A stretch of 64,000 bases of DNA, taken from contig NZ_NESI01000007.1 in the NCBI RefSeq assembly GCF_002778325.1, positions 124,001-188,000 on the forward strand. The letters run 5' to 3'. The position numbers and the translations under genes were made by a program. The stretch is from Limnohabitans sp. B9-3. Its GTDB lineage: Bacteria > Pseudomonadota > Gammaproteobacteria > Burkholderiales > Burkholderiaceae_C. Positions 1 to 64,000 of the stretch are shown piece by piece. The notes beneath the pieces are model-generated. The model did no database searches. It was not told the origin of the DNA and worked only from the letters and a program-made list of their open reading frames with translations. How positions within the stretch are numbered: position 1 is the stretch's first letter; the number at the start of each line of letters is the position of its first letter.

Positions 1-220
1 TTCGGTCGCCAGCAACCAACGCCTGTCCGAAGCGCGGGCCAAGACCGTGGCCGCTTATTTGGTGCGTGCAGGCGTCAGCGCCAACAAGATCAGCAGCGAA
101 GGCCGTGGTTCCAGCGAGTTGGTTGACCGCGATTGCGCGCGGGTCGCGTCCCCCGTGAGCGTGGCCTGCAACAAAGTCAACCGGCGTGTGGTGGTTGAGT
201 TGACGGTTCACGTGCGTTGA
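1..220 (+). CDS. OmpA-family C-terminal domain protein (5' end missing)
   Basis: The reading frame is open from base 2 to a TGA at 218-220; the N-terminus lies outside the window. The 72 visible residues are the end of an OmpA/Pal-type peptidoglycan-binding domain. They include the family pattern of an SxxRAxxV-type helix (seen as LSEARAKTVAAYL), then a GVSANKIS segment, a GRGSSE turn and a final NRRVVVEL strand. A cysteine pair in the loop before NRR resembles the loop of the OmpA-family gene at 34263-35447. Such proteins anchor the outer membrane to peptidoglycan. It lies directly upstream of a giant adhesin gene, as the second OmpA gene does, which suggests an adhesin-linked role (inference). 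Confidence 0.85.
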   Translation, partial: SVASNQRLSEARAKTVAAYLVRAGVSANKISSEGRGSSELVDRDCARVASPVSVACNKVNRRVVVELTVHVR

Positions 221-229
221 CCCTCTAGG

Positions 230-257
230 CTCAGGCGACGCAGCGAAGTCGCCTGAG
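230..257 (+). terminator. hairpin after the ompA-like gene
   Basis: A perfect 10-bp inverted repeat (CTCAGGCGAC / GTCGCCTGAG) with an 8-base loop begins 10 bases after the stop codon. No T-run follows, so it may be a weak terminator or an mRNA-end stabiliser rather than a classic intrinsic terminator. Confidence 0.45.
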
Positions 258-290
258 TGGACGGCTAACCGTCAAAACGATAAATATTAA

Positions 291-339
291 ATTTAAGTAC
301 TCATTAATTGTTGATTTTGATGTTTACGATGTATTATCC
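291..339 (+). promoter_or_regulatory. A+T-rich upstream block, copy 1 (adhesin 1)
   Basis: This 49-bp block matches 20749-20797, upstream of the third adhesin gene, at 42 of 49 positions by my alignment, without gaps. The core TTGTTGATTTTGAT is identical in both. The region 221-550 has no convincing gene, so conservation of this non-coding block between two different adhesin classes points to a shared control element such as a regulator or nucleoid-protein site. Its exact role is unknown. A TAAGTAC element within it (294-300) recurs at 360-366. Confidence 0.55.
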
Positions 340-371
340 AAATTGTAATTTATCCATCATAAGTACACACC

Positions 372-449
372 ATGTTAAGAAAATTAAACCAAGTCACATC
401 GACTAAAGCGCCAAAGCGTACTTTTCGCAGTGTCCGCATTGATTTTTGA
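372..449 (+). other. possible 25-codon leader ORF
   Basis: An ATG at 372 opens a 25-residue frame ending in TGA at 447-449. It encodes a basic peptide with several Lys and Arg residues and lies just before the conserved leader motif. No ribosome-binding site precedes it and no counterpart of similar sequence is seen upstream of the other adhesins, so it may be chance. The rest of 221-550 holds the hairpin, the A+T-rich block and the leader motif. Confidence 0.15.
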
Positions 450-455
450 ATGACC

Positions 456-499
456 TTTAACAAAGCTTAATACAACGAATTGCCTCGTTTCGCAAGAAT
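456..499 (+). promoter_or_regulatory. shared adhesin leader motif, copy 1
   Basis: The pattern TTTAACAA-N3-TTAATAC, then about 13 bases, then TTTC-N2-AAGAAT ends 51 bases before the start of adhesin 1. The same pattern is found before adhesin 2 (15368-15411) and adhesin 3 (20932-20975) at nearly the same distance from the start codon (50 and 55 bases). The 20-base string TTAATACAACGAATTGCCTC is identical in copies 1 and 2. TTAATAC could contain a -10-like element; the downstream half could be transcribed leader. Confidence 0.55.
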
Positions 500-550
500 T
501 TACGCCATTCGAGTCGTTTCACTTCTCTCTCATTTCTAGGCAGCCAAATC

Positions 551-3500
551 ATGAGCACAACCTCCACTAACCTCTCCAGTACAAACCTCATTGCAGGCTT
601 GTCTACAAGAGACTTGTTTGCGTTGGACAACCTGCGGGCTTTTTCCCCAGGTGTGGCCGTGTGCCAAGAAAGTGATGCCCGAACAAGCGGTGGTGCCATC
701 AACGCGCAAGAAATACAAGACGGAACCGTGATAACGATCTCAGTGGCGGGCGGTGGTGCCAGAGTCGGCGACAGATTGCGAGTGGTCATTGACGGCAGCA
801 TTGCTGTCGATCACATCTTGACCGCCAACGACATCAACGGCATCAACGGCAGTTCGGCCTCCAAAGGCATCGCCAGAGTGACCGTGACTGCTGAGGTTTT
901 GTTGGCTTTGTCGCAAGGCGCACATTACGTGACCTCACAAATCTCGTACCTCAGCGGTGCGTTTGCTGGCATGCACAGCAGAGTCAGCTTAGCCAGGGGT
1001 ATTTTTAACATCGACACCGTTGGACCCGATGTGGTGGTCACCTCGTTGGGAGACGACCTCAAAACCGCAGCAGAAGCGACAGACCCCGCTGGCATCATGA
1101 CCGTGCAAAGCGAGGCCAATGCCACCTCCACGGTCACCTTTGTGGGTCAAAACGGGCAAGTCATCAAAAACATCACCCACAACGGCACAGCCAAGCCTGT
1201 CGTGCTCACAGCCGCAGATTTGGTAACTTTGGGTAACGGCCCTGTTGAAGTGACCACCGTCACCAAAGACAAAGCCGGCAACATCATCACTAACCCCGAC
1301 GTGGCAGATGGCGACTTCACGCTCGACACCATCGCTGCCGTTGCCGTGGCAGACGAGGTCAACGCCACAGAAGACGTGGTCAGCACAAGCGCCAACGTGG
1401 GCAGCAACGACACCAACAAAGACGGCTCAGAGACTTACAGCTTGGTCGGCAGCGCCACAGGCCTCTACGGCACGTTGGTGCTCGGTGCCAATGGCGCATA
1501 CACCTACACCCGAACGGCTAACTTAGATGCCATTCAAGCCACCGTCACGGACACCTTCACCTACAAGGTCACGGATGCAGCGGGCAACACCACGCAAAGC
1601 ACGCTCAAAATCAACATGGCCCCCGTCAACGACGCCGCGGTCATCAGTGGCAACGTGGCAGGTGCAGTGACTGAAGCAGGCGGCGTAGCCAACGCGATTG
1701 CTGGCACACCAACTGCTTCGGGCACATTGACCTCAACAGACGTCGACGGCACAGTCAATGCATTCACGGCAGTGGCATCGGGCACAGCCAGCACCAGTGG
1801 CTACGGCACTTACGCCATGACAGCAGGTGGCGTGTGGACCTACACGCTCAACAACGCCAACACGACAGTGCAAGCCTTGGCAGCAGCAGCCACGCTAACC
1901 GACACCTTCACAGTAACGGCAGCCGATGGCACGTCCAAGGTCATCGCCGTCACCATCACGGGAAGCAACGACACCGCCACCATCACCGGCACAGCGACAG
2001 GCGCAGTCACCGAAAACGCCGCCGTTAGCACCGTGGGCGGCACCCTGACCGTCTACGATGTGGACACAGGCCAAGCCGTCTTCCAAACGCCTGCCAGCTT
2101 GCTCGGGACCTACGGTTCATTCACCTTGAACACAACAACAGGTGTGTGGGCCTACACCTTGGACAACACCAAGCCAGCCGTGCAAGCGCTCATCGCTGGG
2201 CAACAAGTGACAGACAGTTTGTTGGTCAAGAGCCAAGACGGCACTGCCACACAAAACTTGCTCGTCACCATCACTGGCATCAACGATGCCACCCTCATCT
2301 CCGGCATCACCACAGGTGATGTGATCGAGGCTGGCGGTGTGGCCAACGCCATTGCAGGCACACCAACTTCCACGGGCACCTTGATCGGCACCGATGTGAA
2401 TGGTCAAGGCCTAGCGTTCACTGCAGTGGCAGCAGGCACCACCAGCACGGGCGGCTACGGCACTTACAGCATGACCGCTGCAGGCGTGTGGGCTTATTCG
2501 CTCAACAACAGCAACACCGCTGTGCAGGCCTTAGCCACGGGTATCACACTCACCGACACCTTCACCGTCAGTGCGGTTGACGGTACGACCAAAGTCATCT
2601 CGGTCACCATCACTGGCACCAACGATGCCGCCATCATTTCTGGTGCCACAACGGGTGCCATCCTCGAAGGCGTTGTCAGCACATCCGGCACCCTCACATC
2701 CACTGACGTGGACGGCACCGCCAACGCGTTCACCGCAGTTGCAGCAGGAACTACCACCCTTGGCGGTTACGGCACTTACGCCTTGTCACCCGCGGGTGCG
2801 TGGACTTACAACCTGAACAACGCAAATGCCACCGTTCAAGCTCTCAGCCAAGGCGCGACATTGAACGATACGTTCACCGTGGCTGCTGCCGATGGCACGC
2901 AGCAAGTGGTGACTGTGACGATCACAGGCACCAACACAGCTGCAGTTATCTCGGGTACAACAACCGGATCAGTCATCGAAGCCGGTGGCGTGGCCAACGC
3001 GATTGCGGGCACGCCCACGGCCACAGGCACACTCACTTCCATAGACGTTGACGGGGTGAACAACGCCTTCACCGCTGTAACAACCAGCACCACCAGCACA
3101 AGCGGCTACGGTGCATTCACCATGACAGCTGCTGGTGTGTGGACCTACACGCTCGACAACAGCAACACCACCGTTCAAGCCTTGGCAGCCTCTGCCACGC
3201 TGACCGACACCTTCACCGTCACATCAGCAGACGGCACCGCCAAAGTGGTGACCGTGACCATCACCGGTGCCAACGACGCACCCGTGGTGGCTGCAGCCAT
3301 CCCTGACCAAATCGCTGTTCTGGGTACTCCCTTCAGCTACACCCTGCCCGCAGGCACCTTCAGCGACCCTGAAGCCACGCTCACCTACACCGTCACACGC
3401 GGTGACGGCACGGCGTTGCCAACCTGGGTGACCTTTAATGCCGCCACACGCACCTTCAGCGGCACACCCACCGACACCATCGACTTCAACATCAAAGTCA

Positions 3501-6500
3501 CTGCCAGCGATGGCACGGCCAGCATCAGCGACGCCTTCTTGGTGGGCATTGCCCCTGTGGCCAGCAGCGCGGCCATCACCAGCAGCACAGGGATTCAAAA
3601 CAACTTCTTGAACGAGGGAGACACGGTCACCGCTACCGTTAACTTTGGTGAGAAGGTCTACATCACCGGCACGCCACAGATCACGCTCAACATGGGTGGC
3701 ACGTTGGTTCAGGCCGACTACGTCAGTGGTTCGGGCACCAATGCCATTGCCTTTAGCTACACCATCTTGGCGGGGCAGACCGATGCCAACGGCATCAGCA
3801 TCAATGCGAACTCGTTGGACTTGAATGGCGGCACGCTTAAGGACGCTGTTGGCAACAACGCCACCCAAAACTTTGCGTTGGTTGCCGACAACATCAGCTA
3901 CAAAGTTGACACCTCGGCACCTGTGGCTGTGGCCGACGTCAACAGTGGCACAGAAGACATCACCACGTTGACGGGCAGCGTGGCCACGAACGACACCAGC
4001 AAAGACGGTAGCGAGACCTACGCGATGGTGGGCAGCGCTATGGGCACCAAAGGCAATTTGGTGCTTAACCCCAACGGCAGCTACACCTACACGCGCACAA
4101 CCAGTGCGGATGAGATTTTGGCCAACCTTGATGAAACCTTCACTTACTCGGTGACGGATGCAGCAGGCAACACCACGCAAAGCACGCTCAAAATTACGCT
4201 GTCGCCGGTCAACGATGCGGCTGTCATCAGCGGAAACGTGGCCGGTGCTGTGACCGAAGCAGGCGGCGTGGCCAACGCCATCGCTGGCGCACCCACTGCT
4301 ACTGGCACCTTAACCTCTGCCGATGTGGACGGCGTACCCAACTCGTTCATCGCAGCGCTCGCAGGCTCAGCGACCGCAGGCGGCTACGGCACCTACGCCA
4401 TGACCGCTGCAGGCGTGTGGACTTACACGCTGAACAACGCCAACACGACCGTGCAAGCTTTGGCCGCAGGTGCAACCCTCAATGACACGTTCACCGTGAA
4501 TGCCGCAGACGGCACGCCCAAGGTCGTCACCGTCACCATCACGGGCGCCAATGACGCTGCTGTCATTGCGGGAACCAGCACAGGTGCCATCACAGAAGAT
4601 GCACCCACCAACACGGCCAGCGGCACACTGACAGTGACCGATGTGGATGCAGGCCAAGCGGCCTTTCAGACGCCTGCCTCACTCGTGGGCACCTACGGCA
4701 CTTACACCTTAGACACCACAACGGGCGCTTGGGGCTACACACTGGACAACACCAAAGACTCGGTGCAAGCCTTGGCCGTTGGCCAGCAAGTGACAGACAC
4801 TTTGGTGGTGAAAAGCCAAGACGGCACGGACACAAAAAACGTGGTGGTCACCATCACAGGCGTCAACGACGCCCCCATTGTCGCCAACCTGATCGCAGAC
4901 ACAGCTGGCCTTGAGGGCACAGCCCTGAGTTACACCGTGCCTGCCAACGCCTTCACCGACGTCGACAACCCCACGCTGTCCTACACCTTCGCTGTGGTTG
5001 ACGCCAACGGCACAGCCCTCGCGACGCAGCCCACTTGGCTCTGCTTCAATGCGGCCACACGCACGTTCTCAGGCACGCCACCTGCGGGCGCCGCAGGCAC
5101 GGTGTTCGTCAAAGTGACGGCCAGCGATGGCAGTCTGAGCGCCAACGACACGTTCAACATCGTGGTCACAGCACCCGACAACATCGCCCCCACCTTGGTC
5201 GGCAGCAACCCGAGTGACAACGGGTTCATGATGGCCGTGGGCAACAACATCATCCTCAACTTCAGCGAAGCTGTTGCCAAAGGCACAGGACTGATTCAGT
5301 TGTTCAAAGCCGATGGCACTTTGGTGCAAAGCTTTGATGCCGCCACCAGTCCATTGGTGACTGGATGGGGGGGGAGCAACCTGACCATCAACCCCACAGC
5401 CAGCTTGCTGGCCAGCACCGGCTACTACATCAAGGTCGCACCCACCGCCGTCAAAGACTTGGCAGGCAACGCTTATGCCGGCATTGCGGATGCGACCACG
5501 TTGAACTTCACCACAGCCGATGCGAGCGGTGCCATTGGGGTGCCTGCCAACGGCATCATGGCTATTGAAGACTTGTCCACCATCGGTGACTTCAACGGCG
5601 ACGGCTACGACGACTTCATTGTGGGCGCAGGCATCAATGGCTCCTCAGAGGGTGCTGCTTTTGTGGTCTATGGCAATGCCAATGGCACCGTGCCTAACTT
5701 GAGTGCCGGCAGCATTGCCGCCAGTGCGGGCTTCAAAATTGTGTCGGGCCAGACGGGCGATTACTTGGGTATCGCGGTCAACAGTGCAGGCGACACCAAC
5801 GGTGACGGCCTCGCCGATTTGGTGGTGACCGCGAAATATGGCGATGCGTCGTCTCGTGAATCGGCTTATGTGGTTTTTGGCAAAAGCAACGCCAGCACCG
5901 TGTTTGCGACAGGGTTGAACGTTGGCACGGGTTTCACAGCCAACATGGGTTACCAGATCAAAATCGATGAAAGCTATTGGGGGCATGCGGTCAGCAATGC
6001 AGGCGATGTCAACGGTGATGGCTTGAGCGATTTGCTAGTGACTTCTGATTTCAGTGCCTCACGGAATGTGTATGTCATTTACGGCAAAACAGGCAATCAA
6101 TCCGTCACCCTGACGTCCTACACCCAGTTCACCCCCGACATGGGCTACAACGTTTTGAGCAGTAACGTGACGGATTTGGGGCAATCTGTCTATGGGGCAG
6201 GCGATGTCAACGGTGATGGTTTGGCTGACTTCATTGTGAGTGCGCCCAACAACGTGACCAATGGGCGTGGCATGGTCTATGTGGTGTATGGCAACAACAC
6301 CGGCACGTCGGTTCAATTGAACGCCACCGATGGCATTGCAGCCAGCCAGGGTTACAGAATTTTGGGTGACACGGGCAACAACAGCTCGTATTCGCGTTTT
6401 GGTTTTGCCGTCTCCAGTGCCGGCGACGTCAACGGCGATGGCCTGGCCGATGTGATGGTCAGCTCACCATATCAACCCGGTACGGTCGGTGGTGCCGTGT

Positions 6501-9500
6501 ATGTCGTGTACGGCAACAGCAGCGGCAACGTGTTGGACATTGACTTGGCCAACAACTCAGGCTTGCTTGCGGCTTCGCGCGGTTTCCAGATTTCCAGTGC
6601 ACTGGTTGGTGACTTCCTCGGACCTTATGGCAAGGACATTGCCAGCGCGGGCGACATCAACGGTGATGGCTTGAGTGACATGATCATCAGTGGTCGTGAC
6701 GACAACGGCAGCACCGCTGCCAGCACCTATGTGGTGTATGGCAACGCCAGCGGCACCAACGTGGCCATCGATGCCAGCGGCAACATCGCGGCCAGCAACG
6801 GCTTCAAGCTCAAAGGCGCCGTAGGTTTTGCCGTGGCCAGTGCGGGCGACATCAACGGCGATGGCTTGAATGACCTGTTGGTATCGGCCAGATTGGGCAG
6901 CACAGCCAGCTACAACGTGGTGCTGGGCGGCACGCAGTGGGTGACGGCTGCGCTGGACGGTGCAGGCGCCTTCGCGGGCACATCGGGCAGCGAAGCCTTG
7001 ATCGGCTCTGCGGGCAACGACACCATCAACGGTGGTGGTGGTGTGGACCGTTTCTTTGCAGGCCGTGGCGACGACACCATCGTGCTGACGTCCAGCGACA
7101 TCGCCAATTTGCAAAACAACAGCACGGGCCAGACCGCCAAGACCACGGTCAGTGGCGGCACAGGTTTTGACACGATTCGCCTGAGCGGTGGGGCCAGCCT
7201 GGACCTGCTCAAGGTCAGCAACGCGGCGGCCATGGGCATTGACGAGACCAGCCGCATCGAAGGCATTGAGCGCATTGACATGGCCACGGATACAGCGGCC
7301 AACGTGCTCAATATTTCAAACAAAGACGTCAACGACATGGCCGGGTTCAACCAAATTCGAATTGGCAGCGCCAGTGCGGACGGCAAGACCTGGATCAACT
7401 TGAACGGCGGCACGGCGCTGGCCGCGACCACGCGTTTTCATCAAATGGTGATCGACGGCGGCAGCAACGACACGGTGGCACTCACGGCCAATGGCGGCGC
7501 ATGGTCCAACGTGGGCGTGGTCAGCAACGGCACGACCCAATACACCGTCTACCAAAACACCGCGACCAACTCGCAGTTGCTGGTGCAGCAGGGTGTGACG
7601 GTGGACACCCAAGCCCCAACCCTGTTGTGGAGCACGCCCGCCGACAACGACTATGTCAACACAGCCAATTTGGGCAACAACATCACGCTGCAGTTCAGCG
7701 AGAACGTGGTCAAGGGCAATGGCTTTATTCAGTTGTGGAACAAGACCACGGGCCAGCCCGTGCAAGCGTTTGACGTGAGCAGCAGCACGCTCGTCACCGG
7801 TTGGGGCACCAGCACCTTGACGATCAACCCCACAGCCAACTTGGCGGCTGCCACCGATTACTTCATCAAGATCAGTGACAACGCCATTCAAGACAGCGCA
7901 GGCTTGGCTTATTCGGGCATGAACAGCGACCTTCAGCTGAACTTCTCCACCCAATCTGCAAACAGCAGCTATGCAGTGCCTTCGTCCTTCACGAGTGCAG
8001 CTTCGACCGACGCGTATTTGCGCTCGGTGGGCACAGCCGGGGACTTCAATGGGGACGGTTACGACGACTTGCTGGTCGGTGTGGCGGGTTCAACGCAGTC
8101 GGGCGTGTATGTCATTTACGGCAATGCACTGGGTGAAGGCTTGAATCTGGACAAAGATCCGGTCATGAGCAACGGTGTGATTGCGGCCGACCAAGGCTTC
8201 AAAATTCATGGCGCTGATTACCTGGGCACATCGGTGTCTGGCATTGGCGACGTCAACGGCGACGGCTATGCCGACGTCTTGATCGGTGCCAGCTCAGACA
8301 GCCAGGGCGGTAGCAACGCCGGTGCGGCTTTTGTGGTGTACGGCAGTGCCGACCCTGCTGCGCTGAACCTCTCCAGTGGCACGATCGCCGCAGCGCGTGG
8401 CTTCAAGGTCACAGCAGGCTCCGCATACGGCACGCTGGGTGACAGCGTCTCTGGCGTGGGCGACGTGAACGGTGACGGTATCGGCGACTTCGTCATGGGC
8501 TATGCAGGTGCCAACGCCGGCGCTGGCAACGGCGCAGCTTATGTGGTGTACGGCAAAACCAATGCCACATCCTTGACCTTCGGCACTGATGGCAGCATTG
8601 CCGCGACAGATGGTTTCATGCTCACGGGGGCTGTGAGCGAGAATGCCGGCTTCTCGGTGTCGGGCGCCGGTGACGTGAACGGCGACGGCCTGGCCGATGT
8701 GATCGTCAGTGCCAACGGGGCATTGACGAATGCGGATGGCGCAACGTATGTGATTTTTGGCGGCGCAACGGGCGGCGACATGAGCGCGCTGGTTGCCGCA
8801 GGCAAAGGGTTCAAGATCGCGGGTTTAACCAACAGCACCGGCTACCAGTTGGGCACCAGCGTGTCCAGCGCCGGCGATGTCAACGGTGACGGTTATGCCG
8901 ACTTGATCGTGGCCACCGACACGGACCAAAGCTACACCGCTGCCTATGTTGTTTACGGCGGCGCTGCCCCCACCAATGTGAGTCTGGCAGCCAGCACCAT
9001 TGCCGCAGCAAAGGGCTTCCGCATTTTGGGCAACACCGCCAATGGCGCAGGTTTGGGCCAGGTCTCAGGTGCGGGCGACCTCAACGGCGACGGCTTTGCC
9101 GATGTGATCGTGGGTTCCACCAACGGTTCGTCTTATGTGGTCTACGGCAAAGCCACGGGTGCTGAAGTCAGTGTGAGCACGGGCATCATTGCCGCATCAC
9201 AAGGCTTCAAGCTCACTTACTCGACCAACACCACCTCAACCACCGCCAAAGCGGTGTCGTTTGCGGGTGACTTTGATAGCGATGGCTTGACCGACTTGGT
9301 GATTGCCGATGCTACCGATTTTGGAAATTCTCAAACCTACAAAATCGTCTTCGGTGGCACGCAGTGGCTGACCACACCGGTCATCGGCAATGGCGCTGTC
9401 ACAGGCACTGCAGCGTCTGAGGCCATCCTCGGCTCGACCGCCAACGACACCCTGACAGGCGGCGGCGGTGTGGACCGTTTCTTTGCGGGTAAGGGCGATG

Positions 9501-12500
9501 ACACCATCGTGCTCTCCTTAAGCGATGCAGCCAACTTGGCTGACAACACCGTTGCAGCCGCGAAAGCTTCTGTGAACGGTGGCTCGGGGTTTGACACGAT
9601 CCGCATGAGCGGTGGTGCCAGCTTGAACTTGAGCACCATCAGCAACGCAGGGGCCATGGGCTTGGAAGAAAACAGCCGCATCGAAAGCATCGAACGCATT
9701 GACTTGGCCAACGACACCACCGCCAACACCCTGATGCTGGCGGCCAGGGACGTCAAAGACATGGCGGGCTTCAACATCATCCACACCGGCTCGGTCAGTG
9801 CCGACGGCAATACTTGGAAGAACGTGACCGGTGCGGCGTTGAGCGACATCACCAAGTTCCACCAGCTGGTGGTGGACGGTGGCAGCAACGACGCTTTGAC
9901 TTTTGCCGCCGACACCGGTTCATGGACCAACGTCGGTACTGCCACCCAAACTGTGGCCGCTACCAACAGCACCACCACTTACACCGTCTACCAAAACAAC
10001 GCCACCAACTCCCAGGTGTTGGTGCAAGCGGGTGTCGGCGTGACCACGCCCCCCGTGCTGGTGTCCAGCACTCCGAGCGACAACGGCTACATGCTGACCT
10101 TGACCAACAACATCACGATGACGTTTGACCAAGTGGTGCAGAAGGGCACGGGCACCATCGGCATTTACAAGACTTCGGACAACACACTGTTAGAAACCGC
10201 CTACGACGTGGTCAGCAGCGGCTTGGTCACCGGTTGGGGCACGAACACCCTGACCATCAACCCGACCGCCAACTTGACCGCGAGCACGGGTTATTACGTC
10301 AAGGTGTCCAACACCGCTGTGAAAAACGCAGCGGGCGCGACCTTTACAGGCATCAACGATGCCACCACCCTCAACTTCAGCACGGCAGCGGCCGATGGGA
10401 GTGTGTCGGCTGGCACAAGCTATGTCGGTGCAGGCGGCAGTAATTTGGGCTTCACGGTTTCGGGCGCGGGTGACGTGAACGGCGACGGCTTTGGCGACTA
10501 CCTCGTAGGTGCCCACGAAACACACAGTGCCTTTGTGGTGTATGGCAATGCCAGCGGCTTGGGCATGGATTTGGCGGGCGGGACCATCCCGGCTTCTAAA
10601 GGCTTCAAAATTTCGGGAGGCTATTCAACGGGCTACTCGGTGTCGGGTGTGGGCGACGTCAACGGTGATGGCTATGACGACGTGTTGGTGGGCATGAGGA
10701 GCTCCACCTTCGTACCCACGGCCTACGTGGTGTATGGCAACTCGATTGGAACCAATGTGTCGATCTACCCCAGTAATGAGATCCCATCCAGCTTGGGTTT
10801 CACAATTTCTGGCGCTCCCGGTTCGTATGTGGGTTACTCGGTATCGGGGGCGGGTGACGTCAACGGCGACGGCTTGGCCGATTTGGTCGTGGGCGGCCCG
10901 GGCTCAGGCGGCGTGCCCGTGATGTATGTGGTGTATGGCCGCGCAGGCAGTGCGGCTGTCAACCTGTCTTCGGCCACCATTGCTGCGAGCGACGGCTTCA
11001 AAGTGACCAGTCGAGTCGATAGCGGATTTGGCAGCATTGTGTCTGGTGCAGGTGATGTGAACGGTGACGGCTTGGCTGACGTGATCGTGGGTGCCAACAT
11101 CATCGGCAGTGCGTATGTGATTTATGGCAACTCAACAGGCACGGCTGTTGACGTCATGTCTGGCTCAATCGCTGCAGGCAGTGGCTTCAGGATCGTGACG
11201 GCGCAAGGGGCTAATTCTTTTGGGCTCAGTGTCTCTGGCGCAGGCGATGTCAACGGTGATGGCTTGGCCGACGTGATGGTGGGTGACAGAGTCAACAACA
11301 GCGTTTATGTGGTGTATGGCAACACCATGGGGGCCACGGTGAACATCAACAGCACAGGCGGCATTGCCGCCAGCAGTGGTTTCCGCATTGCAGGCACGTC
11401 AGACAGCCTGGGTTTCACGACGTCAGCTGTGGGGGATGTGAACGGGGATGGCCTGGCCGACGTGTTGGTGGGGCCCTACCAGAACGTGGGTTATGCGTAT
11501 GTGGTGTACGGCAATGCCAGCGGCAGCACGGTGAACATCTCCAGCAATGGCAGCATTAACGCGAGCAACGGTTTCAAGATCACAGGTGCCAGCACCGGTT
11601 ACTTTGCCTATTCGCTGTCCGGTGCAGGCGATATCAACGGCGACGGCTTGAGTGACCTCATCATGGGGTCATTGGGCAATGGTTACAGCCTCGTCCTCGG
11701 CGGCACGCAGTGGGTGACGTCTGCCGTGACCGGCACTGGCACAGTCACGGGCGGTACGGGGGCCGAAGCCATCATCGGCTCGGCCGCCGCTGACACCTTG
11801 ACCGGTGGCGGCGGTGTGGACCGTTTCTTTGCTGGCCAGGGCAACGACACCATTGTATTGACGGCCAGCGACGTGACCAACCTCGCCAACAACACGACGG
11901 GCCAAACGGCCAAGGCCACGGTGAGTGGCGGTGGTGGCTTTGACACGATCCGCCTGAGTGGCGGTGCGGGCTTGAACCTGAGCAGCATCAGCAACAGTGG
12001 CGGTATGGGCTTGGAAGAAAACAGCCGCATCGAAAGCATCGAGCGCATCGACCTGGCCACCGACACCACCGCCAACGCGCTGGTGCTGGCCGCCAAAGAC
12101 GTGAAAGACATGGCGGGCTTCAACCTGTTCCGCACCGGCAGCGCCAGTGCAGACGGCAAGACTTGGACCAACGTGAATGGCGGCACCGCCCTGAGCGCGA
12201 TCACAGCATTCCACCAACTGCAAGTGGACGGTGGCAACACCGACAGCTTGGTGCTCAACACGCATTTGGGTGTGTGGACCAACGCGGGCACCGTGAACAA
12301 CGGCACCAGCAATTACACGGTGTACCAAAACGATGCCACCGACACGCAGGTCTTGGTGCAAGCGGGCGTGAGCGTGGTGAATGCACCTGTCATGTTGGCA
12401 TCGAGTAACCCAGTGGCCAACGGCTATCTGATAGCGCTGGGCAACAACCTCTCGCTGACCTTTGACCAAGCCGTGCTGCAAGGCACGGGCACCATTCAGC

Positions 12501-15307
12501 TGTTCAACAGCGCAACGGGCGCTTTGGTAGAAGGCTTTGATGTGGCCAGCAGCTCGCTGGTGACAGGCTGGGGCACCAGCACGCTGACCATCAACCCGAC
12601 CGCAGATTTGACGACCAGCACCAGCTACCACCTGAAAGTGACCGACAACGCGGTGCAAAACGCGGTGGGCAGCACGTTTGCGGGCATGGCCGATGCGACG
12701 ACGTACCGTTTCTCAACGGCAGCAGCCGATGGCAGTGTGGCTGCGAGCGGTATCGCCGTTCAAGCCAACTCGGGCACTGTGGGCGTCACCAGCGCTGGTG
12801 ACGTTAATGGGGATGGCTTTGACGATGACCTGGTCAACGTGGGTAGCACAAACACTGCTTATGTCATTTACGGCAATGCCACAGGTACACCGGCTGACCT
12901 GAGTGCCGGCACGGTTGCCGCCAGCAAGGGTTTCAAAATCAGCACGTACGCAGCCATGTCTGCTTCGGGCGGCGGTGATTTCAACGGCGATGGCTTGGAC
13001 GATTTGCTGGTGACATCGAGCGGCAACACCTTTGTGGTTTACGGCAGCAGCAATGCCGCGTACACCGGTGTGAACCTCAGCAGCGCAACGCCCAGCATCG
13101 CATCGAGTTTGGGCTACCAAATTGCAACGGGTGGTCAGGTCGTATCGGGTGCAGGCGATGTGAACGGCGATGGTTTTGCCGATTTCATCACTGGAGGCGC
13201 CAACGGCAACATCAAAGTCATCTTTGGCGCAGCCAGTGGCGTGACCCCGTCGGTGACGGGTTTCAACATCACGTCGCAGTCACACAGCGTCCTTGGTTAC
13301 ATCTATTCTTTATCCGGTGCCGGTGATGTGAACGGTGATGGCTATGCAGACATCATTGTGGGTAATTACCCAAGCGCCAGAGCTTTTGTCATTTACGGCA
13401 ATTCAGCAATGAATCAATCGCTGAACTTGAACACCAATAATCCCGCTCCCAGTGCAGGTTTCACCATTTCCTATGCTTCTGGATCCAACGAAAACTTGGG
13501 TCATGACGTGTCGAGTGCAGGGGACGTGAACGGTGATGGATTGGCTGATCTTTTGGTCACTACAAGCAACTCTGTTACTACAAGTTCTGTTTATGTTGTT
13601 TATGGCAATTCCAGTGGAACCAATGTCAGCATCACGCCTGGTTCGATCGCACCCAGCCATGGTTTTGTCATTTCAGGTCCTACGGGGAGTTGGTTTGGTA
13701 GCCGTGCCTCCAGTGCGGGCGATGTCAACGGCGATGGTTTGGCCGATGTGATTGTTCAGGGCCGCTCGGGTGATCCAGGTTTTGCTTATGTGGTGTATGG
13801 CAATGCAAGCGGAACATCGGTGAGTGTGACCAGTGGCTCGATTGCAGCAAGTCAAGGTTTCAAAGTGACAGGATCCGCACTCGGTCAGTTTGCAACCACC
13901 GTGTCCAATGCCGGCGACATCAACGGCGATGGTTTGGCCGATCTCATTGTGGGGGGCAACGGCGCGGGTGCGACGTACAGCGTCATCCTCGGCGGCACGC
14001 AGTGGGTGAGCAACGCGGTGTCTGGCACCGGCACAGTCACAGGCACCAGCGCAGCCGAAGCCATCATCGGCTCGACCGCCGCCGACACCTTGACGGGCGG
14101 CGGTGGTGTGGACCGTTTCTTTGCAGGCATGGGCAACGACACCATCGTGCTCGCGGGCACAGATGTGACCAACCTCTCGGCCGCCACAGGTGCTACACGC
14201 GGCACCATCCACGGTGGCGGCGGCTTTGACACTCTGCAGGTGTCGGCAGCCGGCGTGAACCTGAACCTGACTACCGTCAGCAACGCAGGCGCGATGGGCC
14301 TGGAAGAGAACAGCCGCATCGAAAGCATCGAGCGCATTGACCTGGGCGCCGACGCCGTCGCCAACACGCTGACGCTGACGGCGCGCGATGTGAAAGACAT
14401 GGCCGGTTTCAACCTAATCCGCACCGGCTCGGTGAGTGCAGATGGCAATATGTGGACGGGCTCGGCGCTGGGCACGACCACCAAGTTCCACCAGCTGGTG
14501 GTGAACGGCACAGCCTCCGACACGCTGGTGTTGTCGCCAGATGCAGGGTTCTGGACCAACGCTGGCACGGCCAACAACGGCACCGACAACTACACCGTGT
14601 ATCAAAACGCGGGCACCAACAGCCAGGTGCTGGTCAAGTCAGGCGTTGTGGTGACCAACAACGACTCGGTCGCCCCCGTGGTGCTCGACTTGAACCGCGA
14701 TGGCCAGCTCAGCTACGGCCAAGTGACGATGGACGTGAACGGCGATGGCCAACTCGACCACACCGCTTGGGCCGGTGCACAAGACGGCGTGTTGGTGTGG
14801 GACAAATACCAAGACGGCGTCGTGCACGACAACAGCCAATACGCCTTCACGCAATACGGTGGCAAGACCGACCTGCAAGGCTTGGCTGCCGCGTTTGACA
14901 CCAACCACGATGGCGAATTCGACGCCCGCGATGCCAAGTTCTCGCAGTTCTCGGTCTGGCAAGACGCCAACCAAAACGGCGTGAGCGACGTGGGCGAGGT
15001 GCACACCTTGGCTGAGGCGGGCATTGCCTCTGTCCACCTCACCAGCGACGGCGTGGCCCGTAACCCTGCCGATGGCGTACACGAAGCAGGGCGCACCACG
15101 GCCACGACCACCGACGGTCAAAACGTGTTGGTGGCGGATGCCGCGTTTGAGTTCCACACGGCTGCGGCGGCCAACGTGTTGCGCTTTGACGACGTGTTGC
15201 CTGCCCCCGATTGGCAAGCGCACGACATCACCAGCGCGCATGTGTCGTACTCGCTCAACAGCACCAGCGCTTTGACCGACGAGTTGATGCACAGACTCGC
15301 CGTTTAA
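551..15307 (+). CDS. giant T1SS adhesin with four FG-GAP propeller modules (adhesin 1)
   Basis: This is a 4918-residue secreted or surface protein without a Sec signal, as expected for type I secretion. Residues 1-155 form a domain shared with adhesin 2 and related to the Ig-like repeat of adhesin 3. Residues ~262-910 and ~1123-1437 hold seven VCBS repeats (ISGxxxGxVxEAGG-type) and two cadherin-like units. He_PIG-type Ig domains lie at ~910-1003 and ~1438-1545, with another Ig-like domain between. Residues 1546-4706 are four tandem modules, each with an Ig-like lead, seven DxNGDG repeats, a GGTQW motif, one RTX pair (GGGGVDRFFAG) and an ERIDL...YTVYQN terminal module. The C-terminus has Asp-rich EF-hand-like loops and a tail nearly identical to that of adhesin 2. 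The ATG is preceded by CTAGG ten bases upstream. Probable exporter: the TolC/LapB/LapC genes at 38-43 kb (inference). Ligand unknown. Confidence 0.9.
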   Translation: MSTTSTNLSSTNLIAGLSTRDLFALDNLRAFSPGVAVCQESDARTSGGAINAQEIQDGTVITISVAGGGARVGDRLRVVIDGSIAVDHILTANDINGINGSSASKGIARVTVTAEVLLALSQGAHYVTSQISYLSGAFAGMHSRVSLARGIFNIDTVGPDVVVTSLGDDLKTAAEATDPAGIMTVQSEANATSTVTFVGQNGQVIKNITHNGTAKPVVLTAADLVTLGNGPVEVTTVTKDKAGNIITNPDVADGDFTLDTIAAVAVADEVNATEDVVSTSANVGSNDTNKDGSETYSLVGSATGLYGTLVLGANGAYTYTRTANLDAIQATVTDTFTYKVTDAAGNTTQSTLKINMAPVNDAAVISGNVAGAVTEAGGVANAIAGTPTASGTLTSTDVDGTVNAFTAVASGTASTSGYGTYAMTAGGVWTYTLNNANTTVQALAAAATLTDTFTVTAADGTSKVIAVTITGSNDTATITGTATGAVTENAAVSTVGGTLTVYDVDTGQAVFQTPASLLGTYGSFTLNTTTGVWAYTLDNTKPAVQALIAGQQVTDSLLVKSQDGTATQNLLVTITGINDATLISGITTGDVIEAGGVANAIAGTPTSTGTLIGTDVNGQGLAFTAVAAGTTSTGGYGTYSMTAAGVWAYSLNNSNTAVQALATGITLTDTFTVSAVDGTTKVISVTITGTNDAAIISGATTGAILEGVVSTSGTLTSTDVDGTANAFTAVAAGTTTLGGYGTYALSPAGAWTYNLNNANATVQALSQGATLNDTFTVAAADGTQQVVTVTITGTNTAAVISGTTTGSVIEAGGVANAIAGTPTATGTLTSIDVDGVNNAFTAVTTSTTSTSGYGAFTMTAAGVWTYTLDNSNTTVQALAASATLTDTFTVTSADGTAKVVTVTITGANDAPVVAAAIPDQIAVLGTPFSYTLPAGTFSDPEATLTYTVTRGDGTALPTWVTFNAATRTFSGTPTDTIDFNIKVTASDGTASISDAFLVGIAPVASSAAITSSTGIQNNFLNEGDTVTATVNFGEKVYITGTPQITLNMGGTLVQADYVSGSGTNAIAFSYTILAGQTDANGISINANSLDLNGGTLKDAVGNNATQNFALVADNISYKVDTSAPVAVADVNSGTEDITTLTGSVATNDTSKDGSETYAMVGSAMGTKGNLVLNPNGSYTYTRTTSADEILANLDETFTYSVTDAAGNTTQSTLKITLSPVNDAAVISGNVAGAVTEAGGVANAIAGAPTATGTLTSADVDGVPNSFIAALAGSATAGGYGTYAMTAAGVWTYTLNNANTTVQALAAGATLNDTFTVNAADGTPKVVTVTITGANDAAVIAGTSTGAITEDAPTNTASGTLTVTDVDAGQAAFQTPASLVGTYGTYTLDTTTGAWGYTLDNTKDSVQALAVGQQVTDTLVVKSQDGTDTKNVVVTITGVNDAPIVANLIADTAGLEGTALSYTVPANAFTDVDNPTLSYTFAVVDANGTALATQPTWLCFNAATRTFSGTPPAGAAGTVFVKVTASDGSLSANDTFNIVVTAPDNIAPTLVGSNPSDNGFMMAVGNNIILNFSEAVAKGTGLIQLFKADGTLVQSFDAATSPLVTGWGGSNLTINPTASLLASTGYYIKVAPTAVKDLAGNAYAGIADATTLNFTTADASGAIGVPANGIMAIEDLSTIGDFNGDGYDDFIVGAGINGSSEGAAFVVYGNANGTVPNLSAGSIAASAGFKIVSGQTGDYLGIAVNSAGDTNGDGLADLVVTAKYGDASSRESAYVVFGKSNASTVFATGLNVGTGFTANMGYQIKIDESYWGHAVSNAGDVNGDGLSDLLVTSDFSASRNVYVIYGKTGNQSVTLTSYTQFTPDMGYNVLSSNVTDLGQSVYGAGDVNGDGLADFIVSAPNNVTNGRGMVYVVYGNNTGTSVQLNATDGIAASQGYRILGDTGNNSSYSRFGFAVSSAGDVNGDGLADVMVSSPYQPGTVGGAVYVVYGNSSGNVLDIDLANNSGLLAASRGFQISSALVGDFLGPYGKDIASAGDINGDGLSDMIISGRDDNGSTAASTYVVYGNASGTNVAIDASGNIAASNGFKLKGAVGFAVASAGDINGDGLNDLLVSARLGSTASYNVVLGGTQWVTAALDGAGAFAGTSGSEALIGSAGNDTINGGGGVDRFFAGRGDDTIVLTSSDIANLQNNSTGQTAKTTVSGGTGFDTIRLSGGASLDLLKVSNAAAMGIDETSRIEGIERIDMATDTAANVLNISNKDVNDMAGFNQIRIGSASADGKTWINLNGGTALAATTRFHQMVIDGGSNDTVALTANGGAWSNVGVVSNGTTQYTVYQNTATNSQLLVQQGVTVDTQAPTLLWSTPADNDYVNTANLGNNITLQFSENVVKGNGFIQLWNKTTGQPVQAFDVSSSTLVTGWGTSTLTINPTANLAAATDYFIKISDNAIQDSAGLAYSGMNSDLQLNFSTQSANSSYAVPSSFTSAASTDAYLRSVGTAGDFNGDGYDDLLVGVAGSTQSGVYVIYGNALGEGLNLDKDPVMSNGVIAADQGFKIHGADYLGTSVSGIGDVNGDGYADVLIGASSDSQGGSNAGAAFVVYGSADPAALNLSSGTIAAARGFKVTAGSAYGTLGDSVSGVGDVNGDGIGDFVMGYAGANAGAGNGAAYVVYGKTNATSLTFGTDGSIAATDGFMLTGAVSENAGFSVSGAGDVNGDGLADVIVSANGALTNADGATYVIFGGATGGDMSALVAAGKGFKIAGLTNSTGYQLGTSVSSAGDVNGDGYADLIVATDTDQSYTAAYVVYGGAAPTNVSLAASTIAAAKGFRILGNTANGAGLGQVSGAGDLNGDGFADVIVGSTNGSSYVVYGKATGAEVSVSTGIIAASQGFKLTYSTNTTSTTAKAVSFAGDFDSDGLTDLVIADATDFGNSQTYKIVFGGTQWLTTPVIGNGAVTGTAASEAILGSTANDTLTGGGGVDRFFAGKGDDTIVLSLSDAANLADNTVAAAKASVNGGSGFDTIRMSGGASLNLSTISNAGAMGLEENSRIESIERIDLANDTTANTLMLAARDVKDMAGFNIIHTGSVSADGNTWKNVTGAALSDITKFHQLVVDGGSNDALTFAADTGSWTNVGTATQTVAATNSTTTYTVYQNNATNSQVLVQAGVGVTTPPVLVSSTPSDNGYMLTLTNNITMTFDQVVQKGTGTIGIYKTSDNTLLETAYDVVSSGLVTGWGTNTLTINPTANLTASTGYYVKVSNTAVKNAAGATFTGINDATTLNFSTAAADGSVSAGTSYVGAGGSNLGFTVSGAGDVNGDGFGDYLVGAHETHSAFVVYGNASGLGMDLAGGTIPASKGFKISGGYSTGYSVSGVGDVNGDGYDDVLVGMRSSTFVPTAYVVYGNSIGTNVSIYPSNEIPSSLGFTISGAPGSYVGYSVSGAGDVNGDGLADLVVGGPGSGGVPVMYVVYGRAGSAAVNLSSATIAASDGFKVTSRVDSGFGSIVSGAGDVNGDGLADVIVGANIIGSAYVIYGNSTGTAVDVMSGSIAAGSGFRIVTAQGANSFGLSVSGAGDVNGDGLADVMVGDRVNNSVYVVYGNTMGATVNINSTGGIAASSGFRIAGTSDSLGFTTSAVGDVNGDGLADVLVGPYQNVGYAYVVYGNASGSTVNISSNGSINASNGFKITGASTGYFAYSLSGAGDINGDGLSDLIMGSLGNGYSLVLGGTQWVTSAVTGTGTVTGGTGAEAIIGSAAADTLTGGGGVDRFFAGQGNDTIVLTASDVTNLANNTTGQTAKATVSGGGGFDTIRLSGGAGLNLSSISNSGGMGLEENSRIESIERIDLATDTTANALVLAAKDVKDMAGFNLFRTGSASADGKTWTNVNGGTALSAITAFHQLQVDGGNTDSLVLNTHLGVWTNAGTVNNGTSNYTVYQNDATDTQVLVQAGVSVVNAPVMLASSNPVANGYLIALGNNLSLTFDQAVLQGTGTIQLFNSATGALVEGFDVASSSLVTGWGTSTLTINPTADLTTSTSYHLKVTDNAVQNAVGSTFAGMADATTYRFSTAAADGSVAASGIAVQANSGTVGVTSAGDVNGDGFDDDLVNVGSTNTAYVIYGNATGTPADLSAGTVAASKGFKISTYAAMSASGGGDFNGDGLDDLLVTSSGNTFVVYGSSNAAYTGVNLSSATPSIASSLGYQIATGGQVVSGAGDVNGDGFADFITGGANGNIKVIFGAASGVTPSVTGFNITSQSHSVLGYIYSLSGAGDVNGDGYADIIVGNYPSARAFVIYGNSAMNQSLNLNTNNPAPSAGFTISYASGSNENLGHDVSSAGDVNGDGLADLLVTTSNSVTTSSVYVVYGNSSGTNVSITPGSIAPSHGFVISGPTGSWFGSRASSAGDVNGDGLADVIVQGRSGDPGFAYVVYGNASGTSVSVTSGSIAASQGFKVTGSALGQFATTVSNAGDINGDGLADLIVGGNGAGATYSVILGGTQWVSNAVSGTGTVTGTSAAEAIIGSTAADTLTGGGGVDRFFAGMGNDTIVLAGTDVTNLSAATGATRGTIHGGGGFDTLQVSAAGVNLNLTTVSNAGAMGLEENSRIESIERIDLGADAVANTLTLTARDVKDMAGFNLIRTGSVSADGNMWTGSALGTTTKFHQLVVNGTASDTLVLSPDAGFWTNAGTANNGTDNYTVYQNAGTNSQVLVKSGVVVTNNDSVAPVVLDLNRDGQLSYGQVTMDVNGDGQLDHTAWAGAQDGVLVWDKYQDGVVHDNSQYAFTQYGGKTDLQGLAAAFDTNHDGEFDARDAKFSQFSVWQDANQNGVSDVGEVHTLAEAGIASVHLTSDGVARNPADGVHEAGRTTATTTDGQNVLVADAAFEFHTAAAANVLRFDDVLPAPDWQAHDITSAHVSYSLNSTSALTDELMHRLAV
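1338..5185 (+). repeat. VCBS / cadherin-like / He_PIG repeat region of adhesin 1
   Basis: The coded order is: cadherin-like unit (VADEVNATEDV), five VCBS repeats, a He_PIG domain at 3278-3560 (PTWVTFNAATRTFSGTP), a bacterial Ig-like unit at 3561-3919, a second cadherin-like unit (VADVNSGTEDI) from 3920, two more VCBS repeats and a second He_PIG domain at 4864-5185. VCBS repeats recur at about 100 residues with GYGTY and WTYTLNN motifs. These are stalk-type beta-sandwich repeats common in long adhesins. Confidence 0.8.
5186..7612 (+). repeat. adhesin 1 propeller module 1
   Basis: An Ig-like lead (NPSDNGF...LNFSEAV...VTGWG) is followed by seven repeats with the calcium-loop core GDxNGDGxxD. 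I count seven cores here, the first GDFNGDGYDD and the last GDINGDGLND. Next come GGTQW, one RTX pair (GNDTINGGGGVDRFFAGRG) and a terminal module (IERIDM...DMAGFN...YTVYQN...LLVQ). Module length is 2427 bases. Confidence 0.8.
7613..10048 (+). repeat. adhesin 1 propeller module 2
   Basis: The layout matches module 1 over 2436 bases. I count seven FG-GAP cores; the last is GDFDSDGLTD, slightly degenerate in the calcium loop. GGTQW is near 9353, followed by the RTX pair, IERIDL and YTVYQN. Confidence 0.8.
10049..12382 (+). repeat. adhesin 1 propeller module 3
   Basis: The layout is the same over 2334 bases. Seven FG-GAP cores run from GDVNGDGFGD to GDINGDGLSD. GGTQW, the RTX pair and the IERIDL/YTVYQN terminal module follow. 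Confidence 0.8.
12383..14668 (+). repeat. adhesin 1 propeller module 4
   Basis: The layout is the same over 2286 bases. Seven FG-GAP cores run from GDVNGDGFDD to GDINGDGLAD. GGTQW, the RTX pair and the terminal module follow, and the protein then continues into the EF-hand-like C-terminal region. Confidence 0.8.
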
Positions 15308-15335
15308 GTTAAACCCAGGGTGTGTCCATTCAAAG

Positions 15336-15371
15336 AGCCCACGTCCTTCACACAGGGACGTGGGCTTTTTT
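15336..15371 (+). terminator. intrinsic terminator of adhesin 1
   Basis: An 11-bp perfect stem (AGCCCACGTCC / GGACGTGGGCT) with a 9-base loop ends in a run of six T. It lies 28 bases after the adhesin 1 stop. The T-run overlaps the start of the leader motif of adhesin 2, so adhesin 2 probably has its own promoter. Confidence 0.9.
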
Positions 15372-15411
15372 ACAACATTTAATACAACGAATTGCCTCTT
15401 TTCATAAGAAT
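15368..15411 (+). promoter_or_regulatory. shared adhesin leader motif, copy 2
   Basis: TTTTACAACATTTAATAC followed by TTTCATAAGAAT ends 50 bases before the adhesin 2 start. It shares an identical 20-base segment with copy 1 and TTTCATAAGAAT with copy 3. It begins inside the T-run of the preceding terminator. The remaining 15412-15461 shows no other clear signal. Confidence 0.55.
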
Positions 15412-15461
15412 GCATGTCGTTCGCCTCCCTATCACTGTCACCCATTACAGGCCGTCACATC

Positions 15462-18400
15462 ATGAGCACCACACCTTCTAGCCCCACAAACTTAAAACTT
15501 CTTGGTGGCTTGTCCATGAACACGCTGTTTCAGTTGGATAACCAGCGGTTGATTTTTTCCCCTGGCGTTGCTGTGTGTATGGAAAGCAATGCCAAAACCA
15601 GTGGCGGCGCCATCAACGCCCAAGAAATCGTAGACGGTACCGAGATCACCATCTCTGTGGCCGGTGGCGGTGCCCGCGTTGGCGACGTCTTGAGGGTGGT
15701 GATTGACGACAGCGTGGCCATCGATCACGTCTTGACGGCCAGCGACATCAACGGCATTGCAGGCAATCCGGCCACCAAAGGCATCGCCAAAGTCATCATC
15801 CCGCCAGAGGTGTTGCTGTCGTTGTCGCAAGGCAAGCATTTCATCCAATCGCAAATCTCTTACCTCAGCGGCCCCTTTGCCGGTATGGCCAGCGGTGTCA
15901 GCTTCGCCAAGGGCATCTTCGCCATCGACACCGTCGCTGCCATTGCTGTGGCCGACAGCAACACCGGCACCGAAGACGTCACCACCTTGACCGGCAACCT
16001 CAGCACCAACGACACCACCAAAGACGGCAGCGAGAGCTACGCCCTTGTGGGCAGCGCCACGGGCCTCTACGGCACCTTGACGCTCAACACCAACGGTACT
16101 TACAGCTACGCACGCACCGCCAACTTGAATGCCATCCAAGCAACGGCGGTGGACACCTTCACCTACAAAGTGACCGACGCCGCTGGCAACAGCACCACCA
16201 GCACGCTCACCCTCAACATGACGCCCGTGAACGACGCCCCCATCGTCGCCAACCTGATCGCAGACACCACCGGCACCGTTGGCACAGCGCTGAGTTACAC
16301 CGTGCCTGCCAACGCTTTCACCGACGTCGACAACCCCACGCTGTCCTACACCTTCGCTGTGGTTGACGCCAACGGCACAGCCCTCGCAACGCAGCCCACT
16401 TGGCTCAGCTTCAATGCGGCCACACGCACGTTCACAGGCACGCCGCCAGTGAGCACCGGCACCGTACACGTCAAAATGACGGCCACCGATAGCGGGAACC
16501 TCAGTGCGAGCGATATCTTTGACATCGTGGTCACTTCACCTGAGAACATCGCGCCCATCTTGGTCGGCAGCAATCCGAGCGACAACGGTTACGTGGCCTA
16601 TGCCAACGTGGACCAAAACCTCACCCTAACCTTCAGCGAAGTGGTCAAAAAAGGCACGGGCCTCATCAGCTTATACAAATCCGATGGCACTTTGGTGGAA
16701 AGTTTTGATGCGGCCAGCAGCAGCTTGGTCACCGGTTGGAACGGCATCACGCTGACCATCAACCCAACCGCTGATCTGTTGGCTGGTACCGGCTACTTCA
16801 TCAAGATCGCGCCCACTGCCATCAAAGACTTGGCGGGCAATGCCTATGCAGGCATTGCGGATGCAACCACATTGAACTTCACCACGGTCAATGCCGATGG
16901 CAGCATCATCCCAACAGCGACATCGGGTACTGGTTATGTCGTCTCCAGCGCAGGTGACGTGAACGGTGACGGGTTTGACGATGTGATTGTGGGCGCTCCC
17001 ACCCTGCAAAACGAACCCTACACGGGCTCATATTTGGCCGGCGGTGCCTATGTGATTTATGGCAACGCCGCTGGCACTTTGCCTGCTTTGCCAATGAACA
17101 CCGCGACTGGCGTTAACGCGAGCATCGCTGCCAGTGTGGGCTTCAAAATTTCATCGGCCGTTAGTGCTGATTCCAGATTTGGTGCGACTGTCTCGGGCAT
17201 TGGTGACATCAACGGCGACGGATTTGATGACGTGATGATGGGCGGTGGTGGCACCTCCGCTCGTGCCTATGTGGTTTACGGTGGCATCTCAAATACGGGT
17301 GTTTCGATTGACGCTTCGGCCAACATCAACAACAGCCAAGGCTTCAAAATAGCTTTAGCTTCGGGTTTTGATTCCACAGCAGCCTTTGGTTCAGTCGTGA
17401 CGGGTCTGGGAGATGTCAACGGTGATGGTGTTGCTGATTTTGGCGTGCCAATCAGTCAGACTTATTCCTACGTTGTTTATGGCAACAAGACTAACCAAAG
17501 CGATCTCTTTGCCAACGATCTGAACACTTACGCCATTGACCCCAGTCGGGGTTACCGCATGGCTGGTTTGGTCACAGCTGTGGGGGACATGAACAAGGAC
17601 GGCATTGCCGATGTTGTGTCGACCACCTACAACAGTCTCGATAACTCCTACGGCGCGGCGGTCTACTACAGCAATGCCAATGGCACCGCCAACACCACGA
17701 ACGTGGCGTACAGCATCACAGGAACCATTTCGAATTCACCGATGAGACAAGTGACGTCGATGGGCGATGTGAACGGAGACGGCATCGCCGATTTGGCAAT
17801 TTTGTCTACCAATCAAGTTTATGTGGTGTATGGACAAACCAGCACCACCAGCGTGGCGCTTTCTTCGCTCAGTCCGTCGCAGGGTTTCACTATTTCTTTA
17901 CCAACAGGAAATAGCCAATACGACTGGATATCGTCGGCGGGCGATGTCAACGGTGACGGGTTTGCAGACGTGATCATTGGCAAGCAAAACAGTGGGGCCA
18001 ATTACGCCATGGTGGTGTATGGCAATGCAACAGGGACCAATGTGCAGCTCGGCTTTACAAATGATAGTGGCACAAGCAACGTACATATCCTCAATGAAGA
18101 CAGCATCGCCTCTTCGCAAGGCTTCAAGATTTCAAGCCCCGTTGGAGCGTCCATAGGCTACAGAGTTTCCAATGCAGGTGATTTCAACGGCGATGGTTTG
18201 GCAGACTTGATCGTAGGGGGCTTGCCCACTCAGGACGGATCGTTTGGCATTGTGTTAGGCGGCACCCAATTTGTGACCAATGCCGTGCAAGGCAGCGGCA
18301 CGGTCAACGGCACCAGTGGCTCAGAAGCGCTGTTCGGTTCGACAGGCAATGACACCCTCACAGGCGGTGGCGGTGTAGACCGTTTCTTCGCAGGCGAAGG

Positions 18401-20609
18401 CAACGACACCATCGTGTTGACGGGCAGTGACGTGACGAATTTGGGCAACGTGGCAACCGGACAAACCGTCAAAGCCAGTGTGGATGGTGGCGGCGGTTTT
18501 GACACGCTCCAACTCAGCGGGGGGGCAGCACTGAACTTGACCGCCATCAGCAACGTCGGTGCCTTGGGCTTGGAGGAAAACAGCCGCATCGAAAGCATCG
18601 AGTGCATCGACATGGGCACTGACGCGGCAACCAACATGCTGACCCTCACGGCCAAAGACGTCAACGACATGGCGGGCTTCAACAACATCCACTTGGGCGG
18701 CACCACTGCCAGCAACGCAGATGGACGTGTGTGGACCAACGTGACAGGTACGGCCTTGAGCGCGACCACGAAGTTTCATCAATTGGTGGTGGATGGCTCC
18801 GCCAGCGATGTGGTGAACTTCACCAGTGAGACGGGTTGGACAAACGCAGGCATCGTGAACAACGGCACCAGCAATTACACAGTCTGGCAAAACACGGCGA
18901 AGAACTCACAAATATTGGTTCAGTCCGGCGTCACGGTGGCCAGCCCCCTGAGCTTCGCCTTGGGCACTGACACGGGCATCAGTGCGTCTGACTTCATCAC
19001 CAAAAATGGCACGATGAATGTGAACTTGTCAGTGGCAACCGACACTTGGTCCTACTCGACCAACAGCGGCACGACGTGGACCGCCGGTTCTGGCACCAGC
19101 TTTGTGGTCGGTGCAGGTACCTACGCGGTCAACGCCGTGCAAGTGCGTGAAAACGGCGCGGGGGGTCAAACCATAGCCAAATTTGCCAATGCCTTGACCG
19201 TTGACATGGCGGCACCCACCGTGGCCGTCACCATGTCTGACGTCGCATTGGCATTGGGTGAAAAGTCCACCGTCACCTTCCAGTTCTCTGAAAACGTGGC
19301 GAACTTTGACATCAACGATGTAGCCATTCAAAACAGCGTAGGCGGTGCAGGCGCGGGCGGCTTGTCTGCCTTGACCAAGGTGAGCGACAGCAAATGGACA
19401 GCCGTCTACACCCCCACGACAGAAGCCAACACGACGGGTAACCAAATCGTGGTGGCCTTGAATGGCTACAACGACGTGGCGGGTAACAACGGTGCCTCGG
19501 GGCAGGCCACTTTCAGCGTCGACACCCGTTTCTCGACGTCTCTCACCGCGGGTTTTTATGGCACGACCTCGTCGAGCTCGAGTGCCAATGGCAGCGTCAC
19601 CACCAACGCCGTCATCGTCGACTATTGGAATCCAGCATGGCAGGGCGATACGATCACGACGTATAAAAATGGCTCACAGATCGACTCATTCACCATCAGT
19701 GGCGCCACCAACAGCAAGTCGTTGGGTAATTTGGCCGCGAGCCCTGGCGATACGTTTTATTCCACCATCACGCACAACGGCACCACTTACAACTTGTTCA
19801 ACATGATCAAGGTCAACCCAGGCACTGCCGGTCTCACCAGATACGACAGTCCCTTGGTGCTGGACTTGAACGGCGATGGCGTGCAGACGGTGGACATGGC
19901 GCAGGGCACGATGTTTGACTTGCAAGCCACAGGCGTGGCACAGACCACCGGCTGGGTTGACGCGCACGACGGTTTGCTGGCCATGGACTTGAACCACGAT
20001 GGCAAGATCAGTAGCGGCGCAGAGCTGTTTGGCAACTACACCTTGTTGGCCAATGGGCAACAAGCCGCAGACGGTTGGGCCGCGTTGGCGCAGTACGACA
20101 GCACCGGCGACGGCAAAATGGATGCGCAAGACACAGCGTTTGACGCGCTCAAGGTTTGGCAAGACGGCAACGGCAACGGCCTCACCGATGACGGCGAATT
20201 GCGCAGCCTGAAAGACGTGGGTGTGACCCAAATCAATTTGGGCCACGACAGCACCATCACGCAGCAAAACGGCAACCTCTTGCAAGGCGTTTCTAGCTAC
20301 ACCACCACCAACGGCACAACGCATGAAGTGGTCGACGCTTGGTTCCAAACGGTGACCACCGCATTTGACGCTCAACAAGACGATGTGTTTGATGCGCGTG
20401 AGGCCCTTCCCTTACCCAAGGTCGACGTTGCGCAAGCGTCAGCGCCCATCGTGGTCACGCGCTTGGAGGGCGACAGTGTGTTGCGCTTTGACGACGTGCT
20501 GCCTGCCCCAGATTGGCAAGCGCACGACATCACCAGCGCACATGTGTCGTACTCGCTCAACAGCACCAGCGCTTTGACCGACGAGTTGATCCACAGACTG
20601 GCCGCTTAA
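15462..20609 (+). CDS. one-module FG-GAP T1SS adhesin (adhesin 2)
   Basis: A 1715-residue paralogue of adhesin 1. An upstream in-frame ATG at 15414 exists, but the ATG at 15462 is chosen because MSTT and the distance to the leader motif match adhesin 1. Order: shared N-terminal domain (1-160), one cadherin-like unit, one He_PIG domain (~260-363), one propeller module (364-1159) with seven FG-GAP cores, then a DFITxNGT-type domain. A bacterial Ig-like domain follows (VTFQFSENVANFDINDV). Next is a C-terminal region with EF-hand-like loops (LDLNGDGV, DLNHDGKISSGAELFG, DSTGDGKMD, DGNGNGLTDDGEL), typical of many T1SS substrates. The last 44 codons nearly match adhesin 1 and probably carry the export signal. 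No Sec signal is present. Confidence 0.9.
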   Translation: MSTTPSSPTNLKLLGGLSMNTLFQLDNQRLIFSPGVAVCMESNAKTSGGAINAQEIVDGTEITISVAGGGARVGDVLRVVIDDSVAIDHVLTASDINGIAGNPATKGIAKVIIPPEVLLSLSQGKHFIQSQISYLSGPFAGMASGVSFAKGIFAIDTVAAIAVADSNTGTEDVTTLTGNLSTNDTTKDGSESYALVGSATGLYGTLTLNTNGTYSYARTANLNAIQATAVDTFTYKVTDAAGNSTTSTLTLNMTPVNDAPIVANLIADTTGTVGTALSYTVPANAFTDVDNPTLSYTFAVVDANGTALATQPTWLSFNAATRTFTGTPPVSTGTVHVKMTATDSGNLSASDIFDIVVTSPENIAPILVGSNPSDNGYVAYANVDQNLTLTFSEVVKKGTGLISLYKSDGTLVESFDAASSSLVTGWNGITLTINPTADLLAGTGYFIKIAPTAIKDLAGNAYAGIADATTLNFTTVNADGSIIPTATSGTGYVVSSAGDVNGDGFDDVIVGAPTLQNEPYTGSYLAGGAYVIYGNAAGTLPALPMNTATGVNASIAASVGFKISSAVSADSRFGATVSGIGDINGDGFDDVMMGGGGTSARAYVVYGGISNTGVSIDASANINNSQGFKIALASGFDSTAAFGSVVTGLGDVNGDGVADFGVPISQTYSYVVYGNKTNQSDLFANDLNTYAIDPSRGYRMAGLVTAVGDMNKDGIADVVSTTYNSLDNSYGAAVYYSNANGTANTTNVAYSITGTISNSPMRQVTSMGDVNGDGIADLAILSTNQVYVVYGQTSTTSVALSSLSPSQGFTISLPTGNSQYDWISSAGDVNGDGFADVIIGKQNSGANYAMVVYGNATGTNVQLGFTNDSGTSNVHILNEDSIASSQGFKISSPVGASIGYRVSNAGDFNGDGLADLIVGGLPTQDGSFGIVLGGTQFVTNAVQGSGTVNGTSGSEALFGSTGNDTLTGGGGVDRFFAGEGNDTIVLTGSDVTNLGNVATGQTVKASVDGGGGFDTLQLSGGAALNLTAISNVGALGLEENSRIESIECIDMGTDAATNMLTLTAKDVNDMAGFNNIHLGGTTASNADGRVWTNVTGTALSATTKFHQLVVDGSASDVVNFTSETGWTNAGIVNNGTSNYTVWQNTAKNSQILVQSGVTVASPLSFALGTDTGISASDFITKNGTMNVNLSVATDTWSYSTNSGTTWTAGSGTSFVVGAGTYAVNAVQVRENGAGGQTIAKFANALTVDMAAPTVAVTMSDVALALGEKSTVTFQFSENVANFDINDVAIQNSVGGAGAGGLSALTKVSDSKWTAVYTPTTEANTTGNQIVVALNGYNDVAGNNGASGQATFSVDTRFSTSLTAGFYGTTSSSSSANGSVTTNAVIVDYWNPAWQGDTITTYKNGSQIDSFTISGATNSKSLGNLAASPGDTFYSTITHNGTTYNLFNMIKVNPGTAGLTRYDSPLVLDLNGDGVQTVDMAQGTMFDLQATGVAQTTGWVDAHDGLLAMDLNHDGKISSGAELFGNYTLLANGQQAADGWAALAQYDSTGDGKMDAQDTAFDALKVWQDGNGNGLTDDGELRSLKDVGVTQINLGHDSTITQQNGNLLQGVSSYTTTNGTTHEVVDAWFQTVTTAFDAQQDDVFDAREALPLPKVDVAQASAPIVVTRLEGDSVLRFDDVLPAPDWQAHDITSAHVSYSLNSTSALTDELIHRLAA
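16551..18938 (+). repeat. adhesin 2 propeller module
   Basis: This is the single-copy equivalent of the four modules in adhesin 1 (2388 bases). It has an Ig-like lead (NPSDNGYV), seven FG-GAP cores including two diverged ones (GDMNKDGIAD, GDVNGDGVAD), a GGTQF variant of GGTQW, an RTX pair and IECIDM...YTVWQN. Confidence 0.8.
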
Positions 20610-20620
20610 ACCGCGAGACA

Positions 20621-20653
20621 GGGGGCACGTTTGCCCCCCCTCATCTTTTTCAC
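20621..20653 (+). terminator. probable terminator of adhesin 2
   Basis: GGGGGCA and TGCCCCC form a 7-bp G+C-rich stem with a 4-base loop, 11 bases after the stop codon. CCTCATCTTTTT follows, giving a late T-run. Confidence 0.7.
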
Positions 20654-20748
20654 GAATTGGACTTTGACCAAGCCCAGTCGTGAACTTGCGCCCTGTTGTT
20701 TCTGTTTGTCACTGTACGTAAATTTCGGCATATTCGACAAAAAACTAC

Positions 20749-20797
20749 ATTTAAGTATTAATTTGTTGTTGATTTTGATATTTACGGTGTACTATCC
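20749..20797 (+). promoter_or_regulatory. A+T-rich upstream block, copy 2 (adhesin 3)
   Basis: This is the partner of 291-339, with 42 of 49 bases identical and no gap. The 421-base gap 20610-21030 holds only the terminator, this block, TAAGTAC-like elements (20752, 20884, 20909), an unsupported 17-codon frame at 20833-20886 and the leader motif. Confidence 0.55.
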
Positions 20798-20931
20798 TGT
20801 CTGCGATTAATTGGTGGTATTTTGTATTCAATATGGCGAAGGATGTACATCTAGTTGCCACTTCTCGAGTTGGAGATGAAGTCTAAGTACGCATGTAAAT
20901 ATGTGAGCTAAGTGCAACTAAATGCAGTAGT

Positions 20932-20975
20932 TTTAACAATATTTAATACCTCTTAGGTAGTCATTTCATAAGAAT
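20932..20975 (+). promoter_or_regulatory. shared adhesin leader motif, copy 3
   Basis: TTTAACAATATTTAATAC, 13 bases, then ATTTCATAAGAAT, ending 55 bases before the adhesin 3 start. It matches copies 1 and 2 in both half-motifs although the coding regions downstream are of a different adhesin class. Confidence 0.5.
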
Positions 20976-21030
20976 ACAAGCCAGTTCCCAAAGACGTTCA
21001 ACCCCCATCTATCAAAGGTTTGGTCCTATC

Positions 21031-24000
21031 ATGAGCAAAACTATCAAAGCGCTTGTACAAAACAATGCAGGCGAAGTCACTGAAACCCTCAACGTGGTGC
21101 AAGGCGCCGGCGACAAAGGCAATCCTGCACGCTTAAAAGCCGTGCGTGGCGCCCGTTACCAGCTGGAAGACCCAGCCGCTGCCAACACAGGCCCCGACAG
21201 CGTGCGCACCAAGCGCTCGGCCAAGAACCTGCATGTCATGCTGGAGGGCAGCACCGAGCCCGATTTGATCGTCGAAAACTACTACGACGAGGCCGTGATG
21301 GTCGATGAAACGGGGGGCTTGTATGGCCGCGCCGAAGACGGCAATTTGTACGAATACATCCCAGAAGACCCGGTCGTCGCCAACTTGCCTGTGGCACTCG
21401 CTGATGGCGGCTTGCCCGTGAGTCAGGTGCTGGGCGGTGGTGCCGTGGCGTCGACGTTCCAATTGGCGGCCTTGCCCTTGTTAGCCGTGGGTGGCGGTGC
21501 TGCCTTGGGCGGCGGTGGCTTGTTGGCTGCGGCTGGCGTGTTGGGCGCGGCTGCCTTGGCCGGTAGTGCTAGCAAGACTGGCGCACGCACGGCGGGCTTG
21601 GGGGCCGCCCCTGATTTGTTGGACACCGCCGACACAGGGGTGAGCAAAACCGACAACATCACCGGCAACACAAAGCCTGGGTTTAACGTCGGTGTTGTGC
21701 CTGCGGGCGTGACCCCTCAGCTGGTGGTGGACGGCGTGGTGGTGGCCAGCCAAGCAACATCGGATGCCGATGGCAACACCATCTTGACACCTGTGGCCGC
21801 TTTGGGCGAAGGCAAGCACACCTTGGCGTTCAACTATAAAGACGCACAAAACGTGGTGAGCAACAACAGCCCAGCGCTGGAGGTGACCATCGATTCCCTG
21901 CCACCCACAGCGCCCGCAGTGGCCACCGCAGCTGAAATGGCCGATGGTGTGCTCAACACGGCTGACGCAGCAGACGGCACAGTCATCGTGGTGCCTCTGA
22001 CCGGCACAAGTTCAGTCGCAGGCGACACAGTGACAGTCACCGTGGACGGTGTGGACACCAAATACGTGCTGACGGCTGCAGACGTGACGGCCAACAAAGC
22101 CTCAGTCACCGTGCCAAAAACCGTGCTCGATGCCGCTGGTCAAGGCGCTGCCACCGTCACCAGTTTTGTGACGGATGTGGCGGGCAACAAGAGCCCGCTC
22201 AGTGCGCCTTTGGCTTTGAACATTGATACCAAAGCGCCTACGGCGCCTGGTGCTGCCATCGTCAACGAATTTAAAAATGACGGTAGCGTGAACATTGCAG
22301 AAGCAGCAGACGGTATTGAGGTGTTGGTGAACATCAAGGTCACTGATGCAGTTGTGGGTGATGTGTTGACGGTCTATATCGATGGCTTGCCCACAACCTA
22401 CACCTTGTTGGCCGCTGACGTGACAGCAGGCGCGGTCAAAGTACAAGTGCCTAAATCTGTCGTTGATGCTGCAGGCCAAGGCTCTGCCACGATCTACTCG
22501 ACCCTGACCGATGCTTCGCAGAACGTCAGCCCAAACAGCCCGCTCGCCCTCATCAAAATCGACACCATCGCGCCCAATAAGCCCGGCGCACCCGTAGTGA
22601 CTGAAAACGCGGGCGGCGGCATCAACATTGCCGAAGCTGCCGACGGCACCACCGTTGACGTGAGCCTGACTGGCACCAACGCGGTGGCCGGTGACAAGCT
22701 GAACGTCATCATCGACGGCACGGCAACGACTTACACCTTGTTGGCCGCCGATATCACGGCTGGCAAAGCCACGGTCAACGTGCCCAAGTCGGTATTGGAC
22801 ACGGCAGGTCAAGGTGCAGCCACAGTGACCGCGACCCTCACAGACGCGGCAGGCAACACCAGCTTGCCCAGCGACCCCACCCAGATCACCATTCAATCAG
22901 GCTTGCCCAGCGCACCGGTTGCGCCCGTCTTGCCCGAGGCCGCTGGCGGTGGCATCAACACCTCAGAAGCCGTTGACGGCACGACCGTCGAAGTCGGCTT
23001 GGCTGGCACAGGCGCGAACGCTGGCGATAGCGTCAACGTCATCATCGATGGCGTGAGCACGCCGCACACCTTGACCCAAGCTGAAATCGACGCTGGCAAA
23101 GCCATCGTGCCAATTTCAGCCGCCGTGATCGCAGGCGCGGGCCAAGGCCCAGCCAGCGTGACCGCGACGGTCACGGTGGCTGGTAATACCAGCGCACCCA
23201 GCACGCCAACGGTCATCAACATCGACACAACACCACCTGTTGCCCCAGCGGCACCGCTCGTTGCAGAAAACGCCAACGGTGGTGTGAACGCGACAGAAGC
23301 TGCAGATGGCATCGTTGTTGAAGTGAGCTTGGCCGGTACAGGCGCTGTGGCGGGCGACATCGTCAAAGTGATGGTTGATGGTGTTCCGACGCCTTACACC
23401 TTGCTGCAGGCAGATGTGGATGCCGGCAAAGCCATGGTCACCGTGCCAAAGTCTGTGCTTGACAACCCCGCCGTGGGCCAAGGCCCAGCGGACGTCAAAG
23501 CCACCATCACGGATATAGCCGGCAACACCAGCTTGCCTAGCCCAGTGACCACGATCACCATTGACACAACACCACCCGTTGCTCCTGCTGCACCCACCGT
23601 TGCAGAAAACGCCAACGGTGGTGTGAACGCGACAGAAGCTGCTGACGGCATCGTTGTCGAAGTGAGCTTGGCCGGCACAGGTGCTGTGGCCGGTGACATC
23701 GTCAAAGTGATGGTTGACGGCGTTCCAACGCCTTACACCTTGCTGCAAGCAGATGTGGATGCCGGCAAAGCCATGGTTACCGCGCCAAAAACTGTGCTTG
23801 ACAACCCTGCCGTGGGCCAAGGCCCAGCGGCAATTACGACGACGATCACGGATGGCGCAGGCAATACCAGTGCGCCAAGCCCAGCGACCACGATCACCAT
23901 CGACACAACACCGCCCGTTGCCCCAGCTGCACCGACCGTTGCTGAAAACGCAGGCGGTGGCATCAGTGCCACTGAAGCCGTAGACGGCACCGTGGTGGAA

Positions 24001-27000
24001 GTGAGCTTGACCGGCACCAACGCCTTGGCGGGTGATGTGGTGAACGTCATCGTCGACGGCGTGAGTACACCCTACACCTTGTTGACCGCTGACATCACGG
24101 CCGGCAAAGCCATGGTGCCTGTGCCTGCTGCGGTGTTGACCACCGCTGGCCAAGGCCCAGCCAGCGTGACAGCGACCATCACCGACGCAGCTGGCAACAC
24201 CAGCCCACCCAGCCCAGCGACGAACATCACGATCGACACCGTTGCGCCGAACGCACCGCCAACCGCGCCCATCGTTGCAGAGAATGCGAACGGCGGCATC
24301 AATGCGGCTGAAGCTGCAGATGGCACCGTGGTGGAAGTGAGCTTGACCGGCACCAATGCGGTGGCCGGCGACAAAGTGAACGTCATCATCGATGGTGTGA
24401 GCACCTCGTACACCTTGTTGGCAGCCGACATCACCGCTGGCAAAGCCATGGTCTCTGTACCCAAGGCCGTTTTGGATGCGGCAGGCGAAGGTTCAGCCAG
24501 CGTCACGGCCACCATCACCAGCAGCGCAGGCAGCACCAGTGTGGCTAGCCCCGCAACCACGATCAACATCGACACCTTGGCACCTACCGCACCTGCTGCA
24601 CCCGTGGTGGCAGAAAACGCTGACGGCGGCATCAACACAGCAGAGGCTTCGGATGGCACGCCGATTGAAGTCAGCTTGACTGGCACGAACGCGTTAGCTG
24701 GCGATGTGGTGAATGTGATCGTCGATGGCGTGAGCACGCCCTATACCTTGCTGCCCGCAGACATTACCGCTGGCAAAGCCACGGTGACTGTGCCTAAGAC
24801 CGTGATCGACGCAGCAGGCCAAGGCCCTGCTGCTGTGACAGTCACCATCACCGACATGGCAGGCAACACCAGCTCGCCCAGCCCAGCAACGACGATCCAA
24901 ATTGACACCGTTGCACCCAATGCACCTGCTGCCCCCGTGGTGTTGGAGGACACCAACGGCGGCATCAACGCGGTCGAAGCCGCAAATGGCACCGTGGTGG
25001 AAGTGAACTTGACGGGCACCAATGCGGTGGCTGGCGACAAAGTGACCGTCACGATTGACGGCACACCCACGACCTACACCTTGTTGCCCGCTGACATCAC
25101 GGCAGGCAAAGCTTTGGTGACTGTGCCTAAGTCTGTGTTGGACAGCGCCGGTGAAGGTGCTGCCAGCGTGACAGCCACCATCACCGACATCGCTGGCAAC
25201 ACCAGCGCACCGAGCCCAGCAACGGCCATCAACATTGACACCACAGCACCCAACGCACCTGCTGCGCCCTTGGTGGCAGAAAACGCGAATGGTGGCATCA
25301 ACTTCGTTGAAGCCGCTGACGGTACGGTGGTGGAAGTGAGCTTGAACGGCACCAACGCCGTGGCCGGCGACAAAGTGAACGTCATCATCGATGGCGTGAG
25401 CACGCCCTACACCTTGTTGGCTGCCGACATCTTGGCTGGCAAAGCCATGGTGACGGTGCCTGCAGCTGTGTTGACCGCTGCAGGTGAGGGCGCCGCCAGC
25501 GTGACGGCGACCATCACGGACGCTGCAGGCAACACCAGTCCGCCAAGCGTTGCCACGTCGATCACGATCGACACCTCAGCGCCTACAGCACCCGCTGCCC
25601 CTCTGGTGGCTGAAGCTGCAGGTGGCGGAATCAACGGCGTAGAAGCCGCAGACGGCACCGTGGTGGAAGTGAGCTTGACAGGCACAGGCGCCTTGGCGGG
25701 CGACGTGGTGAACGTCATCGTCGATGGCGTGAGCACGCCTTACACCTTGTTGGCCGCAGACATCTTGGCTGGCAAAGCCATAGTGACTGTGCCTGCTGCT
25801 GTGCTGACCGCTGCAGGTCAAGGCGCTGCCAGCGTGACCGCCACCATCACAGATGTGGCGGGCAACACCAGCCCATCGAGCCCCGCGACCACGATCAACA
25901 TCGACACCGTGGCGCCCAACGCACCGGCTGCCCCTGTGGTGGCAGAAAACACGAACGGTGGCATCAACATCGTTGAAGCTGCCGATGGCACGGTGGTGGA
26001 AGTGAGCTTGGCTGGCACAGGTGCTATTGCTGGCGACAAAGTGAACGTCATCATCGATGGCGTGGCAACCACTTACACCTTGTTGGCTGCCGACATCACA
26101 GGCGGTAAAGCCATGGTGACGGTGCCTAAGTCTGTGCTTGACAGCGCAGGTCAAGGCCCAGCCAGCGTGACCGCGACCATCACCGATGGCGCAGGCGCAA
26201 CAGGCACAGCCAGCCCAGCAACCACGATCACGATTGACACCGAGGCACCGACAGCAGCGGCTGCGCCTGTGGTGGCAGAAAACGCGAACGGTGGCATTAA
26301 CGCGGCGGAAGCTTCGGATGGCACGCCCGTCGAAGTCAGCTTGGCTGGCACAGGTGCCGTGGCTGGCGACGTGGTGAACGTCATCGTCGACGGCGTGAGC
26401 ACGCCTTACACCTTGCTGCCCGCCGACATCACGGCTGGCAAAGCCACAGTGACGGTTCCCGCAGGTGTGCTGACGGCCGCAGGCCAAGGCCCAGCTGCTG
26501 TGACGGCGACCATCACCGATGCGGCAGGCAACACCAGCCCATCGAGCCCGATCACAACGCTCAACATCGACACCTTGCCCCCGACAGCCCCTGCCGCCCC
26601 ACTGGTGGCAGAAAACGCGAACGGTGGCATCAACGCCGCAGAAGCTTTGCATGGCACGCCTGTTGAAGTCAGCTTGGCTGGCACAGGCGCCTTGGCTGGT
26701 GACGTGGTGAACGTCATCGTCGATGGCGTTAGCACGCCTTACACCTTGTTGCCTGCCGACATCACCGCTGGCAAAGCCACGGTGACGGTGCCCGCTGGTG
26801 TGTTGACGGCAGCAGGCCAAGGCCCAGCTGCTGTAACAGCGACCATCACCGATAGCGCAGGCAACACCAGCGATCCGAGCCCAGCAACGACGATCAATAT
26901 CGACACCTTGCCGCCAACAGCCCCTGCCGCCCCACTGGTGGCAGAAAACGCGAACGGTGGCATCAACGCCGCAGAAGCTGCAGACGGCACAGTGGTTGAA

Positions 27001-30000
27001 GTCAGCTTGGCTGGCACAGGCGCCGTTGCTGGCGACGTGGTGAACGTCATCATCGATGGCGTGAGCACGCCTTACACCTTGTTGCCTGCCGACATCACCG
27101 CTGGCAAAGCCATGGTGACGGTGCCCGAAGCGGTGCTGACGGCTGCAGGTCAAGGCGCTGCTAGCGTGACAGCCACGATCACCGACATCGCTGGTAATAC
27201 CAGCGGACCCAGCCCAGCGGCGACGATCAACATCGACACCCAAGGTGGCGGCGCTAACGCCAGCGTGACTTTCACAGGCTTGAGCATCGACGTGCCAACT
27301 TTGACCGTGGGTGACTCCAAAGACACGGGCAGCAGCACGACCGACTTCATCACCAACGACCGCACCTTGACTATTCAAGGCACGGCGTCTGGTTTCAGTA
27401 ACTTTGGTGCAGCGGCCAACGACAAAGTGTGGGTGCAAATCTTGGCACCCGACGGCGTGACGGTGGTGGCCGAAGGTGGCGTGGTGCCCGACGGTTCAGG
27501 CGTGTTCACATTCAGCAACCAAGGCATCAGCTTGCCCGACGGCAAGTACACCATCAAGACCTCGGTGGTGGATGGTTTGGGTAACCTCGTCAAAGCCGGC
27601 GACATCCAATCTTTGGTGATTGATGGCAGCGGCAACAGCAACCCTGGCAACGCACCAAGCACGGTCGACGGCAACACGGCTGTGACCTTCAGCGGCTTGT
27701 CGATCCACGACACGGCCCTCGGCTCGATCGACTCAGGCAGCAGCACGACCGACTTCATCACCAGCGACAACACCTTGGTGATCGAAGGCAACGTGGCGGG
27801 CTTCACCAATACCGGTGGCACCGCAGGCGACCAAGTGCGCGTGCAAATTTTTGCAGCCGATGGCACAACCCTCGTGGCGGAAAAGTTTGTCACCCCAGAC
27901 AGCAACAACCACTTTGCGGTTGACAACAAGGCCATGTCTTTGGCCGATGGCAAATACACCCTCAAAACCGCCATCGTCGATGCCGCAGGCAACTTGGTGA
28001 AGGCGGGCAACACGCAAGCGTTGGTGATTGACACCAACGACAACGGCACTAACCCGGGCAGCAACCCCGGCAACCCCAACCCTGTGGACCCGAACGCGGG
28101 CGGAACAGTGACGTTCTCTGGCTTGACCATCAACGGTCTCGACAGCGTTGACACGGGCGCCAGCAGCACCGACTTCATCACCAGCGACAAGACGCTGCTG
28201 ATCACCGGCACAGTGACGGGTTACAGCGCAGCAGGTGGCGGCATTGGCGACAAAGTGTTGGTGCAAATCATGGCGGCCGATGGCGTGACCGTGGTGGCAC
28301 AAGGCTTTGTGACACCCGATGTATTCACTGGCCAATACACCTTTGACAACAAGGGCAACGCGTTGGCCGATGGCAAATACACCATCAAAACCTCCATCGT
28401 CGATGCAGCGGGCAACACCGTCAAACCTGGCGACAGCCAGCCTTTGGTGATTGACACCAACAACGGCGGCACCACCCCAGGCAGCAACCCCGGTAACGAG
28501 AATGGCCAGCCGAACTCGTCCGTGGACAGCAACACGGGCGTGACGTTCTCGGCGTTCTCCATCATCGACGCGACCAAGCAATCGGCAGACACCGGTTCGA
28601 GCAGCACCGACTTCATCACCGGCGACGCCACCTTGGTGTTCAAAGGCACGGCTGCAGGCTTCACCACCGCAGGTGGCGCAGCAGGTGACCGCGTGCTTGT
28701 GCAAGTGTTGGCGGCTGACGGTGTGACCGTGGTGGCCGAGAAGTATGTGACGCCAGATGGCAGTGGCAACTTCATGTTTGACAACACGGGCAGCATCATT
28801 GGCGATGGCAATTACAACGTCAAAGTGGCCGTGGTCGATGCGGCTGGAAACGTGGTCAAAGCGGGCACCACGCAGCCTTTGGTCATCGACACCAGCGCCA
28901 CCATCAACCCTGGCAATGCGAACGGTGTGGACACCAACACCTCCGCCACGTTCAGCGGCCTGAGCATCAACGACACTGCCAACGGTTCGAACGACGATGG
29001 CACCAGCACAAGCGACTTCATCACGACAGACGCGACCTTGATCTTTGCAGGCAAAGTCACCGGCTTCACTGCCACAGGTGCCACAGCCGGCGACAAAGTG
29101 TTGGTGCAAATTGTGAACAGCAGTAACGTGGCGGTGGCGCAGCAGTTTGTGGCGCCAGATGCCAACGGTAACTACGCGTTTGACAACAAGACCAACACCT
29201 TGGCTGATGGCAACTACACCATCAAAACGTCTATCGTGGATGCCGCAGGTAACACCGTCAAAGTGGGCGACAGCCAGCCTTTGGTGATCAGTGCCAGCGC
29301 GGGCAACACGGTGAACATCACCGGCATCACCACCGACAGTGGCGCGAGCGGCACCGACTTCATCACCAACGACCCAACCTTGGTGGTCACCGGTAACGTG
29401 ACAGGCTATGTACCCGCCTCGAACAACCAAGTGCATGTGACGGTGTTGGCCGCCAACGGCACCACGGTGATCGTGGACCAATTTGTCACGCCGAACGCCT
29501 TGGGTGTTTGGACGTTTAACAACAGCGCCAACACCTTGCCCGCTGGCAACTACACCTTGCGTGCCGAGTTGGTCAGTGCCACCCATGTGTCGTTGGGGGT
29601 GGTGAAAAACCAGGCTTTGGTGATTGAAACCGCGGCCACGCCAGATGTGAATTTGACCTTCTCTGGTTTGACCATTCACGACGTGCCTAACGGCTCAACC
29701 GACACAGGCTCCAGCAGCACCGACTTCATCACCAGCGACAGAACGTTGATGATCGAAGGCAATGTGTCGAACTTCAACGCCGCGCATGTGGCGGCGGGTG
29801 ACAAGGTGTTGGTGCAAATTGTGAACAGCACGAACGTGGTGGTCGCGGAGCAATACGTGGCACCCGATGCCAGCGGCAACTACACGCTGGACAACCGCAG
29901 CAACAGCTTGTTGGATGGCGACTACACCATCAAGACGTCTATCGTCTCGGCGGCAGGTAACTTGATCAAGGCGGGCGACACGCAAGCTTTGACCATCGAC

Positions 30001-33000
30001 AACCAGGCCCCGACAACGCCAGCGACCGCGCCCAGCAGCTACGCCGACAACGTGGGCACTATTCAAACCCCCACCAGCACGGCGGCAACGACCGACGACA
30101 CCACGCCCGGTTTGAACATCGGCACCGTGCCAGCTGGCACAACGCCCAAGTTGTATGTGGATGGCGTGGCGGTGGCAGCGGTCTACGACCCTGTTGCAGG
30201 CTCATTGACACCCACCACGCCATTGAGCGTGGCCCCGCATGCTTTGACCTACACCTTGACCGATACAGCAGGTATGGAAAGTTTGCCTAGCCCAGCGTTG
30301 AACGTGACCATCGTCGGCAACCCCGTGTTTACCAGCGGCGCGACGGCCAGCGCTGTTGAAAACCTCGCCACCACGGCCACGGTGTACGACGCGCAAGCCG
30401 ATGCAGACACAGGCATCACCTACACCTTGACCGGCGCAGACGCCAGCAAGTTCGCCATCAACGCCAGCACCGGCGTGGTGACCTTTGTGACTTCGCCTGA
30501 CTTTGAAGCGCCGACGGATGCAGGGGCTAACAACGTGTACGACATCACGGTGCGTGCCACGAACACGGCCGGTGCGTTCACCGACAAAGCGGTGGCCGTG
30601 ACCGTGACCAACGTGAACGACAAGCCTGTGTTGAGCTTCGGCTCGAACGTCAACTATTTCGAAAACGCTAAACCCGCCGCCATCAACTTCGGCATCACCG
30701 TGGCAGACCAAGACAACACGACGCTGACCAGCGCCAAGGTGTCGATCACCGGTGGTTACGTGGCCAGCGAAGACGTGTTGAGCTTCACCAATGACGGCAG
30801 CACCATGGGCAACATTGCAGCCACCCAAGTGGGTGGTGTGATGACGCTGACCTCCGCAGGCGGCACCGCCACGCAAGCGCAATGGCAAGCGGCTTTGCGT
30901 GCGGTGACTTACAGCAACACGTCGGACATTCCGACGGCTGCAGCGCGCACCATCAGCTACGTCATCAACGACGGCGCGTTGGACTCGTCTGCGCTGACGT
31001 CAACCGTCAACGTGATCCCTGTCAACGATGCACCCGTGCCCGTGTTCTCGAATGTGGACAGCCATGTGCTGACTACCAACACGGTGCCCACCTTGGCCAT
31101 CACCGACAGCAGTGCCACGGCGACCTTGAACAACGCCAACACCACCTTTACCTTGACTTTCAGCGAAGCGATTGATGCGGCTACCCTCACAGCGGCCGAC
31201 ATCACCGTGACCAACGGCACCTTCGTGTCGTTGACGCAAGACCCTGCCTTCCCCAACAAGTGGACCGTGGTGGCCAAAGCCCCCACGGCTGGGTTTGGCG
31301 TCATGGCGGTCAGCGTGGCCGATGGCGTTTATCAGAGCCTCAACTGTGTCGACGGTTTGGGTGGTGCAAGTACACAAGCCTATGGTGTGGGAAGCCCAGA
31401 CACCATCATTGTCGGCACCGCCGGTGCGGACATTTTGTTGGGTAGCGATGCTGACGACACCATTACCCTCAACGGCGGTGCAGACAAAGTGTTTGCCGGC
31501 GCAGGCGATGACGTGATCACGATCAACGACGGCAGCTTCTCAGCCCTAGCGGTTGTTGGCAACGGCATGAAAATTGATGGTGGCCAGGGCATCAACACCT
31601 TGGTGTACGACGTGACAAGCGGTTCTCTTGACCTGACCGATGCCACGGTTGCTGCGAAACTGGCTCACATCAGCTCGATTGACATCACGGGTTATGGCGA
31701 TAACGTCTTGACGCTAAGCGTTGACAATGTGCTGGCGCTGAGCGACTCGAAAATTATGGTTATCAACCAAGACTCCACTATTGCTGCCAGTAGCGGCGTT
31801 CGCTTAGTCAATCTCCTTAGCTGGGAAGGCGCTGTAGCTGGTAGTTTGCCCATTTCAGGAGAGGAATTGGCAAACACTTATGGCCAAAACTACGGTTTTG
31901 ACCCCTACAGTGGATATCTTGAGTTAAAGAAAAATGGCGTGACTTTGTATATCAATGCAGAAATTACTCTGGCCGACGCACCGACTTCCACCACCACCCC
32001 TTACGCCGGTGGCGTGACCAAAGCCGCCACCATCGACAGCTTGTTCGGCACCAGCTTCACCGACGTAGAAACCGCCTTGGCGACGCCCCAAACCTTCAAA
32101 GGTGTGGCGGTGACGTTCGCAGGCAGCGCGGACGAAGTGACGACTTTGGGCAAGTACCAATACCTCAACGCCAGCAACGTGTGGACGGACGTGGCAGCCG
32201 GTTTGACGGATGCCAATGCGATTTACTTGGACCGCGCCACACAAATCCGTTTCTTGGCAGCCACCGGCAACTCAGCCATGGTCAAGCCAGATATGCAGGT
32301 GCGTTTGGTTGACAGTTCGGTGGCGGTGCCAGCCAATGGCGCATTCACCGATGCCAGCGTGAACGGTGGTACCTCGGCATTCAGCGGTCAAGCCATCACC
32401 TTGACGGACCATGTGGTGGCCCGCATCACCGACAACGCGGCTTCAGTGGCTGCCAACGGGGGCGCGGTGACTTACACGTTGACCTTCAGTGGCGCGGTAG
32501 ATCCAGCGACCGTCACGATGGCAGACATTGACGTCACGCACATGTCCAGCACAGGTGCGATGTCGGGCGGTGCGGTTAGCAACTTTGTGTACAACGCAGG
32601 GGCGCAAAACTGGACCTTCACTGTCGATGCACCAGCCACGGGCAGCGGCACCACTTTGGTCAGCTTGCAGGATGGCAGCTACATCAGCGCAACCGGCACA
32701 AGCGGCCTGGGTGCCACGGTGGCGCAAACCTACGGCACCGCAGGTGCGACAGACTTGGCCGTGAACAGCCTCACCCTGTCGGCCACGGCCTCGGGTGTGG
32801 AGGTGGACACGACCCAAGTGGCCACGTTTGAAACCCTTCAAGGCACCAACACGGTGGACATGACGGGCGGCGGCATCAACATCATCAAGCTTGACTTGCA
32901 CGCGGTCATGCAAATGCCCTCGGCGCTGGACAACGCAGCGACCACCACCGTCAACGAAAGCCACACCATGGTGATCAATGGCGACGGCACCGGTGCGCAG

Positions 33001-33192
33001 GGTGCGTCAGATGTGTTGCAACTGGTGGACGGCGCAAGCTGGACCACGGCGGCCACCCTTCTGACGGCGGCAAGTTTGACCAGCACGTATGGCAATGACT
33101 TCACGTTCACTGCGGGTCACCAGTACACGCAGTACACCAACGGCGCGGCCACGCTGTTTGTGGATGAACAGATGTATCTCAAAAATCTGTAA
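21031..33192 (+). CDS. giant BapA/LapA-like T1SS adhesin with Ig-like arrays (adhesin 3)
   Basis: A 4053-residue protein. Residues 1-115 form a prefix domain shared with adhesin 4 and resembling the prefix of BapA-type biofilm proteins. A Gly/Ala-rich hydrophobic stretch (~140-185, with LLAAAGVLGAAAL) follows, then one Ig-like unit. Residues 291-2070 are 16 Ig-like repeats of ~111 residues (GGINAAEAADGTVVEVSL...VIDGVSTPYTLL). Residues 2071-2990 are seven repeats of ~131 residues with TDFIT motifs. Cadherin-like domains come next, then an RTX-type segment (~3461-3500), an internal terminal-like module and a C-terminal end (VINGDGTGA...LFVDEQMYL) typical of T1SS adhesins. The ATG has an AAAGG 13 bases upstream. 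Predicted role: very long cell-surface biofilm adhesin; target unknown. Confidence 0.9.
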   Translation: MSKTIKALVQNNAGEVTETLNVVQGAGDKGNPARLKAVRGARYQLEDPAAANTGPDSVRTKRSAKNLHVMLEGSTEPDLIVENYYDEAVMVDETGGLYGRAEDGNLYEYIPEDPVVANLPVALADGGLPVSQVLGGGAVASTFQLAALPLLAVGGGAALGGGGLLAAAGVLGAAALAGSASKTGARTAGLGAAPDLLDTADTGVSKTDNITGNTKPGFNVGVVPAGVTPQLVVDGVVVASQATSDADGNTILTPVAALGEGKHTLAFNYKDAQNVVSNNSPALEVTIDSLPPTAPAVATAAEMADGVLNTADAADGTVIVVPLTGTSSVAGDTVTVTVDGVDTKYVLTAADVTANKASVTVPKTVLDAAGQGAATVTSFVTDVAGNKSPLSAPLALNIDTKAPTAPGAAIVNEFKNDGSVNIAEAADGIEVLVNIKVTDAVVGDVLTVYIDGLPTTYTLLAADVTAGAVKVQVPKSVVDAAGQGSATIYSTLTDASQNVSPNSPLALIKIDTIAPNKPGAPVVTENAGGGINIAEAADGTTVDVSLTGTNAVAGDKLNVIIDGTATTYTLLAADITAGKATVNVPKSVLDTAGQGAATVTATLTDAAGNTSLPSDPTQITIQSGLPSAPVAPVLPEAAGGGINTSEAVDGTTVEVGLAGTGANAGDSVNVIIDGVSTPHTLTQAEIDAGKAIVPISAAVIAGAGQGPASVTATVTVAGNTSAPSTPTVINIDTTPPVAPAAPLVAENANGGVNATEAADGIVVEVSLAGTGAVAGDIVKVMVDGVPTPYTLLQADVDAGKAMVTVPKSVLDNPAVGQGPADVKATITDIAGNTSLPSPVTTITIDTTPPVAPAAPTVAENANGGVNATEAADGIVVEVSLAGTGAVAGDIVKVMVDGVPTPYTLLQADVDAGKAMVTAPKTVLDNPAVGQGPAAITTTITDGAGNTSAPSPATTITIDTTPPVAPAAPTVAENAGGGISATEAVDGTVVEVSLTGTNALAGDVVNVIVDGVSTPYTLLTADITAGKAMVPVPAAVLTTAGQGPASVTATITDAAGNTSPPSPATNITIDTVAPNAPPTAPIVAENANGGINAAEAADGTVVEVSLTGTNAVAGDKVNVIIDGVSTSYTLLAADITAGKAMVSVPKAVLDAAGEGSASVTATITSSAGSTSVASPATTINIDTLAPTAPAAPVVAENADGGINTAEASDGTPIEVSLTGTNALAGDVVNVIVDGVSTPYTLLPADITAGKATVTVPKTVIDAAGQGPAAVTVTITDMAGNTSSPSPATTIQIDTVAPNAPAAPVVLEDTNGGINAVEAANGTVVEVNLTGTNAVAGDKVTVTIDGTPTTYTLLPADITAGKALVTVPKSVLDSAGEGAASVTATITDIAGNTSAPSPATAINIDTTAPNAPAAPLVAENANGGINFVEAADGTVVEVSLNGTNAVAGDKVNVIIDGVSTPYTLLAADILAGKAMVTVPAAVLTAAGEGAASVTATITDAAGNTSPPSVATSITIDTSAPTAPAAPLVAEAAGGGINGVEAADGTVVEVSLTGTGALAGDVVNVIVDGVSTPYTLLAADILAGKAIVTVPAAVLTAAGQGAASVTATITDVAGNTSPSSPATTINIDTVAPNAPAAPVVAENTNGGINIVEAADGTVVEVSLAGTGAIAGDKVNVIIDGVATTYTLLAADITGGKAMVTVPKSVLDSAGQGPASVTATITDGAGATGTASPATTITIDTEAPTAAAAPVVAENANGGINAAEASDGTPVEVSLAGTGAVAGDVVNVIVDGVSTPYTLLPADITAGKATVTVPAGVLTAAGQGPAAVTATITDAAGNTSPSSPITTLNIDTLPPTAPAAPLVAENANGGINAAEALHGTPVEVSLAGTGALAGDVVNVIVDGVSTPYTLLPADITAGKATVTVPAGVLTAAGQGPAAVTATITDSAGNTSDPSPATTINIDTLPPTAPAAPLVAENANGGINAAEAADGTVVEVSLAGTGAVAGDVVNVIIDGVSTPYTLLPADITAGKAMVTVPEAVLTAAGQGAASVTATITDIAGNTSGPSPAATINIDTQGGGANASVTFTGLSIDVPTLTVGDSKDTGSSTTDFITNDRTLTIQGTASGFSNFGAAANDKVWVQILAPDGVTVVAEGGVVPDGSGVFTFSNQGISLPDGKYTIKTSVVDGLGNLVKAGDIQSLVIDGSGNSNPGNAPSTVDGNTAVTFSGLSIHDTALGSIDSGSSTTDFITSDNTLVIEGNVAGFTNTGGTAGDQVRVQIFAADGTTLVAEKFVTPDSNNHFAVDNKAMSLADGKYTLKTAIVDAAGNLVKAGNTQALVIDTNDNGTNPGSNPGNPNPVDPNAGGTVTFSGLTINGLDSVDTGASSTDFITSDKTLLITGTVTGYSAAGGGIGDKVLVQIMAADGVTVVAQGFVTPDVFTGQYTFDNKGNALADGKYTIKTSIVDAAGNTVKPGDSQPLVIDTNNGGTTPGSNPGNENGQPNSSVDSNTGVTFSAFSIIDATKQSADTGSSSTDFITGDATLVFKGTAAGFTTAGGAAGDRVLVQVLAADGVTVVAEKYVTPDGSGNFMFDNTGSIIGDGNYNVKVAVVDAAGNVVKAGTTQPLVIDTSATINPGNANGVDTNTSATFSGLSINDTANGSNDDGTSTSDFITTDATLIFAGKVTGFTATGATAGDKVLVQIVNSSNVAVAQQFVAPDANGNYAFDNKTNTLADGNYTIKTSIVDAAGNTVKVGDSQPLVISASAGNTVNITGITTDSGASGTDFITNDPTLVVTGNVTGYVPASNNQVHVTVLAANGTTVIVDQFVTPNALGVWTFNNSANTLPAGNYTLRAELVSATHVSLGVVKNQALVIETAATPDVNLTFSGLTIHDVPNGSTDTGSSSTDFITSDRTLMIEGNVSNFNAAHVAAGDKVLVQIVNSTNVVVAEQYVAPDASGNYTLDNRSNSLLDGDYTIKTSIVSAAGNLIKAGDTQALTIDNQAPTTPATAPSSYADNVGTIQTPTSTAATTDDTTPGLNIGTVPAGTTPKLYVDGVAVAAVYDPVAGSLTPTTPLSVAPHALTYTLTDTAGMESLPSPALNVTIVGNPVFTSGATASAVENLATTATVYDAQADADTGITYTLTGADASKFAINASTGVVTFVTSPDFEAPTDAGANNVYDITVRATNTAGAFTDKAVAVTVTNVNDKPVLSFGSNVNYFENAKPAAINFGITVADQDNTTLTSAKVSITGGYVASEDVLSFTNDGSTMGNIAATQVGGVMTLTSAGGTATQAQWQAALRAVTYSNTSDIPTAAARTISYVINDGALDSSALTSTVNVIPVNDAPVPVFSNVDSHVLTTNTVPTLAITDSSATATLNNANTTFTLTFSEAIDAATLTAADITVTNGTFVSLTQDPAFPNKWTVVAKAPTAGFGVMAVSVADGVYQSLNCVDGLGGASTQAYGVGSPDTIIVGTAGADILLGSDADDTITLNGGADKVFAGAGDDVITINDGSFSALAVVGNGMKIDGGQGINTLVYDVTSGSLDLTDATVAAKLAHISSIDITGYGDNVLTLSVDNVLALSDSKIMVINQDSTIAASSGVRLVNLLSWEGAVAGSLPISGEELANTYGQNYGFDPYSGYLELKKNGVTLYINAEITLADAPTSTTTPYAGGVTKAATIDSLFGTSFTDVETALATPQTFKGVAVTFAGSADEVTTLGKYQYLNASNVWTDVAAGLTDANAIYLDRATQIRFLAATGNSAMVKPDMQVRLVDSSVAVPANGAFTDASVNGGTSAFSGQAITLTDHVVARITDNAASVAANGGAVTYTLTFSGAVDPATVTMADIDVTHMSSTGAMSGGAVSNFVYNAGAQNWTFTVDAPATGSGTTLVSLQDGSYISATGTSGLGATVAQTYGTAGATDLAVNSLTLSATASGVEVDTTQVATFETLQGTNTVDMTGGGINIIKLDLHAVMQMPSALDNAATTTVNESHTMVINGDGTGAQGASDVLQLVDGASWTTAATLLTAASLTSTYGNDFTFTAGHQYTQYTNGAATLFVDEQMYLKNL
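21901..27240 (+). repeat. 16 tandem ~111-residue Ig-like repeats
   Basis: The block is 5340 bases, averaging 334 bases per unit. I count 16 units by the ENANGGINAAEA-type motif. Repeats 5 and 6 carry NPAVGQGP in place of the usual AAGQGP and are very alike at the DNA level, 339 bases apart. The last units (about 26.2-27.1 kb) are also almost identical, a sign of recent unequal exchange. Confidence 0.85.
27241..30000 (+). repeat. seven tandem ~131-residue TDFIT repeats
   Basis: Each unit starts with a VTFSGLSI-type strand and contains D-S/T-G-x-S-S/T-T-DFIT, KVLVQI and GKYTIKT motifs. I count seven units; the sixth is shorter. Short Pro/Asn/Gly linkers such as NPGSNPGNPNP separate some of them. 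A single related DFIT domain occurs in adhesin 2. Confidence 0.75.
31411..31980 (+). repeat. RTX segment and internal terminal-like module of adhesin 3
   Basis: The RTX-type segment has GTAGADILLGSDADDT and NGGADKVFAGAGDD. It is followed by IDITGYGDNVLTLSVDNV, VINQDS and LYINAEITL, which parallels the true C-terminus of this protein (TVDMTGGG...VINGDG...LFVDEQMYL). It looks like a duplicated or internalised secretion-end module. Confidence 0.6.
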
Positions 33193-33201
33193 TTGAGGTC
33201 C

Positions 33202-33228
33202 GTGGGCTTGGTGCAATGCCAAGCCCAC
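33202..33228 (+). terminator. hairpin after adhesin 3
   Basis: GTGGGCTTGG and CCAAGCCCAC form a perfect 10-bp stem with a 7-base loop, nine bases after the stop codon. Only TTGG follows, so termination may be partial. The rest of the 376-base gap to 33568 is A+T-rich and contains no convincing gene. Confidence 0.6.
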
Positions 33229-33379
33229 TTGGATGTACGCATCCATAGGGCTGTCACTGAATCGCGCGCATCAGTGAAGCCAGTGTTACAAAAAAATCAC
33301 CAAAAGCACCTTTTACGTTTTGGGCCGATTTATTTTTGTATTTGCCAGTTAAAAAATACCTTTTTTCCTGTTACTAATT

Positions 33380-33399
33380 TTGTTAAAACTCGTTAACAA
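33380..33399 (+). promoter_or_regulatory. inverted repeat upstream of vapB
   Basis: TTGTTAA and TTAACAA are separated by six bases in the A+T-rich gap before vapBC. VapB proteins usually repress their own operon at inverted repeats, so this is a candidate operator, but it lies about 170 bases from the start codon and could be fortuitous. Confidence 0.25.
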
Positions 33400-33568
33400 G
33401 AGTCATAAAGTAAACACTATTTGGCTGTGAGCGGTTAAAGTAGCGAGCGATAAGAAGAAGTAATTAATTATCAAAGCTGTCTGAATAAGACATAACTCGT
33501 AAAAGCATGAAATGTGTCAAAAATCAATTCGTTTCAGTACGTGTTGATACACAAACTGGAGGCACGCC

Positions 33569-33859
33569 ATGAAAGAAGAGAAATCCAACAACTCGTTGTA
33601 TTCACAAGGCTATTGGTCAGGCTTGGCACGCACAAGAGCCACGCTCAAGGGCGCCACCCGGGCTTTCACCAAGATTTTCAAGAACGGCAATTCCCAGGCC
33701 GTTCGCATCCCTGCGGAGCTGGGCTACAGCGCATGGGACATCGATTTGGTCATCGAGCGCCACGGTGACGAGCTGCACATCAAACCTGCCCAACGCCGCA
33801 TGGGCAACGTGCTCGAAAAACTCAACAAGTTCTCTCCCAACTTCATGTCGAACGTATGA
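33569..33859 (+). CDS. vapB: VapB-type antitoxin (AbrB/MazE fold)
   Basis: A 96-residue protein. The central segment TKIFKNGNSQAVRIPAEL is the signature swapped-hairpin AbrB/MazE DNA-binding motif (KxFxNGxSQAVRIP) of VapB antitoxins. It is followed by a charged C-terminal tail that would bind the toxin. An unusually long N-terminal extension of ~30 residues precedes the domain. A strong GGAGG lies six bases before the ATG. Its last codons overlap vapC by the sequence ATGA, so the two are translationally coupled. Expected to neutralise the VapC at 33856-34260 and repress the operon. Confidence 0.85.
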   Translation: MKEEKSNNSLYSQGYWSGLARTRATLKGATRAFTKIFKNGNSQAVRIPAELGYSAWDIDLVIERHGDELHIKPAQRRMGNVLEKLNKFSPNFMSNV

Positions 33860-34260
33860 AACCCAAATACATGCTCGACACGCACATGTGTGTCTACCTG
33901 ATGAAAGAACAGCCCATCGCCGTGGTGGAGCGTTTGGCGCCTTGCTACGTGGGCGATGTGGTGATCTCAGCACTCACTTTGGCTGAGCTAGAGCTCGGTG
34001 TGGCGAGCTCGGGCCGAGAGTGTGCGCAAAACCGCTTGGCACTCGACGGCTTCTTAGAAGACGTGTGGGTAGCGCCCTTTGGTGGCGAGGCCGCCCGAAC
34101 GTATGGCGAGGTGAAGTGCCTGGCCGTTGACAGCAAGTTAGACCCAGTCGATCAACGTGTGGCTGCCCACGCGCTGTCGCTGGATGTGACGTTGGTCACC
34201 AACCACGATGCGGATTTCGCAATGTATCCGGGCCTGCGGGTCGAAAACTGGGTGAAATGA
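33856..34260 (+). CDS. vapC: VapC-type PIN-domain toxin RNase
   Basis: A 134-residue PIN-domain protein. Acidic residues expected for the Mg-dependent RNase site are visible: Asp in MLDTH near the N-terminus, Glu in LAELELG, Asp in the DQRVAAHAL helix and Asp in VTNHDADF. The terminal GLRVENW is typical of the VapC/FitB group. VapC toxins cleave tRNA or rRNA when the antitoxin is lost. The stop codon overlaps an ATG of the OmpA-family gene, an unusual physical link between a toxin-antitoxin pair and an adhesin operon. Confidence 0.88.
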   Translation: MKPKYMLDTHMCVYLMKEQPIAVVERLAPCYVGDVVISALTLAELELGVASSGRECAQNRLALDGFLEDVWVAPFGGEAARTYGEVKCLAVDSKLDPVDQRVAAHALSLDVTLVTNHDADFAMYPGLRVENWVK

Positions 34261-34262
34261 AC

Positions 34263-35447
34263 ATGAAAAAAATCTTGGGTCTCGCATGTTTGGTGTGGGC
34301 AGTCAGCGCAAGCGCGCAAAACGTCCAACCCGTTCAGGCGTATCAGCAAAGCTACGCGGACAACACCACGCCTGGGGTGACCAACCCACTGGGTGGGACT
34401 TTCAAAGTGCCCCGCCTGGTTGTGCCCCAGCAGGGGCGCGTGGTGTTTTACCGCAACGCCAATGTCAGCACCAAAAAGGTGGCCAGCGTGTACATAAACG
34501 GCACTTACCACGCCTCGTTGCAGCGCGGTGGTTACAGCACCATTTGTTTGCCCCCCGTTAAATTAGACGTAGCCGCTCGCATGCAACAAAACGGCCTTGA
34601 CGTGAGTGACGACTACGACATCGTCAACGTGCTCGTGCTGCAAGGCAGCCAAGACGTGTTTGTACGCATTTCCGAACAAAGCAACGGCCGCGCTGTCATG
34701 GAAGCTGTCAAAGCAGACATGGCCCTGCCCGAGCTGGTCAAAACCCGCGAGCAACAACACACCATCTCGCGTGTGGCCGAAGCCGTGCCCTGCCTTGAAG
34801 ACGCCGCGCCTGTGGTCAAGCCACAGCCGCAAGAGCCCGTGTTCTACACACAAAACATCACCTTGGGTGCTGACGCTTTGTTTGCCTTTGGCAAATCGGG
34901 TATCAACGACATTTCCGACCAAGGCCGCCGCACCTTGGATCACTTGATTGACCGCATCAAGACCGAGTTTGGCAACGCTGACCGCGTGCACATGCACGTC
35001 GTGGGCCATGCTGATCCTTTTGGCAACCCCGAAAGCAACTTGGTACTGTCCAAAGCCCGCTCCGCCACCATCAAAGAGTACTTTGTGCGCGGCAGCTTGC
35101 GTGCAGACCGCATCACCACCGACGGCAAAGGCTCGGCAGAACCCATCGTGACTTGTTCACAGGTTCAAAACGCAGCCAGCATCGATTGCAACAAACCCAA
35201 CCGTCGCGTGGTCATCACCGTGAAAGTGGAGCAAAAGCTCGACGAGATGACCGAGCACAAAGCCGAAGTGCAAGAAGTCAAGCCTGAGCCCAAACCCGAA
35301 GCCAAGCTGGAGCCCAAGCCCCAAACCAAGGTGCGTGATGGTGAGGCCAACGACGCTCAAAAAATGCCCCAACGTGGCAAGCCCGGCAAACCCCTTCGCG
35401 TCGTCCGTCCCGCGAAAGCCAGCAAAACAACAGTCCCCCTCAACTGA
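34263..35447 (+). CDS. OmpA-family outer-membrane/peptidoglycan protein
   Basis: A ~394-residue exported protein. Two in-frame ATGs exist: 34257, overlapping the vapC stop as ATGA, and 34263. The second is preferred because GGTG then sits about eight bases upstream. The signal peptide is KKILGLACLVWAVSASA, cleaved before QN. Residues ~40-180 form a domain with several Cys residues that I do not recognise. A C-terminal OmpA domain (~200-320) follows, with GHADPFGN, LSKARSATIKEYF and NRRVVITV. The tail is rich in Lys, Pro and Glu. Just downstream is adhesin 4, then the T1SS genes, so it may help hold or display the adhesin at the outer membrane (inference). Its OmpA domain resembles the partial protein at the start of the window. 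Confidence 0.85.
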   Translation: MKKILGLACLVWAVSASAQNVQPVQAYQQSYADNTTPGVTNPLGGTFKVPRLVVPQQGRVVFYRNANVSTKKVASVYINGTYHASLQRGGYSTICLPPVKLDVAARMQQNGLDVSDDYDIVNVLVLQGSQDVFVRISEQSNGRAVMEAVKADMALPELVKTREQQHTISRVAEAVPCLEDAAPVVKPQPQEPVFYTQNITLGADALFAFGKSGINDISDQGRRTLDHLIDRIKTEFGNADRVHMHVVGHADPFGNPESNLVLSKARSATIKEYFVRGSLRADRITTDGKGSAEPIVTCSQVQNAASIDCNKPNRRVVITVKVEQKLDEMTEHKAEVQEVKPEPKPEAKLEPKPQTKVRDGEANDAQKMPQRGKPGKPLRVVRPAKASKTTVPLN

Positions 35448-35460
35448 TTGAAAGAACACC

Positions 35461-38238
35461 ATGCTCAAACAGTACAAAATTTTGGTCAATGAAGGCAAGG
35501 GCTCGGACAACGCGCTCATCACCGTGCCCGCAGGAGCAGGCGCCCGTGGCAACCCCACACGTATCACCGCCAAGCCAGACACCCGCTACGAACTGCAAGA
35601 CGAGCTCAAAGGCAAAGGCCTGGGCCCCGACCAAGTGCGCGGCAAACGCGTGGGTAAAAACCTGTACCTCATGTTTGAGGACAACGGCAAACCCGACATC
35701 ATCATCGAGGGCTACTACGACCCCGTTAACTTGCAGCAAGTACCCACCATCGTGGGCAAAGCCGAAAACGGTTCGATCTACGAATACATCCCGCACGACC
35801 CCGAGCTGAGCAGCATGAGCACCACGCTCAAAGACGGCACCACGCCCGCCATGCTGTCGTTGGGTGGCGGCCCTATTGCCGGCGGCGCGTTTGAATTGGC
35901 TGGTTTGCCTTTGGCAGCAGCGGCTGTGGCCGGTGGCGGTTTGGGAGGACTAGGCTTGGCGGCCGCTGGGTTGGGGGCGGCGGCTTTGGGAGGTGGGGGA
36001 GGCGGTGGCGGTAGCAGCGGCGCTGGTTCAGGCGGTGGTGGTACGGCTGTGGCACCTAACGGTGGTGTTGCGCCAACGATCACCATCGCAACGGATAAAA
36101 ACAACGACGGTGTAGTTAGCAAAGCAGAATTAGACAATGCGTCCACATTTACTGTCACAGCAGGGTTTGATAAAACCAAAGTTGCTGTGGGAGATAAAGT
36201 TGTTTTCACGGATGGAAGTTCACCAGCAGTTGTGAAAACAGTGGTGCTAACACAAGCGATGATTGATGCAAGCGCTGTGACGGTGCAGTTTGATAAGCCT
36301 GTTGAAGGTGCAACATTAACGGTAAGTGCACTTATTCAACGAGATGCCACTAATTCTGCAAGTGCGTCAGACAGTGCCAAACTTGACACGACTTCAGCCC
36401 CTACTGGCTTAATCACTGGGGTTGAAATAACCACAGATACTAACAACGATACTTACGTTAATAAGAATGAAATTGGCTCAGCCACAACTTTTGATGTGAA
36501 GGCTACGTTTACCAAAGGCAATCTTGCGGCTGGTGATAAAGTGGTTTTTAATGCGGTCGAAACATTGGGGAGCAATAGTTCTACAAAAACCCCCATCGTG
36601 GTAGTTTTGACAGCGACCGATATCAATAACGGATACGTAACAACAAACGCGGAAAAATTTAGTAAATCGGCAGAAGGCGCAAAATTCACCGTAACGGCCA
36701 CACTTGAGAATGCTGCTGGCAATTCCCAAGCTGCCTCAACTGTTCTGTCTGACTTTGCAACATTGGACGCCACATCTCCTTTGATAACGGGCGTCAGTGC
36801 TGCTTTAGATCCAGCCAGTGATGGTGGTCTAGTTAATAACCAAGGCGTTGTGGGGGTTCAACTTTTAAAGGTGACTGAACCAACTGAAGCTGGTTCTTAT
36901 ATTGAGTCTATTAGATTAAAAAACGAGACTACTAATAGCTATACCAATGTTTTGAAATCGAATGGCAAATGGGATACAGCGAACTTAGCTGTTGGTAAAT
37001 ATACGCCTGAAACTACTATCATAGACGCAGCGAAAAATACTTCTATTATAAACGGCACATCATTTATTGTGACTGATATTGAATTGGTCCCCGAACAGAA
37101 TACAGTATCTGAAAAAGGGCCTACCGCAGCGGGCTTGTCCGTACTTTCTAACGATTCGGACACATACAAGAAACTAGTAAATGAATCTTCTGATGGCTTG
37201 CTTACTGTGGTTTCTGTACAAAATAGCAGCAACCTCTCCAAAACTATAGCAAGCGGAGGTTTTGTATTGTTGCAAGGTAAATATGGTGAGTTGAAGATTT
37301 TTAGTTCAGGGGCGTATGAATATCAAGCCGATGCAGCAAACCAAACGCAAGCGGTCGATGACGTGTTTACTTACACGGTCAAAGGTGTTGAAGGTACAGT
37401 GAAGTCAACGACCCTCACAATAACCGTCAACGGCGTCAACGATGCAGCAACTTCAGGGGCTACAGACAGCAACGGCGCTAATATCAACATTTTTATGAAT
37501 CTATTGGGGGCAGCTGTGACAACCGTGCCACAAATAGCCGGTTCAAAGTTAAATATCTCAGACCCTGATACAGATGAAAGTTTTTTTAAAAATCTTTCAA
37601 CAAACACATTGATAACTAGCACGGACGTTGGGGGTCAAAAGTTCTTTGGTGGATATGGTGGTACGTTTCAAGTCACATTGGACGCGACAGGCAACAATTA
37701 CTCACACAACTACTCTTGGGGTTACGCATATAGCAAATCAGTTGTCGGTTCAGGAAGCATCATTCATGACTTATTGACTTTAACTTCAGTCGATGGAACA
37801 ACCAGCCAAACACTTCATACTGTTATTGGGCCTACAAGTGCAAGTCAGCATGACTATTACTCTGCAACGGCAACTGGTTTAAAAGTGTCAGGACACGATA
37901 ACGTTGTCATTGATACATTATTTTTGAAGAGTGACAGTTTGGTATTGGATTTAACCGCTAATCAGATCAAAGGGATGGACCGTATTGACATTACCGGTTC
38001 AGTAACTAGTGGGACAAATCCACTCTTTAACACCATCAAGATCGACTTGGCTTCATTGACAAGCATGGGCGGTAATCAACAGGCCCTCTTCATCATTGGT
38101 GACACTGGAGATAAGGTCCAGTTGGTGGGAACGGGTTGGTCCCTCGACAGTACCGGACCTGCTGGCTACAAGTCTTATTCCAACGTCGGCAATGCTGCTT
38201 ACAAGCTGTATCTAGAAACTGATCTTTTGGTTGCGTAG
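35461..38238 (+). CDS. 925-residue BapA/LapA-like T1SS adhesin (adhesin 4)
   Basis: Residues 1-115 match the prefix of adhesin 3 (YELQDE, GPDQVRGKR, GKNLYLMFE, NGSIYEYIPHDPE). A Gly/Ala-rich hydrophobic stretch follows (~135-195, with GLAAAGLGAAALGG). Next are two Ig-like units that begin with EF-hand-like loops (DKNNDGVVSKAEL, DTNNDTYVNKNEI), a further Ig-like unit and a cadherin/VCBS-like domain (~540-660). The C-terminal module (DLTANQIKGMDRIDITGS...IIGDTGDKVQLVGTGW...LYLETDLLV) is of the T1SS adhesin type. From about base 36070 onward the DNA is visibly richer in A+T than the N-terminal part and the neighbouring genes, suggesting the passenger was exchanged. It is the adhesin nearest the secretion genes. 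No ligand can be named. Confidence 0.88.
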   Translation: MLKQYKILVNEGKGSDNALITVPAGAGARGNPTRITAKPDTRYELQDELKGKGLGPDQVRGKRVGKNLYLMFEDNGKPDIIIEGYYDPVNLQQVPTIVGKAENGSIYEYIPHDPELSSMSTTLKDGTTPAMLSLGGGPIAGGAFELAGLPLAAAAVAGGGLGGLGLAAAGLGAAALGGGGGGGGSSGAGSGGGGTAVAPNGGVAPTITIATDKNNDGVVSKAELDNASTFTVTAGFDKTKVAVGDKVVFTDGSSPAVVKTVVLTQAMIDASAVTVQFDKPVEGATLTVSALIQRDATNSASASDSAKLDTTSAPTGLITGVEITTDTNNDTYVNKNEIGSATTFDVKATFTKGNLAAGDKVVFNAVETLGSNSSTKTPIVVVLTATDINNGYVTTNAEKFSKSAEGAKFTVTATLENAAGNSQAASTVLSDFATLDATSPLITGVSAALDPASDGGLVNNQGVVGVQLLKVTEPTEAGSYIESIRLKNETTNSYTNVLKSNGKWDTANLAVGKYTPETTIIDAAKNTSIINGTSFIVTDIELVPEQNTVSEKGPTAAGLSVLSNDSDTYKKLVNESSDGLLTVVSVQNSSNLSKTIASGGFVLLQGKYGELKIFSSGAYEYQADAANQTQAVDDVFTYTVKGVEGTVKSTTLTITVNGVNDAATSGATDSNGANINIFMNLLGAAVTTVPQIAGSKLNISDPDTDESFFKNLSTNTLITSTDVGGQKFFGGYGGTFQVTLDATGNNYSHNYSWGYAYSKSVVGSGSIIHDLLTLTSVDGTTSQTLHTVIGPTSASQHDYYSATATGLKVSGHDNVVIDTLFLKSDSLVLDLTANQIKGMDRIDITGSVTSGTNPLFNTIKIDLASLTSMGGNQQALFIIGDTGDKVQLVGTGWSLDSTGPAGYKSYSNVGNAAYKLYLETDLLVA

Positions 38239-38294
38239 TTCACAGCTTTTCACCTGCTGAGTGCCAAACCCACTCAAAATCAACAAAATCACTA

Positions 38295-38336
38295 AAAATG
38301 CCTTTTCTGTTCACAGAAAAGGCATTTTGCTTTTTT
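38295..38336 (+). terminator. intrinsic terminator of adhesin 4
   Basis: AAAATGCCTTTTCTG and CAGAAAAGGCATTTT form a perfect 15-bp stem with a 4-base loop, followed by GCTTTTTT. It separates adhesin 4 from the secretion genes. Confidence 0.93.
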
Positions 38337-38339
38337 AGG

Positions 38340-38353
38340 TTACAATTTTTAAT
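38340..38353 (+). promoter_or_regulatory. possible promoter motif before the tolC-like gene
   Basis: TTACAATTTTTAAT matches TTACAACATTTAAT of the adhesin 2 leader at 12 of 14 bases and, like it, follows directly on a terminator T-run. It lies 35 bases before the start codon, closer than in the adhesin leaders. Suggestive only. Confidence 0.3.
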
Positions 38354-38388
38354 GAATAAGTAACAAAAACAACTCTTTCAACCAAACT

Positions 38389-39693
38389 ATGAACACCAAA
38401 CGTAACTTACTGACACAAGCGGCTGTGACCATGGCGCTGTGTGTTTGGGGCGCAAGCGCCCAAGCGCAGTCGTTCACTGACGTGGTGCAAAACGCGCTCA
38501 CCATCTACCCCAGTTTGATCTCTGCCAAGGCCAAGACCGATGCGGCGCGCTCAGACATTGAGCGCGCACGCGCCGCCCATTTCCCGCAGCTCAGCATGGG
38601 CTTGGCACGCAACAGTTATGGCTCAGGCAAGTTGCCTGAAACCAGCAGCGTGAAGAGCAACGCCGCCACGCCGTCTGCGCGTTTGAACCTCTGGTCGGGT
38701 GGCCGTATTGAGGCCGATGCCCGTCGCTCGGAGGCATTGACCGAGGGCAGCGAGTTTCAAGAGGCGGTCACGCGCGATGACGTGGCACAGTTGGCCGCAG
38801 AGGCTTACATCAACTGGGCGCGCACGTTAGAGATGGCCGATTTGGCCAAGAGAAACTTGGAGTCGCACCAAGTCACGCTCAGCGACATTCGCAAAATTGT
38901 GGATGTCGACGCGGGTCGTCGTATCGACCTAGAGCAAGCGCAGGTGCGCCTAGACAACGCCAAGCTCATCAAGCTGCAGCGCGATACCGATTTAGCCCAA
39001 GCCCGCCAGCGTTTGAGCCGGTTTTGGACCGAACGATTGCCCACCACCCCTTCGGGTTTGACCGAGTCGCTGCGCAACGGTGGGCGTTTGTACCAAGTGC
39101 CCAGAAGCATTGACGAATTGCAAAACGGAGGCTTAGAAGACTTGCCGGCCATTGCCCAGCAACGCGCTCAGGTGCAAGCCGCACAAGCTGCGGTCGACAT
39201 GGCCAAGGGCTTGTATTGGCCGACGGTGGACTTGAGCGTGACACGCCAACCCAACCCTTTCAACGTGAACGCCAGGGCAGAGCCACAAATGGACACCTTC
39301 ACCCAAATACAGCTGAACATGCCGCTGTACAACGGTGGCTCCACGTCGGCCCAAATCCAAACCTCGGTGAGTCAGTTGCAAGCGGCGCAGTTCGCTTTAG
39401 AAGAAGCCCGTTTGCTGGCCCGTGAAAAAGCCAGCTTGGCTTGGCACGAGTGGGCCTCTGCCCGCGACCGCGCCACGCAAGGCGCCGAACAAGCCCGCGT
39501 AGGCGACAAGGTGGTCGATGGTTACCGCCAGCAGTTCCGTTTGGCGCGTCGTCAGTTGCTGGACTTGTTGAACATTCAAGCCGAAGCCTTTGGCTACCAA
39601 AGCGCCGCCACCTCGGCCTATTACGACGAGCAGATCGCACGCACCCGTTTGTTGGCGTCTATGGGTGACTTGGCCCGACGCTTCGCCCCTTAA
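38389..39693 (+). CDS. TolC/LapE-type outer-membrane efflux protein
   Basis: A 434-residue TolC-family protein with a clear signal peptide (MNTKRNLLTQAAVTMALCVW..ASAQA, cleaved before QS). Two outer-membrane efflux protein repeats follow, recognisable by FTDVVQNALTIYPSL with the adjacent SAKAKTDAARSDIERARAAHFPQL region, and by the second-half N-MPLYNGGSTSAQI strand and long helices. It forms the outer-membrane channel-tunnel of a T1SS. It is the first gene of a tolC-lapB-lapC-type operon with gaps of 17 and 11 bases. The probable cargo is adhesin 4 and the other three giant adhesins. Confidence 0.92.
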   Translation: MNTKRNLLTQAAVTMALCVWGASAQAQSFTDVVQNALTIYPSLISAKAKTDAARSDIERARAAHFPQLSMGLARNSYGSGKLPETSSVKSNAATPSARLNLWSGGRIEADARRSEALTEGSEFQEAVTRDDVAQLAAEAYINWARTLEMADLAKRNLESHQVTLSDIRKIVDVDAGRRIDLEQAQVRLDNAKLIKLQRDTDLAQARQRLSRFWTERLPTTPSGLTESLRNGGRLYQVPRSIDELQNGGLEDLPAIAQQRAQVQAAQAAVDMAKGLYWPTVDLSVTRQPNPFNVNARAEPQMDTFTQIQLNMPLYNGGSTSAQIQTSVSQLQAAQFALEEARLLAREKASLAWHEWASARDRATQGAEQARVGDKVVDGYRQQFRLARRQLLDLLNIQAEAFGYQSAATSAYYDEQIARTRLLASMGDLARRFAP

Positions 39694-39710
39694 TTTCTAG
39701 TTAGACAGTT

Positions 39711-41864
39711 ATGCGTACTCCAGAAAAATCTGACGGCTCATCCGACACCTTGTTGGTGTGTTTGGCCATGGTGGCCAAGCATTTGGGCCACTCCGTGCAT
39801 GTGCCTGCCATGCGCCAAGGCTTTGCCTTGGACGACCAAGGTCGCATTCCCCTTGAGGCCTACCCCGACTTGGCGCACCAGCACGGTTTGATCGCCGGTT
39901 GGAGCCGCAAGCCCTTGGCGGACATTCCGAGCTATGTGTTGCCCGTGGTGGTGTCGTTGGTGGACGGTCGTTCGTGCGTGCTGCGCTCACACGACGGCAA
40001 GATGGCCACGGTGTGGTGGGCCGAGGGCGGCATGCAAGACGAGCAAGTCAATTTGCAACAGTTGCAAGGCTTGGCCCGTGACGAGGTGTTGGTGGTCAAG
40101 CTGCAGCCCAAGCGCAGCGACCAAACCTTGGCACCCATGCAAGGCGCCGCCTTCAACTGGTTCTGGGGCACGCTGTGGCGCTTCCGACATTTCTATGTGG
40201 AGTCGATGGTGGCCACGGTGGTGGCCAACGTGCTGACCTTGGCCAGTGTGTTTTTCACGATGAACGTGTACGACCGCGTGGTGCCTACACAGGCCTACGC
40301 CTCGCTGTGGACGCTGGCCATTGGAACGGCCATTGCCATCGTGCTGGAGTTCATCATGCGTTGGCTCAAAGCGCGATTGGTGGACTTGGGCGGCAAGAAG
40401 GCCGACTTGGCCATCAACGCCACGCTGTTGCGCGAGGTGATGGGCATTCGCCTTGAGAACCGCCCGCAGTCGGTGGGTATTTTTGCCAGCTCCATGCGCG
40501 ACTTTGAATCGCTGCGCGACTTCTTCTCGTCGGCCTCCTTGGTCGTGTTGGCCGATATGCCATTTGTGCTCTTGTTCTTGGGCATGATCGCCATGGTGGG
40601 TGGGCATTTGGTGTGGATTCCTGCGCTGTCCATGCCCGTGTTGATCGCACAAGGTTTGTGGGCACAAAGGCCACTCATGAAAGCTATGCGCGCCAACATG
40701 AAAGAGTCGGGCGACAAGCAAAGCGTGTTGGTCGAGTCGGTGCTGAATTTGGAGCTGCTCAAGGCCCACAACGCCGAGAGCTATTTGCAACGCCGTTGGG
40801 AAGACTCCAACAAAGCGGGCTCAGATTCGTACAAAGAAATTCGCTCCTTGACCAACTGGATCATGGGCTTCACCACCGCTGTGTCACAGCTCGTGACGGT
40901 GGCGATGGTGGTGGTGGGTGTGTACATGATTCACGCCAACATGCTGACGCTGGGCGGCTTGATCGCTTGCGTCATCTTGGCCGGTCGCGCCATTTCGCCG
41001 CTGAGCAGCGTGATGTCGCTGGCCGCGCGCTACCAACAAGCCGTGTCGTCATTGGAAACTTTGGATGGTTTGATGAAGCGTCCCCGCGACCGTGACATCA
41101 AGCGCACCTATGTCACGCCCGAGCACATTGCCGGCGGCTTGGAAGCGCAAGCCTTGGAGTTTGGTTACCCCGGTGAGCACAACATTCCGGTCATCAAGCG
41201 CTTGTCGCTCAAGGTGGCGCCAGGTCAGCGCTTGGCGCTCTTGGGGCGCGTGGGCAGCGGCAAGAGCACCTTGCTGCGCTTGATGGCGGGTTTGTACACA
41301 CCACTCGCTGGCAGTGTGCGTTTGGACGGCGTGGAGATGCAACAGATCGAGCCTGCCGAAGTGCGCAGCTGCATGGGCTACGTGGGCCAAGATCCACAAC
41401 TGTTCATGGGCACCTTGCGTGAAAACATGGTGTTGTCGGAGGCTTGGATCAGCGATGCCAAGATCATTGAGGTCTTGAAGTCTTTGAATATGTACGACTT
41501 GGTGGCCTCTCACCCCCGCGGATTGGACATGCCCATCACCGAAGCTGGTGGCGGTTTGTCAGGCGGTCAACGTCAGTTGTTGTCCATCGCCCGCATGATG
41601 CTGCGCGATCCGCAGCTGGTGTTCATGGACGAGCCAACGGCAAATATGGACCAAAACACCGAAGCCCACGTCATCGCTGTGCTGGGTGCGTGGCTGAAGG
41701 GCCGCACCTTGCTGATGTCCACCCACCGTCCACAGCTGTTGGAGTGGGCCGACTTGATCGGTGTGATCGAAGCTGGCCAATGCGTGGCCATCGGCCCCAA
41801 ACAAGAAATGATTGACAAGTTGTCGCGAGGCATCGACGTGAAAACGGCAGCCGCGCAGCGCTAA
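39711..41864 (+). CDS. T1SS ABC transporter, LapB/LssB type
   Basis: A 717-residue inner-membrane exporter. Residues ~1-130 form a C39-peptidase-like domain. A Cys sits in LLVCLAMVAKHLG, but the catalytic His context of true C39 peptidases is not evident, as in the non-cleaving domains of RTX exporters. An ABC transmembrane domain spans ~145-440. The nucleotide-binding domain has Walker A GRVGSGKST (~511), signature LSGGQRQ (~612) and Walker B LVFMDEP (~635). The lack of a double-Gly peptidase fits substrates exported with an uncleaved C-terminal signal. It lies between the TolC-like and HlyD-like genes. The assignment to LapB type is by overall organisation; the HlyB type is the alternative. 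Confidence 0.93.
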   Translation: MRTPEKSDGSSDTLLVCLAMVAKHLGHSVHVPAMRQGFALDDQGRIPLEAYPDLAHQHGLIAGWSRKPLADIPSYVLPVVVSLVDGRSCVLRSHDGKMATVWWAEGGMQDEQVNLQQLQGLARDEVLVVKLQPKRSDQTLAPMQGAAFNWFWGTLWRFRHFYVESMVATVVANVLTLASVFFTMNVYDRVVPTQAYASLWTLAIGTAIAIVLEFIMRWLKARLVDLGGKKADLAINATLLREVMGIRLENRPQSVGIFASSMRDFESLRDFFSSASLVVLADMPFVLLFLGMIAMVGGHLVWIPALSMPVLIAQGLWAQRPLMKAMRANMKESGDKQSVLVESVLNLELLKAHNAESYLQRRWEDSNKAGSDSYKEIRSLTNWIMGFTTAVSQLVTVAMVVVGVYMIHANMLTLGGLIACVILAGRAISPLSSVMSLAARYQQAVSSLETLDGLMKRPRDRDIKRTYVTPEHIAGGLEAQALEFGYPGEHNIPVIKRLSLKVAPGQRLALLGRVGSGKSTLLRLMAGLYTPLAGSVRLDGVEMQQIEPAEVRSCMGYVGQDPQLFMGTLRENMVLSEAWISDAKIIEVLKSLNMYDLVASHPRGLDMPITEAGGGLSGGQRQLLSIARMMLRDPQLVFMDEPTANMDQNTEAHVIAVLGAWLKGRTLLMSTHRPQLLEWADLIGVIEAGQCVAIGPKQEMIDKLSRGIDVKTAAAQR

Positions 41865-41875
41865 GGAGTTCTGAC

Positions 41876-43078
41876 ATGAGAAGCAAACAATTCGGAATCA
41901 GCACCGTCGAGGACGACGAGCGCGAAGCCAGTCGAATCTTGGTATGGGCAACGGCGGCCACCTTGGTGGCGGCCTTGCTTTGGGCTGGCTATTTCAGCTT
42001 GGATGAGATCACCCGCGGGCAAGGCAAGGTCATCCCTTCCAGCCGAGAACAAGTGATTCAAAGCTTGGACTCTGGCGTGTTGCGCGAAATGCTGGTGCGT
42101 GAGGGCGATGTGGTCGCCAAAGACCAAGTGCTGTTGCAAATGGATGACACCCGTTCTGGCGCGGGCTATCGGGAGGCGAACGAAAAGTACCTGTCGTTGC
42201 TGGCCATTGCCGCGCGTTTGCGTGCCGAGGCCAACAACACAGCGCTCTCTTTCCCGCCACAGTTGCAAAATGAAAAGCAATTGGTGTTGCAAGAGACACA
42301 AGCCTACGAGGCCCGCAAACTGGCACTGTCGGAGTCTTTGGTGGCGTTGGATGCGTCGTTGTCGGCCATCACCCGCGAAATCACCATGACCGCGCCTCTG
42401 GTACAAGGCGGTGTGATGTCAGAGGTAGAGCTGTTGCGTCTCAAGCGCCAACAAGCGGATCTGTTGGGACAACGTGCCGATCGCAAAAACCGCTACCTCA
42501 CCGACGCCAACAACGAGTTGACCCGTGTCTCGTCTGAGTTGTCGCAGACCAAAGAAAACGCCTCAGCGCGACAAGATGCGTTCAGGCACACCACCATCAA
42601 ATCGCCCATGAAGGGCGTGGTTAAAAATGTGCAAGTCACCACTTTGGGCGGCGTCATTCAAGCGGGCCAGCCCATCTTAGAAATCGTGCCCACCGAAGAC
42701 GAAATGTTGGTCGAGGCTTACGTCAAGCCATCGGAGGTGGCGTTTTTGAAAGTCGGCCAAAAAACGGTCGTGAAGCTGAGCTCGTATGACTTCAACAAAT
42801 ACGGCGGCTTAGACGGCGAGTTGGAGCACCTGAGCCCCGACACCCTCAAAGACGAACGTCAGCAACGTAAACCCGGTGCCAACCCCGCCGACATGGAAGA
42901 AGGTTTCTACCGCATCTTGGTGCGCATCAAAGACCCCAACCGCGTGCGCAAAGGCTTGAAACTCGAACCCACCCCCGGCATGACCGCGACCGTGGAAATC
43001 CGCACCGGCCAAAAAACCGTGTTGGAGTACCTGTTCCGGCCGCTGCAAAACGTGTCGCAGGCGTTGCGCGAGCGATGA
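41876..43078 (+). CDS. T1SS membrane-fusion protein, HlyD/LapC type
   Basis: A 400-residue HlyD-family adaptor. A short cytoplasmic N-terminus is followed by one membrane span (~25-41, WATAATLVAALLWAGYF) and a split biotinyl-lipoyl-like domain (GKVIPSSREQVIQSLDSG...LREMLVREGDVV). A long coiled coil spans ~110-240, followed by the returning lipoyl half (SPMKGVVKNVQV) and a C-terminal beta-barrel. It links the ABC transporter to the TolC-like channel. AAGGAG lies nine bases before the ATG, an excellent ribosome-binding site. Confidence 0.93.
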   Translation: MRSKQFGISTVEDDEREASRILVWATAATLVAALLWAGYFSLDEITRGQGKVIPSSREQVIQSLDSGVLREMLVREGDVVAKDQVLLQMDDTRSGAGYREANEKYLSLLAIAARLRAEANNTALSFPPQLQNEKQLVLQETQAYEARKLALSESLVALDASLSAITREITMTAPLVQGGVMSEVELLRLKRQQADLLGQRADRKNRYLTDANNELTRVSSELSQTKENASARQDAFRHTTIKSPMKGVVKNVQVTTLGGVIQAGQPILEIVPTEDEMLVEAYVKPSEVAFLKVGQKTVVKLSSYDFNKYGGLDGELEHLSPDTLKDERQQRKPGANPADMEEGFYRILVRIKDPNRVRKGLKLEPTPGMTATVEIRTGQKTVLEYLFRPLQNVSQALRER

Positions 43079-43083
43079 TGTTC

Positions 43084-43116
43084 AAAGCGCGTTTGCAGCC
43101 ATTGCAAACGCGCTTT
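43084..43116. terminator. bidirectional terminator hairpin
   Basis: AAAGCGCGTTTGCA and TGCAAACGCGCTTT form a perfect 14-bp stem with a 5-base loop, between the end of the secretion operon (plus) and the end of the HTH antitoxin gene (minus). The A and T tracts at the stem ends suit both directions. Confidence 0.8.
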
Positions 43117-43123
43117 CCTGCAT

Positions 43124-43459
43124 TCACGTCAATACGGCCAGTGTTGCTTCTGGCGCTCGGTCCAATATTTTGAGCAAGGTCTTGGCGGCACCCGTTGGGC
43201 AGCGCTTGCCTTGTTCCCAATTACGAATGGTGTCGAGCGACACGTCAATGCGCTGAGAAAACTCAAGCTGAGTCAGCCCTAAACGGCGACGTACGCGTCG
43301 GGCAAATTTGGCGGCATCACCCATGCCTTCCGCATCGTCAAGGCTTTGTTGCGCAGCGATGTCGGCGTCACGGGTGCCATCCACAAACGCTCTGCGAATT
43401 CGTCCCTTGGGAAGTGATGATGGGTTTGAAAGATCGACTTTAGTGCGTACGGTTGTCAT
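43124..43459 (-). CDS. HTH (XRE-like) antitoxin partner of BrnT
   Basis: A 111-residue protein if the ATG at 43459 is used. That start has GAGAGG upstream and gives a 20-base overlap with the brnT gene before it; a longer in-frame start at 43510 would lie inside brnT. The C-terminal half is a helix-turn-helix domain (RRLGLTQLEFSQRIDVSLDT, then IRNWEQGKR), as in XRE/HigA-type antitoxins. Order toxin-antitoxin is usual for BrnT pairs. It would neutralise the toxin and repress the operon. The common BrnA partner has a ribbon-helix-helix fold, so this is the HTH variant. Confidence 0.8.
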   Translation of the reverse strand: MTTVRTKVDLSNPSSLPKGRIRRAFVDGTRDADIAAQQSLDDAEGMGDAAKFARRVRRRLGLTQLEFSQRIDVSLDTIRNWEQGKRCPTGAAKTLLKILDRAPEATLAVLT

Positions 43460-43733
43460 AAGCTTTGACCTCTCGTGAGTTGGCTTTGCGAGCAGAAATG
43501 ATGCGAGCACTTGTGCCCCTGAGGGCGTAAATCACAACAAAGACGCGAGTAGCGATGCGTCCATGCAACTGAAAACGTGTTTCGCCGTAACCCCACCGAC
43601 GGTCAATATCGACTTGGCGTTTGGGATCTAAAAATGCATGGGTGACATACGCAAAGTCGAAACCACGTTCTGTAAAGCATGCATCACTTTTGGCATCGTC
43701 CCATTCAAATGCGGTAATGTGATGGTAGTTCAT
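43440..43733 (-). CDS. brnT: BrnT family toxin (RelE-like RNase)
   Basis: A 97-residue protein with the BrnT hallmarks: FEWDDAKSDACFTERGFDF near the N-terminus (FEWDxxKxxxNxxKHGxxF pattern, here Cys-Phe-Thr-Glu-Arg in place of N-xx-KHG), DRRWGYGETRF, VFVVIYALRG and a C-terminal RIISARKANSREVKAY. These match the RelE-like ribonuclease fold. It overlaps the HTH antitoxin gene by 20 bases. The changed KHG box (ERG) is a mild departure from the family consensus. Confidence 0.85.
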   Translation of the reverse strand: MNYHHITAFEWDDAKSDACFTERGFDFAYVTHAFLDPKRQVDIDRRWGYGETRFQLHGRIATRVFVVIYALRGTSARIISARKANSREVKAYDNRTH

Positions 43734-43869
43734 TGGCCTACTCCTGTCAAACCTTGATGGAGGCTAAAGACAGACGTGCTGAGGCGGGCGAGTCAGGCTC
43801 AATAATTTCTGTAGCGTGAGCGACTCCTCTTATGTAACGGCTGGATAAAGCGCGACTTAACATCCACCC

Positions 43870-44337
43870 ATGAACCTACCCGCCCCCACCCTCGAACACC
43901 TGTGTGACGTCGCTGTCACGATTGACGCACCCGTTGAAGTCGGCCAAACCGCGATGGGCATGCGTCGCATGATTCCCATCACGGGTGGCACGGTGACGGG
44001 GCCGCAGATGCAGGGCCGCATCGTGCCGGGCGGAGCTGACTTTCAGTTGATAGTGGGCGACGGCACACAAGCGCATTTAGATGCACGCTACGTGCTGGAG
44101 TTGCAAGATGGCAGCCGCGTGTTTGTGCAAAACACCGCGTTGCGCGTGGCGTCTGCCGAAGACTCCGCCAAGATTCGGCGTGGCGAACCCGTGGACCCTG
44201 CGCGTGTTTACTTTCGCTGCCAACCCAAGTTTGAGGCCACCCACCCCCAATGGGCTTGGCTGGCCGAGCACCAGTTCATTGGCGTGGGTTTGCGCTTACC
44301 TGACGCAGTGCATTTGAGTTTTTACAAAGTCTGCTAA
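43870..44337 (+). CDS. DUF3237 family protein
   Basis: A 155-residue cytoplasmic protein with no signal peptide. It contains the DUF3237 pattern: an early ITGGTVTGPQMQGRIVPGGADF segment (18 or more residues, GG and PGG turns), DARYVLELQDGSRVFVQN, a Pro-Ala-RVYFRCQPKFE strand and a C-terminal helix-strand of W-L-x(n)-F-I-G-VG. Structural members of the family are single beta-barrels; no enzyme activity is established. The ribosome-binding site is weak. It stands alone between the brnT pair and the TRAP operon, and such genes often lie near aromatic or organic-acid catabolism (inference). Confidence 0.8.
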   Translation: MNLPAPTLEHLCDVAVTIDAPVEVGQTAMGMRRMIPITGGTVTGPQMQGRIVPGGADFQLIVGDGTQAHLDARYVLELQDGSRVFVQNTALRVASAEDSAKIRRGEPVDPARVYFRCQPKFEATHPQWAWLAEHQFIGVGLRLPDAVHLSFYKVC

Positions 44338-44376
44338 CCACCGTGTCTCTCACGGTATTCGACGCATCGGAATAAA

Positions 44377-44406
44377 AAAGAGGCCTTGGAAAACCAAGGC
44401 CTCTTT
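44377..44406. terminator. bidirectional intrinsic terminator
   Basis: AAAGAGGCCTTGG and CCAAGGCCTCTTT form a 13-bp stem with an AAAA loop and A/T-rich flanks, between the convergent DUF3237 gene and dctM. Confidence 0.92.
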
Positions 44407-44425
44407 CACATGCGTCACCGTTTCA

Positions 44426-45730
44426 TCACAAGCGGTTAGGCAACCAAAGAGCAATGATCGGGAAAGCGATCAAGATGATGAGGCGCAAGATGTCGGTGAT
44501 GACGAAAGGAATCACGCCCTTGAAGATGGTCATGAAACTCACGTCTTTCACCACACTCTTGATAACAAAGACATTCATCCCCACCGGCGGATGAATCAGC
44601 CCCAGCTCCACCGTCATCACGATGATGATGCCAAACCAAATCGGGTCGAAGCCCAGTTGCAAGATGACGGGATAGATGATGGGCACGGTCAAGATGATCA
44701 TGGCCATCGCGTCCATCAAGCAGCCCAGCACCAAATACATCACCATGATCATGGCCAGCACGCCGTAGCGGCCCACGCCCAAACCGGTCAAGAACTCGGT
44801 GAGTTTTTGCGGCGTTTGGGTGATGGTTAAAAAGTAGCCAAACAGCAGCGCACCAATCAACACAGTGAACACCGCTGCCGAGGTGCGTGTGGCTGAGAGC
44901 AGCGCTTCGCGAATGCCGGCACGGTCCAACTTGCCGCGCAGCACACCCAGCAAGAACGCACCGCTGGCACCCACACCACCCGCTTCAGTGGGCGTGAAGA
45001 AGCCGCCGTACAAACCGCCGATGACGAACAAGAACAAGACCAAGGGCGCCCACACGTCTTTCAAACCGCTGAGGCGTTCAGGCAAAGACTTGCGCTCACC
45101 CGCAGGCAACCAGTCGGGGCGGAAGTACACGATCAGCATGATGGTGATGACGTACATGGTCATCGCCAACAAACCCGGCACGATGCCCGCCATGAACAGC
45201 TTGCCAATGTCTTGCTGGGTCAAGATGGCATAGACGGCCAATACGGTGGACGGTGGCAGCATGGCGCCCAAAGTGCCGCCTGCCGCAATCACGCCGGTGG
45301 CGAACGACTGGGGATAACCAAAACGGCGCATTTCAGGGTAAGCCACGGCCGAGAAGGTGGCTGCGGTCGCTACGGATGAGCCGCAGATGGCCGCAAAGCC
45401 ACCGCAGGCCAACACGGTGGCTACACCCAAACCACCACGCAAGTGGCCGATGAAGGAATTGGCCGCACGGAACAGCTCGCGACTCACCCCCGACACCGAC
45501 ACAAACGCGCCCATTAGCATGAACATCGGAATCACCCCAAAGGTGTAATCCGTCACAGTGCGCATGGAGGTTTGGCCGATCAGCTTCAGGGCGGGGCCGG
45601 TGCCCGCGATGTAGCTGTAGCCGACCACGCCCACCAAACCCATGGCCATACCCACAGGCACGCGCAAGAGCATCAGCACAAACAACACAACAAAGCCGAT
45701 CACGGCGACGGCATCGGTACTCAGTTCCAT
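44426..45730 (-). CDS. dctM: TRAP transporter large permease, DctM family
   Basis: A 434-residue integral membrane protein with about 12 hydrophobic segments. DctM signatures include GVSRELFRAANSFIGHLRGG, a CGGFAAICGSSVATAATFSA stretch, PEMRRFGYPQSFATGVIAAG, LPPSTVLAVYAI and, near the end, ELGLIHPPVGMNVFVIKSV. It forms the sodium-driven translocation pathway of the tripartite transporter with the small permease and the periplasmic receptor upstream. The start codon lies three bases after the dctQ stop codon. Substrate class is likely an organic or keto acid. Confidence 0.93.
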   Translation of the reverse strand: MELSTDAVAVIGFVVLFVLMLLRVPVGMAMGLVGVVGYSYIAGTGPALKLIGQTSMRTVTDYTFGVIPMFMLMGAFVSVSGVSRELFRAANSFIGHLRGGLGVATVLACGGFAAICGSSVATAATFSAVAYPEMRRFGYPQSFATGVIAAGGTLGAMLPPSTVLAVYAILTQQDIGKLFMAGIVPGLLAMTMYVITIMLIVYFRPDWLPAGERKSLPERLSGLKDVWAPLVLFLFVIGGLYGGFFTPTEAGGVGASGAFLLGVLRGKLDRAGIREALLSATRTSAAVFTVLIGALLFGYFLTITQTPQKLTEFLTGLGVGRYGVLAMIMVMYLVLGCLMDAMAMIILTVPIIYPVILQLGFDPIWFGIIIVMTVELGLIHPPVGMNVFVIKSVVKDVSFMTIFKGVIPFVITDILRLIILIAFPIIALWLPNRL

Positions 45731-45733
45731 TTT

Positions 45734-46264
45734 TTATTCACTTGTTTTCATTTCAGGGTGGTCTTCCAAAGCCTCGGGCTGGAAGATCAGTCGCCAAGTC
45801 CGGATGCCAATCAACAACACCGCACACACATCACCCATCCACGCCACGGCGAAGAAGGGCCACGTGGGCAAGTTCAAGTCGTAGGTCAGCACGTTGTCGA
45901 TGTAAGTCATACTGACCTTGTCGAACAGCATGATGGTTTGCACCGTCACCACAAACAGCAGCACCAGAGTGGCAAACACGTCGATGTATCGGCGCATCCG
46001 CGGGCTGGCCGAGGTCCAGAGTAAATCCACAGTGATGTGGCTGCCGCGATAACTGGTGGCGGCGATGCCCCAGAAAATCAAAATGCCCAGCAGCAAACGA
46101 CCGAAGTCGTAGCTGTCGGGAATCGAGGTGTCAAAGAACTTGCGCAGCACCACCGAGATGAAGATGTTGGCTGCAACGATGCCGACAAAGAGCGCAGCCA
46201 TCCATTCGATGCCATCGATGATGCGGTCGAATGGATTTTTGCGAGGCGCAGATTCAGTGCTCAT
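45734..46264 (-). CDS. dctQ: TRAP transporter small permease, DctQ family
   Basis: A 176-residue protein with four hydrophobic helices. The FDRIIDGIEWMAALFVGIVA start and the FWGIAATSYRGSHITVDLLW stretch are typical of DctQ. It sits between dctP (7-base gap) and dctM. It forms the membrane complex with DctM and helps couple the periplasmic receptor. Confidence 0.92.
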   Translation of the reverse strand: MSTESAPRKNPFDRIIDGIEWMAALFVGIVAANIFISVVLRKFFDTSIPDSYDFGRLLLGILIFWGIAATSYRGSHITVDLLWTSASPRMRRYIDVFATLVLLFVVTVQTIMLFDKVSMTYIDNVLTYDLNLPTWPFFAVAWMGDVCAVLLIGIRTWRLIFQPEALEDHPEMKTSE

Positions 46265-46271
46265 GCCGCCC

Positions 46272-47297
46272 TCACATGCCCGACTTGTACTTGGCCAGCG
46301 ATTGCTTGAAGGCGCTCATCACAGCGGCAGGGTCTTCGCCTTTTTTCTTCACGTCTGCGGCCCATTGCACTTCGACAGGGGCCACGGCTTGCTTCCAAGC
46401 GTTGAGTTGGTCGGGTGTGAGTTTGTAAACCTCGCGGCTAGGGTCGGCCGCCAATTTGGTGTGGCCGGAGATTTCAAAGTCTGCCCACGCAGTGCCCACT
46501 TTTTCGGCCCACTCGCTGTTGCAATGGCCGTCGACGGCTTTCTTTTGGTTGGCCGACAAGGCGGCGTATTTGTCTTTGTTCATCACCCACACAAATGGCG
46601 TGGCGTAGAAAGGCACATCCATGTGGTACTTCACCACTTTGTCGATGCCAAACAAGGTCATCGAACCCCAAGGGAAGGTGATGGCCTCGGCCACGCCGCG
46701 CTCCAGCATGTCGCGCGATTCTGGGGCCGACGCTTGCACGTTGGTGCCACCCAGCATGGTGATGACTTGACCCACCGTGGCGGTGGCTGGGCGCACTTTC
46801 ATGCCCTTGATGTCGGTGGGCAAGACAATTTTCTTGCGTGAGTGGAAGGCACCGGGGTCGTGTGCGAAGGCGAAGCAAAAGTGCACATCTTTCATTTCTT
46901 TGGCCGCGTAGTTGCGGTACCACGCGTCAATGGCGGCAGAGCCGGCCTTGGCATTGGTGATCATGAAGGGCAACGACGCTGCTGCAAAGATGGGGAAGCG
47001 GCCAGGCTGGTAGCCAGGGTTGACGTATGAGAAATCAGAAATGCCGTCGCGTGCCATGTCGTAGTGGTCAAACGCTTTGCCCAGTTGTTCCGAGGGGAAC
47101 AGGGTGGCGCTGATCGTGCCGCCCGAGGCGGCTTTCAAGCTTTCGCCCCAAGCTTGTAAAGCAGGGTTGAGGGCATGCTGTGCAGGCACCCAGCTGGCCA
47201 TTTTGACCATGACCGGTTTGTCTTGCGCGTGAGCTGCACCAAAGGTGAGGGCGGCGATGGCGGTGGCGGCCAGAGTGCGTGAGAGTTTGACTTGCAT
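46272..47297 (-). CDS. dctP: TRAP transporter periplasmic receptor, DctP family
   Basis: A 341-residue exported binding protein. The ATG at 47297 is chosen because GAGGAA precedes it and a clean signal peptide follows (KLSRTLAATAIAALTFGAAHA, cleaved before QD). An upstream in-frame ATG at 47339 lacks these. Family features include FPSEQLGKAFDHYDMARDG, GMKVRPATATVGQVITMLGG, ERGVAEAITFPWGS and NKDKYAALSANQKKAVD. It delivers substrate to DctQM. Being next to iorAB suggests an aryl or keto acid substrate, but this is inference. Confidence 0.92.
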   Translation of the reverse strand: MQVKLSRTLAATAIAALTFGAAHAQDKPVMVKMASWVPAQHALNPALQAWGESLKAASGGTISATLFPSEQLGKAFDHYDMARDGISDFSYVNPGYQPGRFPIFAAASLPFMITNAKAGSAAIDAWYRNYAAKEMKDVHFCFAFAHDPGAFHSRKKIVLPTDIKGMKVRPATATVGQVITMLGGTNVQASAPESRDMLERGVAEAITFPWGSMTLFGIDKVVKYHMDVPFYATPFVWVMNKDKYAALSANQKKAVDGHCNSEWAEKVGTAWADFEISGHTKLAADPSREVYKLTPDQLNAWKQAVAPVEVQWAADVKKKGEDPAAVMSAFKQSLAKYKSGM

Positions 47298-47426
47298 GGG
47301 TTCCTCGCAAAAGAAGTGGACGAAAGTTAAGGGATACAAAGCTCGAAAAAAAGCCTTTTTGAGGCAGCTTGAAAGTTATAAGTTGTAATCGTTTTGAGTG
47401 GCAGTTTCTACAGGTGTTTCCCCGTG

Positions 47427-49058
47427 TCACCGAGGTGGCACAGGGGGAACATGGGCGCTTGGACGGACGCGTGGCATCCAGCGTATGGGTTGTGCTTTGA
47501 CTTCGCGCGCGGGCGCACCGTGTGCGCGCAGCGTTTGGTCTAAGGCGATGCCGGCTTCGTCGCGCAACGCGGCTTCGCGGGCTTGGTCAATCGCGTGGGC
47601 GCGCTCGGCGGCGCTGTCAAACGCAGCGCCTTGCGCCAAGTGACGCAAGATGTGCAGCAGGTTGTCGCGCCCGCGGTCGTGGGTGCCGCCGTAGCCTTTG
47701 ATGAGCCGTCCGCATTGGGCCAGCGACAGGCCCAATGCCGAGCTTTGCGCGCTGGCGTGGGTCACGGCGTTCAGCCATTCGTCGATCAAGGCTTGTTCTT
47801 CGGCGTAGCGGTGGCCCCGTACGCGCAGCCAAGTCAGGCTGGCCAGCAAGCGCAGCATCACCATGCCAAACACGCTGTGTGTGCCCACTTTGATGGGGAA
47901 CGCCAAGGGCTGCTTGCCGCGCACGACGCGGGCGTTGTCCCAGCGCGTGAGCGTTAAGGCCAAGGGCTTGGGCAGCAGCGCTGCAAATTCGGGAATGCCG
48001 GGTTTGAAGTGGTCAAACAGCTTCACCACATCGTCGTCTTTGGCTTTGACCTCGCCGCGCACACGGGCCCAACGGCTGGCGCGGCTTTTGAGATCGGAGA
48101 CCCGCACGATGTCGTCAAACGCCATCCACAAGGCCAGCCAGCGGGCGGTTTCTTGGGTGACGGCCGATTGGCCGGTGGGCTCGGTGGCCAGCACGGTGCG
48201 CAGGCGCTGCACGTACAGGTCCACATAGGCAGCGCCTTGGTAGTCCATGAGCCGGTCCACGCCCAAGGCCAGCATCTCGTGGGTGGCGGCGGGGAACTGA
48301 CTGGCCAGGCTGCTCGGCAACTCGGGGGCTGCGTTGGCGAGGGCTGATGTGGCCTTGCCTGCTGCGTTGATTTTTGGTGCTAACACTGCATCCACGTAAC
48401 GCGATTGTGTTTTTTGGTTTTCTACCGCGTCCCATGCCAAAGCAAAGCCGCGCAAGCTGGCGCGTTGGCTGGCGTTGAGTTGGTCGGTGGGTTTGCCGTT
48501 GGCAACGGCGGCTTCGTAGTCGGCACGTTGCAGCGGCAGCACACCGCTGGCCGCGATGCTGCCCAGCATCACGGCGCTGACCACCGTGCCTGCGTCGCGG
48601 GTGAGGCTGGCCATGTCCAGCACATGGCTGGCGCGGCTGTGTTGTTGCAGCAGTTGCACCAGCGCGGCGTCGTCCAAGCGGCCGTCACCCATTTGCATTT
48701 TTTCTTGTGTGGTCAAGGTACGGTTGCTCGCGCTGATGAGCAAGGTGCGGTCGGCCGAACTCAAGCCGTTGCTGATTTGCCGTGCGGTCTCTAGCAGCTC
48801 GGACGACACCAGCAAATCAAGGCGACCTGGCAAGGGGTTGAGGCCAAAGACGGGTTTGCGTCCGCCCAGCTCACGGCTGTGGGTGGGGAACACTTCGAGG
48901 TAATACGTGGTGGCGCCTGTGCGCTGCGCCACGCCGGGGATGGAGGTGGCTTGCGCGGGGTAGCCCGCGTGACGCGCGGCATCGATCAGCCAATCGGCCA
49001 ACACGCCGCCGCCCTCGCCGCCTAAGGCGCACAACAAAATAGAAATGGGTTGGGTCAT
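47427..49058 (-). CDS. iorB: indolepyruvate oxidoreductase subunit beta, with C-terminal extension
   Basis: A 543-residue protein starting at the ATG at 49058 (MTQPISILLCALGGEGGG). The N-terminal ~190 residues are the gamma-type pyruvate:ferredoxin oxidoreductase domain (GGEGGGVLADWLIDAA, PGVAQRTGATTYYLE, SIPG). The remaining ~330 residues are the longer extension seen in proteobacterial forms (DUF6537-like), with YRDxQGA-like YQGAAYVDLYVQRL. With IorA it converts arylpyruvates such as indolepyruvate to aryl-acyl-CoA and CO2. It lies 19 bases downstream of iorA in the same operon. Confidence 0.9.
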   Translation of the reverse strand: MTQPISILLCALGGEGGGVLADWLIDAARHAGYPAQATSIPGVAQRTGATTYYLEVFPTHSRELGGRKPVFGLNPLPGRLDLLVSSELLETARQISNGLSSADRTLLISASNRTLTTQEKMQMGDGRLDDAALVQLLQQHSRASHVLDMASLTRDAGTVVSAVMLGSIAASGVLPLQRADYEAAVANGKPTDQLNASQRASLRGFALAWDAVENQKTQSRYVDAVLAPKINAAGKATSALANAAPELPSSLASQFPAATHEMLALGVDRLMDYQGAAYVDLYVQRLRTVLATEPTGQSAVTQETARWLALWMAFDDIVRVSDLKSRASRWARVRGEVKAKDDDVVKLFDHFKPGIPEFAALLPKPLALTLTRWDNARVVRGKQPLAFPIKVGTHSVFGMVMLRLLASLTWLRVRGHRYAEEQALIDEWLNAVTHASAQSSALGLSLAQCGRLIKGYGGTHDRGRDNLLHILRHLAQGAAFDSAAERAHAIDQAREAALRDEAGIALDQTLRAHGAPAREVKAQPIRWMPRVRPSAHVPPVPPR

Positions 49059-49077
49059 GGCAAATCTTGAAGGGTCT

Positions 49078-51300
49078 TTAAGCCGGTTGAAGCACGCGCA
49101 CCACTTGGCCGCGCACCGAGGCCATGAAGCGTTCCCACAGCGACGCGTTTTGCACCACTTCTGCGCGGTAGAACGAGGGGCACAGCGTGGCCGCATGGGC
49201 GTTTTCGCCGCACAAGCCACAGCCCACGCAGCCGTCGATCACGGTGGCGACGGGGTCGACCTTGAGCGGATCGGGGTTGTCTTTGAGGGTCAGCGTGGGG
49301 CAGCCCGACAAGCGGATGCAGGCGTGGTCGCCGTTGCACACGTCTTCGTCCACACCGTATTTCACGCGTTGCACGCGCTCGCCTTTTTTGAGCAAGCTGG
49401 CAATCCACGGCTTGATGCGACGCTGGCGCTCCAGCTGGCATTCGCCCTCGGCGATGATGACTTTGAGGCCTTGAAAATCGGAGGTAAAGGCGTCGACCAA
49501 GGTCTCGCGCACTTTGGCCACTTCGTAGGTGTGCACCGTGCGCATCCACTTCACGCCCAAGCCTTGCAGCGTGCGCTCAATGGTTTGGTTGGTGTGGGCC
49601 AAGCTTTGCCATTTGTCGGCCGCGGCGAGTTTAGCTGCGTCATCGGGGGTGGAGATGATGTCTTGGGTGCCCGTGGCCGAGGTGTAACCGTTTTTGAAAA
49701 TCAGCAGCACCGCGTCGTCACCGTTGAACAGCGCGCTTTGCACGCCGGTCAGCAAACCGTTGTGCCAAAACCCACCGTCGCCCATGATGGACAACACCCG
49801 CCGTTGCATGGCGGGCGAGACACCTGCGCGGCTGGCCAAGCTCATGCCGTAGCCCAAGATCGTGTGGCCGGTAGAGAAGGGCTCAAACGTGCCCAGCGCG
49901 TGGCAGCCAATGTCGGCGGCCACATGCACCGCGCCAATGTCTTGCTGCGCGAGTTTGATCGCCGAGAACACGGGCCGCTCGGGGCAGCCCACGCAAAAAC
50001 CGGGCGGGCGCGCTGGCAGGGTTTGGCCCTTGTCGCTCAAGGTTTGGGTGACGGCGGTGCGGCGGTCACGGTTACCTTGCAGCCATTGCTGCACGCCGGA
50101 GGTGGCGGTGGCCGTGGTGTTTGCTGCGCTGGCTACCGAGGCATTGGGCGCCGAGCCATCACTTGCCGCTGCGGCCAAATACTGGTTCACAAACTGCAAC
50201 AAGCCCTGCGCCATCACCTCGGCGGTGTACTCGCCGCCTTGGGGCAACCAGTCTTTGCCGTGCAAGGGCGTGGGCAGGTCGCGGCGGCGCAGCAGGGTGG
50301 CAATTTCTTGCTCGATGTACTCAGGTTGGCCTTCTTCCATCACCAACACGCCGCGTTTGCCAATGCAGAAGTTGGCAATTTGGTCGGGCACCAAGGGGCA
50401 GGTGACGTTGAGCACCAGTAGCGGAATTTTGGATTCGCCAAACGCGTCGGCCAAGCCGAACTGTTGTAGCGCACGAATCAGCGTGTTGTAGAGACCCCCT
50501 TGCACGATGATGCCGAGGTCGGCGTGCTCACCGTCAAAGTGCTCGTTCAACCCATGCGCTTCGATGTAGGCGCGTGCCGCGGGAATGCGCTCTTGGTGCT
50601 TGAGCTTTTCGTGGCCAAAGGTGACGGGCGGGTGGGCGAGTCGGCTGTAGTCAAACTTGGCCGGCTCGTTCATCAGATGCAGCGCTGAGATTGCTGGCGC
50701 TTGGTTGTCCTTGGCCACAAAGCTGCCACGCACATGGCAGGCGCGGATGCGCAGCTCCATCAAGGCGGGCATGTTGGACGCTTCGGACAGGCGAAACCCG
50801 TGCTCCACCATGTCCACCATGCGGCTCAGGTCGGGGCGGGGGTCGAGCAGCAACATGCCCGACTTCAGCGCATAAGCATGGGTGCGTTCTTGGATGACCG
50901 AGGCGCCCTCGCCGTAGTCTTCACCCACCACCACCAGCACGCCGCCTTTGACCCCAGGCGACGACAAATTGCTCAGCGCATCGGCCGCCACGTTGGTGCC
51001 GACGATGGACTTCCAGGTCACCGCGCCGCGCAAGGGGTAATGGATGGAGGCGCCCAGCATGGCCGCCGCCGAGGCTTCGTTGGCGCAGGCTTCGACGTGC
51101 ACGCCCAGCTCTTGCATGTAGTCTTTGCCTTGCACCATCACGTCGAGCAAGTGCGACACCGGCGCGCCTTGGTAGCCGCCCACGTAGGCCACGCCCGACT
51201 GCAGCAAGGCCTTGGTGATGGCCAAAATGCCCTCGCCGTGAAACGTTTCGCCCGCGCCCATGCGCAGCATTTCCACTTCTTGGCTGAATGAAACTTCCAC
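49078..51300 (-). CDS. iorA: indolepyruvate ferredoxin oxidoreductase subunit alpha
   Basis: A 740-residue enzyme subunit. The GTG start at 51300 is chosen because CAGGAGAC lies just upstream; an upstream ATG (51345) lacks a ribosome site. Domains: pyrimidine-binding PFOR domain (GYQGAPVSHLLDV, EASAAAMLGAS), TPP-binding domain (CVGCPERPVFSAI, SIMGDGGFWHNG, KNGYTSATG) and a C-terminal ferredoxin segment (CNGDHACIRLSGC and CVGCGLCGENAHAATLC) for [4Fe-4S] clusters. It acts with IorB in 2-keto acid catabolism of aromatic amino acids. The gene is divergent from a lysR gene 83 bases away. Confidence 0.95.
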   Translation of the reverse strand: MEVSFSQEVEMLRMGAGETFHGEGILAITKALLQSGVAYVGGYQGAPVSHLLDVMVQGKDYMQELGVHVEACANEASAAAMLGASIHYPLRGAVTWKSIVGTNVAADALSNLSSPGVKGGVLVVVGEDYGEGASVIQERTHAYALKSGMLLLDPRPDLSRMVDMVEHGFRLSEASNMPALMELRIRACHVRGSFVAKDNQAPAISALHLMNEPAKFDYSRLAHPPVTFGHEKLKHQERIPAARAYIEAHGLNEHFDGEHADLGIIVQGGLYNTLIRALQQFGLADAFGESKIPLLVLNVTCPLVPDQIANFCIGKRGVLVMEEGQPEYIEQEIATLLRRRDLPTPLHGKDWLPQGGEYTAEVMAQGLLQFVNQYLAAAASDGSAPNASVASAANTTATATSGVQQWLQGNRDRRTAVTQTLSDKGQTLPARPPGFCVGCPERPVFSAIKLAQQDIGAVHVAADIGCHALGTFEPFSTGHTILGYGMSLASRAGVSPAMQRRVLSIMGDGGFWHNGLLTGVQSALFNGDDAVLLIFKNGYTSATGTQDIISTPDDAAKLAAADKWQSLAHTNQTIERTLQGLGVKWMRTVHTYEVAKVRETLVDAFTSDFQGLKVIIAEGECQLERQRRIKPWIASLLKKGERVQRVKYGVDEDVCNGDHACIRLSGCPTLTLKDNPDPLKVDPVATVIDGCVGCGLCGENAHAATLCPSFYRAEVVQNASLWERFMASVRGQVVRVLQPA

Positions 51301-51344
51301 GGTGTGTCTCCTGTTATGACGCCAGTGTGCGTGGGCTTGGGTCA

Positions 51345-51361
51345 TTCATCCATACAATGAA
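51345..51361. promoter_or_regulatory. candidate LysR-type operator (T-N11-A palindrome)
   Basis: TTCAT-N7-ATGAA is a perfect 5-bp dyad containing the T-N11-A spacing of LysR-type sites, in the 83-base divergent gap between iorA and the lysR gene. The position suits autoregulation and control of iorAB. Confidence 0.5.
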
Positions 51362-51383
51362 GTGACTAAGCATTATTAGTTTT

Positions 51384-52328
51384 ATGCATATTAAAGACGT
51401 CGACCTCAACCTGCTGCGCCTGTTCGATGCGGTGTACCGCACCCGCAGCGTGAGCCGTGCCGCGCAAACCTTGGGCTTGACGCAGCCCGCTGCCAGCCAA
51501 GGGTTGACGCGTTTGCGCCTGCTCATCCAAGACCCGCTGTTCACCCGCGCCCCCGGCGGCGTGCAGCCAACGGCCAAGGCCGATCGCTTGTCGGCGGCGG
51601 TGGCCTCGGCCTTGACCACCTTGGAGCTGGCGCTCAACGAATCGGCCTCGTTTGAGCCGGCGGTGTCGGCTCAAACCTTTCGGTTGCATCTGAGCGACAT
51701 TGGCGAAGCGCGGTTCTTGCCCGCCTTGATTTCGGCGGTCCGTCGCCAAGCGCCCAACATAAGGGTGGAGTCAGCGCCCTTGCCGCATGACGACATCGCC
51801 GCAGCCCTCAACAGTGGGCGTTTGGATGTGGCGATTGGCTTTTTGCCTACCGTCCAAGGCACACGCCAACACGCTTTGCTGCAAGACCGCTACATCGTGT
51901 TGCTGCGCAAAGACCACCCGTGGCTGAGCGCCTCAGACGCGCCGCCCACTGCGACGGGGGCGCCCATCACGCCCCTCTCGCGTTTGCGCCAACTCGACTA
52001 CGCCGCCGTGCGCTCGCACGCCGAAACCTTGCATATCCTGCAATTGCTGCAACTCGAAGACCGGCTGCGCCTCACCGCTGCCCACTTTTTGGCCCTGCCC
52101 GACATCGTGCGCGACACCGATTTGGCCGTGCTCATGCCCCGCAACATCGCCCAAGGCTTTGCGCAAAGTGGCGACTATGTCGTGGTCGAGCCTCAATTGC
52201 CTCTGAGTGATTTCACGGTTTCGCTGCATTGGAGCGCGCGCTTCGAGAACGATCCCGCCAACCGTTGGCTAAGGGCGTGGGTCACCCGCCTGTTTGACGC
52301 GACGCTGGAACGCTCGACCGCGTTGTAG
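51384..52328 (+). CDS. LysR-family transcriptional regulator
   Basis: A 314-residue regulator. The N-terminal winged helix-turn-helix is typical (DLNLLRLFDAVYRTRSVSRA, LGLTQPAASQGLTRLR, DPLFTR). The effector-binding domain follows at ~90-300. No strong ribosome site is visible before the ATG. It is divergent from iorAB and upstream of gcdH on the same strand, so it could control either or both. In Burkholderiales a LysR gene commonly neighbours gcdH, and the divergent layout with a T-N11-A dyad favours iorAB, so the target is unresolved. Confidence 0.92.
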   Translation: MHIKDVDLNLLRLFDAVYRTRSVSRAAQTLGLTQPAASQGLTRLRLLIQDPLFTRAPGGVQPTAKADRLSAAVASALTTLELALNESASFEPAVSAQTFRLHLSDIGEARFLPALISAVRRQAPNIRVESAPLPHDDIAAALNSGRLDVAIGFLPTVQGTRQHALLQDRYIVLLRKDHPWLSASDAPPTATGAPITPLSRLRQLDYAAVRSHAETLHILQLLQLEDRLRLTAAHFLALPDIVRDTDLAVLMPRNIAQGFAQSGDYVVVEPQLPLSDFTVSLHWSARFENDPANRWLRAWVTRLFDATLERSTAL

Positions 52329-52339
52329 CCTTGGCGACG

Positions 52340-52356
52340 CTAGGGTGTTTCCCTAG
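52340..52356 (+). promoter_or_regulatory. inverted repeat upstream of gcdH
   Basis: CTAGGG-TGTTT-CCCTAG is a 6-bp dyad with a 5-base spacer, 68 bases before the gcdH start and 12 bases after the lysR stop. It may be an operator for gcdH or a weak lysR terminator; there is no T-run. Confidence 0.35.
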
Positions 52357-52423
52357 AAAGGCAAGGACGTTGGGGCCGCATTAACATGCAGGCCAACTGC
52401 AATTGACCTTTAGGAGTTCTCTC

Positions 52424-53620
52424 ATGGCCCACGCCGCATTCAACTGGCAAGACCCGTTTTTGCTCGACCAGCAACTGACCGACGAAGAGCGCATGATCCG
52501 CGAAGCCGCGGCCGCTTATTGCCAAGACAAGCTGCAACCCCGTGTGCTGAACGCGTTTCGCAACGAAAAAACCGACATCGAGATCTTCCGCGAGATGGGC
52601 GAGTTGGGCTTGTTGGGCCCCACCATTCCCACCGAGTACGGCGGCCCTGGCCTGAATTACGTGGCTTACGGCCTGATTGCCCGCGAAGTCGAGCGCGTCG
52701 ATTCGGGCTACCGCTCGATGATGAGCGTGCAGTCGTCACTGGTGATGGTGCCGATCAACGACTTTGGCACCGAAGAGCAAAAACACCGCTTCTTGCCCAA
52801 GCTCGCCACCGGCGAGTGGATCGGCTGCTTCGGCCTGACCGAACCCGACCACGGCTCTGACCCTGCCAACATGGCCACACGCGCCCAAAAGGTGGCCGGC
52901 GGCTACATGCTCAAGGGCAGCAAGATGTGGATCTCCAACAGCCCCATCGCCGATGTGTTTGTGGTGTGGGCCAAAGAAGTGAGCGAAGGCGGCCAAGTGG
53001 GCCCCATCCGCGGCTTCATTTTGGAAAAAGGCATGAAGGGCTTGAGCGCCCCCGCCATTCACGGCAAAGTGGGCTTGCGCGCATCGATCACCGGCGAAAT
53101 CGTGATGGACGGCGTGTTTGTGCCCGAAGACAACGCCTTCCCCGAAGTGCAAGGCTTGAAAGGCCCGTTCACTTGTTTGAACAGCGCCCGCTACGGCATC
53201 GCCTGGGGCGCTTTGGGTGCCGCTGAAGACTGCTGGCACCGCGCCCGCCAGTACACGCTGGACCGCCAACAATTCGGCCGCCCTCTCGCTGCCAACCAAC
53301 TCATTCAAAAGAAGTTGGCCGACATGCAAACCGAGATTTCGCTGGGTCTGCAAGGCTGCTTGCGCTTGGGTCGCATGAAAGACGAAGGCACCGCCAGCGT
53401 CGAGATCACCTCCATCTTGAAGCGCAACTCCTGCGGCAAGGCGCTGGACATTGCCCGTATGGCCCGCGACATGATGGGCGGCAACGGCATCAGCGATGAG
53501 TACGGTGTGGCGCGTCATTTGGTCAACCTCGAAGTGGTCAACACCTACGAAGGCACACACGACATTCATGCCCTCATCTTGGGCCGTGCACAAACGGGCA
53601 TTGCTGCTTTCGCCAACTGA
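52424..53620 (+). CDS. gcdH: glutaryl-CoA dehydrogenase
   Basis: A 398-residue flavoprotein of the acyl-CoA dehydrogenase family. The ATG at 52424 has TAGGAG seven to eight bases upstream. Family features: [70 protein letters not shown] and [16 protein letters not shown], whose Glu (~376) fits the catalytic base of GCDH. It oxidises and decarboxylates glutaryl-CoA to crotonyl-CoA in lysine, tryptophan and aromatic degradation. FAD would be reoxidised through ETF. It is followed by a hairpin and a Bug receptor gene. Confidence 0.95.
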
Positions 53621-53629
53621 GTGAGCACT

Positions 53630-53653
53630 TCACGTGAGTTGACACTCACGTGA
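53630..53653 (+). terminator. hairpin after gcdH
   Basis: TCACGTGAGT and ACTCACGTGA form a perfect 10-bp stem with a TGAC loop, nine bases after the gcdH stop. No T-run follows. Confidence 0.5.
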
Positions 53654-53744
53654 CCCGAATGCGGCGCGAGTGGGTGTTCTCACTAGGTGTGTTTAGCCGC
53701 AAATCGATTAATGTGTGGCTTTAGAGATTTTCTGGAGCCACACC

Positions 53745-54764
53745 TTGACCGACACATCTAAACCCAAAGCCTCGCTTGATCTGACACGTCGCCAAACGCT
53801 GCAAGGCCTTGCCGGTTCTTTGGCCAGCTTCGCAGCGCCTGCGTTCGTCAGCAGCGCGGCTCTGGCGCAAGACAAGTTCCCCAACAAACCCATCACCCTC
53901 ATCGTGCCTTGGACGCCTGCCGGCCCCAGCGACGCGGTGTTGCGTGCGTTTGCCGAGAGCGCTAGTCGCATCTTGGGCGTGTCGGTGATTTGCGAAAACA
54001 AACCCGGCGCAGGCGGTGCTTTGGGCGCAGCGGCCATGATGAGTGCGCGCCCCGATGGCTACACGCTGACGCAATTGCCTTTGGGCATTTACCGCCAGCC
54101 GCACATGCAAAAAACCACGTATGACCCGATCAAAGACATCACGCACATCGCGTGCTTGACGGGCTACACCTTCTGCATCGCCGCGTCGCTGGACGCACCG
54201 TTCAAGACGCTCAAAGAAATGGTGGCCTACGCCAAAGCCAACCCCGGCAAGCTGGAGTACGGTCACACCGGCACGGGCACCACGCCGCATTTGGCGATTG
54301 AAGACTTCAGCCAAAAAGCGGGCATCGAGCTCAACCCCATTGCCTACAAAGGCGCCTCTGAAATCGTGCAGTCCATCTTGGGCGGTCACATTCGCATGGC
54401 CAGCAGCACCACCGAGATCATTCCCTTGGTCAAAGACGGCAAGCTGCGCCTGTTGGCAACCTTGGGCAGCAAGCGCACCAAAGCGTTTCCCGATGTCGCC
54501 ACTGTCAAAGAAAACGGCTGGGACACCATTTCTGAATCGCCCTTTGGCATCGGCGGCCCCAAGGGCATGGACCCAGCCGTGGTGCGGGTGCTCAACGACA
54601 CGTTCAAGAAAACCTTGGACGACCCCAAAGTCATCGAAACCTTGGACAAGTTCTACCAGCCTGTGATTTACATGAACAGCGAGGACTACACCAAGTACGC
54701 CATCCGCACGTTCGAGGCCGAAAAGTCCACGGTTGAGCGTTTGGGGTTGGCGAAAAAGGCCTGA
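53745..54764 (+). CDS. Bug/TctC-type periplasmic solute receptor
   Basis: A ~339-residue tripartite-tricarboxylate-type binding protein. The start is taken as the TTG at 53745, because CTGGAG lies eight bases upstream; no ATG gives a sensible N-terminus. The signal is twin-arginine-like (LTRRQTLQGLAG) and ends AALAQ. Family features: PNKPITLIVPWTPAGPSDAV, ENKPGAGGALGAAAM, PDGYTL, and GHTGTGTTPHLAIEDF. These receptors bind small carboxylates and are greatly expanded in Burkholderiales; the substrate cannot be predicted. No TctA/TctB genes lie nearby, so it is an orphan receptor. Its position after gcdH may suit a dicarboxylate. Confidence 0.88.
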   Translation: MTDTSKPKASLDLTRRQTLQGLAGSLASFAAPAFVSSAALAQDKFPNKPITLIVPWTPAGPSDAVLRAFAESASRILGVSVICENKPGAGGALGAAAMMSARPDGYTLTQLPLGIYRQPHMQKTTYDPIKDITHIACLTGYTFCIAASLDAPFKTLKEMVAYAKANPGKLEYGHTGTGTTPHLAIEDFSQKAGIELNPIAYKGASEIVQSILGGHIRMASSTTEIIPLVKDGKLRLLATLGSKRTKAFPDVATVKENGWDTISESPFGIGGPKGMDPAVVRVLNDTFKKTLDDPKVIETLDKFYQPVIYMNSEDYTKYAIRTFEAEKSTVERLGLAKKA

Positions 54765-54776
54765 TCAGGCCTTTTT
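54753..54776. terminator. palindromic bidirectional terminator spanning both stop codons
   Basis: A perfect 24-base palindrome (AAAAAGGCCTGA / TCAGGCCTTTTT). The TGA of the Bug gene (54762-54764) and the TGA of the minus-strand permease gene (54765-54767 read in reverse) abut at its centre. Confidence 0.9.
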
Positions 54777-55661
54777 GTTCACCAACACGATGCCCGCCGC
54801 CACGGCCACCAAGGCGGCCAGCGTGAGGGCGGACACCGTTTCGCCCAACCACAGCGCGCCAAACACCATGGCAAACACAGGCGTCAAAAACACGAACGAG
54901 CCCAGGCGCGTGGCGGGGTAGTGGCGCAGCAGCCACATCCAGACCAAGTAGCTGGCAAACGCGCCCGCCACGGTTTGAATGGCCAGCGAGCCCCATGCAA
55001 AGGCGCTCAGGTTGAATTGCCACACCTCGCCCAATGACGACGATGCAAAAGGCAGTAAGACCGTGCTCATGGCCACTTGGTAGTACAGCAGCTTTTCAGG
55101 GCTGATGCTGGCCAGCCGCGTGGTGCGAATCACCACCGTGGTCAAGGCCCACAGCACGCCTGAGGCCAAAGCCAAAGCATCGCCCAAGCCAATGACACCC
55201 GTGGCGTTGTTGACCTGCAAGCCGTCTTGCAAGGCAAACGCCACGGCGGCGAATGCCAGCCCCAAGCCCGTCCATTGCACGGCCCGCAGACGCTCTGTCG
55301 GCACAAACAGGGGCAGCAGCAGCGACACCCAAAACGGTGAGGTGTACAAAAACAGCGTCAAGCGCGAGGCCGTGGTGTGTTGCAAGCCCACATAAATGCA
55401 CACAAACTCCCCGCAAAACAACACGCCTGCCAGCAGCCCGGCCAGCAGCGTGCCATCACGCTCAAACAGCGCTACGCCGCGGTAGCGGCACCACATCCAC
55501 AACAGCACCGTGGCGCCCATGAACCGAATGGCAGCTTGGAGCAAGGGCGCAACTTCGGGCAGCGTGGCTTTGACCAGCACTTGCTGAAAGCCCCAAAACA
55601 GGCAGCAGACCACCAGCAGCACAATGGCCAGGGCATCCAAATGGTCGCGACGTTGGGGCAT
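54765..55661 (-). CDS. EamA/DMT-family transporter
   Basis: A 298-residue membrane protein with about ten hydrophobic segments in two EamA halves. The ATG at 55661 is chosen because AAGGA precedes it. Features include LLVVCCLFWGFQQVLVKATL, RLTLFLYTSPFWVSLLLPLF and LGSFVFLTPVFAMVFGALWL. Proteins of this type export or import amino acids, nucleosides or other metabolites, and the substrate is not predictable. The stop codon abuts that of the convergent Bug gene. The start is divergent from the PhoD-like gene 73 bases away. Confidence 0.9.
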   Translation of the reverse strand: MPQRRDHLDALAIVLLVVCCLFWGFQQVLVKATLPEVAPLLQAAIRFMGATVLLWMWCRYRGVALFERDGTLLAGLLAGVLFCGEFVCIYVGLQHTTASRLTLFLYTSPFWVSLLLPLFVPTERLRAVQWTGLGLAFAAVAFALQDGLQVNNATGVIGLGDALALASGVLWALTTVVIRTTRLASISPEKLLYYQVAMSTVLLPFASSSLGEVWQFNLSAFAWGSLAIQTVAGAFASYLVWMWLLRHYPATRLGSFVFLTPVFAMVFGALWLGETVSALTLAALVAVAAGIVLVNKKA

Positions 55662-55734
55662 AGGGGTCCTTCGAGTGTTCAGCTTTGAACTTAACATGCC
55701 GCATGTGTTTCCTGGCTGACAAGATCTATTTTTC

Positions 55735-57303
55735 ATGAACCGACGCGACTTCAACCTTCACCTGCAACGCACCGCCATGGCGTTGGCCATGGCACCTTGG
55801 CTGACCCCCCTTGCAGCTCAGCCAAGCGACCCGACGCGTCGCTGGCGTGCCAACCCTTTCTCGTTGGGTGTGGCCAGCGGTCGACCCCGGCCCGACAGCG
55901 TGGTGCTCTGGACGCGATTGGTCATCGCTGACGACGATCGCGCCTCTAGTGCCCCTTATGCGTTGAGCGTGCAAGTGACGGTGTTTGCCGACGCAACCCT
56001 CAAACGTCGGGTACAAAAAATGGACGTGGTCACCGATGCCAGCCGAGGCCACAGCGTGCATGTGCATCTGCAAAACTTGCAGCCCGCCACCGACTATTGG
56101 TACCGATTCAGCCAAGGTGACGCCGTCAGCACTGTGGGCCACACCCGTACAGCACCTGCTGCTAACGCCGATGTGCAGCAACTGCGCATCGCTTTGGCGT
56201 CGTGCCAGCATTACGAGCATGGGCAATACATCGCGCACCAAGAAATTGCCCAGCAGTCGCTGGACTTCGTGCTGTTTGTGGGCGACTACATCTACGAAAG
56301 CACCAACCCCCAATTCATGGTGCGCCAACACAGCGGCGGCGAGCCCAAAACCTTGCCGCAATACCGCGAGCGTTACGCCCAATACAAACGCGACCCCCAC
56401 CTGCAAGCCGCGCACGCCGCCCACCCGTGGGTGTTGATGTGGGACGACCACGAAGTGGTCAACGACTACGCCAACGACCAAGACCGCAACTACACCGACC
56501 CGCAACAGTTTTTGTTGCGTCGCGCCGCTGCCTACCAAGCCTACTTTGAGCACCAGCCGGTGTTGATCGGCCCCGACCCGCAGAGCCCGCAGCAAGCCTC
56601 GATGCGTTTGCACGAGCAATTCAACTGGGGCAAGCTGGCCGATCTCTGGACTCTCGACTGTCGCCAATACCGCAGCCCCCAAGCCTGCCGCGACCCCATT
56701 CGCGGCGGTGGTCGCATGGTGACGCAGTGCGACGAGCTCGACGACCCCAAGCGCAGCATGCTCGGCGCCGAGCAAGAGCGTTGGTTGGATCAAGGCTTGG
56801 CCGCCTCTAAACGCACCTGGCGTTTGCTGGCGCAAGCCACCTTGATTGCGCCCACCAGCATTCCTGCACCTGTGGGCCGCGCCTCCTATAACGACGCGTG
56901 GGATGGTTATGGCCCTGCGCGCCAACGTCTGCTGCAAAGCGTGATGGATCACAAGTTGAACAACGTGGTCACCTTGGGCGGCGACGTGCACATGAACGTG
57001 GCGTCGAACCTGCGCTTGGTGCCCAACGATCCGCAGTCGCCCATCGTGGCCAGCGAGTTTGTGACCACCTCCATCACGTCGCGTGGCATGGGCGACAAGG
57101 TGTTGGGCGTTATCAAAGCCAACAACCCCGATTTGCTGCACGCCCGCGCCGATGAGCGGGGTTACAGCTTGCTCACCGTCACGCCAAGCAGCGTGCGCTG
57201 CGATTTCAGAAGCACTGCGTTTCCTGCAGGCAAAGAGGCGGGGCTAAAGACGCAGGCGAGCTATGTGGTGCGCAGTGGCAAGGCGGGGCCAACGCCGGTT
57301 TAA
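55735..57303 (+). CDS. phoD: PhoD-type alkaline phosphatase/phosphodiesterase
   Basis: A 522-residue exported enzyme with a Tat signal ([20 protein letters not shown]...AAQ). The PhoD N-terminal domain ([27 protein letters not shown]) is followed by the metallophosphatase core. Metal-site motifs are [29 protein letters not shown] and GGDVHMNV. It hydrolyses phosphomono- or diesters in the periplasm using Ca and Fe in characterised relatives. The stop overlaps that of purT by four bases. No Pho box was recognised upstream. Confidence 0.93.
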
Positions 57304-58436
57304 ACCACCACCGAAATTTTGGCCGCTGCGGCCCGAGCGCGCGCCAAGGCGTTGCCGTTCTTAGCCAGTGCCACCGCCATGCGGCGGTAGGGGCGAGTGG
57401 TCGGTTTGCCGAAGATGCGCACGTCCACATCGGGCTCGCTCAAGGCCTCGGCCACGCCGGTGTACGTGGGGTTGACGCCGTCTTGTGTGGCCAGTACCAC
57501 GGCGCTGGCACCTTCGGTGCACACGATGTTGGCAATGGGCAAACCCAAAATGGCGCGGGCGTGCAAATCAAACTCGCTCAGGTTTTGGCTGATCATCGTG
57601 ACCATGCCGGTGTCGTGCGGACGTGGGCTGAGCTCGCTGAAGATCACTTCGTCTTTCGTCACGAAAAACTCCACACCAAACAAGCCTGCGCCGCCTAAGT
57701 CGGCCGTCACTTTTTCAGCCATGTCTTGCGCGGCTTTAAGGTAACTCGGCAGCATGGGTTGCGGTTGCCAGCTGTATTGGTAATCGCCGCGTTCTTGCAC
57801 ATGGCCGATGGGCTCGCAAAACAAGGTGGGGCCCTTGCGTTGGCGGATGGTGAGCAGGGTGATTTCAAACTCAAAGTTGATGAACTCTTCGACGATCACT
57901 TTCTTGCGGTCACCGCGCATGCCCGCGCACGCGTAGTCCCAACTGGCTTGAATGTCGGCGGCGGTTTTGGCCACGCTCTGACCTTTGCCCGACGAGCTCA
58001 TCACGGGTTTGATGACCACCGGGAAACCAATCGTTTGCGCCTGAGCCAACAGTTCGTCGGCCGACTCGGCGTAGTTGAACTTGGCGGTGCGCACGCCCAA
58101 ACCCACCGCCACATCGCGGATGCGGTCGCGGTTCATGGTGAGGTTGGCCGCCTTCGCGCTGGGGATGACCTCAAAGCCTTCTTGCTCCACCTCTAACAAC
58201 ACCTCGGTGCGAATGGCTTCAATTTCCGGCACGATCAAATCGGGTTGGTGTTGTGCAATGGCTGCACGCAAAGGCGCCTCATCCAACATGCTGAACACAC
58301 ACGATTCGTCGGCCACTTGCATGGCGGGTGCGCCCGCATAACTGTCGCAGGCGACGACGTAGCAGCCCAAGCGCTTGGCGCTGATGACGAATTCTTTGCC
58401 CAGTTCACCTGAGCCCAAAAGTAAGATTTTTTTCAT
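57300..58436 (-). CDS. purT: formate-dependent phosphoribosylglycinamide formyltransferase
   Basis: A 378-residue ATP-grasp enzyme. It starts [19 protein letters not shown] and has [86 protein letters not shown] and [15 protein letters not shown]. These match PurT. It makes formyl-GAR from GAR, formate and ATP in de novo purine synthesis. It is slightly shorter than the ~392 residues of the E. coli protein. Its stop codon overlaps the phoD stop within TTAA, in a tail-to-tail arrangement. Confidence 0.96.
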
Positions 58437-58553
58437 GCGTGACCCCGTGTGTGTCTAAATTTGGCGTGCTCGAATTGTCCCTGTTCGGGCACGGGTGGCG
58501 TATACAAACCTCGCACATCACGGCCTTATAGATTGATGACAAAAGGCACACGT

Positions 58554-58865
58554 ATGCATACAATCGCTGACATGAAGCCATTTCGCTGGAACGCAGACAA
58601 AAACGAAACGCTCTTAAAAGAGCGGCATGTCTCTTTTGAAGCGATGGTGGTGGCGATAGATGCGAACGGATTGTTGGACGTGCTGGCGCATCCAAATCCA
58701 AAGAAATATCCGAACCAACAAATACTGGTGATTGCGCGAGATGGTTATGTGTATCTGGTTCCGATGGTTGAAGAGCAAGACTATTTCTTTCTCAAAACCA
58801 TCATTCCCAGTCGCAAAGCAACGCGCGATTATTTAAACCCTGGAGTGCTTGATGAAAAAACTTGA
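58554..58865 (+). CDS. brnT: BrnT family toxin (second copy)
   Basis: About 103 residues. The ATG at 58554 is preferred because AAAGG lies seven bases upstream; the next ATG (58572) begins exactly at the usual MKPFRWN motif but lacks a ribosome site. Family features: FRWNADKNETLLKERHVSFE (FxWxxxKNxxxxxxRxxxF), YLVPMVEEQDYFFLKTIIPS and RKATRDY. The core differs from the copy at 43.4 kb, and the C-terminal arrangement (YLNPGVLDEKT) shows it is a different subgroup. It precedes and overlaps its antitoxin gene by 14 bases. Confidence 0.8.
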   Translation: MHTIADMKPFRWNADKNETLLKERHVSFEAMVVAIDANGLLDVLAHPNPKKYPNQQILVIARDGYVYLVPMVEEQDYFFLKTIIPSRKATRDYLNPGVLDEKT

Positions 58866-59124
58866 TGCTGACGAAGATGAAATTCTGAGTGCCTATGAAG
58901 CAGGCAAGTTGAAATCTGTTGCCAGTAAGTCGGAGCTTGCTAAGTTCAAGGCAGCAGCGCGAAGCACAGCGGTGAAGGACAAACGCGTCAACATTCGTTT
59001 GTCGTCGGTGGACTTGAGCGACATTCAAATTAAAGCGCTGGAAGAAGGCGTGCCATATCAGACGCTGATCGCCAGCGTGCTTCACAAATACGTCACAGGT
59101 CGCTTGTCAGACAAGCGAACCTGA
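58852..59124 (+). CDS. brnA: ribbon-helix-helix antitoxin, CopG/BrnA-like
   Basis: A 90-residue protein starting at the ATG at 58852, with TGGAG six bases upstream. The N-terminal half is acidic-basic and helical (KLDADEDEILSAYEAGKLKS). The C-terminal part is the DNA-binding unit (RVNIRLSSVDLSDIQIKALE then GVPYQTLIASVLHKYVTGRL), typical of CopG/BrnA antitoxins. It overlaps the toxin gene by 14 bases and is expected to repress the pair. The stop codon is six bases from the convergent livF stop. Confidence 0.85.
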   Translation: MKKLDADEDEILSAYEAGKLKSVASKSELAKFKAAARSTAVKDKRVNIRLSSVDLSDIQIKALEEGVPYQTLIASVLHKYVTGRLSDKRT

Positions 59125-59130
59125 TTCAGA

Positions 59131-59838
59131 TCACACCGGCGCGATCACACCGCGATCCAGCGCATAGCGGCGGTCGCTCACCCAGTTGGCGAAGTGGGTG
59201 TTTTGCTCGGACAGCAGCACGCTCACACCTTGGGCTTTGAGAGCCAAAATCATCTCGCCCATTTGCTCCACGATCACGGGTGCCACGCCCTCAGACGGTT
59301 CGTCGAGCAGCACCATGAGCGGGTTGCCCATGAGGGTGCGAGCCACGGTGAGCATTTGTTGCTCGCCACCGCTCATATGGCTGGCGGGGCGTTGTTGCAT
59401 GTCCGCGAGATTGGGGAAGAGGGCAAATACTTGGTCGAGTGACCACTGTGGCGCGGGGCTGCCATCGGCAAAGCGGCGGGCGGCTTGTTGGCCGATGGTG
59501 AGGTTTTCCAGCACCGTCAAGTCGGTGAAGATGCGGCGGTCTTCCGGCACATAGCCCAGTCCCAAGCGTGCGGCTTGGTAAGGCTCGGTATTGGAGATGT
59601 CTTGCCCCGCAAACACCACGCGGCCCGTGCGACGTGGCATGAGGCCCATGATGGCCTTGAGCGTGCTGGACTTGCCCGCGCCGTTGCGCCCGACGAGGGC
59701 CACCACTTCGCCACGCTGGACGTGCAGTTGCGCATCGAACACGACTTGCGCAGCGCCATACCAAGCGTTGAGGCCTTGCACATCGAGCAGTGGCAACGTC
59801 GAGGCAGTCGGCGCAAAGGGTGTCGATGCTTGTTTCAT
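59131..59838 (-). CDS. livF: branched-chain-amino-acid-type ABC transporter ATPase, LivF
   Basis: A 235-residue ATPase with Walker A (GRNGAGKSS), LSGGEQQ-like signature HMSGGEQQML, Walker B (LMVLLDEPSEG) and the LivF-type EGVAP motif. YVPEDRRIFTDLTVLENL is also typical of LivF. It hydrolyses ATP with LivG to power uptake. The start overlaps the livG stop by ATGA. It is the last gene of the livK-livHM-livG-livF operon and is convergent with the brnTA pair. Confidence 0.92.
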   Translation of the reverse strand: MKQASTPFAPTASTLPLLDVQGLNAWYGAAQVVFDAQLHVQRGEVVALVGRNGAGKSSTLKAIMGLMPRRTGRVVFAGQDISNTEPYQAARLGLGYVPEDRRIFTDLTVLENLTIGQQAARRFADGSPAPQWSLDQVFALFPNLADMQQRPASHMSGGEQQMLTVARTLMGNPLMVLLDEPSEGVAPVIVEQMGEMILALKAQGVSVLLSEQNTHFANWVSDRRYALDRGVIAPV

Positions 59839-60677
59839 GGCGCTGCGCCTGTTGTTGGGGCTGTGGCAGTTGTTGCATCAGCAGAAGCAATCGCCTGGGT
59901 CGTCTCTGAGGTCCGCGGTGCTGAGGCCTTGCCAAAGGTCTTGCCGCTGCCAAAGTACACGGCTTGCACCTGTGGGTCGGCTTGAATTTGTGTGGGTGTG
60001 CCTCCGGCAATCAGTGCCCCACGCGCCATCACCAGCACGCGGTCGGCATGCTCGAACACCACGTCCATGCTGTGTTCGGTGAAGAGCACGGCCACGCCGC
60101 GTTGGGTCACCAAGCGGCGGGTGAGGTCCATCAGCGCGTGCCGTTCGTCGGGCGCCATGCCTGCGGTGGGTTCGTCCATCAGCAACAGGCGCGGTTGGTT
60201 GGCCAGTGCCATCGCCAGCTCTAAGCGCTTTACGTCGCCGTAGGCGAGGGCGTTGCAAGGGCGTGATGCTTGGTCTTCTAAATGCACTTGGGCCAGCAAG
60301 GCCAGGGCCTCGTCGCGCCGATAGCGCGTGGCCCGTTGCCAAGGCGAAAGCGATTGGCCGTCCGCTGACAGCAGCGCCATTTGCACGTTCTCGGCCACGG
60401 TGAGCGAGCCAAACGTTTGTGCGATTTGAAAGGTGCGGCTCACGCCCATGCGCCACAAGTCATGCGGTTGGCGCCCCAGCAGCGACACGCCGTCCAAGGT
60501 GATGCCGCCGCTGTCGGGGGCGAGTTGGCCGTTGACCAAATTGAAGGTGGTAGATTTGCCTGCTCCGTTCGGGCCTATGAGCGCGAGCAGTTCGCCCGCT
60601 TGCAAATTGAACGACACATCGTTGACGGCTTGGTTGCCGCCAAAGGCTTTGTGCAGGTGACGAACTTCAAGCAACAT
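59835..60677 (-). CDS. livG: branched-chain-amino-acid-type ABC transporter ATPase, LivG
   Basis: A 280-residue ATPase beginning MLLEVRHLHKAFGG at 60677, with CTGGAGAC a few bases upstream. Walker A is GPNGAGKST, and Walker B (LLLMDEPTAGMAPDE) is of the LivG type. FQIAQTFGSLTVAENVQMAL fits. The C-terminal ~45 residues are a long Ala/Thr-rich tail not found in compact LivG proteins. The start overlaps the livHM 3' end by 11 bases and the stop overlaps the livF start. Confidence 0.92.
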   Translation of the reverse strand: MLLEVRHLHKAFGGNQAVNDVSFNLQAGELLALIGPNGAGKSTTFNLVNGQLAPDSGGITLDGVSLLGRQPHDLWRMGVSRTFQIAQTFGSLTVAENVQMALLSADGQSLSPWQRATRYRRDEALALLAQVHLEDQASRPCNALAYGDVKRLELAMALANQPRLLLMDEPTAGMAPDERHALMDLTRRLVTQRGVAVLFTEHSMDVVFEHADRVLVMARGALIAGGTPTQIQADPQVQAVYFGSGKTFGKASAPRTSETTQAIASADATTATAPTTGAAP

Positions 60678-62595
60678 ATCGTCTCCAGGCCTTTTGTACC
60701 GACCCCGCAATGCCTTGCGGAAACACCAGCACCATCAACAACATGCTGCCGCCCAACACGGCGCGCCAATAGTCGGTGCTGCGGGCCAAGCTGTCTTGCA
60801 GCGCCGTGAAGGTCACCGCGCCGACCAAGGGGCCGACCAGCGTGTGCACGCCGCCCAAGAGCACCATCACCAAGCCATCGACCGACTTGCTCACACCCAA
60901 CACATCGGGTGAGATGCTGCCTTTTGAGAACACAAACAACGCCCCCGCCAATCCCGCAAAACCAGCGGCCACCACAAAGCCTAGCCACTGCACACGCGCC
61001 ACGTTTAAACCCATCGCTTCGGCGCGGCCCACCGAGTCGCGGCTGGCGCGCAGCGCGTAGCCTAGCGGCGACATCAGCACGCGGCGCAAGGCATACACGC
61101 TGGCGCTCACCAGCGCGAGGGTGAGCCAGTAATAAGAAGATTTGTCTTGCCACCATGCACTGGGCCACACGCCGGTGAGGCCGTTGCTGCCGCCCGTGAA
61201 GTCGTCCCACTGAAAACAGATGGACCACACAATTTGCGCAAACGCCAAGGTGAGCATGGCCAAGTACACGCCCGACAAGCGCACCGCAAACCACGCGATG
61301 GGCGCAGCCACCAAGGCGCTGACCAACGGGGCCAACAGCAACGCAGCTTCGGTGGTAAAGCCGGCACGCAACACCAGCAGCGCCGCTGCATACGCGCCCA
61401 CGCCAAAGTAAGCCGCGTGGCCAAACGAGTGCATGCCCGCCGGCCCCATGATGAAGTGCAAGCTGGCGGCAAACAAGGCAGCCACCAGCAAGTCAATGCC
61501 CAGCACCAAGGTGTATGAGGCGTCACCAGTGACCAGCGGCAAGGCTAACAAGGCCGCACCGAGCACCAGCCACAGTCGCTGCGTGCGAGCGCCGCCCAAA
61601 GCAAACGGCGCCTCTTGTTCGGTGTTGGCACGAGGCGCGCTTTGTGGTTTACCCAACAAACCCCAAGGCCGCACCATCAACACCGCCGCCATCACCAAAA
61701 ATTCGGCGACCAGTGTGAGTTTTGAAAACGCAAACGACACACCCAACATGTCGACCGTGCCCACTGCAATGCACAGCGCTTTGATTTCTGCAATCAAAAG
61801 GGCCGCGACAAACGCCCCGGGGATGGACCCCATGCCGCCCACCACGACCACCACAAACGCGTCGCCAATGGTTGCCATGTCCAGCCCCAAGTGCGCGGGC
61901 TCGCGGGGCAGTTGCAGTGCACCGCCCAAGCCTGCCAACGCGCAGCCCAGTGCAAACACGGCGGTGAACAAGTGGCGCTGGTTCACCCCCAGTGCGCCCA
62001 ACATCTCGCGGTCTTGCGTGGCGGCGCGCACCAGCACACCAAATCGCGTGCGCTGCAAAGTCCACCACAGCATGGCCAACACCAGTGGGCCGATGGCGAT
62101 CAACAACAAATCGTAGGTGGGGAAGCGACGGCCCAAGATATCGACCGCGCCGCTCAGACCCGGTGCGCGTGGCCCCAGCAAGTCTTCCGCGCCCCACACC
62201 CACAGCGTGCCGTCTTGGATGACCAAGACCAAGGCAAACGTCGCGAGCAGCTGAAACAATTCGGGCGCTTGGTAAATGCGGCGCAGCAGCAGCACTTCGA
62301 CCAACGCACCCAATGCGCCGGTGACGAGCGCGGCGCACAGCAACAGTAAAAAGTAAGCGGCGGTTTGGCTGGCCGCATCGCCAAGCACAAGGCCCAACGC
62401 TGAAGAGACTGCTGGCGCGGCGTGCGACACCAGCGCATAAGCCACATAAACACCCAACATGAAGAACGAGCCGTGTGCAAAGTTGACGATGCGCGACACC
62501 CCAAAAATCAGCGACAGGCCTGCTGCCACTAAGAACAAAGACGACGCGCTGGCCAGCCCGTTGAGGGCCTGCACAAGAAAGCTAGCGATGTCCAT
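60667..62595 (-). CDS. fused LivH-LivM permease
   Basis: A 642-residue membrane protein. Residues ~1-290 are LivH-like (AAGLSLIFGVSRIVNFAHGS, DREMLGALGVNQRHLFTAVF, VVVVVGGMGSIPGAF) and ~330-620 are LivM-like (HFIMGPAGMHSFGHAAYFGV, SRDSVGRAEAMGLNVARVQW, VLLGGVHTLVGPLVGA). The two halves are normally separate genes, though fused forms occur in Burkholderiales. It forms the transmembrane channel. A hairpin lies between it and livK. The cargo may be branched-chain or other amino acids, amides or aromatic compounds. Confidence 0.92.
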   Translation of the reverse strand: MDIASFLVQALNGLASASSLFLVAAGLSLIFGVSRIVNFAHGSFFMLGVYVAYALVSHAAPAVSSALGLVLGDAASQTAAYFLLLLCAALVTGALGALVEVLLLRRIYQAPELFQLLATFALVLVIQDGTLWVWGAEDLLGPRAPGLSGAVDILGRRFPTYDLLLIAIGPLVLAMLWWTLQRTRFGVLVRAATQDREMLGALGVNQRHLFTAVFALGCALAGLGGALQLPREPAHLGLDMATIGDAFVVVVVGGMGSIPGAFVAALLIAEIKALCIAVGTVDMLGVSFAFSKLTLVAEFLVMAAVLMVRPWGLLGKPQSAPRANTEQEAPFALGGARTQRLWLVLGAALLALPLVTGDASYTLVLGIDLLVAALFAASLHFIMGPAGMHSFGHAAYFGVGAYAAALLVLRAGFTTEAALLLAPLVSALVAAPIAWFAVRLSGVYLAMLTLAFAQIVWSICFQWDDFTGGSNGLTGVWPSAWWQDKSSYYWLTLALVSASVYALRRVLMSPLGYALRASRDSVGRAEAMGLNVARVQWLGFVVAAGFAGLAGALFVFSKGSISPDVLGVSKSVDGLVMVLLGGVHTLVGPLVGAVTFTALQDSLARSTDYWRAVLGGSMLLMVLVFPQGIAGSVQKAWRRYVA

Positions 62596-62619
62596 GGGGT
62601 GTTTGAGGGCTCAAATTAA

Positions 62620-62642
62620 AACGCCCGCAAGAGGCGGGCGTT
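62620..62642 (-). terminator. intergenic hairpin between livK and livHM
   Basis: Read on the minus strand, AACGCCCGC and GCGGGCGTT form a 9-bp stem with a 5-base loop, then TTAATTTGA. It probably partially terminates transcription or protects the livK mRNA, as often seen where the binding protein must be made in excess. Confidence 0.7.
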
Positions 62643-62663
62643 GTGTTGGGGTTGGAACGGCGC

Positions 62664-63869
62664 TTAGTTGGTCGGCCGGAGTTTCTTCACAACGTCATCG
62701 TTGGGTTGCACCGTGGCGCCATCGATGTAGCGGTAGTCTACCAACACGCCTTTGCCATTGTCGTTTTTGGTGCGACCCAAAAACGCACCCATGGTGGACT
62801 GGTTGTCTTGTTTGCGGAAGGTGGCATTGCCAAACGGCGTGCTGAAACTCAAGCCGCTGAAGGCAGTGATCAGCTTCTCAGTCTCGGTGCTCTTGGCCTT
62901 GCCAATGCCTGCGGCCAAAGCCTGAATCATGCTGTAACCCACGACCGAGCCCAAACGGGGATGGTCATTGAACTTGCGGTGGTAGGCCAAGAAAAAGGCT
63001 TTGTGCTCCGGCGTTTGCACGCCGTACCACGGGTAGCCGGTGACGATCCAGCCGTTGGGCGTTTCGTCTTTCAGCGGCTCTAAATACTCGGGCTCACCGG
63101 TTAAGAGGCTCACCACCTCGCGGCCTTGGAACAAACCGCGCGTGTTGCCTTCGCGCACAAACTTGGACAGGTCGGTGGCAAACAACACGTTGAAGATGGC
63201 GTCGGGTTTGGCATCGGCCAGCGCCTGCGTCACCGAGCCTGCGTCGATCTTGCCCAACGCTGGCGCTTGCTCGCCCACAAACTCCACATCAGGTTGCGCG
63301 GCCTTCAGCAGTTGCTTGAAGGTGGCGGCGGCTGATTGGCCGTATTCGTAGTTGGGGTACACCACAGCCCAGCGTTTTTTCTTGAGCTTGGCCGCTTCCG
63401 GCACCAGCATGGCCACTTGCATGTAGGTGCTGGCGCGCAGGCGGTAGGTGTAGCGGTTGCCGTTTTGCCAGACCATTTTGTCGGTCAGCGGCTCGCCCGC
63501 GAGGAAGAACACTTTGCGTTGCTTGGCAAAGTCGCCCAGCGCCAAGCCAATGTGCGAGAGGAAGGCACCCGAGAGCACATCCACCTTTTCGCGGCTCAGC
63601 AGCTCTTCGGCGGCACGTACGGCGTCGCCGGGTGAGGCGTTGTCGTCGCGCGTGATGAGTTGCAGCTGCTTGCCGTTCACGCCGCCCTTGGCGTTGATTT
63701 CTTCCACCGCCAATTCCATGCCTTTTTTGTACGGATCGAGGAAGGCAGGCTGGGCTTTGTAGCTGTTGATTTCGCCAATTTTGATGACGTTCTGAGCGAA
63801 GGCGGGTAGGGCGGCCATGCTGAAAAGCAGGGCTGCGGTGCGTAGGGCGGAAATGAGGGTGGTGTTCAC
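62664..63869 (-). CDS. livK: periplasmic substrate-binding protein of the Liv-type ABC transporter
   Basis: A 401-residue exported protein with a signal peptide (MNTTLISALRTAALLFSMAALPAFA, cleaved before QN). The type I periplasmic-binding fold has VIKIGEINSYKAQPAF, ELAVEEINAKGGVNGKQLQL, RDDNASPGDAVRAAEELLS and NYEYGQSAAATFKQ. It captures the substrate for LivHM-LivGF. The ligand is not predictable; LivK-like proteins bind leucine, urea, aromatic acids and others. A ribosome site is weak (AAAGG about 15 bases upstream). Confidence 0.92.
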   Translation of the reverse strand: MNTTLISALRTAALLFSMAALPAFAQNVIKIGEINSYKAQPAFLDPYKKGMELAVEEINAKGGVNGKQLQLITRDDNASPGDAVRAAEELLSREKVDVLSGAFLSHIGLALGDFAKQRKVFFLAGEPLTDKMVWQNGNRYTYRLRASTYMQVAMLVPEAAKLKKKRWAVVYPNYEYGQSAAATFKQLLKAAQPDVEFVGEQAPALGKIDAGSVTQALADAKPDAIFNVLFATDLSKFVREGNTRGLFQGREVVSLLTGEPEYLEPLKDETPNGWIVTGYPWYGVQTPEHKAFFLAYHRKFNDHPRLGSVVGYSMIQALAAGIGKAKSTETEKLITAFSGLSFSTPFGNATFRKQDNQSTMGAFLGRTKNDNGKGVLVDYRYIDGATVQPNDDVVKKLRPTN

Positions 63870-64000
63870 GAGCGTGGCCTTTGAAAGCGGGTGTTGGCAT
63901 GGTCTGCCAGCACCTGAAAAATGTGAAGCTTGGATTGTCTTGCAAACCTTGCGCGTGATTGCATACGCTCAGAAAAGCCATAGAAACAGCTGTGCTAGCC
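63870..64000. other. upstream region of livK
   Basis: This end of the window carries the presumed livK promoter on the minus strand. I see no further gene or clear operator here. Confidence 0.5.

Follow-up and report, generated by a model that had tools for sequence, protein, structure and literature searches.

We found that P0001, a giant protein of Limnohabitans sp. B9-3, carries four units of exactly seven FG-GAP repeats, which share one order of domains and differ from each other at about half of their propeller residues. With a probability of about 0.7 we read P0001 as a giant type I-exported protein that presents four different integrin-type seven-bladed heads on a common cassette of Ig-like and RTX linker domains, combining calcium locking, adhesion and recombination through the linkers. 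In this model P0001 would probably leave the cell through a type I secretion system, and once outside, its Dx[DN]xDG loops and RTX turns would take up calcium, locking each propeller, which the N-terminal strand would close by completing blade 7. With its variable face, built from the 2-3 and 4-1 loops, each head would then contact a protein or glycan of another cell or of the matrix. Recombination would take place in the conserved linkers, so that adhesin genes could gain, lose and exchange heads.

The window, a stretch of 64,000 nucleotides, lies on contig C21 of the 3.4 Mb genome of this probably freshwater bacterium and contains P0001 as a single ORF that bears all four modules (Table 1). 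Each module starts at its Big_5 domain, and the segment following module 4 is the C-terminal region. The FG-GAP profile search, proposed as a check by an earlier sequence-only reading, matched PF01839 over the whole protein with E 3.8e-112, and 21 stretches pass individually. Additionally, Pfam recognised four Big_5 stretches, four HemolysinCabind stretches and cadherin-like and Big_9 domains, while NCBIfam TIGR01965 (VCBS_repeat; scan run with P0003 left out) matched nine stretches of P0001. The chain is acidic, with 403 D+E versus 148 K+R. Past its RTX stretch the module 1 linker (6926-7612) is without Pfam match; PF26745 is present in the precomputed annotation of many relatives. We also noted a 30-base stretch, near-identical at 310-339 and 20768-20797, upstream of the giant genes P0001 and P0003 and found nowhere else in the genome with up to 3 mismatches allowed, which is possibly a shared promoter or regulator site. 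A promoter scan of positions 1-1200 returned 0 sites (0.6 expected).

Table 1. Features of P0001 and related loci; positions refer to the window unless a contig is named.
Feature	Position	Strand	Basis
P0001, 4918 aa	551..15307	+	
N-terminal stalk: cadherin-like, Big_9, VCBS_repeat	551..5185	+	Pfam, NCBIfam TIGR01965
Module 1 Big_5 Ig-like domain	5186..5515	+	Pfam, module comparison
Module 1 propeller, seven FG-GAP cores	5516..6925	+	core count, structure prediction
Module 1 linker: one RTX (HemolysinCabind) stretch and 'DMAGF' region	6926..7612	+	
Module 2 Big_5	7613..7969	+	Pfam, module comparison
Module 2 propeller, seven cores	7970..9346	+	core count, sequence comparison
Module 2 linker	9347..10048	+	
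Module 3 Big_5	10049..10399	+	Pfam, module comparison
Module 3 propeller, seven cores	10400..11707	+	core count, structure prediction
Module 3 linker; 89% identical to linker of C3-frame module 2	11708..12382	+	
Module 4 Big_5; nearest is Big_5 of C3 module 3 (82%)	12383..12727	+	identity, trees
Module 4 propeller, seven cores; nearest is C3 module 1 propeller (69%)	12728..13993	+	identity, trees, structure prediction
Module 4 linker	13994..14668	+	
C-terminal region: EF-hand-like motifs (by eye) and 46-residue end; candidate type I secretion signal	14669..15307	+	
P0002, 1731 aa, sister protein; one module (Big_5-like start, seven cores, linker; about 16551-18929)	15414..20609	+	
Type I secretion genes (TolC-like OMP, LssB-type ABC transporter, HlyD adaptor); candidate exporter	38389..43078	+	
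13,784-codon open frame; three seven-core propeller modules near its end	contig C3 69062-110416 (L010-L013)	-	

The sequence-only reading had counted seven GDxNGDG-type cores in each of four modules of 2286-2436 bases, set apart by conserved linker and RTX modules. The count was reproduced as four groups of exactly seven, the modules measure 2427, 2436, 2334 and 2286 bases, and both the core groups and the domain order support the partition. All 28 cores, which span residues 1680 to 4456 with a spacing of 56-76 residues inside each group, fit Dx[DN]xDG; 27 are DxNGDG and the remaining one, in blade 7 of module 2, is DFDSDG. Thus seven consecutive FG-GAP repeats, the mark of a bacterial integrin-type propeller, occur four times in P0001, and at the level of the motif every blade has its calcium site. 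A looser core pattern gave 30 hits over the entire protein once neighbouring hits had been merged, versus a mean of 0.43 and a maximum of 2 in 200 shuffles, and hence the count is not due to chance. Of the 28 calcium loops that had been proposed, the motifs are all there, whereas the binding of calcium is what we infer from them.

Prediction of the module structure, also suggested beforehand, gave integrin-like seven-bladed propellers for modules 1, 3 and 4, an assignment that we regard as well supported by the models. Those of modules 1 and 3 align as whole propellers to solved integrin structures. In the predicted models blade 7 contributes three strands of its own and strand or bridge residues precede blade 1, and the module 4 model has the same strands at both places. 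For modules 1 and 3 the ring is predicted to be closed by the N-terminal strand as the fourth strand of blade 7. The idea of four closed integrin-alpha-like propellers therefore holds, as a prediction of seven blades, for modules 1, 3 and 4, whereas module 2 was counted by its cores. Foldseek superpositions of whole modules onto integrins are loose (rmsd 6.9-18.9; best E 7e-11), with TM-scores by target of at most 0.61 among the 50 rows listed. A two-propeller model reached a pTM of 0.61, which makes the relative placement of the propellers uncertain. Non-integrin families are absent from the structural matches listed, which excludes nothing, and these lists are barely a test of the linker and Big_5 parts.

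How common is such a chain? Of the 447 and 2763 matches obtained in two protein searches, the best 120 each provided 231 listed relatives. Among these we counted 740 groups of at least four cores, and 628 of them are exactly seven; the others comprise 76 groups of four to six, 15 of eight, 12 of fourteen, two of 21, one of 28 and six of other sizes. FG-GAP units on large chains are hence overwhelmingly sevens among the relatives listed, which is the number of a closed integrin propeller. At least four seven-core groups are present in 61 of the 231, a share that is not a population frequency because scores add over copies, which enriches the best-120 lists in chains of many copies, and because the query is itself built of sevens. 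One protein has ten, the highest number of such units on a chain among the relatives listed. We consequently reject the earlier description of the architecture as unusual, also since two tandem propeller copies on a chain are reported in the excerpt of PMC3192720 that we used.

Sevens predominate strongly, but not without exception. In nine of the 15 eight-core groups a core at the edge is 85-110 residues away from the next one (P0059 twice, P0071, P0104, P0121 twice, P0157 three times) and two have an additional core within a blade (P0215), but in four the cores follow each other at an even spacing of 55-72 residues (P0079, P0100, P0184 twice), and these groups may be true eight-bladed rings. 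Of the 76 groups of four to six cores, 28 are no more than 110 residues away from an end of their protein and may reflect truncation; the other 48 have no such explanation. The relatives located in named genomes, at 8 of 8 loci, belong to Limnohabitans records. Within the genus, the module 3 propeller was matched in 12 of 60 other genomes, many of them incomplete, with E up to 0.001. Within the family, the module 1 linker was matched in 26 of 100 genomes including its own, in many cases weakly and over the RTX part. These searches, together with the counts in relatives, indicate an architecture of wide occurrence as a type, with a patchy distribution inside the genus.

The four heads had also been described as identical binding heads, which the comparison refutes: identity is only 42-51% between the propellers of P0001, 50-58% between its Big_5 domains and 56-69% between its linkers; binding as such is suggested by analogy. 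Indeed, each head behaves as a separate line. P0004 (4918 aa, near-identical to P0001) has all four propellers, at 95, 96, 100 and 100% identity, and P0006, P0010 and P0013, the last from Limnohabitans sp. TS-CS-82, have two seven-core groups each. Propeller 1 is 92, 85 and 67% and propeller 2 is 90, 72 and 72% identical to its counterpart in these three, and propellers 3 and 4 find a best match of just 43-47% there. The number of heads thus varies between relatives, and two modules may have been lost in P0006, P0010 and P0013.

To see where the heads vary, we counted mismatches on strands and loops labelled in modules 1 and 2 in six comparisons with the three relatives that have two modules; strand 3 is unlabelled in blade 7 of modules 1, 3 and 4. 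The calcium loop shows 16 mismatches in 420 positions (4%), followed by strands 1 to 4 with 34/294, 21/168, 17/225 and 36/177. The 3-4 loop reaches 148/726 (20%), and the 2-3 and 4-1 loops 138/390 and 103/252 (35-41%). By strand alternation, the latter two lie across the propeller from the calcium (1-2) loops, on what in integrins is the ligand-facing side. Loops vary faster in most proteins, and the contrast between the faces therefore rests on the 2-3 and 4-1 loops versus the 3-4 loop. One might argue that the propellers are calcium-folded beads that bind nothing specifically and just make the chain stiffer or longer, or help to drive its export as they fold on the outside. This would agree with the calcium loops being the most conserved part, and according to the excerpt of PMC7493085 RTX adhesins gain stiffness from calcium in the linkers that join their repeats. 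We consider this unlikely, as a spacer needs neither a variation concentrated on one face nor heads that each keep their own identity between relatives.

The Big_5-propeller-linker unit occurs in four proteins of the genome with altogether 10 core groups, all of seven: four in P0001, one in P0002, three in the 13,784-codon frame on contig C3 and two in a 4597-codon frame on contig C12. Another genome of the genus (G140) has a 13,554-codon frame. Blades of the same propeller are far more alike in the C12 protein (mean pairwise scores of 224 and 175, versus 66-124 elsewhere), resembling the recent blade amplification described in the available part of PMC9218822. In 392 blade comparisons over the eight modules of P0001, P0002 and C3, the blade at the same position matched best 176 times, where chance would give 56. 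In all 28 module pairs blade 7 is best matched by blade 7; inner blades often have their best match at another position, so that descent as a whole propeller is clear for some pairs only.

More importantly, propellers 3 and 4 are 59-60% and 69% identical to propellers of another gene, compared with at most 51% to the others of P0001. At the DNA level, residues 3692-4045 of P0001 match C3 residues 12146-12495 with 86.4% identity over 1067 columns, running from blade 7 through the linker into the following Big_5. Trees were computed with the eight own modules of P0001, P0002 and C3 and 23 modules from ten of the 231 relatives, leaving out the two of C12; a motif filter had dropped 17 of the 31 rows in the first set, and the analysis was rerun with 31 rows (29 for Big_5). 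The propeller tree joins module 4 of P0001 with C3 module 1 (support 99 with 14 rows, 100 with 31) and rejects C3 module 3 as its partner (p 6e-8 and 1e-5), p values that here and below are guides because the test pairs were chosen after the identities were seen. Conversely, the best Big_5 tree joins module 4 with C3 module 3 (support 89 with 14 rows, 61 with 29) and rejects C3 module 1 (p 0.022 and 0.011). The linker does not decide, since its rejection of C3 module 1 with 14 rows (p 4e-4) was lost with 31 (p 0.197) and, with 14 rows, C3 module 3 remained acceptable as the partner (p 0.358).

Repeated duplication within this gene, with uneven rates mimicking a mosaic, could draw on the linker relationships that stay unsettled at p 0.197 and on the weaker Big_5 support with more rows. 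We hold it to be quite improbable, given that propellers 3 and 4 are nearer to another gene, that three relatives have modules 1 and 2 only, and that the propeller pairing with C3 module 3 is rejected despite Big_5 domains of 82% identity. The comparisons rather suggest that modules 3 and 4 may have passed between P0001 and the C3 gene, in one direction or the other. This makes P0001 a concrete case of heads apparently reassorted between two giant genes. Tentatively, and with less confidence than we place in the overall model, one may speculate that the unit is an exchangeable receptor cassette, where homologous recombination in the linkers swaps, adds or loses heads among a genome's giant adhesin genes and the face away from the calcium loops diversifies. 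These bacteria would then own a combinatorial set of integrin-like heads, and head exchange through conserved linkers is testable in closely related isolates.

For export, the type I secretion cluster 23 kb downstream of P0001, past two more giant genes (P0002, P0003), is a plausible route by its neighbourhood. Its ABC protein scores 786.9 bits against a curated cut-off of 693.1 and the HlyD protein is above its own cut-off, while the TolC-like protein is below that of the TolC model. With the four HemolysinCabind stretches, P0001 hence shows the pairing of RTX stretches and type I exporter typical for LapA-type adhesins. P0001 and P0002 end in a common stretch of 46 residues with 89% identity, a candidate type I secretion signal. 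Some neighbouring genes deserve mention in their own right. P0003 (21031-33192, 4053 aa) contains a 333-base repeat array of about 14 copies and Big_13 Ig-like domains; its N-terminus differs from that of P0001 and resembles a BapA-type prefix. A 925-aa frame at 35461-38238, between OmpA-like and secretion genes, has no Pfam match at E 1e-5 and a weak match, below cut-off, to a BapA/Bap/LapF adhesin model, and overlaps a low-GC stretch (0.436 at 36001-38000). On contig C12 (392432-409580, L014), a second LssB-like ABC transporter with 602.5 bits, below cut-off, directly precedes the 4597-codon two-propeller frame, a possible second exporter-substrate pair.

No retention or anchor domain was recognised in P0001 among general Pfam and NCBIfam profile matches, and a search for the LapG protease (PF06035) gave 0 matches in the genome (in the control, 1 of 14 genomes, Caulobacter, matched). 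Lap-type surface attachment is therefore not supported. P0001 likewise has no transmembrane helix (maximum hydropathy of 1.57 in 19-residue windows, none above 1.6) and no K.GFF.R integrin tail motif. The lack of a recognised anchor in P0001 and of LapG in the genome would fit a released matrix cross-linker, whose several heads would bind the cell's own exopolysaccharide and glue its own biofilm instead of foreign cells. There is a precedent in the part of PMC10102183 consulted, where the Velcro-closed propeller of Vibrio cholerae Bap1/RbmC binds the matrix polysaccharide (VPS) directly. That propeller is eight-bladed in Bap1, not seven-bladed, and heads that differ at about half of their residues are more diverse than one polysaccharide would demand; we thus see the cross-linker as a serious but minority option. 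In our preferred reading, the heads of P0001 may bind carbohydrate or protein, by analogy to propellers of other secreted proteins such as Bap1/RbmC.

Compared with known systems, P0001 is closest to the bacterial integrin-type propellers of Chouhan et al. 2011, which according to the excerpt of PMC3192720 consist of seven FG-GAP repeats with a calcium motif in each blade, use an N-terminal strand to close blade 7, occur in tandem on a single chain and lack a transmembrane helix. P0001 shares all these features, the closing strand by prediction, but has four divergent heads, each with a Big_5 and RTX linker, instead of the two tandem copies described there. The same excerpt gives integrins three or four calcium sites, whereas in P0001 the motif is found in 7 of 7 blades and in four heads per chain; the transmembrane helix and K.GFF.R motif of integrin alpha are both missing. 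The Limnohabitans/Daphnia work (PMC6971282) treats, in the part available, adhesin-transport genes only, and a five-bladed propeller of another adhesin is described in an excerpt of PMC12153261. We found no literature that joins FG-GAP, RTX, adhesin and type I secretion and, judging by titles and the beginnings of abstracts, none on chains of at least three such propellers. With the LapA/BapA class of RTX adhesins P0001 has in common the giant, repetitive and acidic chain, Ig-like and VCBS domains, RTX stretches and a type I secretion cluster in the neighbourhood; it differs by its serial propeller heads, the lack of a recognised retention module and a genome without LapG. Bap1 and RbmC are much smaller than P0001. 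By their description in the excerpt of PMC10102183 they are alike as secreted biofilm adhesins with a Velcro-closed propeller, but combine one eight-bladed propeller with beta-prism domains where P0001 has four of seven repeats each. Integrin-type propellers in bacteria and their tandem copies are already known, and to these P0001 adds a good case for the reassortment of heads.
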